A stretch of 64,000 nucleotides of DNA from Prevotella pallens ATCC 700821 (lineage in GTDB: Bacteria; Bacteroidota; Bacteroidia; Bacteroidales; Bacteroidaceae), in NCBI RefSeq assembly GCF_000220255.1, contig NZ_GL982514.1:631520-695519 (forward strand), given 5' to 3'. How positions within the stretch are numbered: the stretch's first letter is position 1; the number at the start of each line of letters is the position of its first letter. Of the stretch, positions 1-64,000 are shown in pieces. Made by a program: the position numbers and the translations under genes. The notes below the pieces were generated by a model. It saw nothing but the letters and a program-made list of their open reading frames with translations, was not told the DNA's origin and did no database searches.

Positions 1-58
1 GTTTATGAATTTATATAGGTTAATTATTTATAAGTATATATATAATTCAGTTAAAGCG

Positions 59-90
59 TTTGCGTGTGTTAAAGTTAATAATTACCTTTG
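59..90 (+). promoter_or_regulatory. Bacteroidetes-type promoter upstream of the small peptide gene
   Basis: TTTG at 59-62 and TACCTTTG at 83-90 are separated by 20 bases, an exact fit to the Bacteroidetes -33/-7 consensus (TTTG, 19-21 bases, TAnnTTTG). Transcription would start near position 97, giving a leader of almost 200 bases that includes the triple 22-bp repeat before the ATG at 294. The function is inferred from the consensus only. Confidence 0.7.
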
Positions 91-196
91 CACCAGATAC
101 TTGGAACAATCACATTAGTTAAGATTATCGCTGAGTAAAATAAATAGGAGTGCCACTACATTATTGTTAAATCTATTATGTAACCCTCCTTGTATA

Positions 197-262
197 AGTT
201 AGATAAATGCGTAGTATAAATTAGATAAATATGTAGTAGAAGTTAGATAAATACGTAGTATA
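197..262. repeat. Three tandem 22-bp units (AGTTAGATAAAT family)
   Basis: Three back-to-back units of 22 bp occupy 197-218, 219-240 and 241-262. Each has the core GTTAGATAAAT or ATTAGATAAAT followed by a GTAGTA tail; the units differ at only a few positions. The array ends about 30 bases before the ATG of the 64-residue gene, so it would lie in that gene's transcribed leader. Its period equals that of the other arrays in this window, though its sequence is different. Confidence 0.85.
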
Positions 263-293
263 AATCTTTTATAAACCCAAAAATTTAAAAACG

Positions 294-488
294 ATGATGA
301 AAAAGTACATTAAACCCAATGTAGTGTCAGTAGCAACAATATCAGAAGGCTGCTTATTGGCAGGTACAAATGGTGGAGATAATGGTGGTGTTAAACCTAA
401 ACCACGACCAGGTGGTCATGCTAAGGAGCAGCCATTGTTTGAATATGACACTGAATCAGAAGATGAAGAATCTGAAGATTTGAATTAA
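294..488 (+). CDS. small acidic-tailed peptide, 64 residues
   Basis: This short protein begins MMKKYIKPNV and has no hydrophobic signal segment. Residues 19-33 contain a small Cys/Leu/Gly patch with two Gly-Gly pairs (near 27-28 and 30-31), followed by a Pro/Lys stretch and a strongly acidic tail (EYDTESEDEESEDLN). The MKKYIKP start is, as I recall, shared by many short Prevotella and Bacteroides proteins next to cell-surface lipoprotein genes, but no function is established. The gene follows a consensus promoter and lies 36 bases before a fimbrillin-like lipoprotein, so the two are probably co-transcribed. The Gly-Gly sites could suggest a processed leader peptide; this is speculation, because no peptidase or transporter gene is nearby. 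Confidence 0.6.
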   Translation: MMKKYIKPNVVSVATISEGCLLAGTNGGDNGGVKPKPRPGGHAKEQPLFEYDTESEDEESEDLN

Positions 489-524
489 ATAACGACAAAA
501 AAATATTAACTAATTCTTAAAATT

Positions 525-2243
525 ATGAATTTTAAAAACGTTTACGCCACATTATTGTGTGTTGTAGCAATTGGTTTGACATCTTGTTCAAGCGAATTAA
601 ACAACGACGAAACAAACGCTTTAAATCCAAATGAAAATGCCGCACGTGAAGTAACAGTTTCTGCATCAAAAGGTGCGACAACCCGTTCTATCATCAATTT
701 AAATGGTAAAGCACAATGGGAAAAAGGAGACGCCATTCTTGCTTACAACCTTGCTAACCCTCAAGGGTTCGATCAACTCCATGCAAGAACTCAAGGAGTG
801 TATTCTAAATTTGATGGATCTATTAAATGTAAGGTAGGTGATGACTTGGCATTCTTCTATCCTTATCAAGATGAAAGCAAAAGTACTACACCAGGTACGT
901 TAGAGTTAAACATGCAAGAAAACACCATTGAGAAAGATGGTGTAGCAGTAACTAAAGTTCAAGATGGTACGAGAGAAACTCTCAATCACTTTGATTATAC
1001 TTGGGGAACATTAAAGAATATCAATTTCGATGGCCCTACTTTGCTTCAAGATATTGATTTCTCAAAGCAGTATTCAATCTTAAAGCTTGACTTTAAATAC
1101 GAAGGTTTGGCGCTCAAAAACATTAAGAAGCTTACCATTAAGGGCATTACAACAAAGGCAACATTTGACTTAAAGACTGGAGAATTCACTAATCGTGTAA
1201 ATGATGGTCTTACTATTGTACCCCCAACTCCTGTTGATGAACTCTATGTAATGGTATTCCCAGACGATAATTTCGAAGCTACCTATATTATAGAGACTGC
1301 AGATAACAAGACTTATACAATTCATGACTCAGGCTTTAAGCTTGATGTAGCATCATATTATGCTTATACTGTAGAGAAGGTTATCGACCCATGGATTGAC
1401 GTTGACGGTGTTAAGTGGGGTAAATACAACTTGCAGTACGAACCAGGAACTAAGGTTGATGGCTGGCGCGATGCTTATCACCTTGCAAAGAACCCATGGG
1501 ATTTCTTCTATACAGAAAGCTATCCATTGTACACAATGGGTCAAGTATTGCCACGTAACTTCGGTAACGACAAGTTCGATCACTTCCGTTGGGGCGACAT
1601 TGCAAAGGCTCCTCACTATGGACACAGCAACTATCTCCACTATTGGACATCAACTCAAGACATTCAAAAGCAGGCTTCTACACGTGATGAGTTCGGCGAT
1701 CTCGCTTACTACGCATCTAACAAAACATGGAGAATGCCTTCTAAGCACGACTTCGAGCACTTGATGAGCAGCACAGTAGGATATCTTGGCTACTACATTG
1801 ATGGCGGAAAACCAGTTATCGGTGTACTCTATGTTCCAACAAACGACCGTTGTTTGAAGGGTACTACAAGATGGATTGGCGGCTCAAGACGTTCAAACAT
1901 CAACTACACAGTTAATGTTGGTGTTTATGGAACAAACTGCTGCAGATTGTATAACTTCACAAAAGTGCAACTCGAAAATGGTGTATTCCTTCCATTCGCA
2001 GGCTCTTACCAGACCTATAATGATGGATGCCCACGCTTAGACAAGCCAGGAAGCCAAGCTCTTTATTGGACTTCTACAGGTTCAAACTGGAAGCAAGCAA
2101 CTGCATTTACTGCATATTATCATAGCAATGGTTGCCTTTCTTTGCCAGTAGTTAGCACACATATTAACGCAACAAACCCAAAGAGCAATATGTATAGCAT
2201 TCGTCCTATTTTTATAGGCGAACAACAGAAGTATAAAAAATAA
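525..2243 (+). CDS. fimbrillin-like surface lipoprotein
   Basis: A 572-residue protein with a lipoprotein signal peptide: a positive start, a hydrophobic core and a lipobox ending at Cys21 (LTSC). Residues about 40-285 resemble the fimbrillin/Mfa-like N-terminal beta domain, including the typical early stretch with ATTRSII and a WEKGDAI motif. Residues about 290-572 form a second domain rich in Trp, Tyr and Gly, with WGKYNLQYE and RMPSKHDFEHL segments like those at the C-termini of other Bacteroidales fimbrillin-family lipoproteins. It is expected at the outer membrane, as a fimbrial subunit or anchored adhesin. It follows the 64-residue gene by 36 bases and ends at a strong terminator. Which fimbrial type it belongs to cannot be told here. 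Confidence 0.75.
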   Translation: MNFKNVYATLLCVVAIGLTSCSSELNNDETNALNPNENAAREVTVSASKGATTRSIINLNGKAQWEKGDAILAYNLANPQGFDQLHARTQGVYSKFDGSIKCKVGDDLAFFYPYQDESKSTTPGTLELNMQENTIEKDGVAVTKVQDGTRETLNHFDYTWGTLKNINFDGPTLLQDIDFSKQYSILKLDFKYEGLALKNIKKLTIKGITTKATFDLKTGEFTNRVNDGLTIVPPTPVDELYVMVFPDDNFEATYIIETADNKTYTIHDSGFKLDVASYYAYTVEKVIDPWIDVDGVKWGKYNLQYEPGTKVDGWRDAYHLAKNPWDFFYTESYPLYTMGQVLPRNFGNDKFDHFRWGDIAKAPHYGHSNYLHYWTSTQDIQKQASTRDEFGDLAYYASNKTWRMPSKHDFEHLMSSTVGYLGYYIDGGKPVIGVLYVPTNDRCLKGTTRWIGGSRRSNINYTVNVGVYGTNCCRLYNFTKVQLENGVFLPFAGSYQTYNDGCPRLDKPGSQALYWTSTGSNWKQATAFTAYYHSNGCLSLPVVSTHINATNPKSNMYSIRPIFIGEQQKYKK

Positions 2244-2296
2244 AAGGGTTGGGGTTTATAAGAGAGATACATTTAATTCTTTCATAACTTGATTAG

Positions 2297-2339
2297 GAGA
2301 AGACCAGCGAATTTACGACAGTTGGTCTTCTCTTTTTTT
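2297..2339 (+). terminator. rho-independent terminator after the fimbrillin-like gene
   Basis: A perfect 10-bp stem (GAGAAGACCA at 2297-2306 with TGGTCTTCTC at 2323-2332) and a 16-base loop are followed directly by seven T residues. Confidence 0.9.
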
Positions 2340-2368
2340 ATAGCTGTTATATAGGTTTGTTGGTTTTA

Positions 2369-2751
2369 TCCAAAATGTATTTAGCAGCATATATTCCGCA
2401 GAACATATATAATCCAAAACATATTTGATAGCGAACATTCCGTAGGCGTAGGGGCGGATTTATCGTGCCCGTATCAACGAAATTGCAAGAAAATATATTG
2501 CGTGGTCAGGTGGTTTCATTCAGCAATAATCGTGGGGAATGATGAGGAAGCGGGCGCGATAAATCGGTCCCCTACGCCTCACGGAGTGCACGTGGGAGGT
2601 ATTGCACAACACAAGTAAACAGTGCGGAGATGGACACAGACGCATTCATTGACGCCCATTCAACAAGACGTATTTATCCAAAACATATTTAGCAGCATTC
2701 ATTCCGTCAAACATATATAATGCAAAACATATTTGACAGCATACATTCCAC
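2369..2751. repeat. direct repeats flanking a long imperfect palindrome
   Basis: About 73 bases starting at 2369 recur from 2677, both with TTTAGCAGCAT, ATTCCG, AACATATATAAT and CATATTTGA in the same order. Between them lies a long inverted repeat: the left arm at 2445-2471 (GGCGTAGGGGCGGATTTATC.., ending CGTGCCCG) pairs with 2551-2579 (CGGGCGCGATAAATCGG.., ending CCTACGCC). The same palindrome recurs near 29.3, 29.8 and 54.8 kb. No open reading frame is convincing here. The arrangement resembles a non-autonomous insertion within a repeated sequence. Confidence 0.75.
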
Positions 2752-2797
2752 CATACGTGGTTAATGCGAAATGTGTTTAGCTGCAAACATTAAGTGA

Positions 2798-2831
2798 GGT
2801 GTAAGGCACCGATTAATAGTGCCCTTACACC
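2798..2831 (-). terminator. hairpin downstream of the leftward T9SS-type gene
   Basis: GGTGTAAGGCAC (2798-2809) pairs with GTGCCCTTACACC (2819-2831), with one bulged base, about 50 bases past the stop codon of the leftward gene at 2879. A T tract is lacking, so it is only a candidate terminator. Its sequence also resembles a shrunken version of the GTAGGGG..CGTGCCCG palindrome. Confidence 0.4.
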
Positions 2832-2878
2832 CACAAAACAATAAAATTATGGTATATCTTGCTATCGCCGTGCGATAT

Positions 2879-4723
2879 TTATAACGATTTTACTACCTTA
2901 CGACCATTTACAATGTAAACACCTTTTGGCAAACTGTTAAGCTGTTTTGACATACGAACACCACTAACCGAATAGATGTTTTGCGTGTTTGCATCTTCGC
3001 CTTTAGCAGTAGCTATGCCCGCTGGGTTGTTCGTAATAACAACTTTAGTTTTCACAGGTTCGCCATTTAGTGCTATGCAATGTTTTGTTGGGTCGAACAC
3101 AGCTCCATCTGGTTGAGCTATAGTGCAGTCTGATAGCGTAATAGAAGCAAAGTCGCTAATAGAGCCAAACTGTGTTCCTATGGCTGTAACGTTGGCATTT
3201 TTTATGGTAAGATGCTCGTTATCGCCACCATCGCCAGCAATTCCGTACACCGTACTTTCGGCATTTACATTACAATTGTCTATTGTTAAATTGGTTTGAT
3301 TGGCATAAATGGCACAATCTTTTACACTTTTAGCTGTTAGCGTTCCACCACCTGTTATAGTGAGCGGAGCTGTAAAGCTAATAGCCACATATTCGGTTGT
3401 AAAGTTGTTGTTACCAATAAGCTTTATTGTAAGATTGTCTGAGTGCGACACCACTGCATTTATAGCACCTGCAATAGACACATCTTTAAAGGTGAGAACG
3501 TTGGCTGTTGGGTCGTAAAGAATAGTTCCATTCACATAATCGAGTTTAGACAGTGTGTTGCAATTGGCTGAAGTAACGCGTCTGCCTGCCACCTCAAGGT
3601 CGTAATAGGTTAATTCTTGTGCTTTTATAACCACCTCGTCTTTCACCAATTCGCTGTTTAGAGCTATGCCGGCAAGACTTGCATCGAAGCTAGCGCCAGA
3701 TGGTTTCACTATAGAACAGCCATTTAGCGATAGCGTTTGTATGCCGCACATACTGGCATAAGTGTTTCCTTTTGCTGTAACCGAAGAATTGTTAATGGTG
3801 ATTTCGGCTCCTGCCATTTCGTTGCCGATAGACCCTTTGCTGTCTATTCCACTATTATCTATGGTTAGCGATGCGTTGGGTGCAACATAAATGCCAAAAT
3901 CTTTGCCTGTAAGTGTCATTTTTCCACCGCCTGTAATGGTGCTTTTTGCTTTTTCAACACGAATAGCTGGTCCATCGGTAGAGGCGAGTGTATTTTCACC
4001 TTCCATACGAATGGTAAGGTCGTCCATTGATGTTTTAATGGCTTCGTCGGTGCCATACACATTAATAGTGGCATCGTACAGGCTTAGTACTTTCGTTGCT
4101 GGGTCGTAAAGCACTACTCCCTTACTATGTGGAAGGTCGTTACAATTGTCGGACGTAACTTGCGTACCAGCCACCCACAGCTGATAGGTTTCTATTTTTC
4201 CATCTTCTGTAATTAGAAGTTTTGCGCCATCGTTGTTCACTTCGTGCACAATGTGCATTGTGAAGCGGTAGGTTTTTCCTGCTTCAAACTTATAATCGTT
4301 TCCCCGTGTGGGTCCGTCGGCATCGCCCGCAATCCATATTTTAGTGCCTGCCTGAGGCGCCACAATACAGAAATCGTATATACCAGCAGGTATGTCTATG
4401 CTTTCTTCGCCATCAACCACCATGTGTTTTGGCGTGGTAGATGGGTCGGCATTAGCAGGAATGGTATATTCGAAACCGCTGTAAAGATTGGCTGGCGGAT
4501 TGTTATCGTCCCAAATAGGTCCTTCAACGGGAATTTTGTCGCCATACAGATTGTGGTCGGCATCTAACAACAATTGGTATCCGCTGCCGTCTCCCCACAC
4601 ATTATGTGCTTCGAGAATAATTTTAGCTGTGCCTTGTGCCCATGTTTCGATAGGCATTGCAAACATTGTGATGAATAGAGCGGCTATTACCACAAACTTG
4701 TTTCTACGTAAATTTGGCTTCAT
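2879..4723 (-). CDS. secreted T9SS-type protein with repeated beta-rich modules
   Basis: A 614-residue secreted protein. An N-terminal signal peptide (residues 1-29, ending ETWAQ) is followed by a unique region (30-175) and two similar modules (about 176-365 and 370-565). Each module starts with a motif like LxVAGxxVTSxNCNxL, then LYDPxxxVLxLxDxxI, and continues with many I/L-rich turns including LTIDN and GGG(K/T)(M/L)T, suggesting a stacked beta structure. The last 50 residues (IYSVSGVRMS.., GVYIVNGRKVVK) match the C-terminal sorting domain of type IX secretion cargo. It is therefore probably exported through T9SS to the cell surface. A one-module paralogue lies at 17991-18824, and both genes share a similar leader. 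The function is unknown. Confidence 0.75.
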   Translation of the reverse strand: MKPNLRRNKFVVIAALFITMFAMPIETWAQGTAKIILEAHNVWGDGSGYQLLLDADHNLYGDKIPVEGPIWDDNNPPANLYSGFEYTIPANADPSTTPKHMVVDGEESIDIPAGIYDFCIVAPQAGTKIWIAGDADGPTRGNDYKFEAGKTYRFTMHIVHEVNNDGAKLLITEDGKIETYQLWVAGTQVTSDNCNDLPHSKGVVLYDPATKVLSLYDATINVYGTDEAIKTSMDDLTIRMEGENTLASTDGPAIRVEKAKSTITGGGKMTLTGKDFGIYVAPNASLTIDNSGIDSKGSIGNEMAGAEITINNSSVTAKGNTYASMCGIQTLSLNGCSIVKPSGASFDASLAGIALNSELVKDEVVIKAQELTYYDLEVAGRRVTSANCNTLSKLDYVNGTILYDPTANVLTFKDVSIAGAINAVVSHSDNLTIKLIGNNNFTTEYVAISFTAPLTITGGGTLTAKSVKDCAIYANQTNLTIDNCNVNAESTVYGIAGDGGDNEHLTIKNANVTAIGTQFGSISDFASITLSDCTIAQPDGAVFDPTKHCIALNGEPVKTKVVITNNPAGIATAKGEDANTQNIYSVSGVRMSKQLNSLPKGVYIVNGRKVVKSL

Positions 4724-4730
4724 CTTAACA

Positions 4731-4785
4731 AAATCTCCCTGTTTCAGTTCCTTTCCAGAACAGCGCCGTATCGGAGATTTGGGCG
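4731..4785 (-). promoter_or_regulatory. putative structured RNA leader, copy 1
   Basis: Reading leftward, the transcript carries ACGCCC, then a closing stem AAATCTCC (4773-4780, complement) with GGAGATTT (4731-4738, complement) enclosing TACGGCGCTG and a small hairpin GTTC/GAAC (4747-4761). The stem ends about eight bases before the ATG at 4723. A second copy precedes the paralogous gene at 18824, with the same layout but a different stem sequence. Covariation between two copies suggests a real RNA fold, but no named riboswitch class matched in memory. Confidence 0.45.
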
Positions 4786-4886
4786 TGGTGTTAGGTTAAT
4801 GAGAATATACTTTCTTACTGTTGTTAATGTTTGTTCCAAATTCATTAAAAGTGCGCTCTACCGCAACTTGTAACTATGTAATGGCA

Positions 4887-4918
4887 CAAAGATAGTGTTT
4901 TTACACCTAAATGGCAAG
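4887..4918 (-). promoter_or_regulatory. promoter for the leftward T9SS-type gene
   Basis: On the minus strand TATCTTTG (4887-4894, complement) lies 20 bases after CTTG (4915-4918, complement), close to the Bacteroidetes consensus. The leader to the ATG at 4723 would be about 155 bases and would contain the putative RNA fold. Confidence 0.55.
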
Positions 4919-5153
4919 CATTTCGTAATGTTTTTTCGTTCTATTTTTGCACAATTGCAACACCTTAAACCTAACATTATGTTGTTAAAGCTTTTACAAA
5001 TTTTGTTTTCTCGTTGTGCATACCATCACAGCATATTGTATAGGCAAAAGTAACTACAATGAGTTTGAAAGACTATAAAAACAGTGTGAACTTAACAGTA
5101 TAAGCTATATATAATAATGTGTAACCAATAGTTTAATTCGAATGGGGCGTTAG

Positions 5154-5241
5154 TTTCAGATATCTATCGCAATCGTGACAGACGTCTGTCGTGATCGTTT
5201 CAGATATCTGTCGCAATCGAAACAGACGTCATATTTTTTGG
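5154..5241. repeat. 22-bp array with alternating GATATC and GACGTC palindromes
   Basis: Units of exactly 22 bp occupy 5154-5175, 5176-5197, 5198-5219 and, decayed, 5220-5241. Units 1 and 3 carry CAGATATC; units 2 and 4 carry ACAGACGTC. Each intact core is a dyad (CAGATATCTG, ACAGACGTCTGT) followed by a six-base spacer of the type GCAATCG. The array lies in a non-coding kilobase between the leftward T9SS-type gene and nuoA. A related array is at 16384. Confidence 0.85.
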
Positions 5242-5503
5242 TACATCATATCAGCCTCATTCACAACTTGTTACAAATACCATATTTTATATATACTCAC
5301 CAGTCCGAAAAACAAGTAAAATGGCTAACATTCAAACAAAAGAGAGCAAGAAATAACAGCAGAAACAAAATGTAATGATACTACAGTTTAAAAAACAATT
5401 TATGTTAAGAGCCATTCAGCCATTATAACCACATAGTTTTTATATATAGCTGAAACCTTAACAGCCCATATCAGCCATTAAACAGAAATAAATAGCAAGT
5501 CTC

Positions 5504-5663
5504 TTAAACCCATATCTGTTGTTAAAGCCTAAACATATTGTGGTTTATTATAGAGTAGATTGGCTGACTTGGTAATGCAGGCGTAGCGGGCTACGTAAAA
5601 TTACAAAGACAGGCAAGATACCGATAAGTACATATTGTGGTATAATAACAGATATGGGTTAAA
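5504..5663. repeat. 160-bp segment with inverted ends and a perfect small hairpin
   Basis: ACCCATATCTGTT (5508-5520) and AACAGATATGGGT (5647-5659) are a perfect 13-bp inverted pair. Inside them ACATATTGTGGT occurs twice in direct orientation (5533-5544, 5630-5641), and CGTAGC-GG-GCTACG (5582-5595) is a perfect hairpin. There is no credible reading frame. It may be a small palindromic repeat element or an RNA; other copies would need a genome-wide search. The rest of 4920-5700 shows nothing further. Confidence 0.5.
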
Positions 5664-5715
5664 TTTACGTTTGTAAAGCTGGCATTACAAAAAGGGCACA
5701 TTTTTTATAGTTTTC

Positions 5716-5747
5716 TTGCAACATTAATAATTAATTTTGTAACTTTG
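5716..5747 (+). promoter_or_regulatory. promoter of the nuo operon
   Basis: TTG at 5716-5718 and TAACTTTG at 5740-5747, about 21 bases apart, match the Bacteroidetes consensus. The nuoA ATG is 65 bases further on, and no other promoter-like site is obvious within the operon, so this one probably drives all ten genes. Confidence 0.7.
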
Positions 5748-5812
5748 CAAGCGTTTAAGATATCTTATACTCTAACATTTATGATGTAATATTATTATAG
5801 CTATATAGATTT

Positions 5813-6163
5813 ATGTATTTTACACTTTTTATCACCGTCTTCATAACGGCAGCCTTTTTGGTTGTTGTAGCATACGTTACAGCTAAACTATTGGGTCCCC
5901 GTTCTTACAATCCGACGAAAGGTGAACCTTACGAGTGTGGTATTCCTACCTATGGCACATCATGGCTGCCAATGCACGTAGGCTACTACCTGTTTGCTAT
6001 CCTTTTCTTGATGTTCGATGTAGAGACAGTGTTCCTTTACCCATGGGCGGTAGTGGTGAGCACGTATGGTGTCTTAGCGTTGGCAACAATCGGATTTTTT
6101 ATGTTGGTGTTAGTTTTTGGCTTAGCTTACGCTTGGCGGAAAGGAGCGCTTGAATGGAAATAA
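5813..6163 (+). CDS. nuoA: NADH-quinone oxidoreductase subunit A
   Basis: NuoA (ND3) is a small membrane subunit of respiratory complex I at the junction of the peripheral and membrane arms. The 116 residues have the usual three membrane segments (about 1-25, 60-80, 85-108) and the conserved loop with [11 protein letters not shown] near residues 38-48, whose Cys takes part in the active/deactive switch region in homologues. The length is typical. It is the first gene of the operon, 65 bases after a consensus promoter, and its end overlaps the nuoB start by ten bases, suggesting coupled translation. Confidence 0.95.
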
Positions 6164-7047
6164 GGAAACCTAAAATTAAGGCAATGCCTTACGATGAGTG
6201 GAAGGATAACAGCACTCTGGAGAAGATGGCAGACGAGCTAAACAACGGAGGTACAAACCTTGTATTAGGAAGTCTCGACCAATTAATAAACTGGGGACGT
6301 AGCAACTCGCTATGGTCGCTTACATTCGCAACCTCTTGCTGTGGTATTGAATTTATGGCAGTGGGCTGCGCACGTTACGATTTCTCTCGATTTGGTTTCG
6401 AGGTTACCCGTAACTCTCCACGACAAGCAGACCTGATAATGTGTGCCGGAACCATAACAAACAAAATGGCACCAGCACTAAAACGCTTGTACGACCAGAT
6501 GGCAGAGCCAAAATACGTAATAGCAGTGGGCGGCTGCGCAATATCTGGTGGTCCGTTTAAAGACAGCTATCACGTAATGCGTGGAATAGACGAAATTATT
6601 CCTGTAGATGTTTACATTCCTGGCTGTCCACCACGACCAGAAGCCATTATTTACGGAATGATGCAGCTACAACGTAAAGTGAAAATTGAGAAATTCTTTG
6701 GAGGTGCAAACCATAAACAAACTATCGAAGAAAGTAAACTTGGAGTTAGTAACGAAGAGTTAATATTCGAAGAAAAACTCGGAATATCTACCGAAGCGAT
6801 AAAAGAAAAACGAGAAGCAGCATGGGAAGAAGCATATAAAGCAACACAGAAACCTGCTCGTCCGGCAGCAAAACCAGCACGACCAGCAGCTAAACCTACC
6901 GATGCAGCAGCACCCAAAAAAGAAACAATCGTTGTAGATAAACCTGTAACGAAAGAAGATGTGGAAAAATTAGGCAAAGAGTTAGATAAGCTAAACGAAG
7001 CAGAAAATAAACAACAGCCTAACGACAACAATACAGCAGCTAACTAA
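6154..7047 (+). CDS. nuoB: NADH-quinone oxidoreductase subunit B with a long C-terminal tail
   Basis: NuoB (PSST) holds cluster N2, the last iron-sulfur cluster before quinone. The tandem cysteines (TSCCGIEFM, near residues 61-67), the next Cys (LIMCAGT) and [10 protein letters not shown] are all present. The conserved core ends near residue 180. The remaining 115 residues are unusual: a charged region, then a Pro/Ala/Lys/Arg repeat (PARPAAKP twice) and a Lys/Glu-rich, probably disordered end. The usual family length is about 160-220. The gene overlaps nuoA and is followed by nuoCD after 17 bases. The tail has no known function; it may contact the missing or alternative electron-input partner. 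Confidence 0.95.
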
Positions 7048-7064
7048 TAAATAAGGTACGGAAA

Positions 7065-8639
7065 ATGAAATTAGAAAATAAAGAGTTTGGTTTTGAACGT
7101 TTTGCCAACGAAATGGCAAAACTGAAAAAGGAACAGCATTTCGACTACCTTGTAACAATAGTTGGAGAAGACTTCGGAACAGAAGAAGGTCTGGGCTGTA
7201 TCTATATACTTGAAAATACGCAAACACACGAACGATGCTCTGTAAAACAACTTGCAAAACAGGTAGAACAAGAATATGTTATACCAACAGTATGCAATCT
7301 GTGGGCAGACGCCGACTTGTTAGAACGTGAGGTTTACGATTTCTTTGGCATTAAGTTCCTTGGACACCCCGATATGCGACGTCTCTTCTTAAGAAACGAC
7401 TTCGTGGGTTATCCACTTCGCAAGGATTACGATATGGACCCTGCGAAGAATATGTATACCACAGAAGACGACATAGAAGTGGATACTACAACAGAATGGA
7501 ACCTAAATGCAGACGGACAACTAACAGCAACCACACACCAGCTGTTTACTAACGACCAGTTTGTGGTGAACATCGGTCCACAGCACCCATCAACACACGG
7601 TGTATTGCGTTTGCAAACAGTGCTCGATGGCGAAAAAGTAGAACATATATATCCACACCTCGGATATATCCATCGTGGTATAGAAAAAATGTGCGAATCG
7701 TACACCTATCCACAAACACTCGCTCTGACCGACCGTATGAACTATCTTTCGGCTATGATGCACCGCCACGCATTGGTAGGCGTCATAGAAGAAGCAATGG
7801 GCATTGAACTGTCGGAGCGTATTCTATATATTCGTACCATAATGGACGAATTGCAACGCATAGACAACCACTTGCTCTACACATCGTGCTGTGCACAAGA
7901 CTTAGGTGCACTTACAGCAATGCTCTACGGTATGCGCGACCGCGAACACGTTTTGAACGTAATGGAAGAAACTACTGGTGGACGACTAATTCAAAACTAT
8001 TATAGAATAGGTGGATTGCAAGACGACATAGACCCGAACTTTGTAGAAAACACAAAGAAGCTCTGCAAATATCTAAGACCAATGATACAAGAGTATCTTG
8101 ATGTCTTCGGCGATAACGTCATCACACATCAACGCTTTGTTGGCATAGGTCCAATGGACGAAAAAGAGTGCATCAGCTATGGCGTAACAGGTCCGGCAGG
8201 ACGTGCAAGCGGCTGGCGTAACGATGTTCGTAAACACCACCCATATACCGTTTACGACAAAGTGGACTTCGAAGAGGTGGTAATGACGGGTGGAGACTCT
8301 ATGGATCGCTACTATTGCCACATTAAGGAAATGTACCAAAGTTTGAATATCATTGAACAACTCATCGATAATATACCCGAAGGCGACTTCTATATAAAAC
8401 AGAAGCCAATCATTAAGGTGCCAGAAGGTCAGTGGTACTTCTCTGTAGAAGGCGCAAGTGGTGAATTTGGTGCATATCTCGACTCGCGAGGCGACAAGAG
8501 CCCATATCGCTTAAAGTTCCGTCCAATGGGTCTAACATTGGTAGGAGCAATGGACAAGATGCTGAAAGGACAGAAAATAGCCGACCTTGTAACAACAGGC
8601 GCAGCACTCGATTTTGTTATTCCAGACATCGATCGCTAA
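7065..8639 (+). CDS. nuoCD: fused NADH-quinone oxidoreductase subunits C and D
   Basis: One 524-residue chain combines NuoC (30-kDa subunit, about residues 1-135, with DLLEREVYDFFGIKF and HPDMRRLFLRNDFVGYPLRKD) and NuoD (49-kDa subunit, about 160-524, with the GPQHPSTHGVLR motif and the end VIPDIDR). NuoD forms much of the quinone cavity beside NuoB. Such fusions are common in Bacteroidetes and some Proteobacteria. The gene is 17 bases after nuoB and 46 bases before nuoH. The length and motifs appear complete. Confidence 0.95.
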   Translation: MKLENKEFGFERFANEMAKLKKEQHFDYLVTIVGEDFGTEEGLGCIYILENTQTHERCSVKQLAKQVEQEYVIPTVCNLWADADLLEREVYDFFGIKFLGHPDMRRLFLRNDFVGYPLRKDYDMDPAKNMYTTEDDIEVDTTTEWNLNADGQLTATTHQLFTNDQFVVNIGPQHPSTHGVLRLQTVLDGEKVEHIYPHLGYIHRGIEKMCESYTYPQTLALTDRMNYLSAMMHRHALVGVIEEAMGIELSERILYIRTIMDELQRIDNHLLYTSCCAQDLGALTAMLYGMRDREHVLNVMEETTGGRLIQNYYRIGGLQDDIDPNFVENTKKLCKYLRPMIQEYLDVFGDNVITHQRFVGIGPMDEKECISYGVTGPAGRASGWRNDVRKHHPYTVYDKVDFEEVVMTGGDSMDRYYCHIKEMYQSLNIIEQLIDNIPEGDFYIKQKPIIKVPEGQWYFSVEGASGEFGAYLDSRGDKSPYRLKFRPMGLTLVGAMDKMLKGQKIADLVTTGAALDFVIPDIDR

Positions 8640-8685
8640 GAGAAAAACTATATATAAATAATGAATTAAGAAATAAATCATATAC

Positions 8686-9780
8686 ATGTTCGATTTTAGT
8701 ATAGTAACAAGATGGTTCGACGAGCTACTAAGACAAACTTTGGGGCTCGGCAATTTCAGCGCAATTCTTATAGAGTGTGTGCTCGTAGGCGTAGCCATCA
8801 TCGTGGGTTATGCCGTGCTCGCCATCATTCTTATTTTTATGGAACGTAAGGTTTGTGCTTACTTCCAGTGCCGTATCGGTCCAGTTCGCGTGGGTTGGTG
8901 GGGTACATTACAGGTGTTTGCCGATGTACTGAAAATGCTTATCAAGGAGATATTCACCGTAGATAAAGCCGATAAACTGCTCTACTACCTTGCACCATTC
9001 CTCGTAATAGCAGCATCTATCGGCACATTCTCGTTCCTTCCATGGAATAAAGGCGCAGCCGTACTCGACTTCAACGTAGGAATATTTCTTGTAACAGCCA
9101 TTAGCTCCATCGGAGTGTTAGGCGTATTTATCGCTGGTTGGGCAAGTAACAATAAGTATTCTGTGCTCTCTGCTATGCGTGCAGCCGTTCAAATGATATC
9201 TTACGAACTCTCATTGGGCATCTGCCTCATATCAGCCGTGGTACTTACGCGTACTATGCAGATATCTGGCATCGTTGAAGCACAAACAGGTCCGTGGCAA
9301 TGGCTTATCTTCCAAGGACACATTCCTGCCCTGTTAGGCTTCATCGTGTTCTGTATTGCAGGTAACGCAGAAGCAAACCGTGGTCCGTTCGACCTTGCCG
9401 AAGCCGAAAGTGAGCTTACAGCAGGTTACCACACAGAATATAGTGGTATGGGATTCGGCTTCTACTATTTGGCAGAATATCTGAACCTCTTTGTAATATC
9501 AGGTCTTGCAACTACAATATTCCTTGGCGGTTGGGCACCTATTAATATAGGTATAGAAGGTTTCGACAACCTTATGAACCTCATTCCGGGTATCGTCTGG
9601 TTCCTTGGAAAGACCTTTGTAGTAGTATTTCTTCTTATGTGGATACGCTGGACATTCCCCCGTTTACGTGTAGACCAAATATTAAAGCTCGAGTGGAAAT
9701 ATCTTATGCCACTCAGTCTTGTTATATTGGTGCTTATGACAGTGTGCGTAGCGTTCGGTTGGACATTCAAAATCGCATAA
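8686..9780 (+). CDS. nuoH: NADH-quinone oxidoreductase subunit H
   Basis: NuoH (ND1) is the membrane subunit that closes the quinone chamber. The 364 residues contain about eight membrane segments and the family hallmarks ERKVCAYFQCRIGPVRVG (about 47-64) and GPFDLAEAESELTAGYHTEY (about 235-254), whose acidic residues lie on the proton path. The length is normal. It sits between nuoCD and nuoI, in the standard order. Confidence 0.96.
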   Translation: MFDFSIVTRWFDELLRQTLGLGNFSAILIECVLVGVAIIVGYAVLAIILIFMERKVCAYFQCRIGPVRVGWWGTLQVFADVLKMLIKEIFTVDKADKLLYYLAPFLVIAASIGTFSFLPWNKGAAVLDFNVGIFLVTAISSIGVLGVFIAGWASNNKYSVLSAMRAAVQMISYELSLGICLISAVVLTRTMQISGIVEAQTGPWQWLIFQGHIPALLGFIVFCIAGNAEANRGPFDLAEAESELTAGYHTEYSGMGFGFYYLAEYLNLFVISGLATTIFLGGWAPINIGIEGFDNLMNLIPGIVWFLGKTFVVVFLLMWIRWTFPRLRVDQILKLEWKYLMPLSLVILVLMTVCVAFGWTFKIA

Positions 9781-9819
9781 CAAGATAATCGTAAAGTAAA
9801 TTAAGAATTCATTGTTCTA

Positions 9820-10353
9820 ATGGAAAATAAAGAATCATATTTCGGTGAAATTGGAAATGCTTTCAAGACATTGGCAACAGGTTTGAAGACTACTATGAAG
9901 GAATACTTCACGCCTAAGTCTACTGAGCAATATCCAGAAAACCGTAAAACAACTCTCCACGTAGCACCACGACACCGCGGACGTTTAGTTTTTAAACGAG
10001 ACGAAAACGAAAACTACAAATGCGTAGCGTGCCTTATGTGCGAGAAAGCATGTCCAAACGGTACAATTCGCATAGCAAGCGAAATGCGCGAAGACCCAGA
10101 AACAGGTAGAAAGAAACGTGCACTGCTCGACTATCAATACGATTTGGGCGACTGTATGTTCTGCCAATTGTGTGTAAACGCTTGCAACTTTGATGCTATT
10201 GAGTTTACAAACGACTTCGAAAATGCTGTTTTCGACCGTTCAAAACTAGTATTGCACCTAAACGAAGAAGTATATAAGGGAGGATCATTACCTAACCTTA
10301 TAGATGGTGGCGCCAATTGGACAGTAGGAACATTTAATACAAAAAAGAAATAA
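9820..10353 (+). CDS. nuoI: NADH-quinone oxidoreductase subunit I
   Basis: NuoI (TYKY) carries two [4Fe-4S] clusters that pass electrons to NuoB. Two Cys-x2-Cys-x2-Cys-x3-Cys motifs are visible: CVACLMCEKACP (about 68-79) and CMFCQLCVNACN (about 109-120). The 177-residue length fits the family. The presence of NuoI without NuoE, F or G in the same operon means electrons must enter from another donor, as proposed for 11-subunit-type complexes that may use ferredoxin or flavodoxin. Confidence 0.96.
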   Translation: MENKESYFGEIGNAFKTLATGLKTTMKEYFTPKSTEQYPENRKTTLHVAPRHRGRLVFKRDENENYKCVACLMCEKACPNGTIRIASEMREDPETGRKKRALLDYQYDLGDCMFCQLCVNACNFDAIEFTNDFENAVFDRSKLVLHLNEEVYKGGSLPNLIDGGANWTVGTFNTKKK

Positions 10354-10368
10354 AGAGGAGATAAAGTT

Positions 10369-10911
10369 ATGGCTAATTTAATTGTGTTTGCGATTTTAGC
10401 GGTAGTAATACTTGCCTCTGCAGTATTCTGCGTGTCTACAAAACGCATCATGCGAGCTGCAACAGCATTGCTGTTTGTGCTCTTTGGCGTAGCAGGACTT
10501 TATTTCCTGCTCGACTATACATTTCTTGGTGCTGCTCAAATCAGCATCTATGCTGGTGGTATCACCGTAATGTATGTATTTGCAATTCAGTTGGTAAGCA
10601 AGCGAACACTTCAGGGTTTATCGGAAAGATGGCTTGGGAAACGTACCATTCTTGCTGGAGCTATTGCGCTTGTGGGTCTTGCAACCGTATTAGGCGTATT
10701 CTTAAAGAATAAGATTTTCAGCGAATTAGTATCTACCAACACTGCCGATACAGAAGTTTCAATGCAAGCGATAGGTAAAACACTTATGAGTGCAAACAAA
10801 TATGGCTATGTATTGCCATTCGAATTCATATCTGTTTTCTTGTTAGCATGCATTATTGGAGGTTTGGTTATTTTGAATAAACAGAAGAAAGAAGAGGAGG
10901 TAAAAGAATAA
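10369..10911 (+). CDS. nuoJ: NADH-quinone oxidoreductase subunit J
   Basis: NuoJ (ND6) is a membrane subunit of complex I. The 180 residues contain five hydrophobic segments; the stretch FLGAAQISIYAGGITVMYVF (about 50-69) is the conserved third helix with its typical pi-bulge region. A short charged tail (NKQKKEEEVKE) ends the protein. The stop codon overlaps the ATG of nuoK by one base, so translation is probably coupled. Confidence 0.94.
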   Translation: MANLIVFAILAVVILASAVFCVSTKRIMRAATALLFVLFGVAGLYFLLDYTFLGAAQISIYAGGITVMYVFAIQLVSKRTLQGLSERWLGKRTILAGAIALVGLATVLGVFLKNKIFSELVSTNTADTEVSMQAIGKTLMSANKYGYVLPFEFISVFLLACIIGGLVILNKQKKEEEVKE

Positions 10912-11219
10912 TGATACCAGTAGAATATTTCTTTGTCCTTAGTGGCTTATTGTTCTTTATAGGAGTCTTTGGCTTTGTTACTCGACGTAATTTAGTAGCA
11001 ATGCTCATTTCCATAGAGTTAGTTCTCAATAGCGTAGACCTTAACTTTGCAGCTTTCAACCGTTTGCTTTATCCCGATGGATACGAAGGTATGTTCTTTA
11101 CAATCTTCTCTATTGGTGTAAGCGCAGCCGAATCTGCTGTTGCATTAGCTATTATTATTAATGTTTACCGACACTTGCACAGCGATCAGGTGAACAGTAT
11201 TGAAAATATGAAATTATAA
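10911..11219 (+). CDS. nuoK: NADH-quinone oxidoreductase subunit K
   Basis: NuoK (ND4L) is a three-helix membrane subunit. The 102 residues include the two conserved membrane glutamates, one in SIELVLNSVDLNF (near residue 36) and one in SAAESAVALAI (near residue 72), which are needed for proton translocation in homologues. It overlaps nuoJ and is followed by nuoL after nine bases. Confidence 0.96.
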   Translation: MIPVEYFFVLSGLLFFIGVFGFVTRRNLVAMLISIELVLNSVDLNFAAFNRLLYPDGYEGMFFTIFSIGVSAAESAVALAIIINVYRHLHSDQVNSIENMKL

Positions 11220-11228
11220 AAAAGAGCT

Positions 11229-13253
11229 ATGTTTGATTACGCATTTTTAATACTTCTTCTACCTTTTCTAAGCGCAATCGTATTGGGATTGGCAGGTATG
11301 AAGATGCCTAAACCGATGGCAGGAATCATCGGTACATGCATGTTGGGCGTGCTTTTTGTCTTGAGTCTCTACACAGCCTATCAGTATTTTTTCTATACTG
11401 GCGAATACACAGCAATGGGGCAAACCTTCCATGTTGTAGATGGACGCTTGGCAAGTGGCGTTTACCCCACTGTAACTGTATTCAACTTAACGTGGTTGAA
11501 GTTCTCTGAATTATTGACATTTAATATTGGTTTCCGTCTAAGTCCTATCAGTGTAATGATGCTTGTTGTTATTACCACTGTAAGCTTTATGGTTCATATC
11601 TATTCGTTTGGCTATATGGCAGAACGTGATAAGAACTATAAGTTTGAAGAATACGAACACGGTTTCCAACGTTTCTATGCTTACTTGTCATTGTTCACAA
11701 TGTCAATGTTAGGTTTGGTAGTAGCAACCAACGTTTTCCAGATGTATCTCTTTTGGGAGTTGGTGGGTGTATGCTCTTACTTGCTTATTGGTTTTTACTA
11801 TCCAAAGCACACTGCTGTGCATGCAAGCAAGAAGGCGTTCATTGTTACTCGTTTTGCCGATTTATTCTTCTTAATAGGTATTCTGTTCTTCAGTTTCTAT
11901 GTTAAGACGTTCAACTTTGACCTCTCTGCAGATGGAGCTTTAGCTACTCAACTGCACAACATAGCTTCAGACCCTGCAACGGCGTGGGCTATACCAACAG
12001 CTCTATTCCTAATGTTTATAGGTGGTGCGGGTAAATCGGCTATGTTCCCTCTTCACATCTGGTTGCCAGATGCTATGGAGGGTCCAACACCAGTGTCGGC
12101 ACTTATCCACGCTGCTACGATGGTGGTTGCAGGTGTATTCCAGGTAGCAAGTCTATTCCCTATTTATATTAAGTATGGAGCTATCGAGCAACTTCATTGG
12201 ATTGCTTATATTGCAGCATTCACTGCTTTCTATGCTGCAGCCGTAGCATGTTGTCAGCGCGATATAAAGCGTGGCTTAGCCTTCTCCACTATTTCGCAAA
12301 TAGCTTATATGCTTGTTGCGCTTGGTGTTTGCTATGCTATCGACAACGAAGAAGGTGGTTTAGGCTATATGGCATCTATGTTCCACTTGTTCACCCACGC
12401 TATGTTTAAGGCGTTGTTATTCCTCTGCTCTGGTGCTATCATCGTTATTATTGGTAGCAATTTCAAGGAATATATGGGCGGATTGCACAAGTATATGCCA
12501 ATCACAAATGCTTGTTTCCTCATTGGTTGCATTGCCATTAGTGGTGTATGGCCCTTTGCTGGTTTCTTCTCTAAAGACGAGATTGTAAGCGCTTGCTTCC
12601 AATTCTCACCCGTTTTAGGTTGGTTTATGACTTTAGTTTCTGGTATGACGGCATTCTATATGTTCCGTTTGTATTACGTTATCTTTTGGGGCAAGTCTTA
12701 TTACGAGGAAGACCCTGAAACACGTCGCCGTCCACAAGAAGTTCCATTTGTTATGTGGGGACCATTAGTATTCCTCGCTATCATTTCAATCTTTGCTGGT
12801 TGGATTCCATTCGGACACTTTGTTTCTGCAACCGGACAAAGCGCAGACATTCACCTACAGCACTTCCACTTCACGAGTGTAGCTTGGTTTAGTCTCTTGG
12901 CAGCAGCCATCGGCATTAGTCTTGCTACATGGATGTATATGCCTAAGAACAATCCTGTTGCCGATAAGCTTGCTAAAAGTATGCCAGGACTCCACAAGGC
13001 AGCTCTCAACAGATTTTATATTGACAACGCTTGGCAATTCTTTACACATAAGATTGTTTTCCGTTGCTTCTCTATTCCAATTGCGTGGTTCGACCGCCAC
13101 GTCATCGACGGCACTTTCAACTTCCTTGCTTGGGGTACTCAAGAGGCAGGCGAAAGCATTCGTCCATGGCAGAGTGGCGATGTTCGTCAGTATGCAATTT
13201 GGTTCATTACAGGAACTGTGGCTTTAACATTAGTAATACTTTGCTTGATATAA
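11229..13253 (+). CDS. nuoL: NADH-quinone oxidoreductase subunit L
   Basis: NuoL (ND5) is the distal antiporter-like subunit with the long lateral helix. The 674-residue protein has about 16 membrane segments. Conserved features are visible: FQMYLFWELVGVCSYLLIGF with its glutamate near residue 177, GGAGKSAMFPLHIWLPDAMEGPTPVSALIHAATMV in the central antiporter core (about 265-300), and LFTHAMFKALLFL. The C-terminal about 130 residues form the amphipathic lateral helix and last membrane segment. The length and order are normal. Confidence 0.96.
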   Translation: MFDYAFLILLLPFLSAIVLGLAGMKMPKPMAGIIGTCMLGVLFVLSLYTAYQYFFYTGEYTAMGQTFHVVDGRLASGVYPTVTVFNLTWLKFSELLTFNIGFRLSPISVMMLVVITTVSFMVHIYSFGYMAERDKNYKFEEYEHGFQRFYAYLSLFTMSMLGLVVATNVFQMYLFWELVGVCSYLLIGFYYPKHTAVHASKKAFIVTRFADLFFLIGILFFSFYVKTFNFDLSADGALATQLHNIASDPATAWAIPTALFLMFIGGAGKSAMFPLHIWLPDAMEGPTPVSALIHAATMVVAGVFQVASLFPIYIKYGAIEQLHWIAYIAAFTAFYAAAVACCQRDIKRGLAFSTISQIAYMLVALGVCYAIDNEEGGLGYMASMFHLFTHAMFKALLFLCSGAIIVIIGSNFKEYMGGLHKYMPITNACFLIGCIAISGVWPFAGFFSKDEIVSACFQFSPVLGWFMTLVSGMTAFYMFRLYYVIFWGKSYYEEDPETRRRPQEVPFVMWGPLVFLAIISIFAGWIPFGHFVSATGQSADIHLQHFHFTSVAWFSLLAAAIGISLATWMYMPKNNPVADKLAKSMPGLHKAALNRFYIDNAWQFFTHKIVFRCFSIPIAWFDRHVIDGTFNFLAWGTQEAGESIRPWQSGDVRQYAIWFITGTVALTLVILCLI

Positions 13254-13257
13254 AGAG

Positions 13258-14769
13258 ATGAGTTGGATATTAACAATATTTGTAATAATCCCCGTACTGA
13301 TGCTTCTCGGCCTTTGGGTCGCTAAGAACGACAATCAGGTACGCGGCGTGATGGTAGCAGGTGCCTCTGCTTTGTTGATTGGTGCAATATGGCTCACCAT
13401 CTATTTTGTGCAACAACGTGCTGCAGGAAATACCGATACTATGCTATTGGCTAATTCGGCTATGTGGTTTAAACCGTTAAACATAGCTTTCGCTGTGGGT
13501 GTTGATGGTATTTCGGTGGTAATGATTTTGCTTTCGGCTATCATTGTTTTCACAGGCACATTTGCCAGTTGGCAACTCGAACCAATGAAGAAGGAATATT
13601 TCCTTTGGTTTGTTTTACTCTCATCTGGTGTGTTCGGTTTCTTTATTTCAACCGATATGTTCACCATGTTTATGTTCTACGAGGTTGCGCTGATACCTAT
13701 GTATCTTCTTATTGGAGTTTGGGGAACAGGTGCAAAAGAGTATTCTGCCATGAAACTCACCCTTATGTTAATGGGTGGTTCAGGCTTACTCATCTTTGGT
13801 TTCCTTGGTATTTACTACTTCAGTGGCGGTTCTACAATGGACGTTATAGAGTTAGCAAAGATGCACGCAATGTCGAAAACAGCGCAAAATATCTTCTTCC
13901 CATTTGTATTCATTGGCTTTGGCATACTCGGAGCGTTGTTCCCATTCCACACATGGTCGCCCGATGGACATGCTTCAGCCCCTACGGCTGTGTCTATGCT
14001 CCACGCTGGTGTATTAATGAAGCTGGGTGGCTATGGCTGTTTGCGTATTGCTATGTACATTATGCCTGATGCGCTTGAGATGTGGGCACCTGTGTTCCTT
14101 ATTCTTACAACCATTTCGGTGGTTTATGGTGCGCTCTCTGCCTGTGTACAAACCGACTTAAAGTACATTAATGCTTACTCTTCGGTTTCTCACTGTGGTA
14201 TGGTGCTCTTCGCATTGGTTATGACAACACAAACTGCCATAACGGGTGCTATTCTTCAAATGCTATCTCACGGTTTAATGACAGCTTTGTTCTTCGCTTG
14301 TATTGGTATGATTTATCACCGTGCTGGTACGCGCGACGTTCGATACCTTGGCGGCTTAATGAAGGTTATACCATTCCTCGCCGTTTCGTATGTAGTGGCT
14401 GGTTTGGCTAACCTTGGTTTGCCTGGTTTCTCAGGTTTCGTTGCTGAAATGACCATCTTTATTGGTTCGTTCGAAAACGCAGGAATGTTCCACCGTGTTT
14501 GCACCATTGTGGCATGTACGTCTATTGTTATTACAGCAGTTTATATTCTTCGCGTGGTGGGAAAAATTCTATTCCAAACCATTCCAAACAAGAAGTTCTA
14601 CGAATTGCACGATGCCAGCTGGGACGAGCGCTTCGCTATTGCGGGCCTCATCTTCTGCGTTGCTGGTCTTGGTATATGCCCATTATTCTTCGAGAATATG
14701 ATTATAGATGCTGTTCACCCTATATTCGAGCACATCATTGAATACGTTCCACAATTAGGTAATTTATAA
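13258..14769 (+). CDS. nuoM: NADH-quinone oxidoreductase subunit M
   Basis: NuoM (ND4) is an antiporter-like subunit of the membrane arm. Its 503 residues contain about 14 membrane segments. MFMFYEVALIPMYLLIGVWG (about 137-156) carries the key glutamate, and LGALFPFHTWSPDGHASAPTAVSMLHAGVLMKLGGYG (about 221-257) holds the proton-path lysines and histidine. It follows nuoL after only four bases and precedes nuoN after 15. Confidence 0.96.
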   Translation: MSWILTIFVIIPVLMLLGLWVAKNDNQVRGVMVAGASALLIGAIWLTIYFVQQRAAGNTDTMLLANSAMWFKPLNIAFAVGVDGISVVMILLSAIIVFTGTFASWQLEPMKKEYFLWFVLLSSGVFGFFISTDMFTMFMFYEVALIPMYLLIGVWGTGAKEYSAMKLTLMLMGGSGLLIFGFLGIYYFSGGSTMDVIELAKMHAMSKTAQNIFFPFVFIGFGILGALFPFHTWSPDGHASAPTAVSMLHAGVLMKLGGYGCLRIAMYIMPDALEMWAPVFLILTTISVVYGALSACVQTDLKYINAYSSVSHCGMVLFALVMTTQTAITGAILQMLSHGLMTALFFACIGMIYHRAGTRDVRYLGGLMKVIPFLAVSYVVAGLANLGLPGFSGFVAEMTIFIGSFENAGMFHRVCTIVACTSIVITAVYILRVVGKILFQTIPNKKFYELHDASWDERFAIAGLIFCVAGLGICPLFFENMIIDAVHPIFEHIIEYVPQLGNL

Positions 14770-14784
14770 TAGTAAAGTAGCAAT

Positions 14785-16224
14785 ATGAATTATAATGATT
14801 TCTTTAAAATGATACCAGAGGCAAGTCTTGTTGCCATTCTGATAATCCTTTTCGTTGCTGACTTTATTTCAGCAAAGACCGAAGAACGCAAATGGTTCAA
14901 TCCGTTGGCTTCCGCACTCTTGCTTGCCAACACTGTGGTTTGTATGCTCCAGTTGCAACCTGAAGATGCATTCGGAGGAATGTATACCACGTCTACTGCA
15001 ATTAATGTTATGAAAACTATCCTTGCTTTTGGTACTTTCATCGTAGTATTGCAGAGCCGTGTATGGGCAGAAAAAAGCGGGAAAGAAGGCGAATTTTATA
15101 TGTTAGCTGTCTCTACACTTTTGGGTATGGAGGTTATGATGAGCGCAGGAAACTTCCTTATGTTCTTCTTGGGCTTAGAAATGGCATCTGTTCCAATGGC
15201 GTGCGTTATTGCTTTCGATGCTTATCGCAACAATTCGGCTGAAGCAGCAGCTAAATTTATACTCACAGCAACTTTCTCGAGCGGTGTAATGCTCTATGGC
15301 ATTAGCTTCCTTTATGGTGCGTACGGCACTATGTATTTTACCGATATCGCAACTAATTTGCAAGCCACTCCGTTCACCATTATGGGATTGGTATTCTTCT
15401 TCAGTGGTCTTGGCTTTAAAATCTCGCTCGTGCCATTCCACTTCTGGACTGCCGACACTTATCAAGGTGCACCCACCACAGTTACAGGCTACCTCAGTGT
15501 TATTTCTAAAGGTGCAGCAGCCTTTACACTTTTAAGCATTTTGTTCCACGTTTTCGGCGGAATGATTGCCTATTGGCACGTGCTTATGATGATTGTGGTT
15601 GCACTTTCTATCACCGTAGCCAACCTTTTTGCCATTCGTCAAGGCGAATTGAAACGTTTCATGGCGTTCAGTTCAATCTCGCAAGCAGGCTACATCATGC
15701 TTGCAGCATTGGGCAACAGCTGGGAATCGTCTGTAGCCGCATTAAGCTATTACGTTCTTATATATGTGGTTGCCAATATGGCGGTGTTCACCATTATTGC
15801 CGTTGTAGAACAAAACAATGGTGGCAAAACAAACATTGCCGACTATAATGGATTCTACAAAACCAATCCACGCCTTAGCTTCCTTATGACTATTGCAATG
15901 TTCTCGCTGGGTGGTATACCACCATTTGCAGGAATGTTCTCTAAATTCTTTGTGTTTATGTCGGGCGTAAAAGGTGCCGACATAGCTACAAGCGAGGGAG
16001 CGTGGACTTACGTAATACTGTTTGTTGCACTCATAAACACCGTGGTTTCGCTCTACTACTATCTAAAAATAGTTAAGGCGATGTATATAAACCACAGCGA
16101 TGCTCCTATGCCAACTTTCAAGAGCGATTGCAACACAAAGTTTGCTCTTGCTGTTTGCACCACTGGCATCATACTTTTTGGTGTTTGCAGCTACGTTTAC
16201 GAATGGATTGCAGCAGCCATTTAA
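14785..16224 (+). CDS. nuoN: NADH-quinone oxidoreductase subunit N
   Basis: NuoN (ND2) is the third antiporter-like subunit. The 479 residues contain about 14 membrane segments, the FFLGLEMASVPMACVIAF helix with its glutamate (about 127-144), and the central core GLGFKISLVPFHFWTADTYQGAPTTVTGYLSVISKG (about 208-243). It is the last gene of the operon, with a strong terminator 28 bases beyond the stop codon, which confirms that nuoE, nuoF and nuoG are not part of this transcript. Confidence 0.95.
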   Translation: MNYNDFFKMIPEASLVAILIILFVADFISAKTEERKWFNPLASALLLANTVVCMLQLQPEDAFGGMYTTSTAINVMKTILAFGTFIVVLQSRVWAEKSGKEGEFYMLAVSTLLGMEVMMSAGNFLMFFLGLEMASVPMACVIAFDAYRNNSAEAAAKFILTATFSSGVMLYGISFLYGAYGTMYFTDIATNLQATPFTIMGLVFFFSGLGFKISLVPFHFWTADTYQGAPTTVTGYLSVISKGAAAFTLLSILFHVFGGMIAYWHVLMMIVVALSITVANLFAIRQGELKRFMAFSSISQAGYIMLAALGNSWESSVAALSYYVLIYVVANMAVFTIIAVVEQNNGGKTNIADYNGFYKTNPRLSFLMTIAMFSLGGIPPFAGMFSKFFVFMSGVKGADIATSEGAWTYVILFVALINTVVSLYYYLKIVKAMYINHSDAPMPTFKSDCNTKFALAVCTTGIILFGVCSYVYEWIAAAI

Positions 16225-16252
16225 GCAGAATTAGAATATTGCTTTAAATAAT

Positions 16253-16291
16253 AAAAGTGTCTAAAGGTATAGTTCCTTTAGGCACTTTTTT
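16253..16291 (+). terminator. rho-independent terminator of the nuo operon
   Basis: A 15-bp stem with a single G-U pair (AAAAGTGTCTAAAGG at 16253-16267 with CCTTTAGGCACTTTT at 16275-16289) and a seven-base loop runs into a T tract. Confidence 0.92.
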
Positions 16292-16383
16292 GTTTCAACA
16301 GAAAACAGGCAGAGAACTTACAAATAACACCTACTTCTTACGCATAAACAAAACAGCATATCGCAAACATTAAGGCTCTTCGG

Positions 16384-16449
16384 TTTCAGATATCTGTCAC
16401 GCTCGTCTCAGATATCTGTCACGCTCGCCTTAGATATCTGTCAATAGCG
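16384..16449. repeat. 22-bp array of CAGATATCTG units
   Basis: Three 22-bp units lie at 16384-16405, 16406-16427 and 16428-16449. Units 1 and 2 have the dyad CAGATATCTG followed by TCACGCTCG; unit 3 has decayed to TAGATATCTG with ATAGCG as spacer. It shares its core with the array at 5154, which lies on the other side of the nuo operon. Nothing else is visible in 16300-16582 beyond AT-rich sequence. Confidence 0.85.
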
Positions 16450-16582
16450 TTTCACACATCACAACACAAACAGTAGCCTTTATAGCACTATAGCATACCA
16501 ACAATGAGAGCTTAATTTGGTAGAAAAGCCAAAACAACCATAAACAAACAAAATATTCTGCAAACAAACACGTTATTCTTAT

Positions 16583-17170
16583 ATGAGAGTTCTTTTCGCT
16601 TCATTTCTACTATTGTCTTGCACATTTTTAAAAGCACAAAACACCACAATTGTTGAGCATCAACACCTTACATTCTGTGGAATTTCGCTCAACAATACAG
16701 CCACAGCCTTTGCCGATTCGTTAATGGCAAAAGGTTTTAAAACAGAAACTGCCCCACCCCGACTGCCCATAAACAAAACCAACACTATTCTTAGCGGACG
16801 TTTCGAAAGCATTCCATGCATCGTTGAAATAGGAAAAAACACCAACGACCAAGTAGACACGGTGCGCATTTTCTTCACCAACGTAAACAATCCACTACGA
16901 AGCTACCGAATATTAACCAATATTTATCGCACCCGTTACGGCAATCCCATCTTCGAGAACTACTACGAAACACACCTCTTGCCACACGATGCGCAACAGC
17001 AACTGGCAGCCGACCCTTTTGTAACAACATTCTCTGCCAATGGTGGCACAGTTCAATTTTCGTTGCAATACAATTCTCGTCAATACGAATACATCTACAC
17101 CCTACTGCTTATCAACACTAAGAATGCCCAACCAGTGCTTTCTAACACCGACGATGTTATAGTATGGTGA
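16583..17170 (+). CDS. secreted protein of unknown function, 195 residues
   Basis: A cleavable signal peptide is likely (residues 1-18, LLLSCTFLKAQ), so the protein should be periplasmic or at the surface. If the Cys at residue 13 served as a lipobox it would lack the usual small residues after it, so cleavage after KAQ is more likely. The remainder is mixed alpha/beta with no motif I recognise; NPLRSYRILTNIYRTRYGNP (about 104-123) suggests a helical segment. The gene is a lone rightward gene converging on 17211, without a clear promoter or terminator. Confidence 0.55.
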   Translation: MRVLFASFLLLSCTFLKAQNTTIVEHQHLTFCGISLNNTATAFADSLMAKGFKTETAPPRLPINKTNTILSGRFESIPCIVEIGKNTNDQVDTVRIFFTNVNNPLRSYRILTNIYRTRYGNPIFENYYETHLLPHDAQQQLAADPFVTTFSANGGTVQFSLQYNSRQYEYIYTLLLINTKNAQPVLSNTDDVIVW

Positions 17171-17210
17171 TAGCCGCCAAAGCACCAGTCATCAAGATTC
17201 TTATTGAATG

Positions 17211-17600
17211 TTAGTTAGAAGTTATTTCTCCTTCAATGATAGGCACTGTCTTTGGCATACCACCATTGTTGGTATAGCTATATGTTCCTATTCGTTTAGG
17301 ATTCTTTATTGTGATAACCTGATCACTATAAAAGTCTTTACCAATCAGCACAACCGTATTGCCAAGATACATATCTAATTCCTTGTCAGATATTTCTTTT
17401 GCTAAAGCAGCATCTTCACCAATCACCTGAAACACCTTAAACGATGTTATCTTTTTGTTTTCATAGCTAACAGGCTTTTCAAGACGCTGTATAGCATCGT
17501 CTTCGTTGTTCTTTTGTCTTACAAAGGCAATAACAACCAAAGCAACTATTGTCAGAACAACACCCGACAACATACCAATAAAGAAACTTTTTTTGTTCAT
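17211..17600 (-). CDS. membrane-anchored hypothetical protein, 129 residues
   Basis: The protein has one N-terminal membrane segment (about residues 6-27, rich in Val and Ile) and a soluble domain of about 100 residues that probably faces the periplasm. No catalytic or binding motif is visible. It starts six bases after the end of the restriction-modification fragment at 17607 and could be co-transcribed with it. I do not recognise the family. Confidence 0.55.
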   Translation of the reverse strand: MNKKSFFIGMLSGVVLTIVALVVIAFVRQKNNEDDAIQRLEKPVSYENKKITSFKVFQVIGEDAALAKEISDKELDMYLGNTVVLIGKDFYSDQVITIKNPKRIGTYSYTNNGGMPKTVPIIEGEITSN

Positions 17601-17606
17601 AAGTTA

Positions 17607-17951
17607 TTAATTATCAAATTTAAGTTTAGGTAAACTCTCTACAATATCAACTGTCTGGATAGAAAGATTGATAACCAACTGCAACAAATCAAAAATATAA
17701 CGTGGTTGGTTGTGCTCACGTGCCCAATCGTTACAATCGTTCTTAATAAGCGACTTCTTATCTGTTTTTACTTGATAGCGGTCCATAATCCATTCAATTG
17801 CCGACTTTCCATTCACAATATAGCGATATGCCTTTTCTGGAATGTTAGTAAGCACAATATATTCGTTGTAAACAATGGTAGACTTATCTTGCTTGTTCTT
17901 AAATCGCATCTTATCTGTAATATGGAAATATTCGTAGCTGTCTTGCTTCAC
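17607..17951 (-). pseudogene. C-terminal remnant of a type ISP restriction-modification enzyme / DEAD-like helicase
   Basis: The 114-residue reading frame carries the typical C-terminal signature of LlaGI-like type ISP restriction-modification enzymes and their relatives: MRFKNKQDKSTIVYNEY, YIVNGKSAIEWIMDRYQVK, NDCNDWAREHNQPRYIFDLL, and a VINLSIQTVDIVESLPKL ending. Full enzymes have about 900-1600 residues with nuclease, helicase and methylase domains, all absent here. The first codon of the frame is GTG, and an in-frame stop lies four codons upstream, so this is a truncated leftover. A TATCTTTG box lies directly at its 5' edge (17951-17958, complement), which may have joined by the deletion. 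Whether it is translated is unknown. Confidence 0.7.
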
Positions 17952-17990
17952 AAAGATACGTTAAATCGGACTAAAACAATGTGTAGATAG

Positions 17991-18824
17991 TTATTTCTTC
18001 ACTATTTTCTTACCATTCACTATATACACACCTGTTGGTTGATTTTCCAATTCACCCTGCACGCATATACCATTGAGCGTATAAACTTTTGAGCGAGACA
18101 CCTTTTCTGCATTCGGCATATCTACCATTGTAGGGTCTTTCGCAATAACAACTTTCTCTTTTAAGATTTTATCGTTTAATATTATTGCGTGTAACATCGA
18201 ATCAAATTCAGCTCCTTCTGGTTCAGAAATCTTACAACCAATCAGCGTAAGCTCGGCAATATCACGAACAGAACCATTCTTTTTTCCTTCAGCACTAACA
18301 GTTGCATTCCTAATAACAATCTTATCGTCTTTTCCTCCTAATCCATTTATACCATATTGTGCACCTTTCACATTTAGTGTACAATTATCTATGGTGAGTG
18401 TAGTACTAAGAACGAAGATACCAACCCAACCATCACCGCCTACATCGAGTGTTCCATCACCTACTATAGTTGCTGGTTTATGAAATAACATAGATGGAAA
18501 TCCACTAGAAGTAACTTTATTTACACCGACAATTTTTATTGTTAAACCTTCTATTTGCGATTCTATCGGATTTTTATTTGGTGTGTCTATTGTTGCATCT
18601 TGCAAGGTTAGTGTTTTTGTATCAGGGTCATATTTAACCGTCCCACTTACTCCTTTCACCACAGTCAGGTCGTTATAATTTGCAGAACAAACCTTCTCGC
18701 CACCAACAGAAAGGTCGTATTGCACTTGTGCCTTACTACAAACAGGAAACAAAAACATAAATATTAGTGGCAATAACATAGCAACTTTACATACATTGGG
18801 TATAAAATATTTTTTCATAAGCAT
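17991..18824 (-). CDS. secreted T9SS-type protein, one-module paralogue
   Basis: This 277-residue protein is a short relative of the 614-residue protein at 2879-4723. It has a signal peptide (to about residue 32, CSKAQ), one module (about 34-225) with LSVGGEKVCSANYNDL, VKYDPDTKTLTLQDATI and many LTIDN-like turns, and a C-terminal tail (VYTLNGICVQ.., GVYIVNGKKIVKK) like the T9SS sorting domain. An alternative start is the third codon (18818), which gives a more regular MKKY signal peptide. It is expected at the cell surface. Its function is unknown. It has its own promoter and a leader similar to that of its paralogue. Confidence 0.75.
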   Translation of the reverse strand: MLMKKYFIPNVCKVAMLLPLIFMFLFPVCSKAQVQYDLSVGGEKVCSANYNDLTVVKGVSGTVKYDPDTKTLTLQDATIDTPNKNPIESQIEGLTIKIVGVNKVTSSGFPSMLFHKPATIVGDGTLDVGGDGWVGIFVLSTTLTIDNCTLNVKGAQYGINGLGGKDDKIVIRNATVSAEGKKNGSVRDIAELTLIGCKISEPEGAEFDSMLHAIILNDKILKEKVVIAKDPTMVDMPNAEKVSRSKVYTLNGICVQGELENQPTGVYIVNGKKIVKK

Positions 18825-18827
18825 TAA

Positions 18828-18879
18828 ACCTCTCTGTAAAAACTCGTTTAGAGCAACACCGTAGCAGAGGTATAGGGCG
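18828..18879 (-). promoter_or_regulatory. putative structured RNA leader, copy 2
   Basis: In the leftward transcript ACGCCC is followed by a stem ACCTCT (18866-18871, complement) with AGAGGT (18828-18833, complement), enclosing CTACGGTGTTG and a small hairpin CTC/GAG (18843-18853). The loop sequence TACGG and the ACGCCC lead are shared with the copy at 4731-4785, while both stems differ by compensating changes. It ends within about ten bases of the start codon, where a fold could control translation. Confidence 0.45.
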
Positions 18880-18925
18880 TTTTGTTTGTTTTATTAGATT
18901 GTTGTTTTATATGCTTTTATGTGTG

Positions 18926-18956
18926 CAAATATAATATTTTAATTTCATATTGCAAA
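18926..18956 (-). promoter_or_regulatory. promoter of the one-module T9SS-type gene
   Basis: On the minus strand TATATTTG (18926-18933, complement) lies 19 bases after TTTG (18953-18956, complement), a precise Bacteroidetes promoter. The leader would be about 100 bases. In the rest of 18957-19290 I see only AT-rich sequence. Confidence 0.65.
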
Positions 18957-19290
18957 CTATTTTCGCATATTACTTTGCTTAATTGCGCTAAAAACACAAC
19001 AAACTATAACACCTTAATATCTCAAAGCACAAAAAAACACATAAAAGCAATTGTTCGCTAACTATTCCACAGATGCTTATTTCTGCGTCCTAAAAAAACA
19101 AAAAACAATCGCCCACAATATAAAAGGTAGATTCAAAAGAAGCATTACACATTATACATAATAGGCATATACACAACACAAAAGCGAGAAAGCCAATCGG
19201 CTGGTCTATTTAGTCTGCTATATATATTTAAAATACAGTATCCGATACACTATTATTGTAACGCTTCCGTCTACATTTTCGATGAGGTTT

Positions 19291-20337
19291 TTAATTCAAT
19301 TCATAGAAATCGCCTTCATCATTAATGCGATAAACGGTTATGTGAACTTTCTTTCCATCTACAGTTTTTACGTATATAGTTCCGTCAGAGTATATTGCAA
19401 AACTTTCTTTTTCGTTGTTGTAAGAGCTGAAGGCTAAGACTTCGATACAGTTATCAATACTTATAGAGTTGTTACGATAGGTGAATATAAGGAACTCATC
19501 GTCCTCGTTATAGTCTAAACAAACAAATATGGGGAAGCCTTTATAGCTGGGTAGTTTCACAAAATCGAACCCACCGCCACTTTCCATTTCATCTATGCGG
19601 TCGCCAGAAAGCATCTTCAGCTTACCTTTATATGCACGTATGTTGTATTGCCGGGCGTGTTTGCTGCTCATTTCTTTATCAATATCTTTATACAAATCGG
19701 CATCTGTATACACTAAATGTGCGGTTGGAGATGGCAAACCTTGATTTTTTCGACTGATGTACTTGTATACTCCGACATATCCTTTGCAGTATAATGCAAG
19801 ATATTTGCCCGTGTAAATGTATTCCAGCATATCGCTGTAAACGTCTTTCATAGTGGATTGCAGAAGCAGAACGGGGACAGATTTGGTAATGTTGATGCCT
19901 AAATTGGCAAAGTATTTTGCGAGAGAAGGATAGTAAAGGGCATCGCGTTGATACATAAAAGGGTCGCGTACGGTGCGACAAACCTTCAGTTTCTTGCCGT
20001 TTAAGTAAAGTATTGAGTCGCCGAAAAGCTTTATTTTCATACTTTTCAGCTCATCAATGGGACTGCTATCCGAGTATTTCGTGTAGTCTTTATACCACAC
20101 AAGTTCCCAGCTATCCTCCGTTTTATACTTCATAGCTGCATATTTTGCATGGATAGCGTCCCAGTTTGTGGTGGCATTGTTATTTCTCTGCTCTTTTGTA
20201 TCGCTTTTCTCCTGCAACAGACTTTTCGCTTTGCCATTGCGTTGCACTACTTTTGTTGATGCTAAGTTTGCGCTAGTTTGGCGACAACCTACAAAGAAAA
20301 GGAGACCAACCAATATATAAAATATTCTTTTCGTCAT
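19291..20337 (-). CDS. lipoprotein of unknown function
   Basis: I chose the internal ATG at 20337 because it gives a proper lipoprotein signal peptide (MTKRIFYILVGLLFFVGC), with the lipid-bearing Cys at residue 18; the longer frame from 20382 would add 15 polar residues before it. The mature 330 residues include a Lys/Gln-rich linker (about 25-55) and a mixed alpha/beta domain with several YxD and GYVGVYKYI segments. No catalytic motif is apparent. The gene follows the ankyrin gene after 63 bases on the same strand, suggesting a two-gene unit. Confidence 0.6.
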   Translation of the reverse strand: MTKRIFYILVGLLFFVGCRQTSANLASTKVVQRNGKAKSLLQEKSDTKEQRNNNATTNWDAIHAKYAAMKYKTEDSWELVWYKDYTKYSDSSPIDELKSMKIKLFGDSILYLNGKKLKVCRTVRDPFMYQRDALYYPSLAKYFANLGINITKSVPVLLLQSTMKDVYSDMLEYIYTGKYLALYCKGYVGVYKYISRKNQGLPSPTAHLVYTDADLYKDIDKEMSSKHARQYNIRAYKGKLKMLSGDRIDEMESGGGFDFVKLPSYKGFPIFVCLDYNEDDEFLIFTYRNNSISIDNCIEVLAFSSYNNEKESFAIYSDGTIYVKTVDGKKVHITVYRINDEGDFYELN

Positions 20338-20400
20338 ACTGTTATGCTGTTTTAGTTGTTCTATTATGTTGATGTCAGGCATATTTGCTGTGGCGGTGCG

Positions 20401-21123
20401 TTACCTTTTCTCCAACATTTTTATGATTTTTGCCAACTTTTGGCTACGTGCAATAGAGATGGGAGTTTGCCCTGTATTGTTCTTTACATTTCGTTTTGCC
20501 CCGTGTTTCAGCAGCAATTGCACCATGTTTGTATTCTTCTTCTCTACCGCAACTATTAAAGGAAAACTTACATTATCGCCTCCGAGATTGCCTACGCCAT
20601 CGGCTTTTGCACCACTTTCTAATAAAAGAGATGCCATTGGAACGTTGTTCAGGTCGCAACACATCATCAACGGGCACAGCCCATCTTCGTTATAAGGCTG
20701 GTTAGGATCGGTTCCTAACGCCAACAACTGCTTTACAAGATTCATATCGGCATTGTTTATAGCCATATAAAGAGCATCGTACATAAACACATCGTCAGAG
20801 CAAACACAGCCAATATCAGCCTTTCTTTCAATAAGTTTCTGTGTAGCAGTCTTGTTTTTATACAGTAATGCATACCCCAAAAGTGTATAAGCGTGATAAT
20901 TGTCTGCAGCTATCAGCGAGTCGATGTTGCCAATGTGCTTAATGTTGGCATCGAGTTCGGCAAGATTATTTGCCTTTATTGCCTTTATTGCCAGTGCATA
21001 ATAATTTTTGTGCGTTACAGTTTTGCGCACTGTTGGTTGTCTTTTTCTAATAGGTTGTGCATAGTTTGCCGTAGCAAAGGCTACCAGTATGATGCACAAA
21101 ATTAGGCTTCTGAATCTTTCCAT
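20401..21123 (-). CDS. secreted ankyrin-repeat protein
   Basis: A 240-residue protein with a signal peptide (about 1-22, ending NYAQ) and four to five ankyrin repeats over about residues 65-238. The repeat consensus is clear in TLLGYALLYKNKTATQKLIE, LVKQLLALGTDPNQPYNEDG and MVQLLLKHGAKRNVKNNTGQ. Ankyrin domains bind partner proteins; in the periplasm of bacteria they are often immunity or stress-related partners of a neighbouring protein. The next gene is the lipoprotein at 19291, the likely functional neighbour. A TAACTTTG box lies upstream at 21296-21303 (complement), without a good -33 site. Confidence 0.75.
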   Translation of the reverse strand: MERFRSLILCIILVAFATANYAQPIRKRQPTVRKTVTHKNYYALAIKAIKANNLAELDANIKHIGNIDSLIAADNYHAYTLLGYALLYKNKTATQKLIERKADIGCVCSDDVFMYDALYMAINNADMNLVKQLLALGTDPNQPYNEDGLCPLMMCCDLNNVPMASLLLESGAKADGVGNLGGDNVSFPLIVAVEKKNTNMVQLLLKHGAKRNVKNNTGQTPISIARSQKLAKIIKMLEKR

Positions 21124-21493
21124 AGTTGCATTTGCTTATATCATCAGGTTGTCCGCTGCTTGCATCCTTGCTGTTTTATATTCATTGGTTATGCGTTTCG
21201 ATTTTATTCTTTCGGGGATTCCTTGTCCACAATATGCTTAATTCGGCTGTTGCGAACGAGTAAAGAAGTTAGCAAACAACAATGACTGTTGGAAACAAAG
21301 TTATAAAAATAACTTTATACACCCTTCATTTTCTGCCTACCTTTTTGTATAATTAACAGTCGTTTTAGGCTCTCCGTATCCATTTGTTCCTACCCTTTCT
21401 ACAAACAAAAGCACCGTCAAGGGTTGTACATAGCAATCTATCACATAGCTCGTTAGAACAATTCACACACCCAATATACCTATATGCTCTTTC

Positions 21494-21713
21494 AAAAACC
21501 CACTTTTTGCGTTGTAAAAACCCCCTTTTTGCACGCTAAAAACCATACTTTTACACGGCAAAAACCATACTTTTGTATGACGATTATGTAACATACAGAT
21601 AAAGAACAAGTTACAAACACTCTGTGAGATATTCACATTCACCCACGAAATGCGTTGCAAACGATTTGCAACAACATAACATTCAAAAAACAAAAACCAT
21701 ACTTTTGCATTGC
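21494..21713. repeat. 22-bp array (AAAAACC core) and linked composite repeat
   Basis: Four 22-bp units lie at 21494-21515, 21516-21537, 21538-21559 and 21560-21581; a fifth stands apart at 21692-21713. Cores are AAAAACCCACTTTTTG, AAAAACCCCCTTTTTG and AAAAACCATACTTTT; spacers of units 2 and 3 (CACGCT, ACACGGC) recur in the arrays at 29600 and 54567. Between array and single unit lies a segment with GTAACATACAGAT, AGATATTCACATTCA, ACGAAATGCGTTGC and TTTGCAACAACATAACATTC that is also repeated at those loci. Apparent short reading frames here are products of the repeat. Confidence 0.85.
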
Positions 21714-21982
21714 AGATTACACCTTATTATATATATATCACACTTCTAACCAGAGAGTAGACCCCTTAAATTGTATCACAATTCATTGTAATAGCATCAA
21801 CTTTGCCCCCATTTCGTTAAATAGAAACATAGCATCCGCTCCCCATTTCAGATGATGTTTACAAAATAAAATAGCCATACAAGAGCATTTTAAACACTAA
21901 AACATATAGAACATATACCCTAATGTAGGTATTTTTGTACTAAAGTAAACCATTTTCACCTAAAAATACATAACATTTAGGT

Positions 21983-22014
21983 ATTGCACCAAAAGAGAAA
22001 AAGAACTACTTTTG
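21983..22014 (+). promoter_or_regulatory. promoter of the porin-imelysin module
   Basis: ATTG at 21983-21986 and TACTTTTG at 22007-22014, 20 bases apart, are near-consensus. TAGGTATT occurs just before the -33 region and once more about 50 bases further upstream (near 21925), which could be a pair of operator half-sites; that part is speculative. Confidence 0.55.
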
Positions 22015-22057
22015 CAATCAATTATTATAAGTATATACAACAAAAAAGGTAGATTTT

Positions 22058-23365
22058 ATGAGCAGGATAATCACAACATTATTTGCAGGAGCTTTGTTGT
22101 GTGGAGTAACAACTACAGCAAAGGCACAAATAAATGCGGTAGATTCGGTGATGAACCATGTAAAAGGAAACAGACTTAGCTTAGGAGGATATGGCGAAGC
22201 AGCCTTTTCGCGCAATTTTTATAGCGACAACGGAAACCGCTACACTACACCACGACTTTATAAAAACGACCCCAGTCATGGCAGATTTGATATCCCCCAT
22301 GCAGTAATCTATTTAGGATACAACTTCGGAAAGGGCTGGAGTATGGGCTCAGAAATAGAATTTGAACATGGTGGATCTGGCTCTTCAATAGAATACGAGG
22401 CAGATGAAGCCATTGAATTCGAGAACGAAACCGAAAAAGGAGGCGAGGTTGAACTAGAACAATTCTGGCTTCAGAAATCGTTTGGAAGTGCATTTAACAT
22501 CAGAGCAGGACACATTGTAGTGCCTTTCGGATTAGTAAACGCACACCACGAACCGCTGAACTTCTTCACCGTATATCGCCCAGAAGGCGAAAATACCATA
22601 CTTCCAAGCACATGGCACCAGACAGGTGTATCGTTTTGGGGACGTAAAGGCGACTTCAAATACGAGGCACAATTCATCGCAGGCTTAGATGCTTACCACT
22701 TCAGCCGTGCCAATTGGATTCAGAAAGGTACATCAAATCCATTCGAATTCGAGGTTGCTAACAAGTATGGAGCACTCGTACGCATCGACAACTATTCTGT
22801 TCCAGGCTTACGCATAGGCGTTAGTGCATACACAGGACAGTCTATGCACAACAATGTGCCACACGATAGCGAACGCGGAGCAAAGAAAAAGATAAAAGGA
22901 AACATCTATCTTGGTAGCTTAGACTTTACATACAATCGCTACAATTGGATAGCACGAGGAAATATAGACTATGGTTACGTTAGCAATGCAAAGGAAATTT
23001 CTAACTTGGCATACCCTAACACACAATACGTTAAGCCATACGAAACAGGAAACGGAAAGTATTTTGGCAGCCACGCAATGGCTATGATGTTCGAGTTTGG
23101 TTACGATATCTTCTCACAATTTAGTAAGTTGCGTGCCGACAACCAACGTCTTTATCTCTTCGGACACATTGAACACTACGACTCTTACATACATGGCACA
23201 ACCAAAAAGTGGACCAACAAAACCATTTTTGCTGCTGGTGTAAACTACTATCCAATACCACAGATAGCCATAAAGGCAGAATATAACTATCGAAACCTCA
23301 AGAAAGGATACAACGACGAACCAGCTATCAACATTGGAGTTGCATACGAAGGCTTCTTCCTATAA
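22058..23365 (+). CDS. outer-membrane porin-like beta-barrel protein
   Basis: A 435-residue protein with a signal peptide (about 1-24, TTTAKAQ) and a body of alternating hydrophobic strands ending in the aromatic INIGVAYEGFFL, as expected for an outer-membrane barrel. It resembles the phosphate-selective porin O/P group, with the early LGGYGEAAFSR and LGYNFGKGWSMGSEIEFEHGG segments. A very acidic insertion (about 112-132, EYEADEAIEFENETEKGGE) could be a metal-binding loop. The following imelysin and di-haem genes suggest that it admits iron or a ligand for that module; the specificity is inferred from context only. Confidence 0.7.
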   Translation: MSRIITTLFAGALLCGVTTTAKAQINAVDSVMNHVKGNRLSLGGYGEAAFSRNFYSDNGNRYTTPRLYKNDPSHGRFDIPHAVIYLGYNFGKGWSMGSEIEFEHGGSGSSIEYEADEAIEFENETEKGGEVELEQFWLQKSFGSAFNIRAGHIVVPFGLVNAHHEPLNFFTVYRPEGENTILPSTWHQTGVSFWGRKGDFKYEAQFIAGLDAYHFSRANWIQKGTSNPFEFEVANKYGALVRIDNYSVPGLRIGVSAYTGQSMHNNVPHDSERGAKKKIKGNIYLGSLDFTYNRYNWIARGNIDYGYVSNAKEISNLAYPNTQYVKPYETGNGKYFGSHAMAMMFEFGYDIFSQFSKLRADNQRLYLFGHIEHYDSYIHGTTKKWTNKTIFAAGVNYYPIPQIAIKAEYNYRNLKKGYNDEPAINIGVAYEGFFL

Positions 23366-23474
23366 GGAGAAACACACCACGTTTGCAACCCACAAAGAAT
23401 GCAACTGACTAACTAAAAGATATTTTATTCCATCAAATAAAATCATAAACATTAAGTTTTTAATTCAGACAACA

Positions 23475-24833
23475 ATGAAAAAGGTAACAAAATTAGCAAT
23501 GCTTCTGCTTGCAGGAACCCTCTCAACAGGTTTCGTTTCATGTAGCAGTAGCGACGATGTAACACCAAGTCCGCTCGTAACAGAGGAACAACAAACAACT
23601 CTCGAACAGGCAGAAAGTGCTAGTAAAGCAAATGCACAGAAAACAGAAATGGGTAAGATTATTTCTAACTATCTCGATGCAGTTATTAAACCAACATATC
23701 AAGATTTGGCTAACAAGGCAGATGTTCTCTACAAAACATGCCAAAACCTTTACCAAAAACGTAAGGCTGGAACACTAACACAGAACGATATAGACGCAGC
23801 TTGCGCAGCTTTCAAAGATGCAAGACGCGATTGGGAACAGAGCGAAGCTTTCCTTTATGGTGCCGCTACCGATAACCAAATCGACCCACATATCGACTCT
23901 TGGCCTCTCGACCATAGCCAATTGACACAAGCTTTGAACAATGCTGACGTTATTGCAGGTATTACTGGTGAGAATCCAGCTAAGTATGTGTACGAGAATA
24001 ACAGTAACTTCGACTCAGTACTTGGCTTCCACGGATTGGAATTCGTGCTCTTCCGCAATGGTCAAAACCGTACAGTTGCTGCCTTTAACGCAGAAAAAGA
24101 AACCGAAGCAGGCCTTACTTCTGTTAAGACTATAGACGAAGCTGCCTTCGCAGTTGCCGTTGCTGGCGACCTTCGCAATATGACTTATCTGTTGGAATAC
24201 GGCTGGTTAGGACTTTCAACACCTACTTCTCATCAAGAGCAATTGGCAAATGCAATGTGGGTTATCAATGGAACACGTTACCACGGACTATCTGCTAAGA
24301 ACATACCATACCGCGATTTCTTGCGCTATGCTACTACAGAACAAGGCTGGTTCCCAACATGGCACGAAGCATTACAGAACATATTCGATGGCGGTTGTGG
24401 CAACATTTGCAACGAAGTAGCCGAACAAAAACTTGGTCAGGCATACCGTGTTGCAACTGGAACTGGTACATCTGAAGATGCAGCAAACTACATTGAGTCT
24501 CCTTATAGCAAGCGTTCTTTCCAAGATTATCAGGACAATATCTACTCTATTAAGAACTCTTTGTATGGTGTTCGTGGTACAGAGAATATCTCAACTCCTG
24601 TAGATAACTCTATCATGAACTTCCTAAAGAAGTACAATTACGCTGGATACAACGACTTGAACAATGCACTTAACGAAGCTATTGGTGCTTTGGAAACTGC
24701 AAAGAAGAGTGGTGTTGCATTCATAGATAACCCTGGTGCAGCTCAGGTTAAGAACTGTATTGATAAGGTACAAGCACTCAACGATGAACTTGGAAAGGCA
24801 GGAGCATGGATTAACCAACAGGTTGATAAATAA
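23475..24833 (+). CDS. imelysin family lipoprotein
   Basis: The 452-residue protein has a lipoprotein signal peptide with Cys23 (GFVSC) and an imelysin/M75 domain over about 45-430. The GxHxxE-type motif is visible as LGFHGLEFVLF near residue 186, together with the helix DARRDWEQSEAFLYGA (about 116-131) and the second-repeat segment YSKRSFQDYQDNIYSIKNSLYG. Imelysin-like proteins (IrpA, ICMP) are iron-regulated envelope proteins linked to iron uptake; protease activity is doubtful in most. It sits 109 bases after the porin and 98 before the di-haem protein, with a hairpin terminator between. Confidence 0.88.
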   Translation: MKKVTKLAMLLLAGTLSTGFVSCSSSDDVTPSPLVTEEQQTTLEQAESASKANAQKTEMGKIISNYLDAVIKPTYQDLANKADVLYKTCQNLYQKRKAGTLTQNDIDAACAAFKDARRDWEQSEAFLYGAATDNQIDPHIDSWPLDHSQLTQALNNADVIAGITGENPAKYVYENNSNFDSVLGFHGLEFVLFRNGQNRTVAAFNAEKETEAGLTSVKTIDEAAFAVAVAGDLRNMTYLLEYGWLGLSTPTSHQEQLANAMWVINGTRYHGLSAKNIPYRDFLRYATTEQGWFPTWHEALQNIFDGGCGNICNEVAEQKLGQAYRVATGTGTSEDAANYIESPYSKRSFQDYQDNIYSIKNSLYGVRGTENISTPVDNSIMNFLKKYNYAGYNDLNNALNEAIGALETAKKSGVAFIDNPGAAQVKNCIDKVQALNDELGKAGAWINQQVDK

Positions 24834-24870
24834 GCCTCGAGGTTTAATCTAACTACTAAAGATATTAGAG

Positions 24871-24903
24871 ACGTAGCTTTGCCATACGGTAAGGCTACGT
24901 TTT
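24871..24903 (+). terminator. hairpin terminator or attenuator between imelysin and di-haem genes
   Basis: ACGTAGCTTTGCC (24871-24883) pairs with GGTAAGGCTACGT (24888-24900) over 13 bp with two G-U pairs, loop ATAC, then TTTT. The short T tract suggests partial read-through, which would lower expression of the downstream di-haem gene relative to imelysin. Confidence 0.75.
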
Positions 24904-24931
24904 CGAACATATATTAATTTAATAAAGCATT

Positions 24932-26626
24932 ATGAAACACAACACTTTTTTTAGCTATCTGTTTGCCGCAACAGCTCTTTGTTCGCTTGTTGCGTGCTCG
25001 GACGACGTTACGCCGCCTGGTCCCGACCAGCCACAAGAGCCTGAAACAAAATATGTTGGACAAGCTGTCGGCAACTTCAAAGCGGATGAATGGTATCCGG
25101 GGGGGCAACTTGGAACCACCGAAAACGTAAATACAGGCTGTTACGAAGATAACACTCCTGCTATAGAACAGCAAGGATTGCTCAATCGTTTCAACCAAGG
25201 CGATATGATGGCAAGTGCCAAATACACGCTGAGCACACCTCCTTACAATGGTTGGGGACCTATTGCTTCACGCCGTTCATGCGAATATTGCCACGCTGGA
25301 GGCTATGCACACGGACACAGTCGCGATAATATGGATCCTGTAATGGGTAATGGTTACATTGTTTCGGTGTACTATCCTGATGCACCCGGTAGCAATAATG
25401 GTACGCCAGTAGACCAATTAACTACCTTTACAATGCTACAAGCAGTGGAGCCTTTCCTACCTCCTGTAGATCCAAAACAGATTAATATCACCTGGCACAA
25501 CGTTTCTTCTATGCCAAGCGGACTACCAATGCAGTTCCCCGACGGCGAAAAATTTAGCCTACGATACCCTTCTGTTAGCATTCCACAGACTGCTTTCAAC
25601 ACCGATCCTAAGCCAAGTGGCTACGAAGTACGCCTTATTGCATCGTGCAACTTCCAAGGTTTGGGCTTAATTGATGCCATTTCAAACGAAGATTTAGAGG
25701 CACAATACAAGCAAGAAGGTAGATTTGTTGAGCTTAATCCTGAGTTTTTCGACAACACTACCAAGACTTTGAAGCCTAACGCATGGGCAGAAGACGCTTT
25801 CGGAAACAAGTTTGTGAAGCGCTTCAACTACGACTTGCTCGATGGTTGTTTGGAAAACGACGTTGCTTTATGGGACGAATTAAACGTACTTCGCTCTGAT
25901 ATTAAGCACATTTGCTCTACCGAACCATGGGCAAAAGCTATGTCAGAGAACAACAACGTAATAGATTACATACAGAAAAATGGTGCCAACCCATCATCAT
26001 ACGTGCACCCTTACTACAACGATGGTACACGCGAAGGTATTAAAAAAGCACTTGCTTACCTGCTCTCTCCTAACGATAATGTAAACCTTTACAACAATCC
26101 TTACTTCAATTTCAAGCCTGAAATGAGCGACGATGCCTACCATTCATTTATGGTTTGGCACAGAGGTCTTGCCGTCCCACGTGCTCGAAACCTCAACGAC
26201 AAGGCTGTTCAACGTGGTAAGGAACTGTTTACTGGCGAGTTAGGGTGTGCTCATTGCCACCGCGCTTCGTGGACAACAGGTGCCGACAACCATGGATCAT
26301 CTGTAATTTTGGGCAACAAACAGCTGCCTAAATATGCACATCAAACCATCTATCCATACACTGACTTCATTCAACACAAGCTCGATATGAAGAACGATAT
26401 ACACGGTTCGTGGTGCCGAACAACTCCTTTGTGGGGACGAGGACTATCTCTTCTTAACTCTGGAGTTGAAGACCGACTACACGATGCACGTGCTAGAAAC
26501 GAGATAGAGGCTATTATGTGGCACGCATACAGCAAGAATAGTCAGGCATACAATGCTGCTTTCAAGTTCTATAACTTGCCAAAGGCAGACCGCGATGCTG
26601 TAGTTAAGTTCATACGTTCTATCTAA
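24932..26626 (+). CDS. di-haem oxidoreductase / cytochrome c peroxidase-like lipoprotein (DHOR family)
   Basis: A 564-residue envelope protein with a lipoprotein signal peptide (Cys near residue 22, VACSD). Two c-type haem sites are visible: CEYCH at about residues 117-121 and CAHCH at about 439-443. These and motifs such as TPPYNGWGPIASRRSC and RTTPLWGRGLSLLNSG match the DHOR (DUF1111) family, relatives of di-haem peroxidases. The family is regularly found beside imelysin-like lipoproteins. It should need covalent haem attachment, which fits the cytochrome c maturation gene downstream. The substrate is unknown; redox handling of iron or peroxide is a reasonable guess. Confidence 0.88.
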   Translation: MKHNTFFSYLFAATALCSLVACSDDVTPPGPDQPQEPETKYVGQAVGNFKADEWYPGGQLGTTENVNTGCYEDNTPAIEQQGLLNRFNQGDMMASAKYTLSTPPYNGWGPIASRRSCEYCHAGGYAHGHSRDNMDPVMGNGYIVSVYYPDAPGSNNGTPVDQLTTFTMLQAVEPFLPPVDPKQINITWHNVSSMPSGLPMQFPDGEKFSLRYPSVSIPQTAFNTDPKPSGYEVRLIASCNFQGLGLIDAISNEDLEAQYKQEGRFVELNPEFFDNTTKTLKPNAWAEDAFGNKFVKRFNYDLLDGCLENDVALWDELNVLRSDIKHICSTEPWAKAMSENNNVIDYIQKNGANPSSYVHPYYNDGTREGIKKALAYLLSPNDNVNLYNNPYFNFKPEMSDDAYHSFMVWHRGLAVPRARNLNDKAVQRGKELFTGELGCAHCHRASWTTGADNHGSSVILGNKQLPKYAHQTIYPYTDFIQHKLDMKNDIHGSWCRTTPLWGRGLSLLNSGVEDRLHDARARNEIEAIMWHAYSKNSQAYNAAFKFYNLPKADRDAVVKFIRSI

Positions 26627-26653
26627 CGAACATTAAATTCTATCATACTTATT

Positions 26654-26701
26654 AAGAAGAAGATGCTATCCGCAAAAACGATATCCATCTTCTTCTTTTT
26701 C
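26654..26701 (+). terminator. rho-independent terminator after the di-haem gene
   Basis: A perfect 12-bp stem (AAGAAGAAGATG at 26654-26665 with CATCTTCTTCTT at 26686-26697) is followed by Ts. It separates the iron-module genes from the cytochrome c biogenesis gene, which therefore has its own start in 26702-26908. Confidence 0.85.
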
Positions 26702-26908
26702 TCCAATAGGATTTTAGTATTTGCATACATCTTATTTTATTATAGGTTTGGCTAAATATTATCGGGACAGAACAGTAAAAAACGGCATCGGGAATAATAA
26801 AAACACAAGCCAAAAACAAATAAGATGTTGAATGTTGAATGCTATTTTACATATACAAAAAGAGGTAAACAGACTGCCTAATGGCAGATTTGAATTATTA
26901 TTTCGCAC

Positions 26909-29080
26909 ATGCAAGTAAAGAAAACACTACAAAAAGTATACATAGCTATTATAGTTGTAATGGCGGTTGCAACCATTATTGGAAAGTATACTGGTTTAGA
27001 TTACGTTTCAGATAACATTTTCGGAGCATGGTGGTTCAGTCTTTTGTGGGCTATAGGCACGGCTCTTGGCATTGTCTACTTCATAAAACAAAAGGTTCGT
27101 CGCCCCATTATTGTGCTCTTACACCTATCGTTTGTTGTTATTCTTGCAGGGGCATTGCTCACCCACCTCACCGCAAAACAAGGCATTATACACCTCCGAC
27201 AAGGCAAAGCAACTACCATTTATATTAACAAAAATGGTGAAAACGAAAAACTACCTTTTACCATTTTGCTCAACAAATTCAACGTTTCTTACCATGCAGG
27301 AAATATGGCTGCTATGGACTACGCATCGAATGTAACCATTGTTAAGGACAATAAAAGGTCGCAACAGAATATATCTATGAACAACATATACACGGGGGCG
27401 GGTGTCCGTCTCTACCAAAGCAGTTTCGACGAAGATATGAAAGGGTCTTATCTTTCCGTAAATTCAGACCCCTACGGCATTCCCGTTACCTACACAGGCT
27501 ATGCTCTTCTGTTCTTTGCATTGGTAGCAATGCTTGTTGAACCCAAAGGAAACTTCCGCCGTTTGCTCCGCAACAACGTTGCAAAAGGAACCGTTTCTAT
27601 ATTGCTTTTGCTATTCAGTGCAGCAGCAAATGCCCAAACCACATTGCCAAAAACTACTGCCAACCAGTTTGGAAAACTATTAATAGTATACAACGGACGC
27701 ATCTGCCCAATAGAAACTTATGCCATCGACTTCACTAAAAAGCTTTATGGCAAAGCCAGTTATAAGGGTTTTACACCCTGTCAGATACTTACTGGTTTCT
27801 TGTTCTGGCAAAAAGAATGGATGGGCGAACCCATTTTACAAATAAAGGGTAGCGAAATGCGAACCAAAATGCACCTGAACGAATACATCGCGCCCAGTAG
27901 TTTGTTTAACAGTCAGGGCTATATCTTAGGTCCATATCTACAAGATGCACAGGGCGCACAAGATGGAATAGGCAAGGAAATACTTGATACCGACGACAAA
28001 CTTATGCTTCTGATGAACTTGATACAGGGCGAAACGCTAAAAATATTTCCCTATACAGCGCCCAATGGAAGTGTAAACTGGTTTGCACCTACTGGCAAAC
28101 TGCCACATTCTATGCCTGCAGCACAACAACAATACATACGTTCTATTCTTTCGTTAGCTGGGCAACTGGCTGTGCAAAACAAGGTTAGCACGCTCAACGA
28201 ACTGATTTCTAAATTACAAAAATATCAATATCGCTATGGCAGTACCACCATACCAGCTGGCATAGCTATAAGTGCCGAACACATTTACAACAGTTTTCCG
28301 TTTGCTACAGTACTCTTCATAGTGAACCTTACACTTGGTTTGCTCTCCGTTTTCTTCCTTACTCGTCCACGTCGCTATGCTCTTTTCACGTGGCTTATGG
28401 CTGTGTCGTGGTGCGTTCTCACCTTTACACTGGCGCTGCGGTGGATAATAAACGGAACAATACCCATTGCCAATGGCTACGAAACTATGCTTCTTCTGTC
28501 GTGGCTCATTATGATTGTATCGATAGCAACCACACGCAAACTCCAAATTATGACTACTTTCGGACTGCTTGCCAGTGGTTTTATGCTGTTGGTTAGCCAT
28601 TTGGGCGAAATGGACCCCAGCATAACGCCTCGTATGCCCGTACTAAACAGTCCGCTGTTAAGCATACATGTCAGCATCATTATGGTATCGTATGCACTAC
28701 TTTCGCTCACTTTTGTTTGTGCAGTGGCATATTTCTGTACGCAACGAAGCACCAAAACCAATATCGTTCAGATTAATTCGCAACTCACTACCCTCTCTCA
28801 AATCTTCTTATACCCTGCCATTACCACGCTCGGACTGGGCATATTCATTGGTGCTATCTGGGCAAACATCAGCTGGGGAAACTATTGGGGGTGGGATCCA
28901 AAGGAGACATGGGCACTCATAACCTTTATGATTTATGCCATTCCCCTACACTTTCAGAGTCTGCCTAAGTTTCGAAAGCCAAACATATACCACCTTTTTA
29001 TGCTTATAGCCTTCCTTAGTATTCTTATGACATACTTCGGAGTGAACTACATTTTGGGGGGTATGCACTCATACGCATAA
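26909..29080 (+). CDS. fused cytochrome c biogenesis protein (ResB/CcsB-CcsA)
   Basis: A 723-residue membrane protein that joins a ResB/CcsB-like half (about 1-440, four membrane segments and a large periplasmic loop) to a CcsA-like half (about 450-723). The haem-handling WWD signature WGNYWGWDPKETWAL starts at residue 656, and histidines that flank the haem are present in the following loops (for example near ISIHVSIIMVSY). System II synthetases of this type move haem across the membrane and attach it to CxxCH motifs. The di-haem protein just upstream is an obvious client. Membrane-spanning fusions of this kind are known in Bacteroidetes and epsilonproteobacteria. Confidence 0.88.
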   Translation: MQVKKTLQKVYIAIIVVMAVATIIGKYTGLDYVSDNIFGAWWFSLLWAIGTALGIVYFIKQKVRRPIIVLLHLSFVVILAGALLTHLTAKQGIIHLRQGKATTIYINKNGENEKLPFTILLNKFNVSYHAGNMAAMDYASNVTIVKDNKRSQQNISMNNIYTGAGVRLYQSSFDEDMKGSYLSVNSDPYGIPVTYTGYALLFFALVAMLVEPKGNFRRLLRNNVAKGTVSILLLLFSAAANAQTTLPKTTANQFGKLLIVYNGRICPIETYAIDFTKKLYGKASYKGFTPCQILTGFLFWQKEWMGEPILQIKGSEMRTKMHLNEYIAPSSLFNSQGYILGPYLQDAQGAQDGIGKEILDTDDKLMLLMNLIQGETLKIFPYTAPNGSVNWFAPTGKLPHSMPAAQQQYIRSILSLAGQLAVQNKVSTLNELISKLQKYQYRYGSTTIPAGIAISAEHIYNSFPFATVLFIVNLTLGLLSVFFLTRPRRYALFTWLMAVSWCVLTFTLALRWIINGTIPIANGYETMLLLSWLIMIVSIATTRKLQIMTTFGLLASGFMLLVSHLGEMDPSITPRMPVLNSPLLSIHVSIIMVSYALLSLTFVCAVAYFCTQRSTKTNIVQINSQLTTLSQIFLYPAITTLGLGIFIGAIWANISWGNYWGWDPKETWALITFMIYAIPLHFQSLPKFRKPNIYHLFMLIAFLSILMTYFGVNYILGGMHSYA

Positions 29081-29316
29081 CGTTGGCGCAACACCAAAAC
29101 CTGTCCCCTTACAGCCCATTACACGCATTTCGCAAGCTGTGGGGGCATATTTTTTGTGTCCATACATACACCAAAACCAACTGATGCCGTGTTAAAAACA
29201 TTATAAATCACGACATTTACAATAGGAATACGCCATTTATTTTGCAGATTTATGTGCATTCGGGACACAATAAATCGCATATACGCCTTACGAAATTTCC
29301 CACAGACACACCGTTA

Positions 29317-29473
29317 GGCGTAGGGGACCGATTCATCGTGCCCGTATTTTTCCTTTGCCAAATCCGTATTTTCCCATTATTAAATACGTGTATTCGTTTC
29401 ATCGCAAACACATTTCTGTTCCCCATTTTGTGGCATTTACGGATATGCGGGCACGATAAATCGGTCCCCTACG
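29317..29473. repeat. long imperfect palindrome, copy 2
   Basis: The left arm at 29317-29344 (GGCGTAGGGGACCGATTC.., ending CGTGCCCG) is complementary with few mismatches to 29448-29473 (CGGGCACGATAAATCGGTCC.., ending CTACG). The interior includes ATACGTGTATTCGTTTCATC and CATTTACGGATATG, which recur in copies near 29.8 and 54.8 kb. No gene is encoded; reading frames across it are artefacts. The segment 29081-29316 before it holds nothing I can name. Confidence 0.8.
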
Positions 29474-29599
29474 GCTGCTAACGGTCCGCTAATAACGCTG
29501 CTGCCGAATTGGAATAATATGGCAAACACTCCGCAAAATATCCACATTCAACCACGAAATACGTGCGAACGATTTGCAACAACATAACATTCAAAAATC

Positions 29600-29687
29600 A
29601 AAAACCATACTTTTGCAATACAAAAACCCCCTTTTTGCACGCCAAAAACCATACTTTTACACGGCAAAAACCATACTTTTGTTTTGC
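29600..29687. repeat. 22-bp array (AAAAACC core), four units
   Basis: Units lie at 29600-29621, 29622-29643, 29644-29665 and 29666-29687. The order of cores (CCATAC, CCCCC, CCATAC, CCATAC) and spacers (GCACGCC, ACACGGC) is the same as in the reverse complement of the array at 54567. It is preceded by the shared linker with CACTCCG, ATATCCACATTCAACCACGA and GATTTGCAACAACATAAC, and followed by GGATATGTAACGTACAGAT. Confidence 0.88.
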
Positions 29688-29777
29688 GGATATGTAACGT
29701 ACAGATAGCGAACGCATTACAAACGTTCCGTGAATGTGCAACGAACACCCCAAAAACAGCCACGAAACACTCCGCCA

Positions 29778-30128
29778 GGCGTAGGGGCCGATTCATCGTG
29801 CCCGTATCCTTACATTGTCAAATCCGTATTTTCACATCATCAAATACACATATTCGTTTCATCGCAAACACATTTCCACATTATCAAATACGCATATTCA
29901 TTTCATTGCACACACATATCCGTTCGTCATTTTGTGGATATATACGGATTTGCGGGCGCGATAAATCGGTCCCCTACAGCTGCTAACGGTCTGCTAATAA
30001 CGTTGCTAACAGATTGAAATAATATGGTGAACACTCCGTGAAATATCTACGTTCAACCACGAAAACACCCAACGAACAATTTGCAACTATACAACTTTCA
30101 AAAAACAAAAACTATACTTTTGTTTTCC
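29778..30128. repeat. palindrome copy 3 with linker and a single 22-bp unit
   Basis: The arms are at 29778-29804 (GGCGTAGGGGCCGATTCATC.., ending GTGCCCG) and 29953-29977 (CGGGCGCGATAAATCGGTCC.., ending CCTAC). Relative to copy 2, the interior carries an extra near-duplicate of about 45 bases (from 29838 and from 29882, both with ATCAAATAC and ATATTC). The linker (GGTCTGCTAATAACG, CACTCCGTGAAATATCTACG, TTTGCAACTATACAACTTTC) leads to one unit, AAAAACTATACTTTTG, at 30107-30128. The remaining 30129-30668 is AT-rich with no gene or clear promoter. Confidence 0.8.
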
Positions 30129-30668
30129 CTAAAATGTAATGCCATTACACCATAGCACAGAAACAACACACAACAGCACATTATATATAATGTATACACA
30201 CTCTTATTATACACACCACACCACACTATCGCAATAGATTTACTCACCATCAGAAAACTTAAAAAATAGTTATCAGCCACCATAAAAGGCGAAAATGTGG
30301 CGCAAAATGTGAAAAAGATAAAAAAAATAAAGATATTACAGTCTACCTTTTGCCGTTCTAAAGAATATTACTAAATTAGCGGACGAATACAGAGAGATAT
30401 AGAAATAAAAACCAAATATATCGATATCAGGCAGACTCTATCAACAATAGTTATAGTGTTTTTGCCCCTAAATCGAGAAGAATCCACCCCTAAACACAAG
30501 ATGTATTACCAAATATACATCGGGAAATGCCAAAAGTGGATAGCTTAGAAAAATAGAAAGGCACAGAAAGTACGGCGAAAAAACAAATCGTCTGCCACAA
30601 TGTGGAAACCCTAAAATGTGCCTTCAGTATATAAATCAAGTACTATTATTCATTACATTCTTACGTTT

Positions 30669-32783
30669 ATGAGAAAAAACTATTTACAATTAGCCCTTGC
30701 GGCAACCTTAACAATGGCAGCAACAGCCACTGTTTCTGCTCAGCAAAACACTCAAAACGAGGTTCAAAAGCTTACACGAAGCGTACTACCGCAGCAGTCT
30801 AAAATTACAACAGCTGCCTTTAGCCTCAACAAAAATGTGGCTAACGTACCCCTAACAACAGTTTATAAGGCTGCAAATCCGTATGGAGAAGAACAGCAAG
30901 TAATGTTTGAAGACTTCGCAAAGATGACTTCAGGAAGCGAAGCTACCCCCGATACAGAGGCAAACATAATTAAAGACGAGTTTGAATACCCTTGGATTAA
31001 CACCAAAGACGAATATTTTAAACAAGCAGGTTGGGGTTCTGGCAACGCATATCCCGCAGGCGGAACTGTTTATTTGGACTCTAATCCAAACGATATGGCA
31101 CACATTAACACGCCAATGCTTAACGTAGCCGCAAACGGAGGCATAGCTTGGATTCGATTTAAAGCACGTGCTAAGAACGCCGGAGATAACCCACAAGTTA
31201 TGGTAGAGGCTGCCGAAACCTTCAATATGTCGCCCTCTTGGCGCATGATGGGTAGTGCTGCACTTCCTCAACTCAGCACAGAATGGAAAGAATATTCTAT
31301 GTTCTTCTATGGCGGAGGCGAATATACACTCTTCAATATCGTGTCGGTTATGGCACCAGTGTATATCGACAACATCGAAGTTTTCACAGTTAAACAACAC
31401 ATTGGCACACCAACCGCATTGCCACATACCAACTATGAGGGTACCAGTTTCGATGCTAATTGGACACCAGTAGAGGGTGCTACAGGCTACAAAGTGAATG
31501 TTTTCACACTCAATAAGGAAACTGGCAAGGCTGAATATCTATTCGAAAACAAGCCCGTTACCACAAATAAGTTCCACGTAACAGGTGCAACGTCTGGACA
31601 AACATACTTCTATAATGTGGCTGCAACTAAGGATAATTATACATCAATACCATCTGATAAGATGTTCGTATATAACCTTGAGGCTCCTGTTTTGAAGGAT
31701 GTTACCAACTTAGATAGGAATAAATACACTGCAGAATGGAGTACTGTTCCTTCAGCAGAACGCTATAACTACATTGCATACTACGACCGTAAAGCCGACA
31801 AAACTGGCGAATTTGTAGTTACAAACGAAGATTTCACAGGCGTTAAAGACGCTGATGGAAACCTTACAGGGTGGACTAAAGAAGATCCTAACCCAGGTTC
31901 GTACGACTCTTACTATATTCCAGAAATGAAACAAGCAGGTTGGAAAGGTACACAATATGCACCTTACACCGACTATATATGCTTAGACGGCTGGCAATAT
32001 TACCACAACCACCAAGACGCAGGACTTATTTCGCCAGAGATGGATATGTCTAAAGATGGTGGAAAATTCACTGTTAATGTTAAATTAGCCGGAGCTTCGA
32101 CTATCGCAATAGATGAAAACAACAACGAGTTCACTGCTTATACACAAGCGGCTTTCGCTCTTTTCAACTACAACGAAGCCACTTGCGACTACGAACAAGC
32201 AGAACTTATATACCCCGAAGGCTATCCAAAGGCTGTTAATGGCGACTGGAAAAACTTCACAATAAACTTTACTAAGGGTTCAAAAAAGTCTATAATAGGT
32301 ATCTACGCTGTATATGCTGACGAGCATCTCTACCTCGACGACCTGAAGATTACACAGAAATATCAGGCAGGAGAAAGCCTTAACGACCCATTCATATTCC
32401 GTAGATGGTTACAAGAACCTAAGGTAGACATTACCATTCCTGCATTTGTTGGTAAGTCAGATGTTAGTCATCGTGTAACAGCTTTCAAGACAAACAGCGA
32501 TAGAAACGTAAAAAAACAATACGTAGAAAGTAAGTTTAGCGAACTAAAGAAGGTGGGCACAGCCAACGGTATTAGCAATATTGGTCTTTCTAAAGCAGTG
32601 GTTAAGATGGAAGGCAACAATGTTTACGTAAACAATATCAATGGCGAAAACGTCCAAATATATACTCTCGACGGACAACTTGTGTACAATAACAAGGGCG
32701 AAAAGAACATTCGCGTAGCCTTAACACAGCACGGTGCTTACATCGTAAAGGTGGGTGACAAGACTATTAAGTTGGTTTTTTAA
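30669..32783 (+). CDS. large secreted protein with Fn3-like and T9SS sorting regions
   Basis: I chose the ATG at 30669, which gives a standard signal peptide (MRKNYLQLALAATLTMAATATVSAQ); the longer frame from 30618 adds 17 residues of non-signal sequence. The 704-residue product has two jelly-roll-like segments of the choice-of-anchor J/cleaved adhesin type (about 85-245 and 395-570, each with an acidic start followed by AGWGSG or AGWKGT), with fibronectin-III-like strands between (about 250-390). The end (VYVNNINGENVQIYTLDGQLVY.., GAYIVKVGDKTIKLVF) matches a T9SS C-terminal domain. It is likely a surface or secreted adhesin or protease-associated protein; no catalytic residues are seen. Confidence 0.75.
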   Translation: MRKNYLQLALAATLTMAATATVSAQQNTQNEVQKLTRSVLPQQSKITTAAFSLNKNVANVPLTTVYKAANPYGEEQQVMFEDFAKMTSGSEATPDTEANIIKDEFEYPWINTKDEYFKQAGWGSGNAYPAGGTVYLDSNPNDMAHINTPMLNVAANGGIAWIRFKARAKNAGDNPQVMVEAAETFNMSPSWRMMGSAALPQLSTEWKEYSMFFYGGGEYTLFNIVSVMAPVYIDNIEVFTVKQHIGTPTALPHTNYEGTSFDANWTPVEGATGYKVNVFTLNKETGKAEYLFENKPVTTNKFHVTGATSGQTYFYNVAATKDNYTSIPSDKMFVYNLEAPVLKDVTNLDRNKYTAEWSTVPSAERYNYIAYYDRKADKTGEFVVTNEDFTGVKDADGNLTGWTKEDPNPGSYDSYYIPEMKQAGWKGTQYAPYTDYICLDGWQYYHNHQDAGLISPEMDMSKDGGKFTVNVKLAGASTIAIDENNNEFTAYTQAAFALFNYNEATCDYEQAELIYPEGYPKAVNGDWKNFTINFTKGSKKSIIGIYAVYADEHLYLDDLKITQKYQAGESLNDPFIFRRWLQEPKVDITIPAFVGKSDVSHRVTAFKTNSDRNVKKQYVESKFSELKKVGTANGISNIGLSKAVVKMEGNNVYVNNINGENVQIYTLDGQLVYNNKGEKNIRVALTQHGAYIVKVGDKTIKLVF

Positions 32784-32805
32784 TGTAGTCACATAGTATT
32801 AGTTG

Positions 32806-32837
32806 GGGCATACCAGGCTTTCTGGTGTGCCCTTTTT
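32806..32837 (+). terminator. rho-independent terminator after the secreted protein gene
   Basis: GGGCATACCAG (32806-32816) pairs with CTGGTGTGCCC (32822-32832) over 11 bp with one G-U pair and a five-base loop, followed by five Ts. Confidence 0.9.
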
Positions 32838-33069
32838 GCTTTTATGCGGTGCACAATAGATATTCTGGAGTAGCAAGACACCCTATTTGTGCCAACAAAA
32901 GTTGTTAGAAATATTAATATAGTTAGGAGTTTTAGAAAGCAAAGATGGCTGTTTTACACCTAAAAAATATCCAAGAACAATGGTTCTCGTTATAGTTTTA
33001 TAAAGCAAAACAGCCAGCTTCTATAAATGTTGTCCATAGAAACACAACGTTTTCTATGGACTTTCGTGT

Positions 33070-34431
33070 TTACAACTTGTCGTATTCCAGATGGAAATTA
33101 ATAACAGCTTCGATAGATTTCCAGTACATATCGAGCTGAATATTCTCGTTTGGAGAGTGAATAAGGTTCGATTCTAAGCCGAAACCCATAAGTACTGTCT
33201 TCACACCAAGCACCTCTTCGAAGGTTGCAATAATAGGAATGCTGCCACCACGACGTGCTGCAATGGGTCGTTTACCAAAGGCTTTTTCAAACCCACGCTC
33301 GGCTGCTTTGTAGGCAGGAAGGTCTATTGGACACACATAACCCTGCCCACCGTGCATCGATTCTACCTTTACTTTCACGGTTTTAGGTGCTACACGTTGG
33401 AAATAATCTACCACCATCTGCCCTATTTTTGCATGATCTTGGTGTGGAACAAGCCTACATGATAGCTTTGCGTATGCCTTAGAAGGTATCACAGTCTTAG
33501 CTCCTTCGCCCTGATAACCACCCCAAATGCCACAAACATCAAAGCTTGGACGGAAGCCAGTGTGCTCTATGGTGCTGTAACCCTTCTCTCCGAACAGCTC
33601 ATCAACGTCTAACGAGTTTTTATAAGCAGCCTCATCGAAAGGTATTTGTGCCACCATTGCACGTTCTTCTGGCGATACTTCCTCTACATCGTCGTAGAAA
33701 CCGGGGAACTGAATCTTGCCATCTTTGTCTGTAACATCGGTTATTAGTTTGCAGAGCACGTTTATTGGATTTGCCACAGCTCCACCAAAGTGGCCCGAAT
33801 GTAGGTCGTGGTTGGGTCCAGTTACCTCTATTTGCCAGTAGGCTAAGCCACGCAGACCCACTGTTAGCGATGGTATGTCTTTGGCAATCATACTAGTATC
33901 CGATACCAAAATTACATCGCACTTCAGCAATTCCTTATGTTTTTTACAGAAAGCCTCTAAACTTGGCGAGCCAATTTCCTCTTCTCCTTCGAGTATAAAC
34001 TTTATATTGTGCTTTAATAGGTTGTTCTTAACAATATATTCGAATGCCTTTGCCTGAATAAACGACTGACCTTTGTCGTCGTCAGCCCCCCTTGCCCATA
34101 GACGTCCGTCCTTAATTACGGGTTCAAAAGGTTCGGTTTTCCAAAGTTCAAAAGGTTCTGCTGGCATCACATCGTAGTGTCCATAGATAAGAACTGTACG
34201 GGCTGCAGGGTCTACAATCTTCTCTCCGTACACCACAGGATTACCATCTGTTGGCATTACTTCTGCCCTATCTACACCCGCCATTAGCAACAATTCTTTC
34301 CAACGTTCGGCACAACGCACCATATCGGCACCGTGTTTATCGGGTTGAGCACTCACACTGGGTATGCGAATCAGACTGAATAGCTCTTCAAGTATTCGGT
34401 CTTGGTTTTCCTTTATATACTCTTTTATCAT
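33070..34431 (-). CDS. M20 family dipeptidase
   Basis: A 453-residue cytosolic metallopeptidase with both zinc-site hallmarks of the M20 family: YGHYDVMPAEP (about 84-94) for the first His/Asp and RGADDDKGQ (about 115-123) for the bridging Asp, followed by LEGEEEIGSPS (about 148-158) with the catalytic Glu pair. Family members of this length cleave dipeptides and other short peptides. This suits an organism that ferments peptides and amino acids. A TAAGTTTG box (34467-34474, complement) marks a likely start site 36 bases upstream of the ATG. Confidence 0.9.
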   Translation of the reverse strand: MIKEYIKENQDRILEELFSLIRIPSVSAQPDKHGADMVRCAERWKELLLMAGVDRAEVMPTDGNPVVYGEKIVDPAARTVLIYGHYDVMPAEPFELWKTEPFEPVIKDGRLWARGADDDKGQSFIQAKAFEYIVKNNLLKHNIKFILEGEEEIGSPSLEAFCKKHKELLKCDVILVSDTSMIAKDIPSLTVGLRGLAYWQIEVTGPNHDLHSGHFGGAVANPINVLCKLITDVTDKDGKIQFPGFYDDVEEVSPEERAMVAQIPFDEAAYKNSLDVDELFGEKGYSTIEHTGFRPSFDVCGIWGGYQGEGAKTVIPSKAYAKLSCRLVPHQDHAKIGQMVVDYFQRVAPKTVKVKVESMHGGQGYVCPIDLPAYKAAERGFEKAFGKRPIAARRGGSIPIIATFEEVLGVKTVLMGFGLESNLIHSPNENIQLDMYWKSIEAVINFHLEYDKL

Positions 34432-34610
34432 TTTGTTTGGGTTTAAAGGTTAAATGTTTCTTGTTGCAAACTTACATATTTTAAACGTATTTAGCGAAGG
34501 AAAAAGGCAAAATGTTATGTACTCACTGCCATTTGTAGGGTATAAACACCGCTTTTATGTGCAATATGCGCTATATTTTTGCTTTTATTGAATAGCACTT
34601 CAATGGCATA

Positions 34611-34647
34611 AAAAAAGCGAAATGCCATATTGGGCATTCCGCTTTTT
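34611..34647 (-). terminator. terminator of the rubrerythrin gene
   Basis: On the minus strand AAAAAGCGGAATGCC (34633-34647, complement) pairs with GGCATTTCGCTTTTT (34612-34626, complement), one G-U pair, ending in a run of T (As at 34611-34616 on the plus strand). Confidence 0.85.
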
Positions 34648-34726
34648 ATGTTTCTTAGCAACGTATTGGCAGCAGAAGAATGGAGAGATTAAACTGCCAA
34701 CACTGCCCTTTTAAAGGCTAAATTGC

Positions 34727-35380
34727 TTAGAAATTGTTTTCTTGCAACTGGAAATAGCTCTGTGGGTGACCACAAACTGGGCATTCTTCAGGTGCATTTT
34801 TACCTATAACAATATTGCCACACTGGCGACATTGCCATATTGCAGAGCCATCGCGAGAGAAAACAACCTTGTCTTCTATATTCTTTAGCAACTTGCGATA
34901 GCGCTCTTCGTGCTTCTTTTCAATAGCACCAACAGTGCGAAACTTAATTGCAAGCTCTGGGAAACCCTCTTCCATAGCTTCTTTTGCCATATTTTCGTAC
35001 ATATCGGTCCACTCATAATTCTCGCCAGCAGCTGCATCTTTAAGGTTTGCAACAGTGTCTGGAATACCAGCATCGTGTAGAAATTTAAACCACAACTTAG
35101 CGTGCATACGTTCGTTTATGGCAGTTTCTTCAAAGAGAGCTGCTATTTGTTCGTAGCCATCTTTACGTGCCTGACCAGCATAATAGTCGTATTTCATACG
35201 TGCTTGACTCTCTCCTGCAAATGCAGTTTTAAGGTTTTCTTCGGTTTTTGTACCTTTAATTGCATTGGCATCAAATGCTTTAAACTTCTCTGTTTTAGCA
35301 TGACAGATTGGGCATTCTGCCGGTGCTTCTGTTCCTTCGTACATGTATCCGCATACAGTACAAATAAATGTCTTCTTCAT
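34727..35380 (-). CDS. rubrerythrin with rubredoxin domains at both ends
   Basis: The ATG at 35380 is preferred because it starts the conserved rubredoxin-like [16 protein letters not shown]; the longer frame from 35446 would add 22 polar residues. Domains: N-terminal rubredoxin-like knuckles (CTVCGY and CPICHA, residues 7-27), ferritin-like di-iron domain (about 45-175, with [23 protein letters not shown] and IEKKHEERY), and a C-terminal rubredoxin (CRQCGN and CPVCGH, about 187-206). Rubrerythrins reduce hydrogen peroxide in the cytosol of anaerobes. Usual forms carry one rubredoxin domain, at the C-terminus, or in reverse rubrerythrins at the N-terminus; both together is unusual. TAATTTTG at 35554-35561 (complement) is the likely promoter. 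Confidence 0.9.
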
Positions 35381-35818
35381 AATGTTCTGTTTTTGTTTGT
35401 TATGTGTATCTTTTTTAGTGGGCAATGTGGTTATTCCTGAACACATTTCTTGCTTTCTTCCTGAAAGAGAAATATATTTTTATCGTGTTATTGCCCTATC
35501 TGAAAATCTTTTTACCATATTGGATATAATCCAAAAAAATCTTAATCGCACTGCAAAATTACGAAATATATATGGCAACAACCAACAATTTCAAAATATT
35601 TTTCGTGCAAAAGCAAAGTTTAGACAACGACTAAATAAACACTTTTCCCATCTTCTTAAATTCGTTTTCGTTTCGTTCTCATAATAGGCTCCTATATTAT
35701 AATAAGGTGTAATATACGCAAACACGGTATGGGTAGGCATTGCTTAATTAGCCATTTTGTGCCGTGTAGAAAGGCTAAATATATAATTCAGTAACCAACT
35801 AAGTATCAACGCGTTATA

Positions 35819-35906
35819 AAAAACCCTATTTTTGCATTGCAAAAACCCCCTTTTTGCCGTGCAAAAGTATGGTTTTTGACGTGCAAAAAGGGGGTTTTTG
35901 AAATGC
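35819..35906. repeat. 22-bp array with an orientation switch
   Basis: Four 22-bp units lie at 35819-35840, 35841-35862, 35863-35884 and 35885-35906. The first two read AAAAACCCTATTTTTG and AAAAACCCCCTTTTTG; the last two read as reverse-type cores (AAAAGTATGGTTTTTG, AAAAAGGGGGTTTTTG). The 22-bp register is kept across the switch, and the CCCCC and GGGGG units make a long inverted pair. No gene is visible in 35381-36307 apart from this array and the two flanking promoters. Confidence 0.85.
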
Positions 35907-36224
35907 AATACCCACTAAACTATCTCAAATATGCTAAGAATAGCAAAAACACATACACCACAGCAACCATAAAAACTACAGAAATACAAATCTACATAAC
36001 TACAAAAAGATGAAGAAAAAACTACACCCACCTTAATGTTGTATAAGTTATTATAGATCAAGACTATGCCATACTATCAACAAAAATATAGCGTCCATTT
36101 TGTTATAGAATGTAAAATAGAACCGAATAATAGACGAATCGAACTGTTAAAAGATAAAAAGAAGACAGTGTAAACATACGTTTAGGTAAACAATTGTTAA
36201 TTTTTGAAATTTGTTGGACAATTC

Positions 36225-36256
36225 TTTGTCATTTAAGAATTAAGGTTGTAAGTTTG
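36225..36256 (+). promoter_or_regulatory. promoter of the methylaspartate (glutamate fermentation) cluster
   Basis: TTTG at 36225-36228 and TAAGTTTG at 36249-36256 are exactly 20 bases apart, a perfect Bacteroidetes promoter. The glmS ATG is 51 bases downstream. No cobalamin riboswitch is visible in that short leader although the enzyme needs B12. Confidence 0.8.
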
Positions 36257-36307
36257 CAAAAAATATACGAAAATATATAGAACCTAACTCAAATTCATTA
36301 GATTGCT

Positions 36308-36724
36308 ATGGAAAAAAAGACAGTAGTAACTGGAGTTATTGGCGCTGACGCACATGCGGTTGGCAACAAAATTATTGCTTTTGCGCTCGAGCAGCACAAC
36401 TACAATGTAGTAAACTTAGGTGTTATGGTGGCACAAGAAGAGTATATCGCAGCTGCCATAGAGACCAATGCAGACGCCATTTTAGTATCGTCAATGTATG
36501 GTCATGGCGAAATAGACTGCCAGGGACTACGCCAAAAATGCGACGAAGCAGGCTTAAAAGGTATTCCAATCTTTGTTGGTGGTAACCTCGTAGTGGGAAA
36601 ACAAAACTTTGAAGATGTTGAAAAACGTTTCCTCGCAATGGGTTTCACAAAAGTATATCCTCCTGGAACAGACATCGAAATCTCTATTAAAGACCTCGAT
36701 AAAGTTTTAGGAAAGGAAGATTAA
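36308..36724 (+). CDS. glmS: glutamate mutase (methylaspartate mutase) S subunit
   Basis: The small, cobalamin-binding subunit of glutamate mutase, which with GlmE converts L-glutamate to (2S,3S)-3-methylaspartate by a B12-dependent carbon-skeleton rearrangement. The 138-residue protein has the base-off B12 motif DxHxxG (D14, H16, G19) and the later SSMYGHGE and GGNLVVG segments that hold the nucleotide tail. The length is typical (about 137). It is the first gene of the cluster and is four bases before glmL. Confidence 0.95.
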
Positions 36725-36727
36725 TAC

Positions 36728-38113
36728 ATGAAATATCTTACAGTAGACTTTGGAAGCACATACACTAAGCTAACAGCTATAGACACAGAGATAGGAAACG
36801 TTATTGGAACTGCAGCCGCTTTCACAACCATCGAAACCGATGTTATGGAAGGATTTAATAACGGTTTGCAACAACTCGAAGCACAAATAGGACACTTCGA
36901 ATACGATAGACTACTCTGTTGCAGTAGTGCTGCCGGTGGATTAAAGATGGTTGCACTTGGATTAGTACCCGAACTTACAGCAAAAGCTGCCAAAATGGCG
37001 GCATCAAGCGCAGGTGCAAAGGTTGTAAAAACATATTCGTTCGAGATATCACAGGCAGAACAACAAGAAATTTACGACATTAATCCCGACTTAGTTCTAC
37101 TTTGTGGAGGAACAGACGGTGGCAATAAAGACGTGATTATAGCCAATGCTAAACGGCTATGTGCTATCGACCGCGACTTCTCTATCATAGCTGCAGGAAA
37201 CAAAACAGCCTCTTACGAACTCGACCAAATATTTAAAGCATCTAATAAAAAGAAGTGTGTCATTACAGAAAACGTAATGCCACAATTCAATGTCATAAAT
37301 ATTAACCCAGCAAAACAAAAGATTAAAGAACTGTTTATTAGCCGAATTATTGAAGCAAAAGGACTTACAAGAATTCAAAAAATGAGCGGTTACGACATCA
37401 TACCTACACCGTTAGCTGTACTAACAGGGTGCGAACTGTTTAGCAAAGGGTACGGACGCGACGAAGGAATGGGCGATATGATGGCTGTAGACCTCGGCGG
37501 AGCAACCACAGACATATACTCTATGGCGAAAGGAGAACCCACAATAGCCGAAGTTATAACCAAAGGTCTACCAGAACCATATAGCAAACGCACCGTAGAA
37601 GGCGACCTCGGAATGCGCTATAGCCTAACCGCAATGGCGGAAGAAATAAATATGGAAGTGTTTGCAGACGAACTTGGAATAGACCAAAACAAGATAGAAA
37701 ACTGGATAAAACGATGCGCTGCCGAACCAGCAACACTTCCACAAAACGACGAAGAAGCACGCATTGAACAAGGATTGGCACGCAATGCCGTGAAAGTAGC
37801 CGTAGAAAGACACTGCGGATACTTCGAACCAGCATACACACCAATGGGACAAGTGTTCACCTTAACAGGAAAAGACCTCTCGGATGTGCCATTTATAGTA
37901 GGTATTGGAGGCTCCATTAAAAACAATTCAGACCCTAAGAGTATACTAAGCGGTGCAGAAAAGAAAGCATCGCGCGACCCAATGTTTGCCAAACCAAAGG
38001 CTCCAAAGTATATGTTAGATAAGAAATACATCTTCGCATCTATGGGATTGCTAAGCAATTTCGAGCCACATCTGGCACTATCCATTATGAAAAAGGAAAT
38101 TACGGAAATATAA
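36728..38113 (+). CDS. glmL: glutamate mutase reactivating ATPase, GlmL/MutL family
   Basis: A 461-residue ASKHA-fold ATPase. The phosphate-1 loop is visible at VDFGSTYTKLTAID (about 5-18), a second acidic phosphate loop at AVDLGGATTDIYS (about 254-266), and the adenosine loop at VGIGGSIKNN. Family members repair or exchange damaged B12 in glutamate mutase, and genes of this family lie between the S and E subunit genes in clostridia too. It fits tightly: three bases after glmS, 27 before glmE. Confidence 0.93.
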   Translation: MKYLTVDFGSTYTKLTAIDTEIGNVIGTAAAFTTIETDVMEGFNNGLQQLEAQIGHFEYDRLLCCSSAAGGLKMVALGLVPELTAKAAKMAASSAGAKVVKTYSFEISQAEQQEIYDINPDLVLLCGGTDGGNKDVIIANAKRLCAIDRDFSIIAAGNKTASYELDQIFKASNKKKCVITENVMPQFNVININPAKQKIKELFISRIIEAKGLTRIQKMSGYDIIPTPLAVLTGCELFSKGYGRDEGMGDMMAVDLGGATTDIYSMAKGEPTIAEVITKGLPEPYSKRTVEGDLGMRYSLTAMAEEINMEVFADELGIDQNKIENWIKRCAAEPATLPQNDEEARIEQGLARNAVKVAVERHCGYFEPAYTPMGQVFTLTGKDLSDVPFIVGIGGSIKNNSDPKSILSGAEKKASRDPMFAKPKAPKYMLDKKYIFASMGLLSNFEPHLALSIMKKEITEI

Positions 38114-38140
38114 ATAGTCAATAGTACTAATATTACTATT

Positions 38141-39595
38141 ATGGAATTAAAGAATAAAAAACTAACCGACGACGAGTTTTTCAAAGAAAGAGCCGACGTC
38201 TTAACACATTGGGAGACTGGAAAAGGCGTAGACTTCCAAGAGGCTGTAGATTACCAAAAGAGTATTGCACCAGAGAAACGCTTTGCATATAAACTACAAA
38301 AAGCAGTAGAAAACGGCGACACTCTTATCCAACCCCGCGCCGGAGTAGCACTCTATGAAGAACATATAAAGCTACTACGATTCCTTGAAGACGAAGGAGA
38401 AGCAGACCTGTTACCATCTACTGTAGATAGCTACACACGTCTGAACAGATACAAAGAATGCGAAGTTGGTATTCAAAAAAGCTTCGAAACCAACCGTTCA
38501 ATGCTGAATGGATTCCCCATTGTGAACTATGGCGTGGACATTTGCCGTAAGGTTACATCGGCAGTAAAGAGCCCTGTACAGGTTAGACACGGGACTCCTG
38601 ATGCACGTTTACTTACAGAAATCTCTATCGCAGGTGGTTTTACATCATACGAAGGTGGAGGTATCTCATACAATATTCCATATTCTAAAGCACACCCAGT
38701 AGACCAAGTAATTCACCATTGGCAGTATGCCGACCGCTTAGTTGGACTATACGAAGAAGCAGGAGTATCTATAAACAGAGAGCCCTTCGGACCTCTTACT
38801 GGTACACTTATACCTCCTTGCATATCAAATACCGTCGCTGTAATAGAGGCAGTGCTAGCTGCTACACAAGGAGTACGCGACCTTACTGTTGGATATGGCC
38901 AGTGTGGTAACCTCATTCAGGACGTTGCTGCAATACGTTCGCTTGATATTATGACACGCAAATACCTAGATAAGTTTGGCTATAAGGACGCTCGTGTAAC
39001 CACAGTGTTCCACCAATGGATGGGCGGATTCCCACAAGACGAAGCTAAAGCCTTTGGAGTTATATCATGGGGAGCCGCTGCTGGTGCATTGGCAAAGGCA
39101 ACAAAGGTTATCGTTAAAACACCACACGAGGCTATGGGTATACCTACAAAGGAGGCAAATGCAGCCGGATTACGTGCCACAAAGCAGGTTATCAATATGC
39201 TAAAAGACCAAAACTTCCGCGAAATTCCTGCCGTTATAGACGAGAGCGAAATAATTATGCGCGAAATGGAATGTATTCTTAATAAGGTGGAAGAGCTTGG
39301 AAAGGGCGATTGGGCTGTAGGTACTTGCGCTGCAATAGAGGCTGGAGTGATTGACATTCCATTTGCACCAAGCAAGTATAACGCTGGTAAAGTGTTGCCT
39401 GCACGCGATAATCAAGGTGCTATCCGACTATTGAATATGGGTAATATGCCACTCAGCGACGACTTAGTTATATTCCATCGCCAGAAGTTAGAGGAACGAG
39501 CAAAAGCCGAAAATCGTCCTGTTAGCTTCCAAATGGTTATCGACGACGTTTACGCAATTGGTAAAGGACACCTTGTTGGACGCCCTAAAGACTAA
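38141..39595 (+). CDS. glmE: glutamate mutase (methylaspartate mutase) E subunit
   Basis: The 484-residue TIM-barrel subunit that binds glutamate and, with GlmS, the cobalamin cofactor. Family features include [16 protein letters not shown] (about 147-162), the [19 protein letters not shown] segment (about 166-184) and [17 protein letters not shown], which contribute the arginines that bind substrate carboxylates. The length equals that of clostridial GlmE (about 483). It lies between glmL and mal, matching the route from glutamate to methylaspartate to mesaconate. Confidence 0.95.
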
Positions 39596-39752
39596 CAATG
39601 TTGGTAATACCACAATAGCAAACTCTATAAAAAGAACGTTTTCGCTAAGTTAAACGACTAATGCTAAGATAGCTTAAGCACAGCCTTAACAAGAAAACAA
39701 ATCTTTAGAAGAGCAAGAAAAGAACTCTCAGAAAAAACATAAACTAACATAT

Positions 39753-39793
39753 TGGTCCCACAAAAGGGAAACAATAATACTGCAGTGGGACCA
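39753..39793 (+). promoter_or_regulatory. hairpin in the glmE-mal spacer
   Basis: TGGTCCCAC (39753-39761) and GTGGGACCA (39785-39793) are a perfect 9-bp inverted repeat with a 23-base loop. There is no T tract, so it is not a clear terminator. It lies 21 bases before the mal ATG within a 219-base spacer and could set mRNA stability or be an operator; an attenuating role cannot be excluded. Confidence 0.55.
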
Positions 39794-39814
39794 TAACTTA
39801 AACAAATTCTTATT

Positions 39815-41056
39815 ATGAAAGTTAAGAAAGTTGTATGTGCCCCAGGTAAAACGGGCTTCTTTTTCGATGACCAAAAGGCCATCAAAGCCGGTGCAAAGAA
39901 CGACGGTGCCTTCTATATTGGCACTCCATTAACACCTGGTTTCACACAGGTAAGACAAGCTGGCGAGTCAATTAGCGTTATGTTCATACTTGAAAACGGC
40001 GCTATTGCATACGGCGACTGTGCTGCTGTGCAGTATTCAGGTGCCGGTGGCCGCGACCCATTGTTCCTTGCGAAAGACTTTATTCCAGTTATTGAAAAAG
40101 AAATAGCACCACTTTACGAAGGCAAAGAAATAACATCGTTCCGCGAAATGGCAGACCTCGTAGACAAAGCTATTAGTCCGTCTACAGGAAAAATATATCA
40201 TACCGCTATAAGATATGGTGTAACACAAGCTTGTCTCGATGCTGTTGCAAAGAGCCAAAGCAAATTAATGGCACAAGTAGTAGCCAATGAGTATGGCACA
40301 GAGGTATCAAAGAAGATTATTCCTATCTTCTCTCAATCAGGAGACGACCGCTATTTGAATGCCGACAAGATGATAATGAAGTGTGCTGACGTACTTCCAC
40401 ATGCTCTTTTCAACCACGTTGAAACAAAGGTTGGACTAAAAGGCGAAAAGATTAAAGAGTATGTTGGCTGGCTACGCAACCGTGTTCTCGAACTACGTCC
40501 ATGCGAATGCTACAACCCTATCTTCCATATTGATGTTTATGGAACACTCGGCATCGTCTTCAATAACGATTTTGAGGCTATCGCTAAATACATTGGCGAG
40601 GTGGCAGAAATAGCAAAACCTTTCCACCTACGTGTAGAAGGACCAGTTGATATGGGCGAACGCGAAGCACAAATAGATGCTTTAGCTGCTATACGTGCCG
40701 CAATGGACCGCGATGGAATAGACGCTGAGATTGTTGCAGACGAATGGTGTAACACCTTAGAAGATATAAAAGCGTTCACTGAAAAGAAGGCTGGACACAT
40801 GGCACAGATAAAGACTCCAGACCTCGGAGGTATCAACAACACCATCGAAGCCGTACTTTACTGTAAAGAACACGGCATGGGTGCTTATCTTGGAGGTACT
40901 TGCAACGAAACAAACCGCTCTGCAGAGGTTTGCGCTAACATTGCTATGGCTACCAAACCTGTACAGTATCTTGCAAAACCTGGTATGGGAGTAGACGAAG
41001 GTTATATGATTGTGTTCAACGAAATGAGCCGCATCTTAGCACTCACTGCCGAATAG
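39815..41056 (+). CDS. mal: 3-methylaspartate ammonia-lyase
   Basis: The enzyme removes ammonia from 3-methylaspartate to give mesaconate, the second step of the methylaspartate pathway. The 413-residue length is the same as that of Clostridium tetanomorphum enzyme family members. It belongs to the enolase superfamily: acidic metal ligands are seen around HIDVYGTLG (about 238-246), EGPVDMG (about 273-279) and ADEWCN (about 307-312), and the catalytic Lys in QIKTPDLGG (about 329-337). It follows glmE after 219 bases. Confidence 0.95.
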   Translation: MKVKKVVCAPGKTGFFFDDQKAIKAGAKNDGAFYIGTPLTPGFTQVRQAGESISVMFILENGAIAYGDCAAVQYSGAGGRDPLFLAKDFIPVIEKEIAPLYEGKEITSFREMADLVDKAISPSTGKIYHTAIRYGVTQACLDAVAKSQSKLMAQVVANEYGTEVSKKIIPIFSQSGDDRYLNADKMIMKCADVLPHALFNHVETKVGLKGEKIKEYVGWLRNRVLELRPCECYNPIFHIDVYGTLGIVFNNDFEAIAKYIGEVAEIAKPFHLRVEGPVDMGEREAQIDALAAIRAAMDRDGIDAEIVADEWCNTLEDIKAFTEKKAGHMAQIKTPDLGGINNTIEAVLYCKEHGMGAYLGGTCNETNRSAEVCANIAMATKPVQYLAKPGMGVDEGYMIVFNEMSRILALTAE

Positions 41057-41272
41057 AAACATTATTATATATACGCAAATTCAATATCATAAGATAGAAA
41101 AAAGAATGTGGCGTCTGTTCTATTCAGATATGACGCCATATTCATCAAAGTATGACAACCTGCCCGTTAAGAACCAACGCAAACAGATTCTTGGATTAAT
41201 GCTATTGCAACCATAAATAAAAACAATTGGTTTCAGAAAATAGAACAAGTTTGTTTATATCGCAAAAAGGTA

Positions 41273-41505
41273 GTTTTTAGAATACAAAAACATAGTTTTT
41301 AGAATACAAAAGTATGGTTTTTGGAATGCAAAAACATAGTTTTTAGAATACAAAAGTATGGTTTTTAAAATGCAAAAACATAGTTTTTAGAATGCAAAAG
41401 TATGGTTTTTGGAATGCAAAAGTATAGTTCTAAGAATGTAGATCTATGGTTCTAAGAATGTAGATCTATGGTTCTACAAAAGTAGATCCATAGTTCTAAA
41501 AATGC
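41273..41505. repeat. largest 22-bp tandem array, ten full units
   Basis: Ten full units of exactly 22 bp run from 41273 to 41492 with an incomplete eleventh to 41505. Early units alternate cores ending in AAAAACATA and AAAAGTATG (GTTTTTAGAATAC..); units 8-10 have diverged to GTTCTAAGAATGTAGATC... The array fills part of a 657-base spacer between mal and the AtuA-like gene. It contains no spacers of variable sequence, so it is not a CRISPR. It is related in core and period to the AAAAACCATACTTTTG arrays elsewhere in the window, but with the highest copy number. Confidence 0.92.
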
Positions 41506-41713
41506 AATATAAGAGATATAAAACGCAAACGCAGTAATCTTTAAACACAGGCAACGCAACTTTCAAAAGCAAAAGTCATATTTATTAGAATATCTAAATA
41601 TTGGGACAAACCTTTTATACTATGTTTCTTTAACTTGCATAAAGTTATTGAACTTTGCTTCCAATCAGGCAATTAAGAGGTTTCACCACACAATTAAAAA
41701 AGGAAAACAACAG

Positions 41714-43090
41714 ATGGAAGAAATCAGAATACTCTCCACTACAGCTATTTTGGGCTATGGTTTCCCTATGGAATCGTTCGTAGAGGGAATGAAACGTAAG
41801 CCCCACGTAATCGCAGTAGACGCTGGTTCATCAGATCCAGGCCCTTATTATCTTGGCGCAGGCAAGTCGTTCACAGACCGCAACTCTGTAAAACGCGACT
41901 TAGAAATTATGATTCCTGCTGGAATAGAAGCCAAAGTACCCGTAATTGTAGGTACTGCTGGTGGTAGCGGTGCACGTCCTCACGTAGAATTTGTGCTCGA
42001 TATCATTCGCGAAATAGCCAAAGAGAAAGGCCTTTCTTTTAAGATGGCAGTAATAGAATCGGAGTTTGAGAAAGACTTTATTAAGGAAGAACTTCGCAAA
42101 GGAAAGGTTAATCCACTTGCTCCAGCTAAGCCTATCGGCGAAAAAGACGTAGACGAAGCAGTTCATATCGTAGCTCAAATTGGCGAAGAACCATACATCA
42201 AGGCTTTGGAAGAAGGTGCCGACGTAATTATTGCTGGCCGTTCTTACGACCCATCAGTATTCGCTGCCCTTCCAATAAAAGAGGGATTTCCAAAAGGTTT
42301 AGCCATTCACTTGGGCAAAATATTAGAGTGTGCGGCTATCTGTGCACTACCAGGAAGTGGTAGCGACTGTATGTTTGGCTATCTACATCACGACGATTTC
42401 GTGCTCGAACCATTATCTTCAGCTCGCAAATGTACCACCCTTTCTATCGCAGGACACACACTTTACGAGAAAACAAACCCTTATATTCTGCCTGGTCCAG
42501 GTGGTGCTATCAACCTACACGAGTGCAAATTCGAACAAGTAGACGACAATAAGGTACGTGTTTCTGGGTCAAAGTTTGTACCAACCGATAAGTATTACGT
42601 TAAACTCGAGGGTGTTCGCCGAGTAGGTTTCCGCACAATGTCGCCTGCAGCAGTTAAGGATCCTATCATGATTTCTAAGATAGACGAAATTACAGAGGCA
42701 GTTCGCGCTCGCGTAGAAGACAACTTTAGGAAGTACGGTATTACCGATTTCTTCCTCGATTTCAAGATTTATGGCAAGAAAGGCGTAATGGCAATGTTCA
42801 AAGGAATAGAGGAATCGCACTCCGATGAGCTTCTTATCATTATCGAAGCCGTAGCCGATAGCCAAGAAACAGCTAACACTATCTGTAGCTTTGCACGTAG
42901 CACGATGCTCCACTTTGGCTACGAAGGTCGCTATTCTACGTCAGGCAACCTTGCATTCCCCTTCTCTCCATCAGATTGTAAGATGGGCGAGGTTTACGAA
43001 TTCAATATCTATCACCTCTTAGAAGTAGACGATCCAACAAGTCTCTTCCCTATTACATACGTCAATTTCGACAGGGGAGAATGCAAGTAA
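41714..43090 (+). CDS. AtuA-like protein (DUF1446 family) in the glutamate fermentation cluster
   Basis: I place the start at the ATG at 41714, which follows AAGGAAAACAACAG and begins the conserved MEEIRILSTTAILGYG; the frame from 41648 adds 22 unlikely residues. The 458-residue protein has an early nucleotide- or anion-binding-like region (VIAVDAGSSDPGPYYLG, about 31-47; VIVGTAGGSGARPHVE, about 78-93) typical of the acyclic terpene utilisation AtuA/DUF1446 family. The paired DUF4387 gene follows 24 bases later, and the two families are frequent neighbours. Its place between mal and the mesaconase genes suggests a step or chaperone role with a C5 acid or its CoA ester; no reaction is proven. 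Confidence 0.8.
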   Translation: MEEIRILSTTAILGYGFPMESFVEGMKRKPHVIAVDAGSSDPGPYYLGAGKSFTDRNSVKRDLEIMIPAGIEAKVPVIVGTAGGSGARPHVEFVLDIIREIAKEKGLSFKMAVIESEFEKDFIKEELRKGKVNPLAPAKPIGEKDVDEAVHIVAQIGEEPYIKALEEGADVIIAGRSYDPSVFAALPIKEGFPKGLAIHLGKILECAAICALPGSGSDCMFGYLHHDDFVLEPLSSARKCTTLSIAGHTLYEKTNPYILPGPGGAINLHECKFEQVDDNKVRVSGSKFVPTDKYYVKLEGVRRVGFRTMSPAAVKDPIMISKIDEITEAVRARVEDNFRKYGITDFFLDFKIYGKKGVMAMFKGIEESHSDELLIIIEAVADSQETANTICSFARSTMLHFGYEGRYSTSGNLAFPFSPSDCKMGEVYEFNIYHLLEVDDPTSLFPITYVNFDRGECK

Positions 43091-43114
43091 CAAACAGTTT
43101 AAGAAGATAAAAAC

Positions 43115-43435
43115 ATGGCACAATATAAATTAATAGACGTGGCTTCGGTGATTCGTAGTAAGAATTCGGGCCCTTTCGAACTTACATTCGATGTCATTTT
43201 TAAAGACTTTGATATGTACAACAAGGTGAAAGCAGCAAACATTTTCAACGAAACAATGTTCTGCAACCTATACCATATCAAGCCAGAAGACATAATAAAC
43301 ATTATACACTTCGACCCTGCAAAGGCAATAAAAGTAACCATTGTTCGTCCTATTCCATCTGGTTCATTAGGCGAAACCGATGTTTATGGTGCACAACAGC
43401 ATACGCCTTTGATGAAGATGAGCTTCGAATTATAA
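43115..43435 (+). CDS. DUF4387 family protein
   Basis: A 106-residue soluble protein starting MAQYKLIDVASVIRSKNSGP and ending VYGAQQHTPLMKMSFEL, features I associate with DUF4387. These small proteins usually accompany AtuA/DUF1446 proteins, either as a separate gene or fused to them, so they probably form one complex. It is 24 bases after the AtuA-like gene and directly before a terminator, hence the last gene of that transcript. No catalytic residues are obvious; the conserved SKNSGPFELTFD segment (about 15-26) is the best candidate for a binding site. Confidence 0.85.
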   Translation: MAQYKLIDVASVIRSKNSGPFELTFDVIFKDFDMYNKVKAANIFNETMFCNLYHIKPEDIINIIHFDPAKAIKVTIVRPIPSGSLGETDVYGAQQHTPLMKMSFEL

Positions 43436-43445
43436 AATAGAAAAC

Positions 43446-43496
43446 AAACGAGTTGGCACAAAAACTATATTATAGGGTGTGCCGACTCGTTTTTTT
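43446..43496 (+). terminator. rho-independent terminator after DUF4387
   Basis: AAACGAGTTGGCACA (43446-43460) pairs with TGTGCCGACTCGTTT (43478-43492), one G-U pair, followed by a T tract to 43496. It divides the methylaspartate cluster into two transcripts. Confidence 0.9.
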
Positions 43497-43646
43497 CTAT
43501 TGCAAAAATTAATGCTTTCTGCCCTCATTATGGCAATATAGAGAAAACCAAACTCTATTTTTTATAATTAGAACAGATATTTTCTAAGTCCTATTACATT
43601 AGTTTAAAGAGCAGTATTAGCAATAAACTCCACAACAAAAAAGGCA

Positions 43647-44591
43647 ATGATAAATCCACTTCAGCAATATCTTATCTCAACACAATACTTTGCTCCACGT
43701 GGCAAAGAGCGTCTTATATTCCTCGGCGACCACATTTCTCAACGCCACCTTCTGTATACCGACCGTCTCATTGGTATTGTAGGCGATGCTGGTTCTGGCA
43801 AATCTTCGCTCATAAAAGGTATGTTTCCTGGTTTGGAACTCACCAACGACGACGACATAATTAACCCTCGCAAGATTCTTTCTATGCGAGATTCCATTGC
43901 ATTAGGCGAAATTAAAGAGGCTTCATCGTTCCATTTGGACATTCGTTTCCTTACTGGCTTTATGCAAATGTGGGAGATTGCCGAATTTGTTAAGACATTG
44001 TTGGAACACAAAAAGCGAGTTATTGTTGAACATTTCAACCTTTTACGCAAGGCTTTAGGGCGCAATGCCGATTTGATTGTGGGCATTGGCGAAGAAATTA
44101 TTGTGGCTCGTCCCTCAATGTTTGGACCACTTCCAGAAAGCATTTACGAGATTGTGCACGAGTCGTTGAAGTATCGTAAGATGGCACATACAGCAGAAGA
44201 GATTACCCGTTACATACTTGAAGAGGACTATAACATATCTTCCGACCATTATTATTTCTCTGATATACGTAACGGTTTCGTGCTTAAATTCTACAAACAC
44301 GAGGACTTTAGCATAGAGGAACTCGAACAAAAGGTGCGCAAAATTATAGAAATGCACCTCCCAGTAGCATATTACGACGAAGAACACATTACCGTTGGCA
44401 AACGCATAGTAGAGTGTGGAGGTCCGCGTTTGCAGGTAAATAATACCAAAGATATACAGAATTTTGCTTTCGTTAAGGAGTTTATGTACGACCCCGATAG
44501 CAAAACGCATTGCCTAATAGGCATTGTTGATACGAATTACGAGAACATTGAGAACAGAAATACACAGTATTTCCTTACAAGACAAGTATAA
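43647..44591 (+). CDS. P-loop protein associated with glutamate fermentation
   Basis: A 314-residue protein. A Walker A motif is plain at GDAGSGKSS (about 46-54), followed by an acidic site LTNDDDIINPR (about 62-72). The second half has alpha/beta segments, including the histidine-containing EEHITVGKRIVECGGPRLQV (about 251-270). I recall similar proteins from clostridia annotated as carrying an alanine-tRNA synthetase second additional domain, but nothing here shows aminoacylation. The next gene, mesaconase alpha, starts only two bases after its stop, so the two are surely co-expressed. An NTP-dependent activating or repair role for the pathway is inference only. Confidence 0.75.
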   Translation: MINPLQQYLISTQYFAPRGKERLIFLGDHISQRHLLYTDRLIGIVGDAGSGKSSLIKGMFPGLELTNDDDIINPRKILSMRDSIALGEIKEASSFHLDIRFLTGFMQMWEIAEFVKTLLEHKKRVIVEHFNLLRKALGRNADLIVGIGEEIIVARPSMFGPLPESIYEIVHESLKYRKMAHTAEEITRYILEEDYNISSDHYYFSDIRNGFVLKFYKHEDFSIEELEQKVRKIIEMHLPVAYYDEEHITVGKRIVECGGPRLQVNNTKDIQNFAFVKEFMYDPDSKTHCLIGIVDTNYENIENRNTQYFLTRQV

Positions 44592-44593
44592 GA

Positions 44594-45436
44594 ATGAGAG
44601 AAATAGAAGCATCTAAGATTACAGAGCTGGTAGAAAAGCTTTGTATAGAAGCATGTTACGTGCTTGCAGACGATATATATAACAAGCTCGCAATATGCCA
44701 AAAACAAGAGAAATCGCCCTTAGCAAGCCAGATAATAGGTACGATTGTGAAAAACGCCGATATAGCTAAAACCGAGCGTGTACCTATGTGTCAGGACACA
44801 GGAATGACCGTTGTGTTTGTTACAATGGGGCAAGATTGCCACATTACAGGTGGTTTTATAGAAGACGCCATAAACCAAGGGGTACGACAAGGCTACTCTA
44901 AAGGTTATCTTCGCAAGTCGGTTGTGAAGGATCCAATAGACCGTGTGAACACAACAGACAACACTCCTGCCATTATTCACTACAATATTGTGCCGGGAAA
45001 CGAGTTCCATATTACCGTAGCACCTAAGGGTTTTGGTAGCGAAAACAAGAGTGGACTGAAGATGCTGACGCCAAGTGCAGGCATAAAAGGCATTAAACAG
45101 TTTGTTATAGACACTATTTTCCATGCCGGTGGCAACCCTTGTCCACCTATTATTGTAGGCATTGGCATTGGTGGAACTATGGAACGAGCTGCCTATTTAA
45201 GCAAAAAAGCATTGCTCCGACCGGTTGGCAGTGTTAGCGAAATGCCCCATGTGGCTAAATTAGAGAAGGAATTGTTAGACGAAATTAACAAACTTGGCAT
45301 CGGTCCATGTGGTTTTGGTGGCACAACTACCGCCCTACAAGTAAGCATTCTCACCAATGCCACGCACATTGCTGGCTTGCCTGTATCGGTAAACATTGGT
45401 TGCCATGCTACACGCCATGCAGAAGGCTCTCTCTAA
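44594..45436 (+). CDS. class I fumarate hydratase-type alpha subunit (probable mesaconase)
   Basis: A 280-residue subunit of a two-part iron-sulfur hydratase. Three conserved cysteine contexts suited to a [4Fe-4S] cluster are visible: VPMCQDTG (about 57-64), GGNPCPPIIVGIGIGG (about 178-193) and GPCGFGGTTTALQV (about 237-250). The class includes fumarase, L-tartrate dehydratase and mesaconase (2-methylfumarate hydratase). Its place after glmSLE and mal makes hydration of mesaconate to citramalate the most likely activity; fumarase activity may coexist. The beta subunit follows after 90 bases. Confidence 0.85.
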   Translation: MREIEASKITELVEKLCIEACYVLADDIYNKLAICQKQEKSPLASQIIGTIVKNADIAKTERVPMCQDTGMTVVFVTMGQDCHITGGFIEDAINQGVRQGYSKGYLRKSVVKDPIDRVNTTDNTPAIIHYNIVPGNEFHITVAPKGFGSENKSGLKMLTPSAGIKGIKQFVIDTIFHAGGNPCPPIIVGIGIGGTMERAAYLSKKALLRPVGSVSEMPHVAKLEKELLDEINKLGIGPCGFGGTTTALQVSILTNATHIAGLPVSVNIGCHATRHAEGSL

Positions 45437-45526
45437 ACACTACAAACGCTCTCTGAAAAACATTCGTACAGAGTTAAATAGAGGTGGCGTTTCTTACACA
45501 ATACCCTAAATACAAGAAAACAAAAT

Positions 45527-46081
45527 ATGGAAGAAAAACGAATAATATCGGCTCCATTCACCGATGAAACCATAAAATCGCTCCATGCTGGAGATATGGT
45601 TTATATATCAGGAACTATATATACGGCACGCGATGCAGCGCATAAACGGTTGTGCGAAATGCTTGATGCGGGCGAACCTATGCCTTTTAACTTTGAAGGA
45701 CAGGCTGTTTACTATGCTGGTCCGTGCCCTGCTAAGCCTGGACAACCCATTGGTTCGGTAGGACCAACCACTGGAGGACGTATGGATGCCTACTCTCCAC
45801 GACTCATTCAACAGGGGCTTCGTGTTATGATTGGTAAGGGCTCGCGGTCTGAAGAGGTTATCGATGCACTAAAAAAATATACCGGAGTCTACTTTGCTGC
45901 CATTGGTGGCGCAGCCGCACTTATGGCAAAGGCTGTTAAAGAGGCAGAAGTTATTGCCTTCGATGAGCTTGGAACAGAGGCTATACGCCGTCTTCGGGTA
46001 GAAGAATTGCCCGTTATTGTTGCCATAGACCACGAAGGTAACGATATGTATAAGCTGGGTGTAGAGAAGTATAAACAGTAG
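45527..46081 (+). CDS. class I fumarate hydratase-type beta subunit (probable mesaconase)
   Basis: The 184-residue partner of the alpha subunit. Features of the family: ISGTIYTARDAAHKRL (about 28-43) with the Arg/Asp/His active-site group, YYAGPCPAKPGQPIGSVGPTTGGRMDAY (about 66-93) and FAAIGGAAALMAKAVK (about 123-138). Together the two chains match the split class I form used by many anaerobes. A terminator lies 115 bases beyond the stop codon. No citramalate lyase gene is in the window, so the last step to acetate and pyruvate is encoded elsewhere or done differently. Confidence 0.85.
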   Translation: MEEKRIISAPFTDETIKSLHAGDMVYISGTIYTARDAAHKRLCEMLDAGEPMPFNFEGQAVYYAGPCPAKPGQPIGSVGPTTGGRMDAYSPRLIQQGLRVMIGKGSRSEEVIDALKKYTGVYFAAIGGAAALMAKAVKEAEVIAFDELGTEAIRRLRVEELPVIVAIDHEGNDMYKLGVEKYKQ

Positions 46082-46196
46082 AAACTACTACAATATATAT
46101 ACTACAGAACAACCTTACGTTTGTTTTGGCAGCAGCGTTGTTATGCTCACAATGCGCTAAAATATAGAAAAACTTATAAATGCCATATATTTTCTG

Positions 46197-46240
46197 AACT
46201 CCTACTTTGTCTTTTTATAAGACAGGTAGGAGTTTTTTTT
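46197..46240 (+). terminator. rho-independent terminator of the mesaconase transcript
   Basis: AACTCCTAC (46197-46205) pairs with GTAGGAGTT (46226-46234), with an inner TGTC/GACA pairing, and is followed by a run of Ts to 46240. The stretch 46241-46465 is otherwise empty. Confidence 0.88.
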
Positions 46241-46465
46241 ATAGCAAAAAACAAGCTAACAAAGCCGAAACTACAGTTTTACAGTGTGCATAAACCCACA
46301 AAAACAACCGCTGCACCTTGTTAATGCTATATTCTCCTCCCCCTCTTTTGTTCGTCGTTTGCTGTTTATTATAGCTCGTTATACTTTGTTTATACGCAAC
46401 ATAACATACTCTGCAATAAAACAAGGTTTATATTTGTTCTAACAGTTTTTTAGGTTTAAACTATA

Positions 46466-46501
46466 AAAGGTGTGGAAAGCAAATGCTTCAGCCACACCTT
46501 T
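46466..46501 (-). terminator. terminator of the leftward outer-membrane protein gene
   Basis: AAAGGTGTGG (46466-46475) and CCACACCTTT (46492-46501) form a perfect 10-bp stem with an inner AAGC/GCTT pairing, 52 bases beyond the stop of the leftward gene at 46553. The plus strand has four As before the stem, giving Ts on the minus strand. Confidence 0.75.
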
Positions 46502-46552
46502 CTTATCATAATAGAGGCAAACCTACGGTTTAACAACCTCTATAAAAGAACT

Positions 46553-47041
46553 TTATAATCTATATGTCAGTCCCACACTTGGCACCAATTGGTTGTAATT
46601 ATCTATAATTTGATATTTCAATTCTGCATTCACATTAATCCTATTGATAAGCTGATACTGTACACCACACCCAAGATTAACCGCTAATCTGTCTTCTGAT
46701 GCCGACTTCTTCTTGCCGTCTAACAGTACAAAATGCACATTCCACTTTGTATAACCTACCCCCACAACAGGATAAACCTGTAGTTTTGGAGCAACATCAA
46801 ACAGGTAATGGAGGTTTGCATTTATATCCCACATAGATACATCGTCCTTCTTTAAAAAGTGATCTATAGATGCTTCGCCACGCAAACGGTCGGTTAAATA
46901 GTACTGACCTTTTACTCCTAAGCCTATATTTTTTACTTTTGTACCATACGAAAGGTTTACACCTATTGCCTTATCTCCCTTTTGTGCTGAAGCAGAAATA
47001 CTTACAATGGCAGCACATACTAATACTAATAGTTTTTTCAT
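46553..47041 (-). CDS. small outer-membrane beta-barrel protein
   Basis: A 162-residue protein with a signal peptide (about 1-19, SISASAQ) and about eight alternating strands ending in VPSVGLTYRL, the aromatic/Tyr-rich end typical of barrels recognised by the BAM machinery. It resembles the OmpA/OmpW-like porin-family barrel without a peptidoglycan-binding domain. Its own promoter lies nearly 290 bases upstream, giving an unusually long leader. Confidence 0.75.
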   Translation of the reverse strand: MKKLLVLVCAAIVSISASAQKGDKAIGVNLSYGTKVKNIGLGVKGQYYLTDRLRGEASIDHFLKKDDVSMWDINANLHYLFDVAPKLQVYPVVGVGYTKWNVHFVLLDGKKKSASEDRLAVNLGCGVQYQLINRINVNAELKYQIIDNYNQLVPSVGLTYRL

Positions 47042-47329
47042 TTTACGTTTTGTTTATATTATTTTTGTGTGATTGAGCTTTTTAATTGATTGTATTACAG
47101 AAGGTAAGTGGTTATTTTAACCGTGTTCGTACGCTTATTAGTATGCCATAAAATTCTCTTTTTGTTGCCATAAACGGCATTTAGGCAAACATAAAAATTT
47201 GTTTTAGCATTACACCTTCCACAAAACAACAGCATTGCAATGTGGCGCATAAGCAGCCAGAACTACACCTCCATTTCTATATATTGTTTGTTATACTCTC
47301 TCTACATACGAATATTTAGTTTCATTTCG

Positions 47330-47360
47330 CAAAGATATGCAAATTAATTTAAAGTACAAA
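47330..47360 (-). promoter_or_regulatory. promoter with long leader before the outer-membrane barrel gene
   Basis: On the minus strand TATCTTTG (47330-47337, complement) and TTTG (47357-47360, complement) are 19 bases apart. The nearest rightward gene is read away from it, so it serves the gene at 46553-47041. The leader is about 285 bases; nothing in it looks coding. Confidence 0.6.
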
Positions 47361-47674
47361 AACTTTTCATAACTTTCTTTTCACAATGTGTTTATTATTT
47401 ATTAATACGTGGTTTTTGCCTAATTGGTTATTAAAGTTGGTTTATTTTGTTCCGCCATAAACACAGTTTATAAACCTCATAATAAAGATATTACCATATA
47501 CAACAAAGGCGAAAGGCGTGCAAAATGCCAACAAGCATACAACAAACTACCGAGTGCGGTGGCATTTACACCATATAATAATGTACGAAACATCTACCAG
47601 TTGTAACCGAAGCATAACGCAGTTCATAACCATCTAATAGACAACGTCTTACGAAAGTCCATTTTTCTGTATTA

Positions 47675-47762
47675 CAAAAGTATGGTTTTTGGCGTTCAAA
47701 AACCATGCTTTTGCAGCACAAAAACCATACTTTTACATTGCAAAAACCCCCTTTTTGAAATT
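47675..47762. repeat. 22-bp array with one inverted unit
   Basis: Units at 47675-47696 (CAAAAGTATGGTTTTTG), 47697-47718 (CAAAAACCATGCTTTTG), 47719-47740 (CAAAAACCATACTTTT) and 47741-47762 (CAAAAACCCCCTTTTTG) keep the 22-bp register although the first is in the opposite orientation. A decayed piece of the palindrome element (TCAATTCATTGTGCCCG) follows near 47850. The rest of 47361-48001 holds nothing else I can support. Confidence 0.85.
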
Positions 47763-48001
47763 AGAGAATATACACCACCCGAAACCACACCGTTTGTTCA
47801 TTGCGCAAATGTATGGAAACGAACATTCCGCAAGGCATTTTTATCAATTCATTGTGCCCGTTTCATCAACAAAAACAATTGGTTTTGGGGTTCGTAACAC
47901 TATGTGTTGCTGAAATAATATGGCATGTATTGTTCTCGTAAAATAAAGTAAAAAACGTCAATTCGCCCCCACCAGTTACATCGTAAATATAATCTTTTAA
48001 C

Positions 48002-48009
48002 TATCTTTG
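48002..48009 (+). promoter_or_regulatory. -7 box before the transpeptidase gene
   Basis: TATCTTTG lies 26 bases upstream of the ATG at 48035. A convincing TTTG is not found at the expected distance, so the assignment is tentative. Confidence 0.4.
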
Positions 48010-48034
48010 CATATCTAAATCCGATTAAAAAAAT

Positions 48035-49222
48035 ATGAAGAGATATATTATAAGCATACTTTGTATGCTCGCAACAGCCACAGTCATAGCACAAGAATAC
48101 CACGGTGAAATGGAACGACTGTATCCCGACAAAACAAAAACAACCAAAAAAACAACCAAAAAAAACACTCCAACAGAAAAGAAAACGGATACCGACGAAA
48201 AGAAAACCACCCCAAAGGCTGCCAGCGAACCCACAACAACGTTGCTACCCGACCTTCAGCAACTGGCAAACGAACTGTTGAAAGGACGCAAAGGAAGCAT
48301 TGTTGCCATTCGACCGACTACTGGAGAGGTGATATGTTTGGCAACAAACTCGCCCGAAGGTCCTAATACCAACTTGGCTATTGCCACTGCATACGCCCCG
48401 GGGTCTACCTTTAAAACAGCACAAGCACTCACTTTCTTATCGGAAGGTACACTAAAACCCGAAACCAAAATGGCTTGCTATGGGGCTTTTCGCGAAGAAA
48501 ACATAAAAGTGAAATGCCACAAACACAGTTCGCCACTTATGCTTAGAGCCGCTATTGCCAGTTCGTGTAACACCTATTTTCTAAAGTCTTTTGAGAACAT
48601 GATAGGCAATAAAGCAAAATATGGCACCTATTCGGCAGCCATAGACAAGTGGTATAGCTATATGACGAGTATGGGATTAGGCGGTCCGCTCGGCATCGAC
48701 ATACCTGGAGAAATGGGTGGATTGGTGCCCAATTCGGCTTATTTGGCTCGCCGATATCGCATAGGCTGGCGTCCGCTCACCATTATTTGGACAGGAATGG
48801 GGCAAGGCGACATAACAGTAACCCCCCTACAACTATGCAATTTAGCTGCTACCATTGCCAATCGTGGCTATTTTTACACACCACACATACACGCCAACAC
48901 CGCAGAACACCCACTACCGAAACGCTTTACAGAGCGTAGACTTACGCTAGTAAGCCCTAATGCCTATCCACCAGTGATAGATGGAATGCGCAATGCCGTA
49001 GCATGGGGAACCGCACGCGATATAAATACAAAAGAATATACCATTTGTGGGAAAACCGGAACGGTGGAAAATCAAGGCAAAGACCACTCGGCGTTTATTG
49101 CTTTTGCACCAATGAACAACCCAAAAATAGCCATAGCAGTGTTCATTGAGAACGCTGGTTTCGGTGCAGATGTAGCTGCTCCCATTGCAGCACAGATTAT
49201 AAAGAAGGCACTAAAACGATAG
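48035..49222 (+). CDS. secreted stand-alone transpeptidase of the penicillin-binding type
   Basis: A 395-residue protein with a signal peptide (about 1-19, VIAQE) and no membrane anchor, a Lys/Thr-rich linker (about 32-65), and a transpeptidase domain. Active-site motifs are complete: SxxK at S124-T-F-K127 (in PGSTFK), SxN at S177-C-N179, and KTGT at 340-343. It resembles the C-terminal domain of PBP2/FtsI but lacks the membrane helix and dimerisation domain; standard class B proteins have about 600 residues. It should act in the periplasm on peptidoglycan peptides, or bind beta-lactams. The patatin gene follows after 44 bases. Confidence 0.85.
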   Translation: MKRYIISILCMLATATVIAQEYHGEMERLYPDKTKTTKKTTKKNTPTEKKTDTDEKKTTPKAASEPTTTLLPDLQQLANELLKGRKGSIVAIRPTTGEVICLATNSPEGPNTNLAIATAYAPGSTFKTAQALTFLSEGTLKPETKMACYGAFREENIKVKCHKHSSPLMLRAAIASSCNTYFLKSFENMIGNKAKYGTYSAAIDKWYSYMTSMGLGGPLGIDIPGEMGGLVPNSAYLARRYRIGWRPLTIIWTGMGQGDITVTPLQLCNLAATIANRGYFYTPHIHANTAEHPLPKRFTERRLTLVSPNAYPPVIDGMRNAVAWGTARDINTKEYTICGKTGTVENQGKDHSAFIAFAPMNNPKIAIAVFIENAGFGADVAAPIAAQIIKKALKR

Positions 49223-49266
49223 ATTGCAACACAAAAAATGGTGTGCTATAAAACTAAATATATGTT

Positions 49267-50115
49267 ATGAAAACAGGATTGGTATTGGAAGGAGGCGCAA
49301 TGCGAGGCTTATTCACAGCTGGCGTTATAGATGTGCTAATGGAAAACAATATTAAGTTTAACGGTGCCATAGGGGTTTCGGCAGGCGCTGCCTTTGGTTG
49401 CAACTACAAGTCGGGACAAATTGGACGCGTAATACGATACAGTAAACGCTTCGCAAATAACAAGAAATATGCCTCGTTGTGGTCGTTGCTTACCACAGGC
49501 GACTACTTTGGAGCCGAATACGCCTACCATTTCATACCAAATAAGCTGGATATTGTAGACTTCGAAACCTTCCGTAACAATCCAATGGAGTTCTGGGCAG
49601 TGGCTACAAACGTGGGATCGGGAAAGGCAGTGTACCGCCAACTTAACACGTTAGACTATGAAGAGTTGGAGTTTGTGCGGGCTTCGGCATCAATGCCACT
49701 GGTTTCTAACATTGTGAAACTTAACGGACAACGCCTGTTAGATGGGGGTGTGGCAGACTCTATTCCGCTTGCCTTCTTCCAAAAACAAGGATATCAACGC
49801 AACGTTGTGGTGCTAACGCAACCAAAAGGCTACCGAAAGCAACCCAATAAGCTAATGCCGTTGATGCATTTACAGCTACACCGACACCCAAAAATGCTGA
49901 AAGCACTGGCAGAACGACACATTATGTATAATAAAGAGGTAGACTTGGTGTTACAAGAAGAGCGAAAAGGCAACGTTTTTGTGCTTCAACCGCAAATTAA
50001 ACTTACCATTGGACACACATCGCACAACCCTAAAAAAATGCAAGAAACCTACGAACATGGACGTAAAGTGGCTACCGAAGAACTGGAAAAGCTAAAGCAA
50101 TTCTTAGCAAAATAG
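49267..50115 (+). CDS. patatin-like phospholipase
   Basis: A 282-residue cytosolic-looking lipase of the patatin fold. The oxyanion loop GGAMRG (about 9-14), the nucleophile elbow GVSAGA (about 37-42, Ser at 39) and the second dyad residue in LLDGGVAD (about 159-166) are all present. Such enzymes release fatty acids from phospholipids. The gene is 44 bases downstream of the transpeptidase gene, so they may be one transcript, though no functional link is obvious. Confidence 0.88.
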   Translation: MKTGLVLEGGAMRGLFTAGVIDVLMENNIKFNGAIGVSAGAAFGCNYKSGQIGRVIRYSKRFANNKKYASLWSLLTTGDYFGAEYAYHFIPNKLDIVDFETFRNNPMEFWAVATNVGSGKAVYRQLNTLDYEELEFVRASASMPLVSNIVKLNGQRLLDGGVADSIPLAFFQKQGYQRNVVVLTQPKGYRKQPNKLMPLMHLQLHRHPKMLKALAERHIMYNKEVDLVLQEERKGNVFVLQPQIKLTIGHTSHNPKKMQETYEHGRKVATEELEKLKQFLAK

Positions 50116-50313
50116 ATATTTTGTAGGTGCACTTAACAACTTTAAAAAAACTATTTTCCATAGCAAATATCTTGTTTTAGAGGATATACACTTTGCAAAA
50201 ACATTGTTTTTTGCAAATGTTTGAGGCATTCGCAGAACACTAAAAACACCATTTTTTAGAGAAACAAACACACAAACAGAACACAAAAAAGTATATCTTT
50301 TCAGACAACTTTT

Positions 50314-50566
50314 ACTATCTTGTATTCTCAAAAGTTTTCCAAAACAGAAAACTTATATATCTTTTAAGAAGCAAAATATTTTCTTTTTATTCTAAATAAG
50401 CTAAAAACTGTATCTTTAAAGCCATTTTATATATACTTAATAATCAGAGCATTATAAATAAAATTACACATATATGGTTAAATAGACGGTAATTTTTTAT
50501 TCTTAAAAATACTCTTTATTCATTTTCTTTTCCCTATCTTTGCATCGAGAAAAGTTTTCCAAAACA
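50314..50566 (+). promoter_or_regulatory. duplicated promoter-operator segment upstream of nrdD
   Basis: A 17-base stretch (AAAAGTTTTCCAAAACA) occurs exactly at 50330-50346 and 50550-50566. In both places it contains the dyad GTTTTCCAAAAC and follows a -7-like box (TATCTTGT near 50317, TATCTTTG at 50535-50542). This suggests two copies of a promoter with an operator just downstream of the start. It does not look like the NrdR box. The intervening 180 bases are AT-rich with no reading frame. Confidence 0.55.
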
Positions 50567-50648
50567 ACCATTAAGGTAACCAACAGGAACAACAAAAACA
50601 ACTCAATCAATAACATAAAAATATATAAAGACATACTGAAAAGGTAAA

Positions 50649-52748
50649 ATGAAGAATTTCACAATCACAAAACGCGACGGCTCAAAGGACCGTTTCTCAC
50701 TCGACAAGATTATGAATGCCATTATAAAAGCATTCGACAGTGTTGGCGAACCCACCGATCTTGGTACTGTTTCAAAGGTTTTAGCGAACATAAAAATACA
50801 CGACGACATTAAAGTTGAGGACATTCAGAATCAAGTAGAAGAGGCTTTAATGAAGGAAGGTTACTATAATGTAGCAAAAAGTTTTATAGTTTATAGACAC
50901 CAACACACCGAAGATAGGGAGGTTTTAGAGAAAATGCGCTTCCTAACAGACTATTGTCATGCAGAGAATGCTGCCACTGGCTCTAAGTTTGATGCCAATG
51001 CTAACGTGGAAAACAAGAACATTGCCACCCTAATAGGCGAGCTTCCAAAGCAAGGTTTCATTAGATTGAACCGCCGTTTGCTTACCGACCGCATTAAAAA
51101 AATGTACGGAAAGGAACTCTCTGACGAGTATTTGCACTTGCTAACACACCACTTTATATATAAGAACGACGAGACAAACCTTGCCAACTACTGTGCTTCT
51201 ATCACTATGTATCCATGGCTTATCGGTGGAACAACATCGATTGGAGGTAACTCTACTGCCCCTACCAACCTTAAAAGCTTCTGTGGCGGATTCATAAATA
51301 TGGTGTTTATGGTTTCGAGTATGCTGGCTGGTGCATGCGCAACACCCGAATTCTTGATGTATATGAACTACTTTATACAGAAAGAATATGGTAAAGACTA
51401 TTGGCAACATGCCGATAAAGTGGTAGATTTAAGTCTGAAACAACGCACCATAGACAAGATTATTACCGACTTTTTTGAGCAGATTGTATACTCGCTAAAC
51501 CAGCCAACTGGTGCCCGAAACTATCAGGCTGTGTTCTGGAACATATCTTATTACGATAAATTCTACTTTAAATCGCTCTTCGAAAACTTCTATTTCCCAG
51601 ATGGTTCGCAACCCGATTGGGAAGGTGTTTCGTGGTTACAGAAACGCTTTATGAGGTGGTTTAACCAAGAAAGAACTAAGGCTGTGCTAACATTCCCTGT
51701 GGAAACAATGGCGCTTCTATCTGAAAATGGCGAATGTCGCGATACCGAATGGGCTGACTTTGCCGCACAAATGTATGCCGAAGGACACAGTTTCTTTACA
51801 TATATGAGCGACAATGCCGACTCGTTAAGCTCGTGTTGCCGTCTAAGAAACGAGATTCAAGACAACGGTTTCTCATATACCTTGGGTGCAGGTGGCGTAT
51901 CTACAGGATCAAAAAGTGTACTCACCATAAATCTAAATAGATGTGTGCAATACGCTGTAAATAAGGAAATAGACTATAAAGAGTTCCTTTCGCACATTAT
52001 AGACCTATGCCACAAAGTGCAATTGGCATACAACGAAAACCTGAAAGACCTGCTGCGCCACCACATGTTGCCACTATTCGATGCGGGATACATAAACATA
52101 GACCGACAATATCTAACCATTGGTATTAACGGATTGGTAGAATCGGCTGAATTTATGGGGTTGGATATTACGCCAAACGACGATTATAAAGAATATGTAC
52201 AGAGTATTTTAGGACTGATTGAAGCCTATAACAAACAATATCGCACTAAGGAAGCTATGTTCAACTGCGAGATGATACCTGCCGAAAACGTAGGTGTGAA
52301 GCACGCAAAGTGGGACAAAGCCGATGGATATTTCGTTCCTCGCGACTGCTATAATAGCTATTTCTATCGTGTAGAAGACAATTCGCTAACCATTTTAGAT
52401 AAGTTCCGCTTGCACGGAGCACCCTACATAGAACATCTTACTGGTGGTTCGGCATTGCACATGAACCTCGACGAACATCTATCGCAACCACAATACCGAC
52501 AGCTTATGAGGGTTGCTGCAGAAGAAGGGTGTAACTATTTCACATTCAATATACCAAACACGGTGTGCAACGAGTGCGGACACATAGACAAACGCAACCT
52601 TAAAGAGTGCCCACACTGCCATTCTACAAACGTAGATTACCTAACACGCGTCATCGGTTATATGAAACGTGTAAGCAATTTCTCGGCTGCTCGACAGGTA
52701 GAAGCTGGCAAACGATACTACGCTACAAAAGAAAAATATACGGTTTAG
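50649..52748 (+). CDS. nrdD: anaerobic ribonucleoside-triphosphate reductase
   Basis: The class III reductase makes deoxynucleotides without oxygen. The 699-residue protein has an N-terminal ATP-cone (about 1-90, from KRDGSKDRFSLDKI), the glycyl-radical-enzyme barrel, a zinc site with CNECG and CPHCH (about 638-656), and the radical-loop RVIGYM (about 664-669), whose Gly is activated by NrdG. The Cys pair in SSCCRLRN lies in the central barrel. The enzyme fits the anaerobic lifestyle. nrdG follows after 123 bases that contain three hairpins. Confidence 0.95.
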   Translation: MKNFTITKRDGSKDRFSLDKIMNAIIKAFDSVGEPTDLGTVSKVLANIKIHDDIKVEDIQNQVEEALMKEGYYNVAKSFIVYRHQHTEDREVLEKMRFLTDYCHAENAATGSKFDANANVENKNIATLIGELPKQGFIRLNRRLLTDRIKKMYGKELSDEYLHLLTHHFIYKNDETNLANYCASITMYPWLIGGTTSIGGNSTAPTNLKSFCGGFINMVFMVSSMLAGACATPEFLMYMNYFIQKEYGKDYWQHADKVVDLSLKQRTIDKIITDFFEQIVYSLNQPTGARNYQAVFWNISYYDKFYFKSLFENFYFPDGSQPDWEGVSWLQKRFMRWFNQERTKAVLTFPVETMALLSENGECRDTEWADFAAQMYAEGHSFFTYMSDNADSLSSCCRLRNEIQDNGFSYTLGAGGVSTGSKSVLTINLNRCVQYAVNKEIDYKEFLSHIIDLCHKVQLAYNENLKDLLRHHMLPLFDAGYINIDRQYLTIGINGLVESAEFMGLDITPNDDYKEYVQSILGLIEAYNKQYRTKEAMFNCEMIPAENVGVKHAKWDKADGYFVPRDCYNSYFYRVEDNSLTILDKFRLHGAPYIEHLTGGSALHMNLDEHLSQPQYRQLMRVAAEEGCNYFTFNIPNTVCNECGHIDKRNLKECPHCHSTNVDYLTRVIGYMKRVSNFSAARQVEAGKRYYATKEKYTV

Positions 52749-52850
52749 CCCTCAAGAGTGAGGGCATTGGGTATACGCTGTTTCTGTAAACCCAATTAAT
52801 TTATATTTTCGTTTATAGGGTGTGCATACTGCGTTGAGCAGTGTGCACAC
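52748..52850 (+). promoter_or_regulatory. three consecutive hairpins in the nrdD-nrdG spacer
   Basis: Hairpin 1: GCCCTC (52748-52753) with GAGGGC (52760-52765). Hairpin 2: ATTGGG (52766-52771) with CCCAAT (52790-52795). Hairpin 3: GTGTGCATACTGC (52820-52832) with GCAGTGTGCACAC (52838-52850), one G-U pair. None runs into a real T tract (only TTTT after the third), so they could slow or protect the mRNA rather than end it. Confidence 0.6.
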
Positions 52851-52871
52851 AGTTTTAACACCAAATTTGTA

Positions 52872-53339
52872 ATGCTTAAATACGTAAATTCTGATATTGT
52901 TTTCCAAGAATTTCCCAACGAAGTTACGTTGGCTATCAATCTTTCTAACTGTCCTTGTAGATGCCCGGGGTGCCATAGCACTTTCCTTTGGACCGATGTG
53001 GGCACGCCATTAACACCAGATGCTATAGAGAAAATGCTGAAAGAAGATGGCGAACGCATTACTTGCATTGGCTTTATGGGGGGCGATAGCGAACCAGAGG
53101 CTATCAACCAACTGGCTATTTACATAAAAACGCACCACAAAAATATAAAAGTGGGCTGGTATACAGGGCGTACCACACTGGCAACGGATATTCAATTGCC
53201 TCATTTCGACTACATTAAGGTGGGACCATACATACGCCATCTGGGCGGATTAGATAGCCGACGCACCAACCAACGTATGTATAAAATTGTGGAAAACAAC
53301 CAAATGGAAGACATAACAAGCTTGTTTTGGAAAAAATAA
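52872..53339 (+). CDS. nrdG: anaerobic ribonucleotide reductase activating protein
   Basis: The radical SAM enzyme that makes the glycyl radical in NrdD. The cluster motif Cys-x3-Cys-x2-Cys is present in NCPCRCPGCHS (about 29-39) with cysteines at spacing 1, 5 and 8. GFMGGDSEP (about 57-65) is the SAM-binding glycine motif. Its 155 residues match the small size of the class III activase. It is on the same strand as nrdD and probably in one transcript. Confidence 0.94.
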   Translation: MLKYVNSDIVFQEFPNEVTLAINLSNCPCRCPGCHSTFLWTDVGTPLTPDAIEKMLKEDGERITCIGFMGGDSEPEAINQLAIYIKTHHKNIKVGWYTGRTTLATDIQLPHFDYIKVGPYIRHLGGLDSRRTNQRMYKIVENNQMEDITSLFWKK

Positions 53340-53535
53340 AGTTGCCGAAAAATAACGTAGAATAAAGGCTATATGGTTCTATCTTTCCTAAAAACCATAG
53401 AAAAAACAGATGATTTAAGAAAGATAGAATGCCTTTTAAGCCACATAACGGTAAACAAAAAACTATGTAGAAAGAATACCATTAAAACACAAACAAGTTG
53501 TTTACATATATCTTTTTTTATCCAAATATTTTGTG

Positions 53536-53543
53536 TAAGTTTG
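53536..53543 (+). promoter_or_regulatory. possible -7 box within an otherwise empty stretch
   Basis: TAAGTTTG with TTTG-like sequence upstream lies about 200 bases before the gene at 53739. Besides this, I see nothing in 53340-53738: no RNA gene, and the 80-codon frame there has no coding character. Confidence 0.35.
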
Positions 53544-53738
53544 CATTTAGGTATCAAAGCAACGCTATTTTGCAAAACTGTTGCCCATTTAGCGTGCGCT
53601 CTTGTCTACCTTTAAACACCTCGTATAAATGCTTGGTTCTGCCTGATACTCACCGCTTTCACCACCCCTAACATAGAAAAAGGCGAACCACAACAGGCAT
53701 TAAACCTTCGTTCGCAGGCTTAAAGAAATAATAATAGT

Positions 53739-54383
53739 ATGGGTTTTAACTACACAATAATAATATATATAATTGTTTTATCTGGATTGATATATGCTAT
53801 TTTTATAGCCTTCTATTTCGAAGCAAAGCTTTCTCATCAATCCAATAAAGCGAAAGCAAACATTTTTACAGGCGTTTTCATCTCCCTTTATACACTAACC
53901 GGATTGTCGTCCTTACTATCTTCGTTCTCCAATAGTATGATTATTCAGTATGGATTTCCAACTCTTTTTGCAGCCGAACAGTTAGTTGGAATCATCTTTT
54001 TCCTACGATATTTCCGAGAAACAAGGCGTTGGCTGAACAAAAATGCCAATGCAGTAACACTGATTTTTAAGAAAAACAGGTCGGCTATTCAGCCAAAACG
54101 AATTGTAGTAGATGCCATAGACGGTGTGCCAAATGGCAAAGGCATAATCCATTGGATATACAAAAAGTGTCTCATATCGCCGGGAACACACCAGTTTAAG
54201 CTTAGAGTAATAGCAAATAAAAAGGGAAGATCGTATGGCGAAGACGAATTTTTATCGTACGAAACACAAGTCAAACTACTTCCGGGTGGCAAATACTACA
54301 TAGAAGAAGACTTAGAACAGCAGTGCATTAACATTACTCCGCTGTTCCACATAAAGGTAGAATATAGCGACGTTGAGCCCTAA
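53739..54383 (+). CDS. membrane protein of unknown function, 214 residues
   Basis: Three membrane segments (about 5-28, 40-62 and 70-92) are followed by a soluble C-terminal domain of about 120 residues. That domain includes PKRIVVDAIDGVPNGKGIIHW (in two parts, about 111-131) and a beta-rich PGTHQFKLRVIANKKGRS (about 141-158), reminiscent of small immunoglobulin-like folds that appear in Bacteroidetes lipoproteins. I do not recognise the family. It is a single gene, flanked by empty stretches. Confidence 0.55.
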   Translation: MGFNYTIIIYIIVLSGLIYAIFIAFYFEAKLSHQSNKAKANIFTGVFISLYTLTGLSSLLSSFSNSMIIQYGFPTLFAAEQLVGIIFFLRYFRETRRWLNKNANAVTLIFKKNRSAIQPKRIVVDAIDGVPNGKGIIHWIYKKCLISPGTHQFKLRVIANKKGRSYGEDEFLSYETQVKLLPGGKYYIEEDLEQQCINITPLFHIKVEYSDVEP

Positions 54384-54479
54384 AACAAAGCAAAATAGAC
54401 ATTTAACCACTCGCAAAGCAATGCCCAATTAGCACCGAACAAACAATATAACAATAGAAAAAAGACGATATAAGAGTAT

Positions 54480-54800
54480 GTTCGCAACCCATTTTGTGAG
54501 CGAATGTAGATATTTCACGGAATGTTCGCAACGTATTCATTCTGTGTATGTTACATATTCACAGAACAAAAGTATGGTTTTTGCCGTGTAAAAGTATGGT
54601 TTTTGGCGTGCAAAAAGGGGGTTTTTGCGTTGCAAAAGTATGGTTTTTGTTTTTTGAATGTTACGTTGTTGCAAATCGGTAGCAACGCATTTCGTAGTTG
54701 AATGTGAATATCTCACAGCATATTCGCCACATTATTCCAATTTGTTAGCAGCATTATTAGCAGCACACAAGCAGCCGTAGGGGCAGATTTATCGTGCCCG
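54480..54800. repeat. composite repeat in reverse orientation: 22-bp array, linker and half palindrome
   Basis: The array has four units at 54567-54588, 54589-54610, 54611-54632 and 54633-54654 (CAAAAGTATGGTTTTTG and CAAAAAGGGGGTTTTTG). Beyond it lies the reverse complement of the linker found at 29.5 and 21.6 kb (GAATGTTACGTTGTTGCAAA, GAATGTGAATATCTCAC, TTAGCAGCATTATTAGCAGC), then one palindrome arm (GCCGTAGGGGCAGATTTATC.., ending GTGCCCG, 54774-54800). The other arm is missing; instead the terminator of the C69 gene follows. Short reading frames here are repeat artefacts. Confidence 0.85.
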
Positions 54801-54892
54801 CATATCCGTAAACACCCACGAAATGACGAACGGATATGCGTGTGAGTTGAAATGGATACACGTATTCGATGAAATGATATTCCCAAAGGAGA

Positions 54893-54936
54893 CAAAAAAG
54901 AGCAGTCCAAATGCTACTTTGGAACTGCTCTCTTTG
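54893..54936 (-). terminator. terminator of the C69 peptidase gene
   Basis: On the minus strand a stem of AAAGAGAGCAGTTCCAAA type pairs with TTTGGACTGCTCTTTTTT with one bulge, ending in a run of Ts (As at 54894-54899 on the plus strand). Confidence 0.85.
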
Positions 54937-54955
54937 TAAATAAAAAAATATTATT

Positions 54956-56599
54956 TTATTCTGCTGGAACCTCAAACTTATCGCCAGTTTGCTCTATAAT
55001 AGCCTTCTTAGCAGCCTCGCTCATACCCGGACGAGCTGGACGTGCACCCCAACCAGTGGCAGTACGTTCGAACTTACCGTCCTTTTCTGGTTTCACTGCC
55101 ATATCATTAAACTTCACAATAAGGTAAGTTGCAAGTTGTTTCCACTCGTTAAGCATTTCGTTACTCTTAGCTATTGAGTAGTCGTTTAGATACTTAACAG
55201 CCGCATCCTTATCGGTTTTATAGAGTTCTTGTGCCTTTGTTTCCACTGCATTTTGGTTAGCAGCATAGCCCTTTTCCAACTTTTCGCGAACAGCTTTCAG
55301 TGCTGGGAACATCTGAGAGTAGCGTGGATAAACCATATTTGCTACCCAATTGCATACCCAGAAAGCGTTTTTGTCGGAGAAAGTAACAGCATCGGCTCCT
55401 GGAGTATTAAAGCATTCGGCACGATCAACGTTACTACAGTATATTGGAACGTATGCTGCCATGTTGCCATCGTCGTTAGCAAACCAGATGATACCACCTA
55501 TTTCGCGAGGCAACCAAGAGCGTAATTGGCACACGTATGAGAATGCACTCTGCTGAGTAGATGCAGGACGCTCTGTAAAATACTTCTTTCCGTTGTAGTC
55601 GAACGTAAGTGGTGTTGGGCGATAAGGCATTTCCCAATCGCCCTGACCGCAGTCGTTGAGTGTGCTTAAGGCAGTTCCTTCGTAGTGGTCGCGCATACTC
55701 ATCTCCATATCGGCAAGGCTTAGCTTACGGTCTGGAGCTATCCAAAGAGGCATATCTTTAGCATTTTTATCTTTACCAAGTGCCCAAGGCAAGTATTCAG
55801 ACATATCTTTAAAGTGGTTAAAGAAGCTCCACACACGTGCATCGCAGTAGCGACGACCACCGAAATCGGGTGCTGCATAAACCATTTTCCAGTTAAAGTC
55901 TTTGTCTTTTCCATTAAACCAGCCCTTCTCGCGAGCGAATTTAATGCAATTTTTAGATGTTATTACATCGGTATTATAGGTAGAGAACTGTCCGATACGT
56001 GCCTGATTAGCGTGTCCAGATATCATTCCATCGGGTATACGAACGGCAACCCATACCACTTTTTGCTTTTTATCGCCACCGCAACCCATCATTTCTAGAA
56101 TCCAAACTTCGTTCGGATCGGCAATAGTAAAGCTTTCTCCACTTGACTGATAGCCATATTTTTCAACCAAATCGGTCATTACTTTAATGGCTTCGCGAGC
56201 AGTTTTAGAGCGTTGTAAACCCAGATACATAAGCGAACCATAGTCTATAATACCCGTATTATCTACCATTTCTTTACGTCCGCCGTAGGTTGTTTCGCCA
56301 ATACTTACCTGGTATTCGTTGATGTTTCCTATTACATTATAGGTTTCTGGAGCCTCGTCTATGAAGCCATGACGTTCTCCAGAGTCATAATCAACTATTT
56401 CTCTCTTTGCTCCTTTTGGGTGTTTTCCTGCAGGATAGTGGCAAAGACTGGCAAACATACCATAGTCGTCGGCACTGTAAGTAACGAAAACAGAGCCATC
56501 GGTAGTTGCTCCTCGCGTTGCAATAAAGTTGGTACAAGCCTCTGCAGAAAGGTAAGAGCAGAGCGCAAGTACGCCTAAAATTAGTTTTTTCATAATCAT
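54956..56599 (-). CDS. C69 family dipeptidase
   Basis: A 547-residue secreted peptidase. The signal peptide (about 1-21) ends directly before Cys22 in AEACTNFIATRGATTDGS, the autoprocessed N-terminal nucleophile of family C69 (PepD-like). The third codon (56593) is an equally good start. The NTn-hydrolase body includes IGETTYGGR (about 101-109) and SFTIADPNEVWILEMMG (about 154-170). It should hydrolyse dipeptides in the periplasm. It is downstream of the M23 peptidase on the same strand (43-base spacer). Confidence 0.9.
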   Translation of the reverse strand: MIMKKLILGVLALCSYLSAEACTNFIATRGATTDGSVFVTYSADDYGMFASLCHYPAGKHPKGAKREIVDYDSGERHGFIDEAPETYNVIGNINEYQVSIGETTYGGRKEMVDNTGIIDYGSLMYLGLQRSKTAREAIKVMTDLVEKYGYQSSGESFTIADPNEVWILEMMGCGGDKKQKVVWVAVRIPDGMISGHANQARIGQFSTYNTDVITSKNCIKFAREKGWFNGKDKDFNWKMVYAAPDFGGRRYCDARVWSFFNHFKDMSEYLPWALGKDKNAKDMPLWIAPDRKLSLADMEMSMRDHYEGTALSTLNDCGQGDWEMPYRPTPLTFDYNGKKYFTERPASTQQSAFSYVCQLRSWLPREIGGIIWFANDDGNMAAYVPIYCSNVDRAECFNTPGADAVTFSDKNAFWVCNWVANMVYPRYSQMFPALKAVREKLEKGYAANQNAVETKAQELYKTDKDAAVKYLNDYSIAKSNEMLNEWKQLATYLIVKFNDMAVKPEKDGKFERTATGWGARPARPGMSEAAKKAIIEQTGDKFEVPAE

Positions 56600-56642
56600 A
56601 TAGGTTTAAAAAATTAGAGTTTCACATTATATATATTGGAAT

Positions 56643-58283
56643 TTAATAGGTTATTTTTGTGGTATAGGTAGCCACATTTTGGCGTCTATCGGTTGCAACA
56701 ATGCGCAATGTGTGTTGCGTTTTCGTAGCCGGGATAGGCGTTTTGCGTAGGTCGCAGAAAATGTTAGACCGGTCTTTACCTTGTTCAAACAACACAAATT
56801 TGTTGTCGATATAGGCTTCGTAGCTCTTTACGCCAGTACCTGTATCAGACAAATGGAACGTTAATGATGCCGGATTACCCGATGTTTGTCTAATGGTTGG
56901 CGGTGTGTTGTCGTGTGCAACATAGTATACCAGTCCCAAATCGCGTATGTTTCCTTGTAGCCAACCATCTTTATAGCTTCCCCCACAGTACATTGGTGGA
57001 GCGCCAGCACCACTTCCACGTGCTATGGCAGCCATATATAGTTTAGAAGTATTGCCTATTGGTGCGGTTATTTTTATCTTTAAAGGAGTGTAAGCAAGTA
57101 GAGGAAGCGACAAAGGAGCAAAGCGATAGCCTGCCGAAAGGGCATTTGCAAGAGTTGTTTGCTGTGGTTGTAGCAAACAGTTGCGTGCCAATAGCGAACC
57201 TTTTACCTGTAACAGAGCTACTGCGAAAGCCACATTGTTGTTGCGATTTACCAGCAAAGCGTTGGCACCACCAATGGGTTGTGCAGGCGGAATGGCTTGT
57301 GGTGTGCCCTGAACATATATGTCTTTCACGGTTTTATTGCCATAATAGTCGCTGAAAACATATTGTAAATGGTACTCGCGAGGCTGATTGAAATTTACAA
57401 TACCCCCTGTAGCATTAGTCGTTATGAAGGGAAGACGGTTGCCAGGCTCACGAAACGACTTAAGATACCAGATGCGATGACTGGCGAAATGCTCGTAATC
57501 GCCCCACACATTAATCATTCTGTTGCATTGTTGTGGTATGTTGTTTACATCGCTTTTGTAGATTAGCTTACCATCGCAATATAGTTCGGTGTGGCGTACA
57601 CCATAGTTGTTGTACACGCTATCCATGTGGTCGTAAGCCCATGTGCCGAATCCTACTTTGCCCCAAGCACGGTATCGGGTATTACCAAAGGAGTAAATTC
57701 TACTTTCTTGTGTATTTTGAAAAACACCCTGACCTGCCTGTGGATAGCTTTTAAACGAGTAGGCGGTGGGTGCTTCGGTATCTGGTACTATATGAGAAAG
57801 CCAGTTCATTGGGTCCATAAGGTTTCCAGTGGCTGTTTGGTGCATCTCTAAATGGAGATGCGGACCTTGCGATGCTCCTGTATTTCCACTAAGAGCAACA
57901 AACTGTCCCTTACCTACTGGTATTTCACCAGGCTGAAAATGAATATCGCCATTATAGCTATGGTGTGTGTATTGCCATCGTTCTACAGCAGCTTGTATCT
58001 GTGGTGCAAAACGATTAAGGTGTACATAAAAACTGGAATAGCCATTAGGGTGTGCTATTACCAGTGCGCGTCCAAAACCATACTCACCTACTATGGCACG
58101 AGAAACGTATCCATTGGCAATGGAATAGACTCCAAAGTTTACTCCACGTTCGGTTTTTATATCTATTCCACCATGAAAATGGTTGGGACGAGGCTCTCCA
58201 AAGTTACCCGCAAGCTGTACATGTATGTGCACAGGAGAGGCAAATGAGAGTGTTGCAAGCAATAAACTAACGAATAATTGCAT
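56643..58283 (-). CDS. M23 family metallopeptidase
   Basis: A 546-residue secreted protein with a signal peptide (about 1-17) and a LytM/M23 domain at its N-terminus, unlike most family members. The zinc ligands are visible as HFHGGIDI (His37, Asp41) and HLHLEMH (His142, His144). The remaining 370 residues are beta-rich (likely immunoglobulin-like strands, for example SLTFHLSDTGTGVKSYEAYIDN) and may bind cell wall or partner. It probably trims peptidoglycan cross-links or acts as a division or outer-membrane biogenesis factor. Confidence 0.88.
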   Translation of the reverse strand: MQLFVSLLLATLSFASPVHIHVQLAGNFGEPRPNHFHGGIDIKTERGVNFGVYSIANGYVSRAIVGEYGFGRALVIAHPNGYSSFYVHLNRFAPQIQAAVERWQYTHHSYNGDIHFQPGEIPVGKGQFVALSGNTGASQGPHLHLEMHQTATGNLMDPMNWLSHIVPDTEAPTAYSFKSYPQAGQGVFQNTQESRIYSFGNTRYRAWGKVGFGTWAYDHMDSVYNNYGVRHTELYCDGKLIYKSDVNNIPQQCNRMINVWGDYEHFASHRIWYLKSFREPGNRLPFITTNATGGIVNFNQPREYHLQYVFSDYYGNKTVKDIYVQGTPQAIPPAQPIGGANALLVNRNNNVAFAVALLQVKGSLLARNCLLQPQQTTLANALSAGYRFAPLSLPLLAYTPLKIKITAPIGNTSKLYMAAIARGSGAGAPPMYCGGSYKDGWLQGNIRDLGLVYYVAHDNTPPTIRQTSGNPASLTFHLSDTGTGVKSYEAYIDNKFVLFEQGKDRSNIFCDLRKTPIPATKTQHTLRIVATDRRQNVATYTTKITY

Positions 58284-58437
58284 TTGCTTTATATTGTTTT
58301 TAATGTTCTTTTGTTTCGTTTAAAGGCTCTAAGGACACCAGGAGAACCTTTTAGCTTCTATAGAAGATAGTATCTATGGGAACACTATTCTCTCTATAAA
58401 TATTCTCCTCATAGTGCCGCTCCAAAACCTAAATGCT

Positions 58438-58656
58438 CTAAAGCGACTGACTTTCGCTAAGCATCTGCCCATCTTTATAGGCTCTGAGCTTTCCTCTATG
58501 CACTTGTAAAACCACTTCTCCTCCTATCCATTCTGTCATAGAAATTTCTTCTTTGAGCTGGAAGAAGTGCTCTACCCTATCGCCAACCAGTTCTATTACA
58601 GCAGGTTCTATACATTTGTTGTTGTAAATTGCTGTATTAACGGCTATTCGTCTCAT
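58438..58656 (-). CDS. small conserved protein, 72 residues
   Basis: The ATG of this frame overlaps the stop of the upstream lipoprotein gene by four bases (58653-58656), a sign of translational coupling and thus of a real gene. The sequence (MRRIAVNTAIYNNKCIEPAV.. ending QMLSESQSL) is soluble with alternating strands, near SH3-like size. I recognise no family name. It stands between the DUF4296 lipoprotein and the M23 peptidase and may act with either. Confidence 0.6.
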   Translation of the reverse strand: MRRIAVNTAIYNNKCIEPAVIELVGDRVEHFFQLKEEISMTEWIGGEVVLQVHRGKLRAYKDGQMLSESQSL

Positions 58657-59624
58657 CGTGTAGCTGGCTTTGGAATGCCTCTTTTGCGCATTGCTTCCTG
58701 CACAGCATTATCGTCGGCAACCATCTGTAGGTTGGCATCTGATATTTTTTCGCCTTGTTTTTTCTGCACTGGTTCGCCTCCAACATTACGTATTGGGTAA
58801 GTATTATTGGTAGAATCGGCAGGCGCAACAGTAGTTTGCTTCTGCTCGTGCATACGAATTAGCTTGATATTGGTGATGGCTAAGAGACGGAATGTAGTGG
58901 AATTGTCGTGTGGTTGTGGCATATAGAAGTAGCCACGCACCCGTTTTATACCAGAATGAGCAGTGTCTTGGATAGGAACAGACTGGTGTCCTTCGCTAAA
59001 GAAGCGTGCAGTTTCGGTTGCTATACTATCGTTTCCAAAGGTTACAGTGAACACTGCTACACCCTCTCGCGTACCATCTTGCACTATGAAAAGAGGGTCG
59101 AATTCGAGCGTTAGCTGGTCGCCTTTATGGAAAGTAGTATCTGTTTTCACTTCAAAATAATGGTAGTTGTAAGGCGATTGTGGTGTTAGTATCACCGCTT
59201 TTGCCCTATTCCACACATTTGTAGTATCGCCTTTGAGCGATTCATCGCCATACTGATTGAAGTCGGATGCCGATACGCCTTGTGCTTGTGCCTCCTTTTT
59301 CAGTCGTTCGTCTATATTTTCGTATATCTTCTTTAGTCGTTCGGTATGTCGCAAATAGTATTTCAACGAATTTTCAAACTCAGTTTCGTCTATTCCATAG
59401 CGTTTAAACACAGCCAGTTTGTATGCCTCTTGTTGTTCTGGAGTAGCATTTTTTACTGCTGCCACAGACATTGCTACGTGGTAATCGTACAACAAATCTT
59501 CCATTTCTCCAGGCTGAATATAAGTGGAAGGTACGGTAGGTTTACACGAAACCAACACAAACGCAAGCAAAATACATATTTTTGCCCACGCATATAGCAA
59601 TTTGTTGTGTTTCTGTGTATACAT
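58653..59624 (-). CDS. DUF4296 domain lipoprotein
   Basis: A 323-residue lipoprotein with a signal peptide and lipobox Cys near residue 27 (LVSCKP). Residues about 35-125 form the DUF4296 domain (GEMEDLLYDYHVAMSVAAV, FKRYGIDETEFENSLKYYL), a helical region common in Bacteroidetes next to lspA. The later part is beta-rich. The signal peptidase II gene lies just upstream (nine bases), which makes sense for a lipoprotein substrate. The function is unknown. Confidence 0.85.
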   Translation of the reverse strand: MYTQKHNKLLYAWAKICILLAFVLVSCKPTVPSTYIQPGEMEDLLYDYHVAMSVAAVKNATPEQQEAYKLAVFKRYGIDETEFENSLKYYLRHTERLKKIYENIDERLKKEAQAQGVSASDFNQYGDESLKGDTTNVWNRAKAVILTPQSPYNYHYFEVKTDTTFHKGDQLTLEFDPLFIVQDGTREGVAVFTVTFGNDSIATETARFFSEGHQSVPIQDTAHSGIKRVRGYFYMPQPHDNSTTFRLLAITNIKLIRMHEQKQTTVAPADSTNNTYPIRNVGGEPVQKKQGEKISDANLQMVADDNAVQEAMRKRGIPKPATR

Positions 59625-59633
59625 TATTGTTGT

Positions 59634-60329
59634 TTATTCTTCGTTGGTTTTTTGTGCATTTACAGTGTTTTCAGCAATATTCTCTGTTGTTTTTGTTGCT
59701 GACGGTGTAGTATTTGTGCTGTTAAAGTCGTTACGATAGAAAAGAAAAAGCACAACTACGCCCACCGATATACATGCATCGGCAAAATTAAAGATAGCAG
59801 AAAAGAAAGTAAAATCTTCTCCGCCCCATATTGGAAGCCATTCAGGAAAGGTGCCGTGAAATAGTGGAAACGAAAACATATCCACCACATTGCCCATTAA
59901 AACAGACGCATAGCCTTCGCCCCACGCTACTAAATGTGCTGTTGGAAGGTTGGTATAATAGGGGTGCGATGCGGTAAATATTTCGCCATAAAAGAGCGAA
60001 TCCAAAATGTTTCCAGCCGCACCAGCATATATCATACTAAGTACTATGATGTAACCTATACGTGCTCCTTCTTTAATACGCTTATAGATATACCATGTTA
60101 AAACTCCTACGGCAACTATTCGGAACAGACTTAGGAAGAGTTTGCTTCCTATTTCCATTCCGAAAGCCATTCCACGGTTTTCTATAAACGATATGCGAAA
60201 CCAATTGAATATGACAATTTCTTCGCCAATATTCATATTTAGCTTCACCCATATCTTTATAATTTGGTCAATTAACAGTAGCAATACAATGGTTGTTACT
60301 GCTATTGTGCATTTCTTTTTATTACTCAT
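59634..60329 (-). CDS. lspA: lipoprotein signal peptidase (signal peptidase II)
   Basis: The 231-residue membrane enzyme cleaves signal peptides before the lipid-modified Cys. Four membrane segments are seen, with the catalytic aspartates in GNILDSLFYG (about 107-116) and FNFADACISVG (about 183-193) and the ENRGMAFG motif (about 50-57). The C-terminal about 30 residues are a low-complexity Asn/Thr/Glu tail, so it is longer than the usual 160-200. It is the third gene of the ileS, dksA-like, lspA, DUF4296 group. Confidence 0.95.
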   Translation of the reverse strand: MSNKKKCTIAVTTIVLLLLIDQIIKIWVKLNMNIGEEIVIFNWFRISFIENRGMAFGMEIGSKLFLSLFRIVAVGVLTWYIYKRIKEGARIGYIIVLSMIYAGAAGNILDSLFYGEIFTASHPYYTNLPTAHLVAWGEGYASVLMGNVVDMFSFPLFHGTFPEWLPIWGGEDFTFFSAIFNFADACISVGVVVLFLFYRNDFNSTNTTPSATKTTENIAENTVNAQKTNEE

Positions 60330-60337
60330 CTGAACCT

Positions 60338-60721
60338 TTAATGGTCTTTATTGGCTTGCTTCGATGCCACGCTGAGCGTTGCATGTGGCACAATTCGAAG
60401 ACGTTCTTTAGGAATTAGTTCTCCCGTAATTCTGTCTATACCGTACGTTTTATTATCTATACGTATCAAAGCAGCATGCAAACCTTGTATAAACTTCTGC
60501 TGACGCTGCGCCATTTGTACGAGTTCTTCCTTAGTTTGATTAGTACTTCCTTCTTCCAAAGCCTTATAAGTGGGTGACGTATCATTTACATCGTTAGTGT
60601 TTTTGTTCATCAACACCTTCATTGTTTCCTCATAATCAGACTTTGCAATCTCTAATTTTTGATTTATAATAGCGCGGAACTCCTCGAGTTCTTCATCGCT
60701 ATAACGCTTCTTTTCCTCCAT
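60338..60721 (-). CDS. TraR/DksA-like protein without zinc cysteines
   Basis: A 127-residue protein of the TraR/DksA family. The coiled-coil part (about 8-85, EELEEFRAIINQKLEIAKSD) is followed by the usual segment YGIDRITGELIPKERLRIVPHATL (about 93-116), where the first zinc Cys is replaced by Asp; no cysteine occurs in the whole protein. DksA proteins bind RNA polymerase and, with ppGpp, tune rRNA and stress promoters. It lies between ileS and lspA, the common Bacteroidetes order. Loss of zinc binding may be general in this clade. Confidence 0.88.
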   Translation of the reverse strand: MEEKKRYSDEELEEFRAIINQKLEIAKSDYEETMKVLMNKNTNDVNDTSPTYKALEEGSTNQTKEELVQMAQRQQKFIQGLHAALIRIDNKTYGIDRITGELIPKERLRIVPHATLSVASKQANKDH

Positions 60722-60786
60722 AGTTTTTAGTTTAATAGTGTTTTACTTGGAACATTTTCCTTTGTTCTTAATATATAATAAGGTGT

Positions 60787-60826
60787 ACTGCGCGTGATGG
60801 AAGAGCGTCCAGCCACCACGTGCAGT
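60787..60826 (-). promoter_or_regulatory. hairpin between ileS and the dksA-like gene
   Basis: ACTGCGCGTGATGG (60787-60800) pairs with CCACCACGTGCAGT (60813-60826) over 14 positions with one mismatch and one G-U. A T tract is absent on the minus strand. It may be an RNA-processing or weak stop signal that lowers downstream expression. Confidence 0.5.
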
Positions 60827-60835
60827 AATCCTTTT

Positions 60836-63800
60836 TTACGCTTTTTGTACAAGTATGTTGAGTTTAAAGTCGTCGAATTCTACTTCTGTTCCATTGTTTT
60901 CGGCTACCAAAATGCTATTTGCTAACACCTGATTCTTTATAAATTCGCCAAAAGAATGGATAGCAGCAGTAGCTTCTTCGTTAGGCGATACGGTAACAAT
61001 GATACGGTCTGTAATTTCGAAACCTGTTTCCTTACGTAGATTTTGAATACGATTGATAAGTTCGCGTGCCATTCCTTCTCGTTTCAATTCGTCGGTAAGG
61101 TCTACCTCAAGTGCTACTGTTAGGTTGCCTTCGTTGCTTACCAACCAGCCTGGCATATCTTCTGAGATTATTTCTACATCGGCTACGTCTACGCTGATAG
61201 GTGTTCCTTGTAAGTCGAAAGTATAGTTTCCACTCTGTTCAAACTGTGCTATCTCGTCCTGATTTAGACTATTCATCTTTGCAGCAACGTCTTTCATAAG
61301 CTTGCCATACTTCTTTCCCATTACTCGGAAGTTGCATTTCACTTTCTTCACAAGTATTCCCTGACCTTCTACAAAGTTAAGTTCTTTCACATTAACCTCG
61401 TGTTTTATAAGGTCTGCCATAGCTGTTATGTGCTGACGTTGTGTGTTGTCTATGGCTGGAATCATAATTTGGGCTAACGGTTGGCGCACTTTTATGTTTA
61501 CTTTGCGTCGCAAAGCTAAAACCATAGATGTAATGCGCTGTGCCATATCCATACGTGCCTCAAGATCGTTGTCTATATTTGCTTCGTCAGCAACTGGCCA
61601 TTTATCGAGATGTACACTCTCTTTCTTTCCACCAAGGTCGTGATATAACTGGTCGGAATAGAAAGGAGCAAATGGTGCAAGTAGCTTTGCCACTGTCATA
61701 AGGCAAGTGTATAGAGCATCGTAAGCACTACGTTTGTTGCCGCTCATTTCTTTTCCCCAGAAACGTTTACGGTTCAATCGCACATACCAGTTACTTAAAT
61801 CGTCGTTCACAAAACTATCTATTAAGCGTCCAGCACGTGTTGGGTCGAAGTTCTGAAGTTCTGTTGTTACTTTCTTTATAAGCGAATTAAGTTTCGAAAT
61901 AATCCAGCGGTCTATCTCCGTTGCATCGTCAGACAATACCGATAATGTGCCTTCTGTTGGTGCATTATAGTTGTCTACGTTGGCATAAAGAGCGAAGAAG
62001 CTATACGTATTATATAATGTGCCAAAGAATTTGCGACGACATTCGTCTACTCCTTCGGGGTCGAACTTAAGGTTATCCCATGGTTCGCTATTGGTCATCA
62101 TATAGAAACGTACTGGGTCGGCGCCATATTTCTCCATCATTTCGAATGGATTTGTAACGTTACCCACGTGCTTACTCATCTTATTACCCTTTGCATCGAG
62201 CACAAGACCTGTTGATATTACATTCTTAAATGCCACCGAATCGAATACCATTGTGGCTATTGCGTGCAGTGTAAAGAACCAACCACGTGTTTGGTCTACG
62301 CCTTCGTTAATGAAATCGGCTGGATAGAATGCTGGTGGAACGGGTATTCCGCTATATGTAGAGTGTACTAATTGTGTGCGATACTCGCTTTCTGATAGTC
62401 CTGTTTTAGCCAAACCATCTTTGTTTATTTCGCCTTCGAATGGATAATGGAGCTGTGCGTAAGGCATAGAACCGCTATCGAACCATACGTCTATTAGGTC
62501 GTCTTCGCGTTTCATTGGTTCTCCTGCTTCGTTAGCAAGCACAATTTCGTCTACGTATGGACGGTGCAAATCTATACGATCGTAGTTTTCTTTACTATAA
62601 TCGCCCACTATGAAGCCACGTTCTTTCAGTGGATTGCTCTTCATAACGCCTGCAGCAACTGCATTTTCTATTTCGTTGTACAGTTCTTCTACTGATCCGA
62701 TACATTTTTCGTTGCGTTTATCGTCGCGCCAAATAGGCAATGGTGTTCCCCAGAAGCGCGAACGGCTCAAGTTCCAATCGTTAAGATTTTCCAACCAGTT
62801 GCCGAAACGTCCGGTACCAGTAGACTCTGGTTGCCAATTAATGGTTTTATTAAGTTCCACCATTCTTGCTTTTGCAGCCGTATCTTTTATGAACCAGCTA
62901 TCAAGCGGATAGTAAAGAATTGGCTTATCTGTACGCCAGCAGTGTGGATAGTTGTGGGTATGCTTTTGAATATTGAAAGCTTCGCCAGCCATTTTCATTT
63001 CCATACAAAGCACAATGTTAAGGTCTTCTGCTTTTTCTGAACCTTTTTTATCCCACACGCCATCTGGATTGAAGCGTGGATTGTATGCATTCTTCACGTA
63101 ATCGCCTGCATGTTTGCCGTAAGCATCTATGTTTACGCAAGCCGAAACAAAGTTTTTGTCGAGTTCTTCAAGGGTATAATACTTACCTTGCAAGTCTACC
63201 ATTGGTCGTGTTTCGCCTTTTTTCGAGATGAGATAGAGTGCTGGTATACTTGCATCGCGTGCTACTTTGGCGTCGTCGGCACCAAAAGTAGGTGCAATAT
63301 GCACAATACCTGTACCATCTTCGGTAGTAACGTAGTCGCCAAGTATAATTCTGAAGGCTTCGCTTTCCATTTCCACGAATGCATCTCTGCCGTCTTCGCT
63401 TTGGAATACTTTTTCTTTGTGTGCCTCAGCATAGTTGTTTACGAATGCGGGGGCAAGTTCCCCTATGCGTTCAACGGGTTTAACCCATTTCATAAGCTGT
63501 TCGTAGTGAACATCTTCGAGGTCGGTTCCCATTACTTTTCCCACTACACGGTAAGGCAGAACCTTATCGGTGGGTTTATAAGCTGGCATTTCTCCCTCTT
63601 TCACTTCGCCTTCTGGCTTAAAGTAAGCAGATAGTCTGGTAGATGCCACTACCACTGTTGCCTTATTGGCTGTATATGGATTGTAGGTTTCAACTACCAA
63701 ATATTCAATTTTCGGACCTACACAGAGTGCCACATTAGATGGCAATGTCCAAGGCGTAGTTGTCCATGCAATAAACGATGGTGTTCCCCACGAATTGGTT

Positions 63801-64000
63801 TTAATACCCTGTTTTTTACAGAGAGCATTCCAATCGTTTTCCAAAATAGCAAATTGCACTGTGGCAGTTGTATCTTTTACGTCGCGATAACAACCGGGTT
63901 GATTCAGCTCGTGGCTCGAAAGTCCTGTACCTGCTCCTGGTGAATAGGGCTGAATAGTGTAGCCTTTATAGAGCATTCCCTTATTGTAGAGCTGTTTCAA
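60836..64000 (-). CDS. ileS: isoleucyl-tRNA synthetase, N-terminus beyond the window
   Basis: About 1055 residues of a class I synthetase that charges tRNA-Ile. The editing domain (TTPWTLPSNVALCVGP, EDGTGIVHIAPTFGADDA), the catalytic KMSKH motif (in GNKMSKHVGN), and the C-terminal anticodon-binding and long-form tail (NRIQNLRKETGFEITDRI) are present. The HIGH motif region at the N-terminus (roughly the first 100 residues) is missing because the gene runs off the right edge at 64000. The long C-terminal type is the eukaryote-like IleS often seen in Bacteroidetes. Confidence 0.95.
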   Translation of the reverse strand: MKQLYNKGMLYKGYTIQPYSPGAGTGLSSHELNQPGCYRDVKDTTATVQFAILENDWNALCKKQGIKTNSWGTPSFIAWTTTPWTLPSNVALCVGPKIEYLVVETYNPYTANKATVVVASTRLSAYFKPEGEVKEGEMPAYKPTDKVLPYRVVGKVMGTDLEDVHYEQLMKWVKPVERIGELAPAFVNNYAEAHKEKVFQSEDGRDAFVEMESEAFRIILGDYVTTEDGTGIVHIAPTFGADDAKVARDASIPALYLISKKGETRPMVDLQGKYYTLEELDKNFVSACVNIDAYGKHAGDYVKNAYNPRFNPDGVWDKKGSEKAEDLNIVLCMEMKMAGEAFNIQKHTHNYPHCWRTDKPILYYPLDSWFIKDTAAKARMVELNKTINWQPESTGTGRFGNWLENLNDWNLSRSRFWGTPLPIWRDDKRNEKCIGSVEELYNEIENAVAAGVMKSNPLKERGFIVGDYSKENYDRIDLHRPYVDEIVLANEAGEPMKREDDLIDVWFDSGSMPYAQLHYPFEGEINKDGLAKTGLSESEYRTQLVHSTYSGIPVPPAFYPADFINEGVDQTRGWFFTLHAIATMVFDSVAFKNVISTGLVLDAKGNKMSKHVGNVTNPFEMMEKYGADPVRFYMMTNSEPWDNLKFDPEGVDECRRKFFGTLYNTYSFFALYANVDNYNAPTEGTLSVLSDDATEIDRWIISKLNSLIKKVTTELQNFDPTRAGRLIDSFVNDDLSNWYVRLNRKRFWGKEMSGNKRSAYDALYTCLMTVAKLLAPFAPFYSDQLYHDLGGKKESVHLDKWPVADEANIDNDLEARMDMAQRITSMVLALRRKVNIKVRQPLAQIMIPAIDNTQRQHITAMADLIKHEVNVKELNFVEGQGILVKKVKCNFRVMGKKYGKLMKDVAAKMNSLNQDEIAQFEQSGNYTFDLQGTPISVDVADVEIISEDMPGWLVSNEGNLTVALEVDLTDELKREGMARELINRIQNLRKETGFEITDRIIVTVSPNEEATAAIHSFGEFIKNQVLANSILVAENNGTEVEFDDFKLNILVQKA

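Follow-up and report, generated by a model that had tools for sequence, protein, structure and literature searches.

Arrays of 22-bp units as the purest, in-phase segments of a long-range AA/TT lattice in part of the Prevotella pallens genome

One family of 22-bp tandem arrays, which includes the array described here, supplies the purest, in-phase segments of a long-range DNA lattice that occupies part of one contig (C2) of the Prevotella pallens ATCC 700821 genome. AA and TT in this lattice recur at intervals of 10.97 bp on a single helical face, in genes and spacers alike; G+C dinucleotides lie on the opposite face, and the pattern stays coherent over 1-2 kb. It is an evenly balanced proposition, in our estimate, that arrays and lattice together form the DNA half of a nucleoid-architecture system with a putative protein partner. 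The 3.13-Mb genome is assembled in 40 contigs, including C1 (2.31 Mb) and C2 (0.77 Mb); the window is the whole stretch of 64,000 nucleotides analysed (C2:631520-695519), and coordinates without a contig name refer to it. Gene calls throughout come from a crude open reading frame (ORF) caller and are not an annotation.

Read in register, the reported array comprises eleven units of exactly 22 bp (41263-41504, 242 bp); an earlier note on this DNA had the period right and counted ten units. Tandem Repeats Finder assigns period 22 to 41262-41438 and 41423-41504, and period 44 to 41273-41437 with 90% matches. Two versions of the unit alternate in units 2-7, which indicates that the unit by which the array grew is 44 bp, and units 8-11 have diverged. 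The setting is the glutamate fermentation cluster that the earlier note had recognised: Pfam identifies a B12-binding subunit, MutE and methylaspartate ammonia-lyase of the glutamate mutase cluster, with the last of these on one side of the array and an AtuA-like gene on the other. The same note had proposed that units of two helical turns place their cores on one face of the DNA, and this phasing is not only correct but reaches farther than proposed, as the surrounding genes continue the AA/TT wave of the array in phase. The adjacent genes stand at -22 and +37 degrees, the phase drifts to -97 and +104 degrees in genes farther away, and each of the eight genes tested exceeds its synonymous shuffles, of which at most 3 in 300 reach the observed power. 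The array and these genes are as follows.

36308..39595, + strand: B12-binding subunit, the 36728-38113 ORF and MutE; periodic, phase drifted -53 to -97 degrees relative to the array; power reached by 3, 0 and 0 of 300 shuffles
39815..41056, + strand: methylaspartate ammonia-lyase (Pfam MAAL_N/MAAL_C); AA/TT wave at -22 degrees relative to the array, power 4.4, reached by 1 of 300 synonymous shuffles
41263..41504, unstranded: array under study, built of eleven 22-bp units; at 10.97 bp its AA/TT power is 20.7 times noise
41714..43090, + strand: AtuA-like gene downstream of the array (Pfam AtuA); wave at +37 degrees, power 11.3, reached by 0 of 300 shuffles
43647..46081, + strand: three ORFs farther downstream, each periodic, with phases of +104, +69 and +28 degrees; 0 of 300 shuffles each

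Measured from gene start to gene start, the gap that bears the array exceeds its P. aurantiaca counterpart by 592 bp (53.97 turns); against P. falsenii the excess, taken from alignment ends, is 505 bp. In both species the corresponding gap is short, and no such array was found in it. An interpretation of the array as an RNA family was dropped, as Rfam gave no match at the gathering score in the 64-kb window.

With up to three mismatches, a 16-mer core of the array has 29 matches in the window against 2.1 expected, a number reached by none of 100 shuffles. Related units listed earlier at 21494, 29600, 35819, 47675 and 54567 are indeed present. Their supposedly invariable 22-bp register is not: cores in opposite orientations are spaced by 43 bp (35819/35862) and 23 bp (47675/47698), and solitary cores occur at 21692 and 30107. 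Besides the reported one, we identified the following arrays in the window, all of them unstranded.

192..265: period-22 array of unrelated sequence (Tandem Repeats Finder)
5163..5230: diverged array of a second family, family B (Tandem Repeats Finder)
16386..16443: family B array with AGATATCT palindromes; as a family, no phase lock to genes
21494..21574: array of the same family as the reported one (CAAAAACC...TTTTTGCA units; Tandem Repeats Finder and core search)
29599..29681: same-family array within a longer run of differing 22-bp units, one register throughout
29828..29921: run of period 22/44, other sequence, near REP-like GTAGGGG..CGTGCCCG modules
35819..35908: same-family array, units in both orientations
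47675..47748: same-family array, units in both orientations
54567..54649: same-family array (Tandem Repeats Finder and core search)

The enrichment of period 22 over its neighbours that the earlier note anticipated is pronounced. Exact 10-mer pairs at lags of 21, 22 and 23 bp number 31, 698 and 9 in 400 kb of C2, 2, 332 and 12 in 400 kb of C1, and 1, 72 and 0 in the window. A scan of 1.264 Mb, 68% of it in ORFs of at least 200 aa, yielded 153 period-22 arrays with a median of 3.5 units and a maximum of 11; by the crude ORF caller, 150 of them lie outside such ORFs and three mostly inside. The period is common to several unrelated sequence families. Family A, that of the reported array, is composed of CAAAAA..TTTTTG units with TTTTGCAnTGCAAAA joints; its core is found, allowing one mismatch, at 93 places in the genome (83 on C2 and 10 on C1). 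Flanks are shared by part of the family A arrays, and the reported array has other flanks. Around family A arrays, differing 22-bp units keep one register for hundreds of bases, and pairs of 12-mer repeats on C2 hold multiples of 22, or one base less, up to about 660 bp. Family B consists of AGATATCT palindromes, mostly on C1 and at 300-650 kb of C2, and 28 of its arrays of at least three units (in 864 kb) have a conserved leader and tail of more than 100 bp each. Tested for dyad symmetry against base shuffles, 20 of 120 period-22 consensus units score p<=0.05; palindromes therefore mark some families, not all, and general dyad symmetry of all period-22 units was dropped. Among 112 classified arrays, 34 are in >>, 35 in <<, 26 in >< and 17 in <> gaps, as predicted by intergenic length (shares of 0.27, 0.32, 0.24 and 0.18, respectively). 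On this lack of orientation preference, a role of the arrays as terminators or promoters was dropped.

Long mosaics of differing 22-bp units in a single register were observed at 1-70 kb of C2 and at 29300-30000 of the window. Interspersed in them are REP-like GTAGGGG..GATTYATCGTGCCCG modules, with 36 hits in 41 pieces, of which some form inverted pairs. With their GTAG start and inverted pairs among 22-bp units, the GTAGGGG..CGTGCCCG modules resemble REP/REPIN elements. The GTAG start is linked with RAYT, and RAYT-driven REPINs are ruled out here by the absence of a Y1_Tnp gene (PF01797, no matches in the genome).

AA/TT autocorrelation at 10.97 bp is a property of the genes themselves in about 300 kb of C2 (80-280 kb and the window). 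Measured over 94 genes, its amplitude of 0.01238 drops to 0.00056 once each gene's synonymous codons are shuffled (none of 20 shuffles exceeds 0.00108); 121 other genes, on C1, have an amplitude of 0.00093. Since synonymous shuffling nearly abolishes the amplitude, the lattice is carried by codon choice and not by protein sequence, which rules out a protein-level cause such as amphipathic helices. AA and TT have phases of +13 and -13 degrees, and GC, CC and GG, at 178, -163 and 167 degrees, are half a turn off. The coherence of the AA/TT lattice lasts more than 1 kb in the rich region. In lag bands of 9-110, 110-330, 330-660, 660-1100, 1100-1650, 1650-2200 and 2200-3200 bp, with arrays masked, it amounts to 22.8, 23.5, 18.9, 13.4, 7.4, 2.8 and 0.15 (x0.001), with noise from 1.8 to 0.13 (x0.001); in C1 minus its two richer stretches, the successive values are 2.4, 3.1, 1.8, 1.0 and 0.6 (x0.001), then nothing.

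The strength of the lattice varies with the density of family A. Over 61 pieces, coding amplitude correlates with family A density at rho 0.72, with G+C at 0.56 and with family B density at -0.25; the correlation with family A is 0.45 (p 0.006) in the 36 pieces of C1 and 0.29 (p 0.22) in 20 later pieces alone, half of which were picked near family A sites. Almost no lattice is present at 20-40, 340-540 and 700-765 kb of C2. The few genes tested in these stretches, the single largest ORFs, include those for a Z1-domain protein, type I restriction, a TonB receptor and unknowns; such a set, with restriction- or defence-like and unknown proteins, would fit recently acquired DNA.

The link between arrays and genes is one of phase, measured as that of AA/TT in array-masked coding flanks relative to the nearest family A array. 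The resultant R is 0.50 (n=30), 0.64 (54) and 0.63 (67) at 0.1-0.4, 0.4-0.7 and 0.7-1.0 kb, and 0.56 (70), 0.41 (70) and 0.36 (71) at 1.0-1.3, 1.3-1.6 and 1.6-2.0 kb; in the farther bands, out to 3-4 kb, it drops to 0.22 (77), 0.14 (73) and 0.08 (79), the lock having faded by 2.5 kb. Out to 3 kb, the angle between arrays and genes is at most 13 degrees from zero. Of 12 trial periods, 10.97 bp gives the best lock when all bands are considered together, and it is the only one whose mean cosine exceeds 0.3 in each of the first six. Taking 44 arrays and 65 flanks at distances of 0.4-1 kb, we obtained a mean cosine of 0.714; the largest value in 2000 random rotations was 0.311. Genes to the left and right of an array agree with each other more weakly (n=21, mean cosine 0.35). 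Family B arrays show no consistent lock to genes, with 2 of 14 tests at p<0.05. For 13 between-species differences in gap length, several of which represent one gap in two species, R is 0.49 at 10.97 bp and comes to 0.48 at 14.5 bp as well, there at a different angle, so that the preservation of phase by indels is only suggestive.

A weaker component spans two turns. In 102 coding segments (C2 80-320 kb and the window), the signal at 21.94 bp is +0.00255 ± 0.00027 for AA with AA and TT with TT, and -0.00201 ± 0.00027 for AA with TT, that is, AA and TT occupy alternate turns in pooled genes as they do in the reported array. The AA-TT minimum falls at 21.9 bp, as does the same-type maximum, which is nearly equalled at 29.9 bp, the edge of the scan. 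The AA-minus-TT signal in genes is locked to arrays at 21.94 bp with R of 0.41, 0.46, 0.46, 0.41, 0.33, 0.25 and 0.37 in bands to 2.5 kb. With arrays masked, the component does not rise above the background spectrum in window genes alone or in the genes of P. aurantiaca or P. falsenii; it stands out in genes of two patches of the relative G026 (z 4.1 and -5.0) that had been selected beforehand for their 11-bp signal.

Of the named relatives found, P. aurantiaca is the closest, with 96% in one protein. Close relatives do carry period-22 arrays, as the earlier note would have it, though of other sequence and not at this place. Pooled pairs at lags 21/22/23, taking in 53 of 80 loci, number 9/63/0 in 8 loci of the Prevotella group, 19/112/1 in 11 of the Porphyromonas group, 6/31/2 in 12 of Bacteroides, Dysgonomonas and kin, and 6/1/5 in 22 loci from outside Bacteroidota. 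Among stretches of other genomes, the 18 from the same genus gave 158/156/17, with a single stretch contributing 106 of the lag-21 pairs, the 17 from the same class gave 6/7/12 and the 15 from the same phylum 21/2/0. Long-range periodicity is found in P. aurantiaca (10.98 bp), P. falsenii (10.98 bp) and G026 (11.02-11.03 bp), and more weakly in loci L048, L049, L133, L139, L146 and L047. In P. aurantiaca, six of six comparisons of arrays with flanks at 30-300 bp agree within 32 degrees, and G026, analysed at 11.03 bp, has mean array-flank cosines of 0.28, 0.37 and 0.35 across three bands of distance (n 23-24 per band). In 116 loci of relatives, the 11-bp amplitude hardly follows the array signal (rho 0.13, p 0.18). 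Intergenic-looking 22-bp arrays of other sequence were also seen in loci without an 11-bp lattice, such as L117 of Porphyromonas canoris (13096-13339) and the Porphyromonas and Bacteroides loci L082, L085, L088, L076 and L081. Given family B arrays without a consistent lock and Porphyromonas arrays without a gene lattice, the 22-bp period is not always explained by the lattice; one rule for every family is unsupported, and these arrays need another explanation for their 22 bp.

It is unlikely that the arrays at large are useless minisatellites or MITE-like repeats that spread, grow by slippage and merely look ordered. Such an origin would suit the existence of several families, the leader and tail around the 28 family B arrays, the absence of the insert from P. 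aurantiaca and P. falsenii, and the species-specific sequences (a genus sample of 150 genomes has the family A core in 2, its own included, and a phylum sample of 118 has the family B pattern in 1), but it predicts neither the phase of genes up to 2 kb away nor a lattice at synonymous sites. For family B itself this reading may well hold. The model for such repeats, BrickBuilt of Porphyromonas gingivalis, is described in the available text of PMC4596501 as a minisatellite/MITE present in 19 copies, with a unit of 23 nt and terminal repeats resembling those of IS5. It shares with the present arrays an intergenic location and about two helical turns per unit, and family B has a similar leader and tail; unlike it, these arrays have a unit of 22 bp, not 23 (no lag-23 pairs in the window), and are in phase with genes, a feature that we did not find described for BrickBuilt in that text. 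Its terminal repeat (GAGACCTTTGCA..TGCAAAGGTCTC, up to two mismatches, searched in the window only) is not above chance, at 4 matches against 4.57 expected, and the parallel to BrickBuilt suggested in the earlier note is a superficial one.

The direction of change was polarised in about 8 kb of aligned genes at one locus with up to five outgroup loci. Relative to the lattice that P. aurantiaca also has, the window lineage has gained AA/TT in phase (+0.193 ± 0.055, n=195) and lost it out of phase (-0.217 ± 0.111, n=33). The P. aurantiaca lineage shows the reverse (gains -0.071 ± 0.058, n=170; losses +0.262 ± 0.122, n=30). The stem value of +0.287 was set aside as partly circular, its sites helping to set the reference phase. 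At this one locus, the values fit a pattern that may still be under construction on the window lineage and relaxing in P. aurantiaca. Phase-dependent gains and losses, and long coherence, would also arise without selection on genes if DNA that is protein-coated or plectonemic mutated unevenly around the helix, leaving lattice and arrays as functionless by-products. We consider such a mutational footprint rather improbable: it still requires a regular coat and, taken alone, leaves the arrays outside genes unexplained.

Even more doubtful is that intrinsic curvature or supercoil placement alone accounts for the pattern, with sequence setting the sites of plectonemic loops and no dedicated protein. 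The opposition of AA/TT to GC/CC/GG, the suitability of 10.97 bp for negatively supercoiled DNA and the lack of orientation preference speak for it, but 1-2 kb of coherence and the 21.94-bp alternation exceed the needs of local curvature. That the arrays are sites of a cooperative regulator or transcription terminators is hardly credible, despite near-palindromic units at two-turn spacing, with 153 arrays in 1.26 Mb and gap types that follow intergenic length.

The reading of arrays and lattice as part of nucleoid architecture would work as follows. A period of 10.97 bp per turn corresponds to 10.5-bp DNA underwound by about 4%, the usual reading of long periods. The DNA would thus be underwound in the cell, at 10.97 and not 10.5 bp per turn, and would offer one face over kilobases, which may be bent, wrapped or coated by a putative DNA-binding protein, perhaps with one dimer per two turns. 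The arrays would grow by slippage in steps of 22 or 44 bp that keep the register, adding strong lattice segments so that the spacer becomes longer and the next gene is still in phase; the alternating 44-bp unit fits such slippage. A fuller version, which we advance tentatively as a possibility well short of even, is a bacterial chromatin: part of the genome would form a continuous two-turn (21.94-bp) dyad lattice, a putative protein filament would assemble on it from one face and keep its register fixed for 1-2 kb, arrays of 22-bp units would nucleate the filament or maintain its register, and synonymous codons would be chosen to fit. Candidate binders, by family membership, may be sought among HU/IHF-like proteins (PF00216), which have 11 matches in the genome, two of them adjacent at C2:622203-622768, one of this pair at the start of or inside a 475-aa open frame.

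The role of the ~11-bp periodicity of bacterial genomes is a long-standing open question. As far as it is described in the available parts of PMC4132750, PMC1242344 and PMC3431218, this structural code resembles the lattice in having AA/TT near 11 bp, mostly in genes and at synonymous sites; in cyanobacteria the signal is on synonymous positions, with about 10-20% left after synonymous replacement (PMC4132750). PMC1242344, a search for the origin of the 11-bp bias, presents that bias in the text available as fuzzy and gone within about 100 bp, unlike the coherence of more than 1 kb at 10.97 bp seen here; the present signal also differs in being strongest in one part of a contig and locked to tandem arrays. 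The PATCs of C. elegans, according to the available part of PMC3819648, are periodic An/Tn clusters of about 10 bp in animal germline chromatin. Like the lattice, they place A/T runs in helical phase, are associated with particular genes and keep rotational order over several hundred bp; they differ in that the period here is 10.97 bp and lies in bacterial coding sequence. The resemblance is one of kind and implies no common origin. Among the literature titles and abstracts examined, we found neither 22-bp arrays in Prevotella nor kilobase-long phase order in a bacterial genome.

A lattice that is strong in one region and weak elsewhere in the same genome provides matched internal controls, and the arrays are short, cheap DNA baits. 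Synonymous sites here may bear a load of chromosome structure, which would affect tests of codon usage and selection as well as the design of Prevotella genes. At 95% identity to P. aurantiaca, a 2.2-kb block of the window (45508-47723, compared with L045) stands out from blocks of 82-86%; it ends at an array and looks like a recent exchange or strong constraint.
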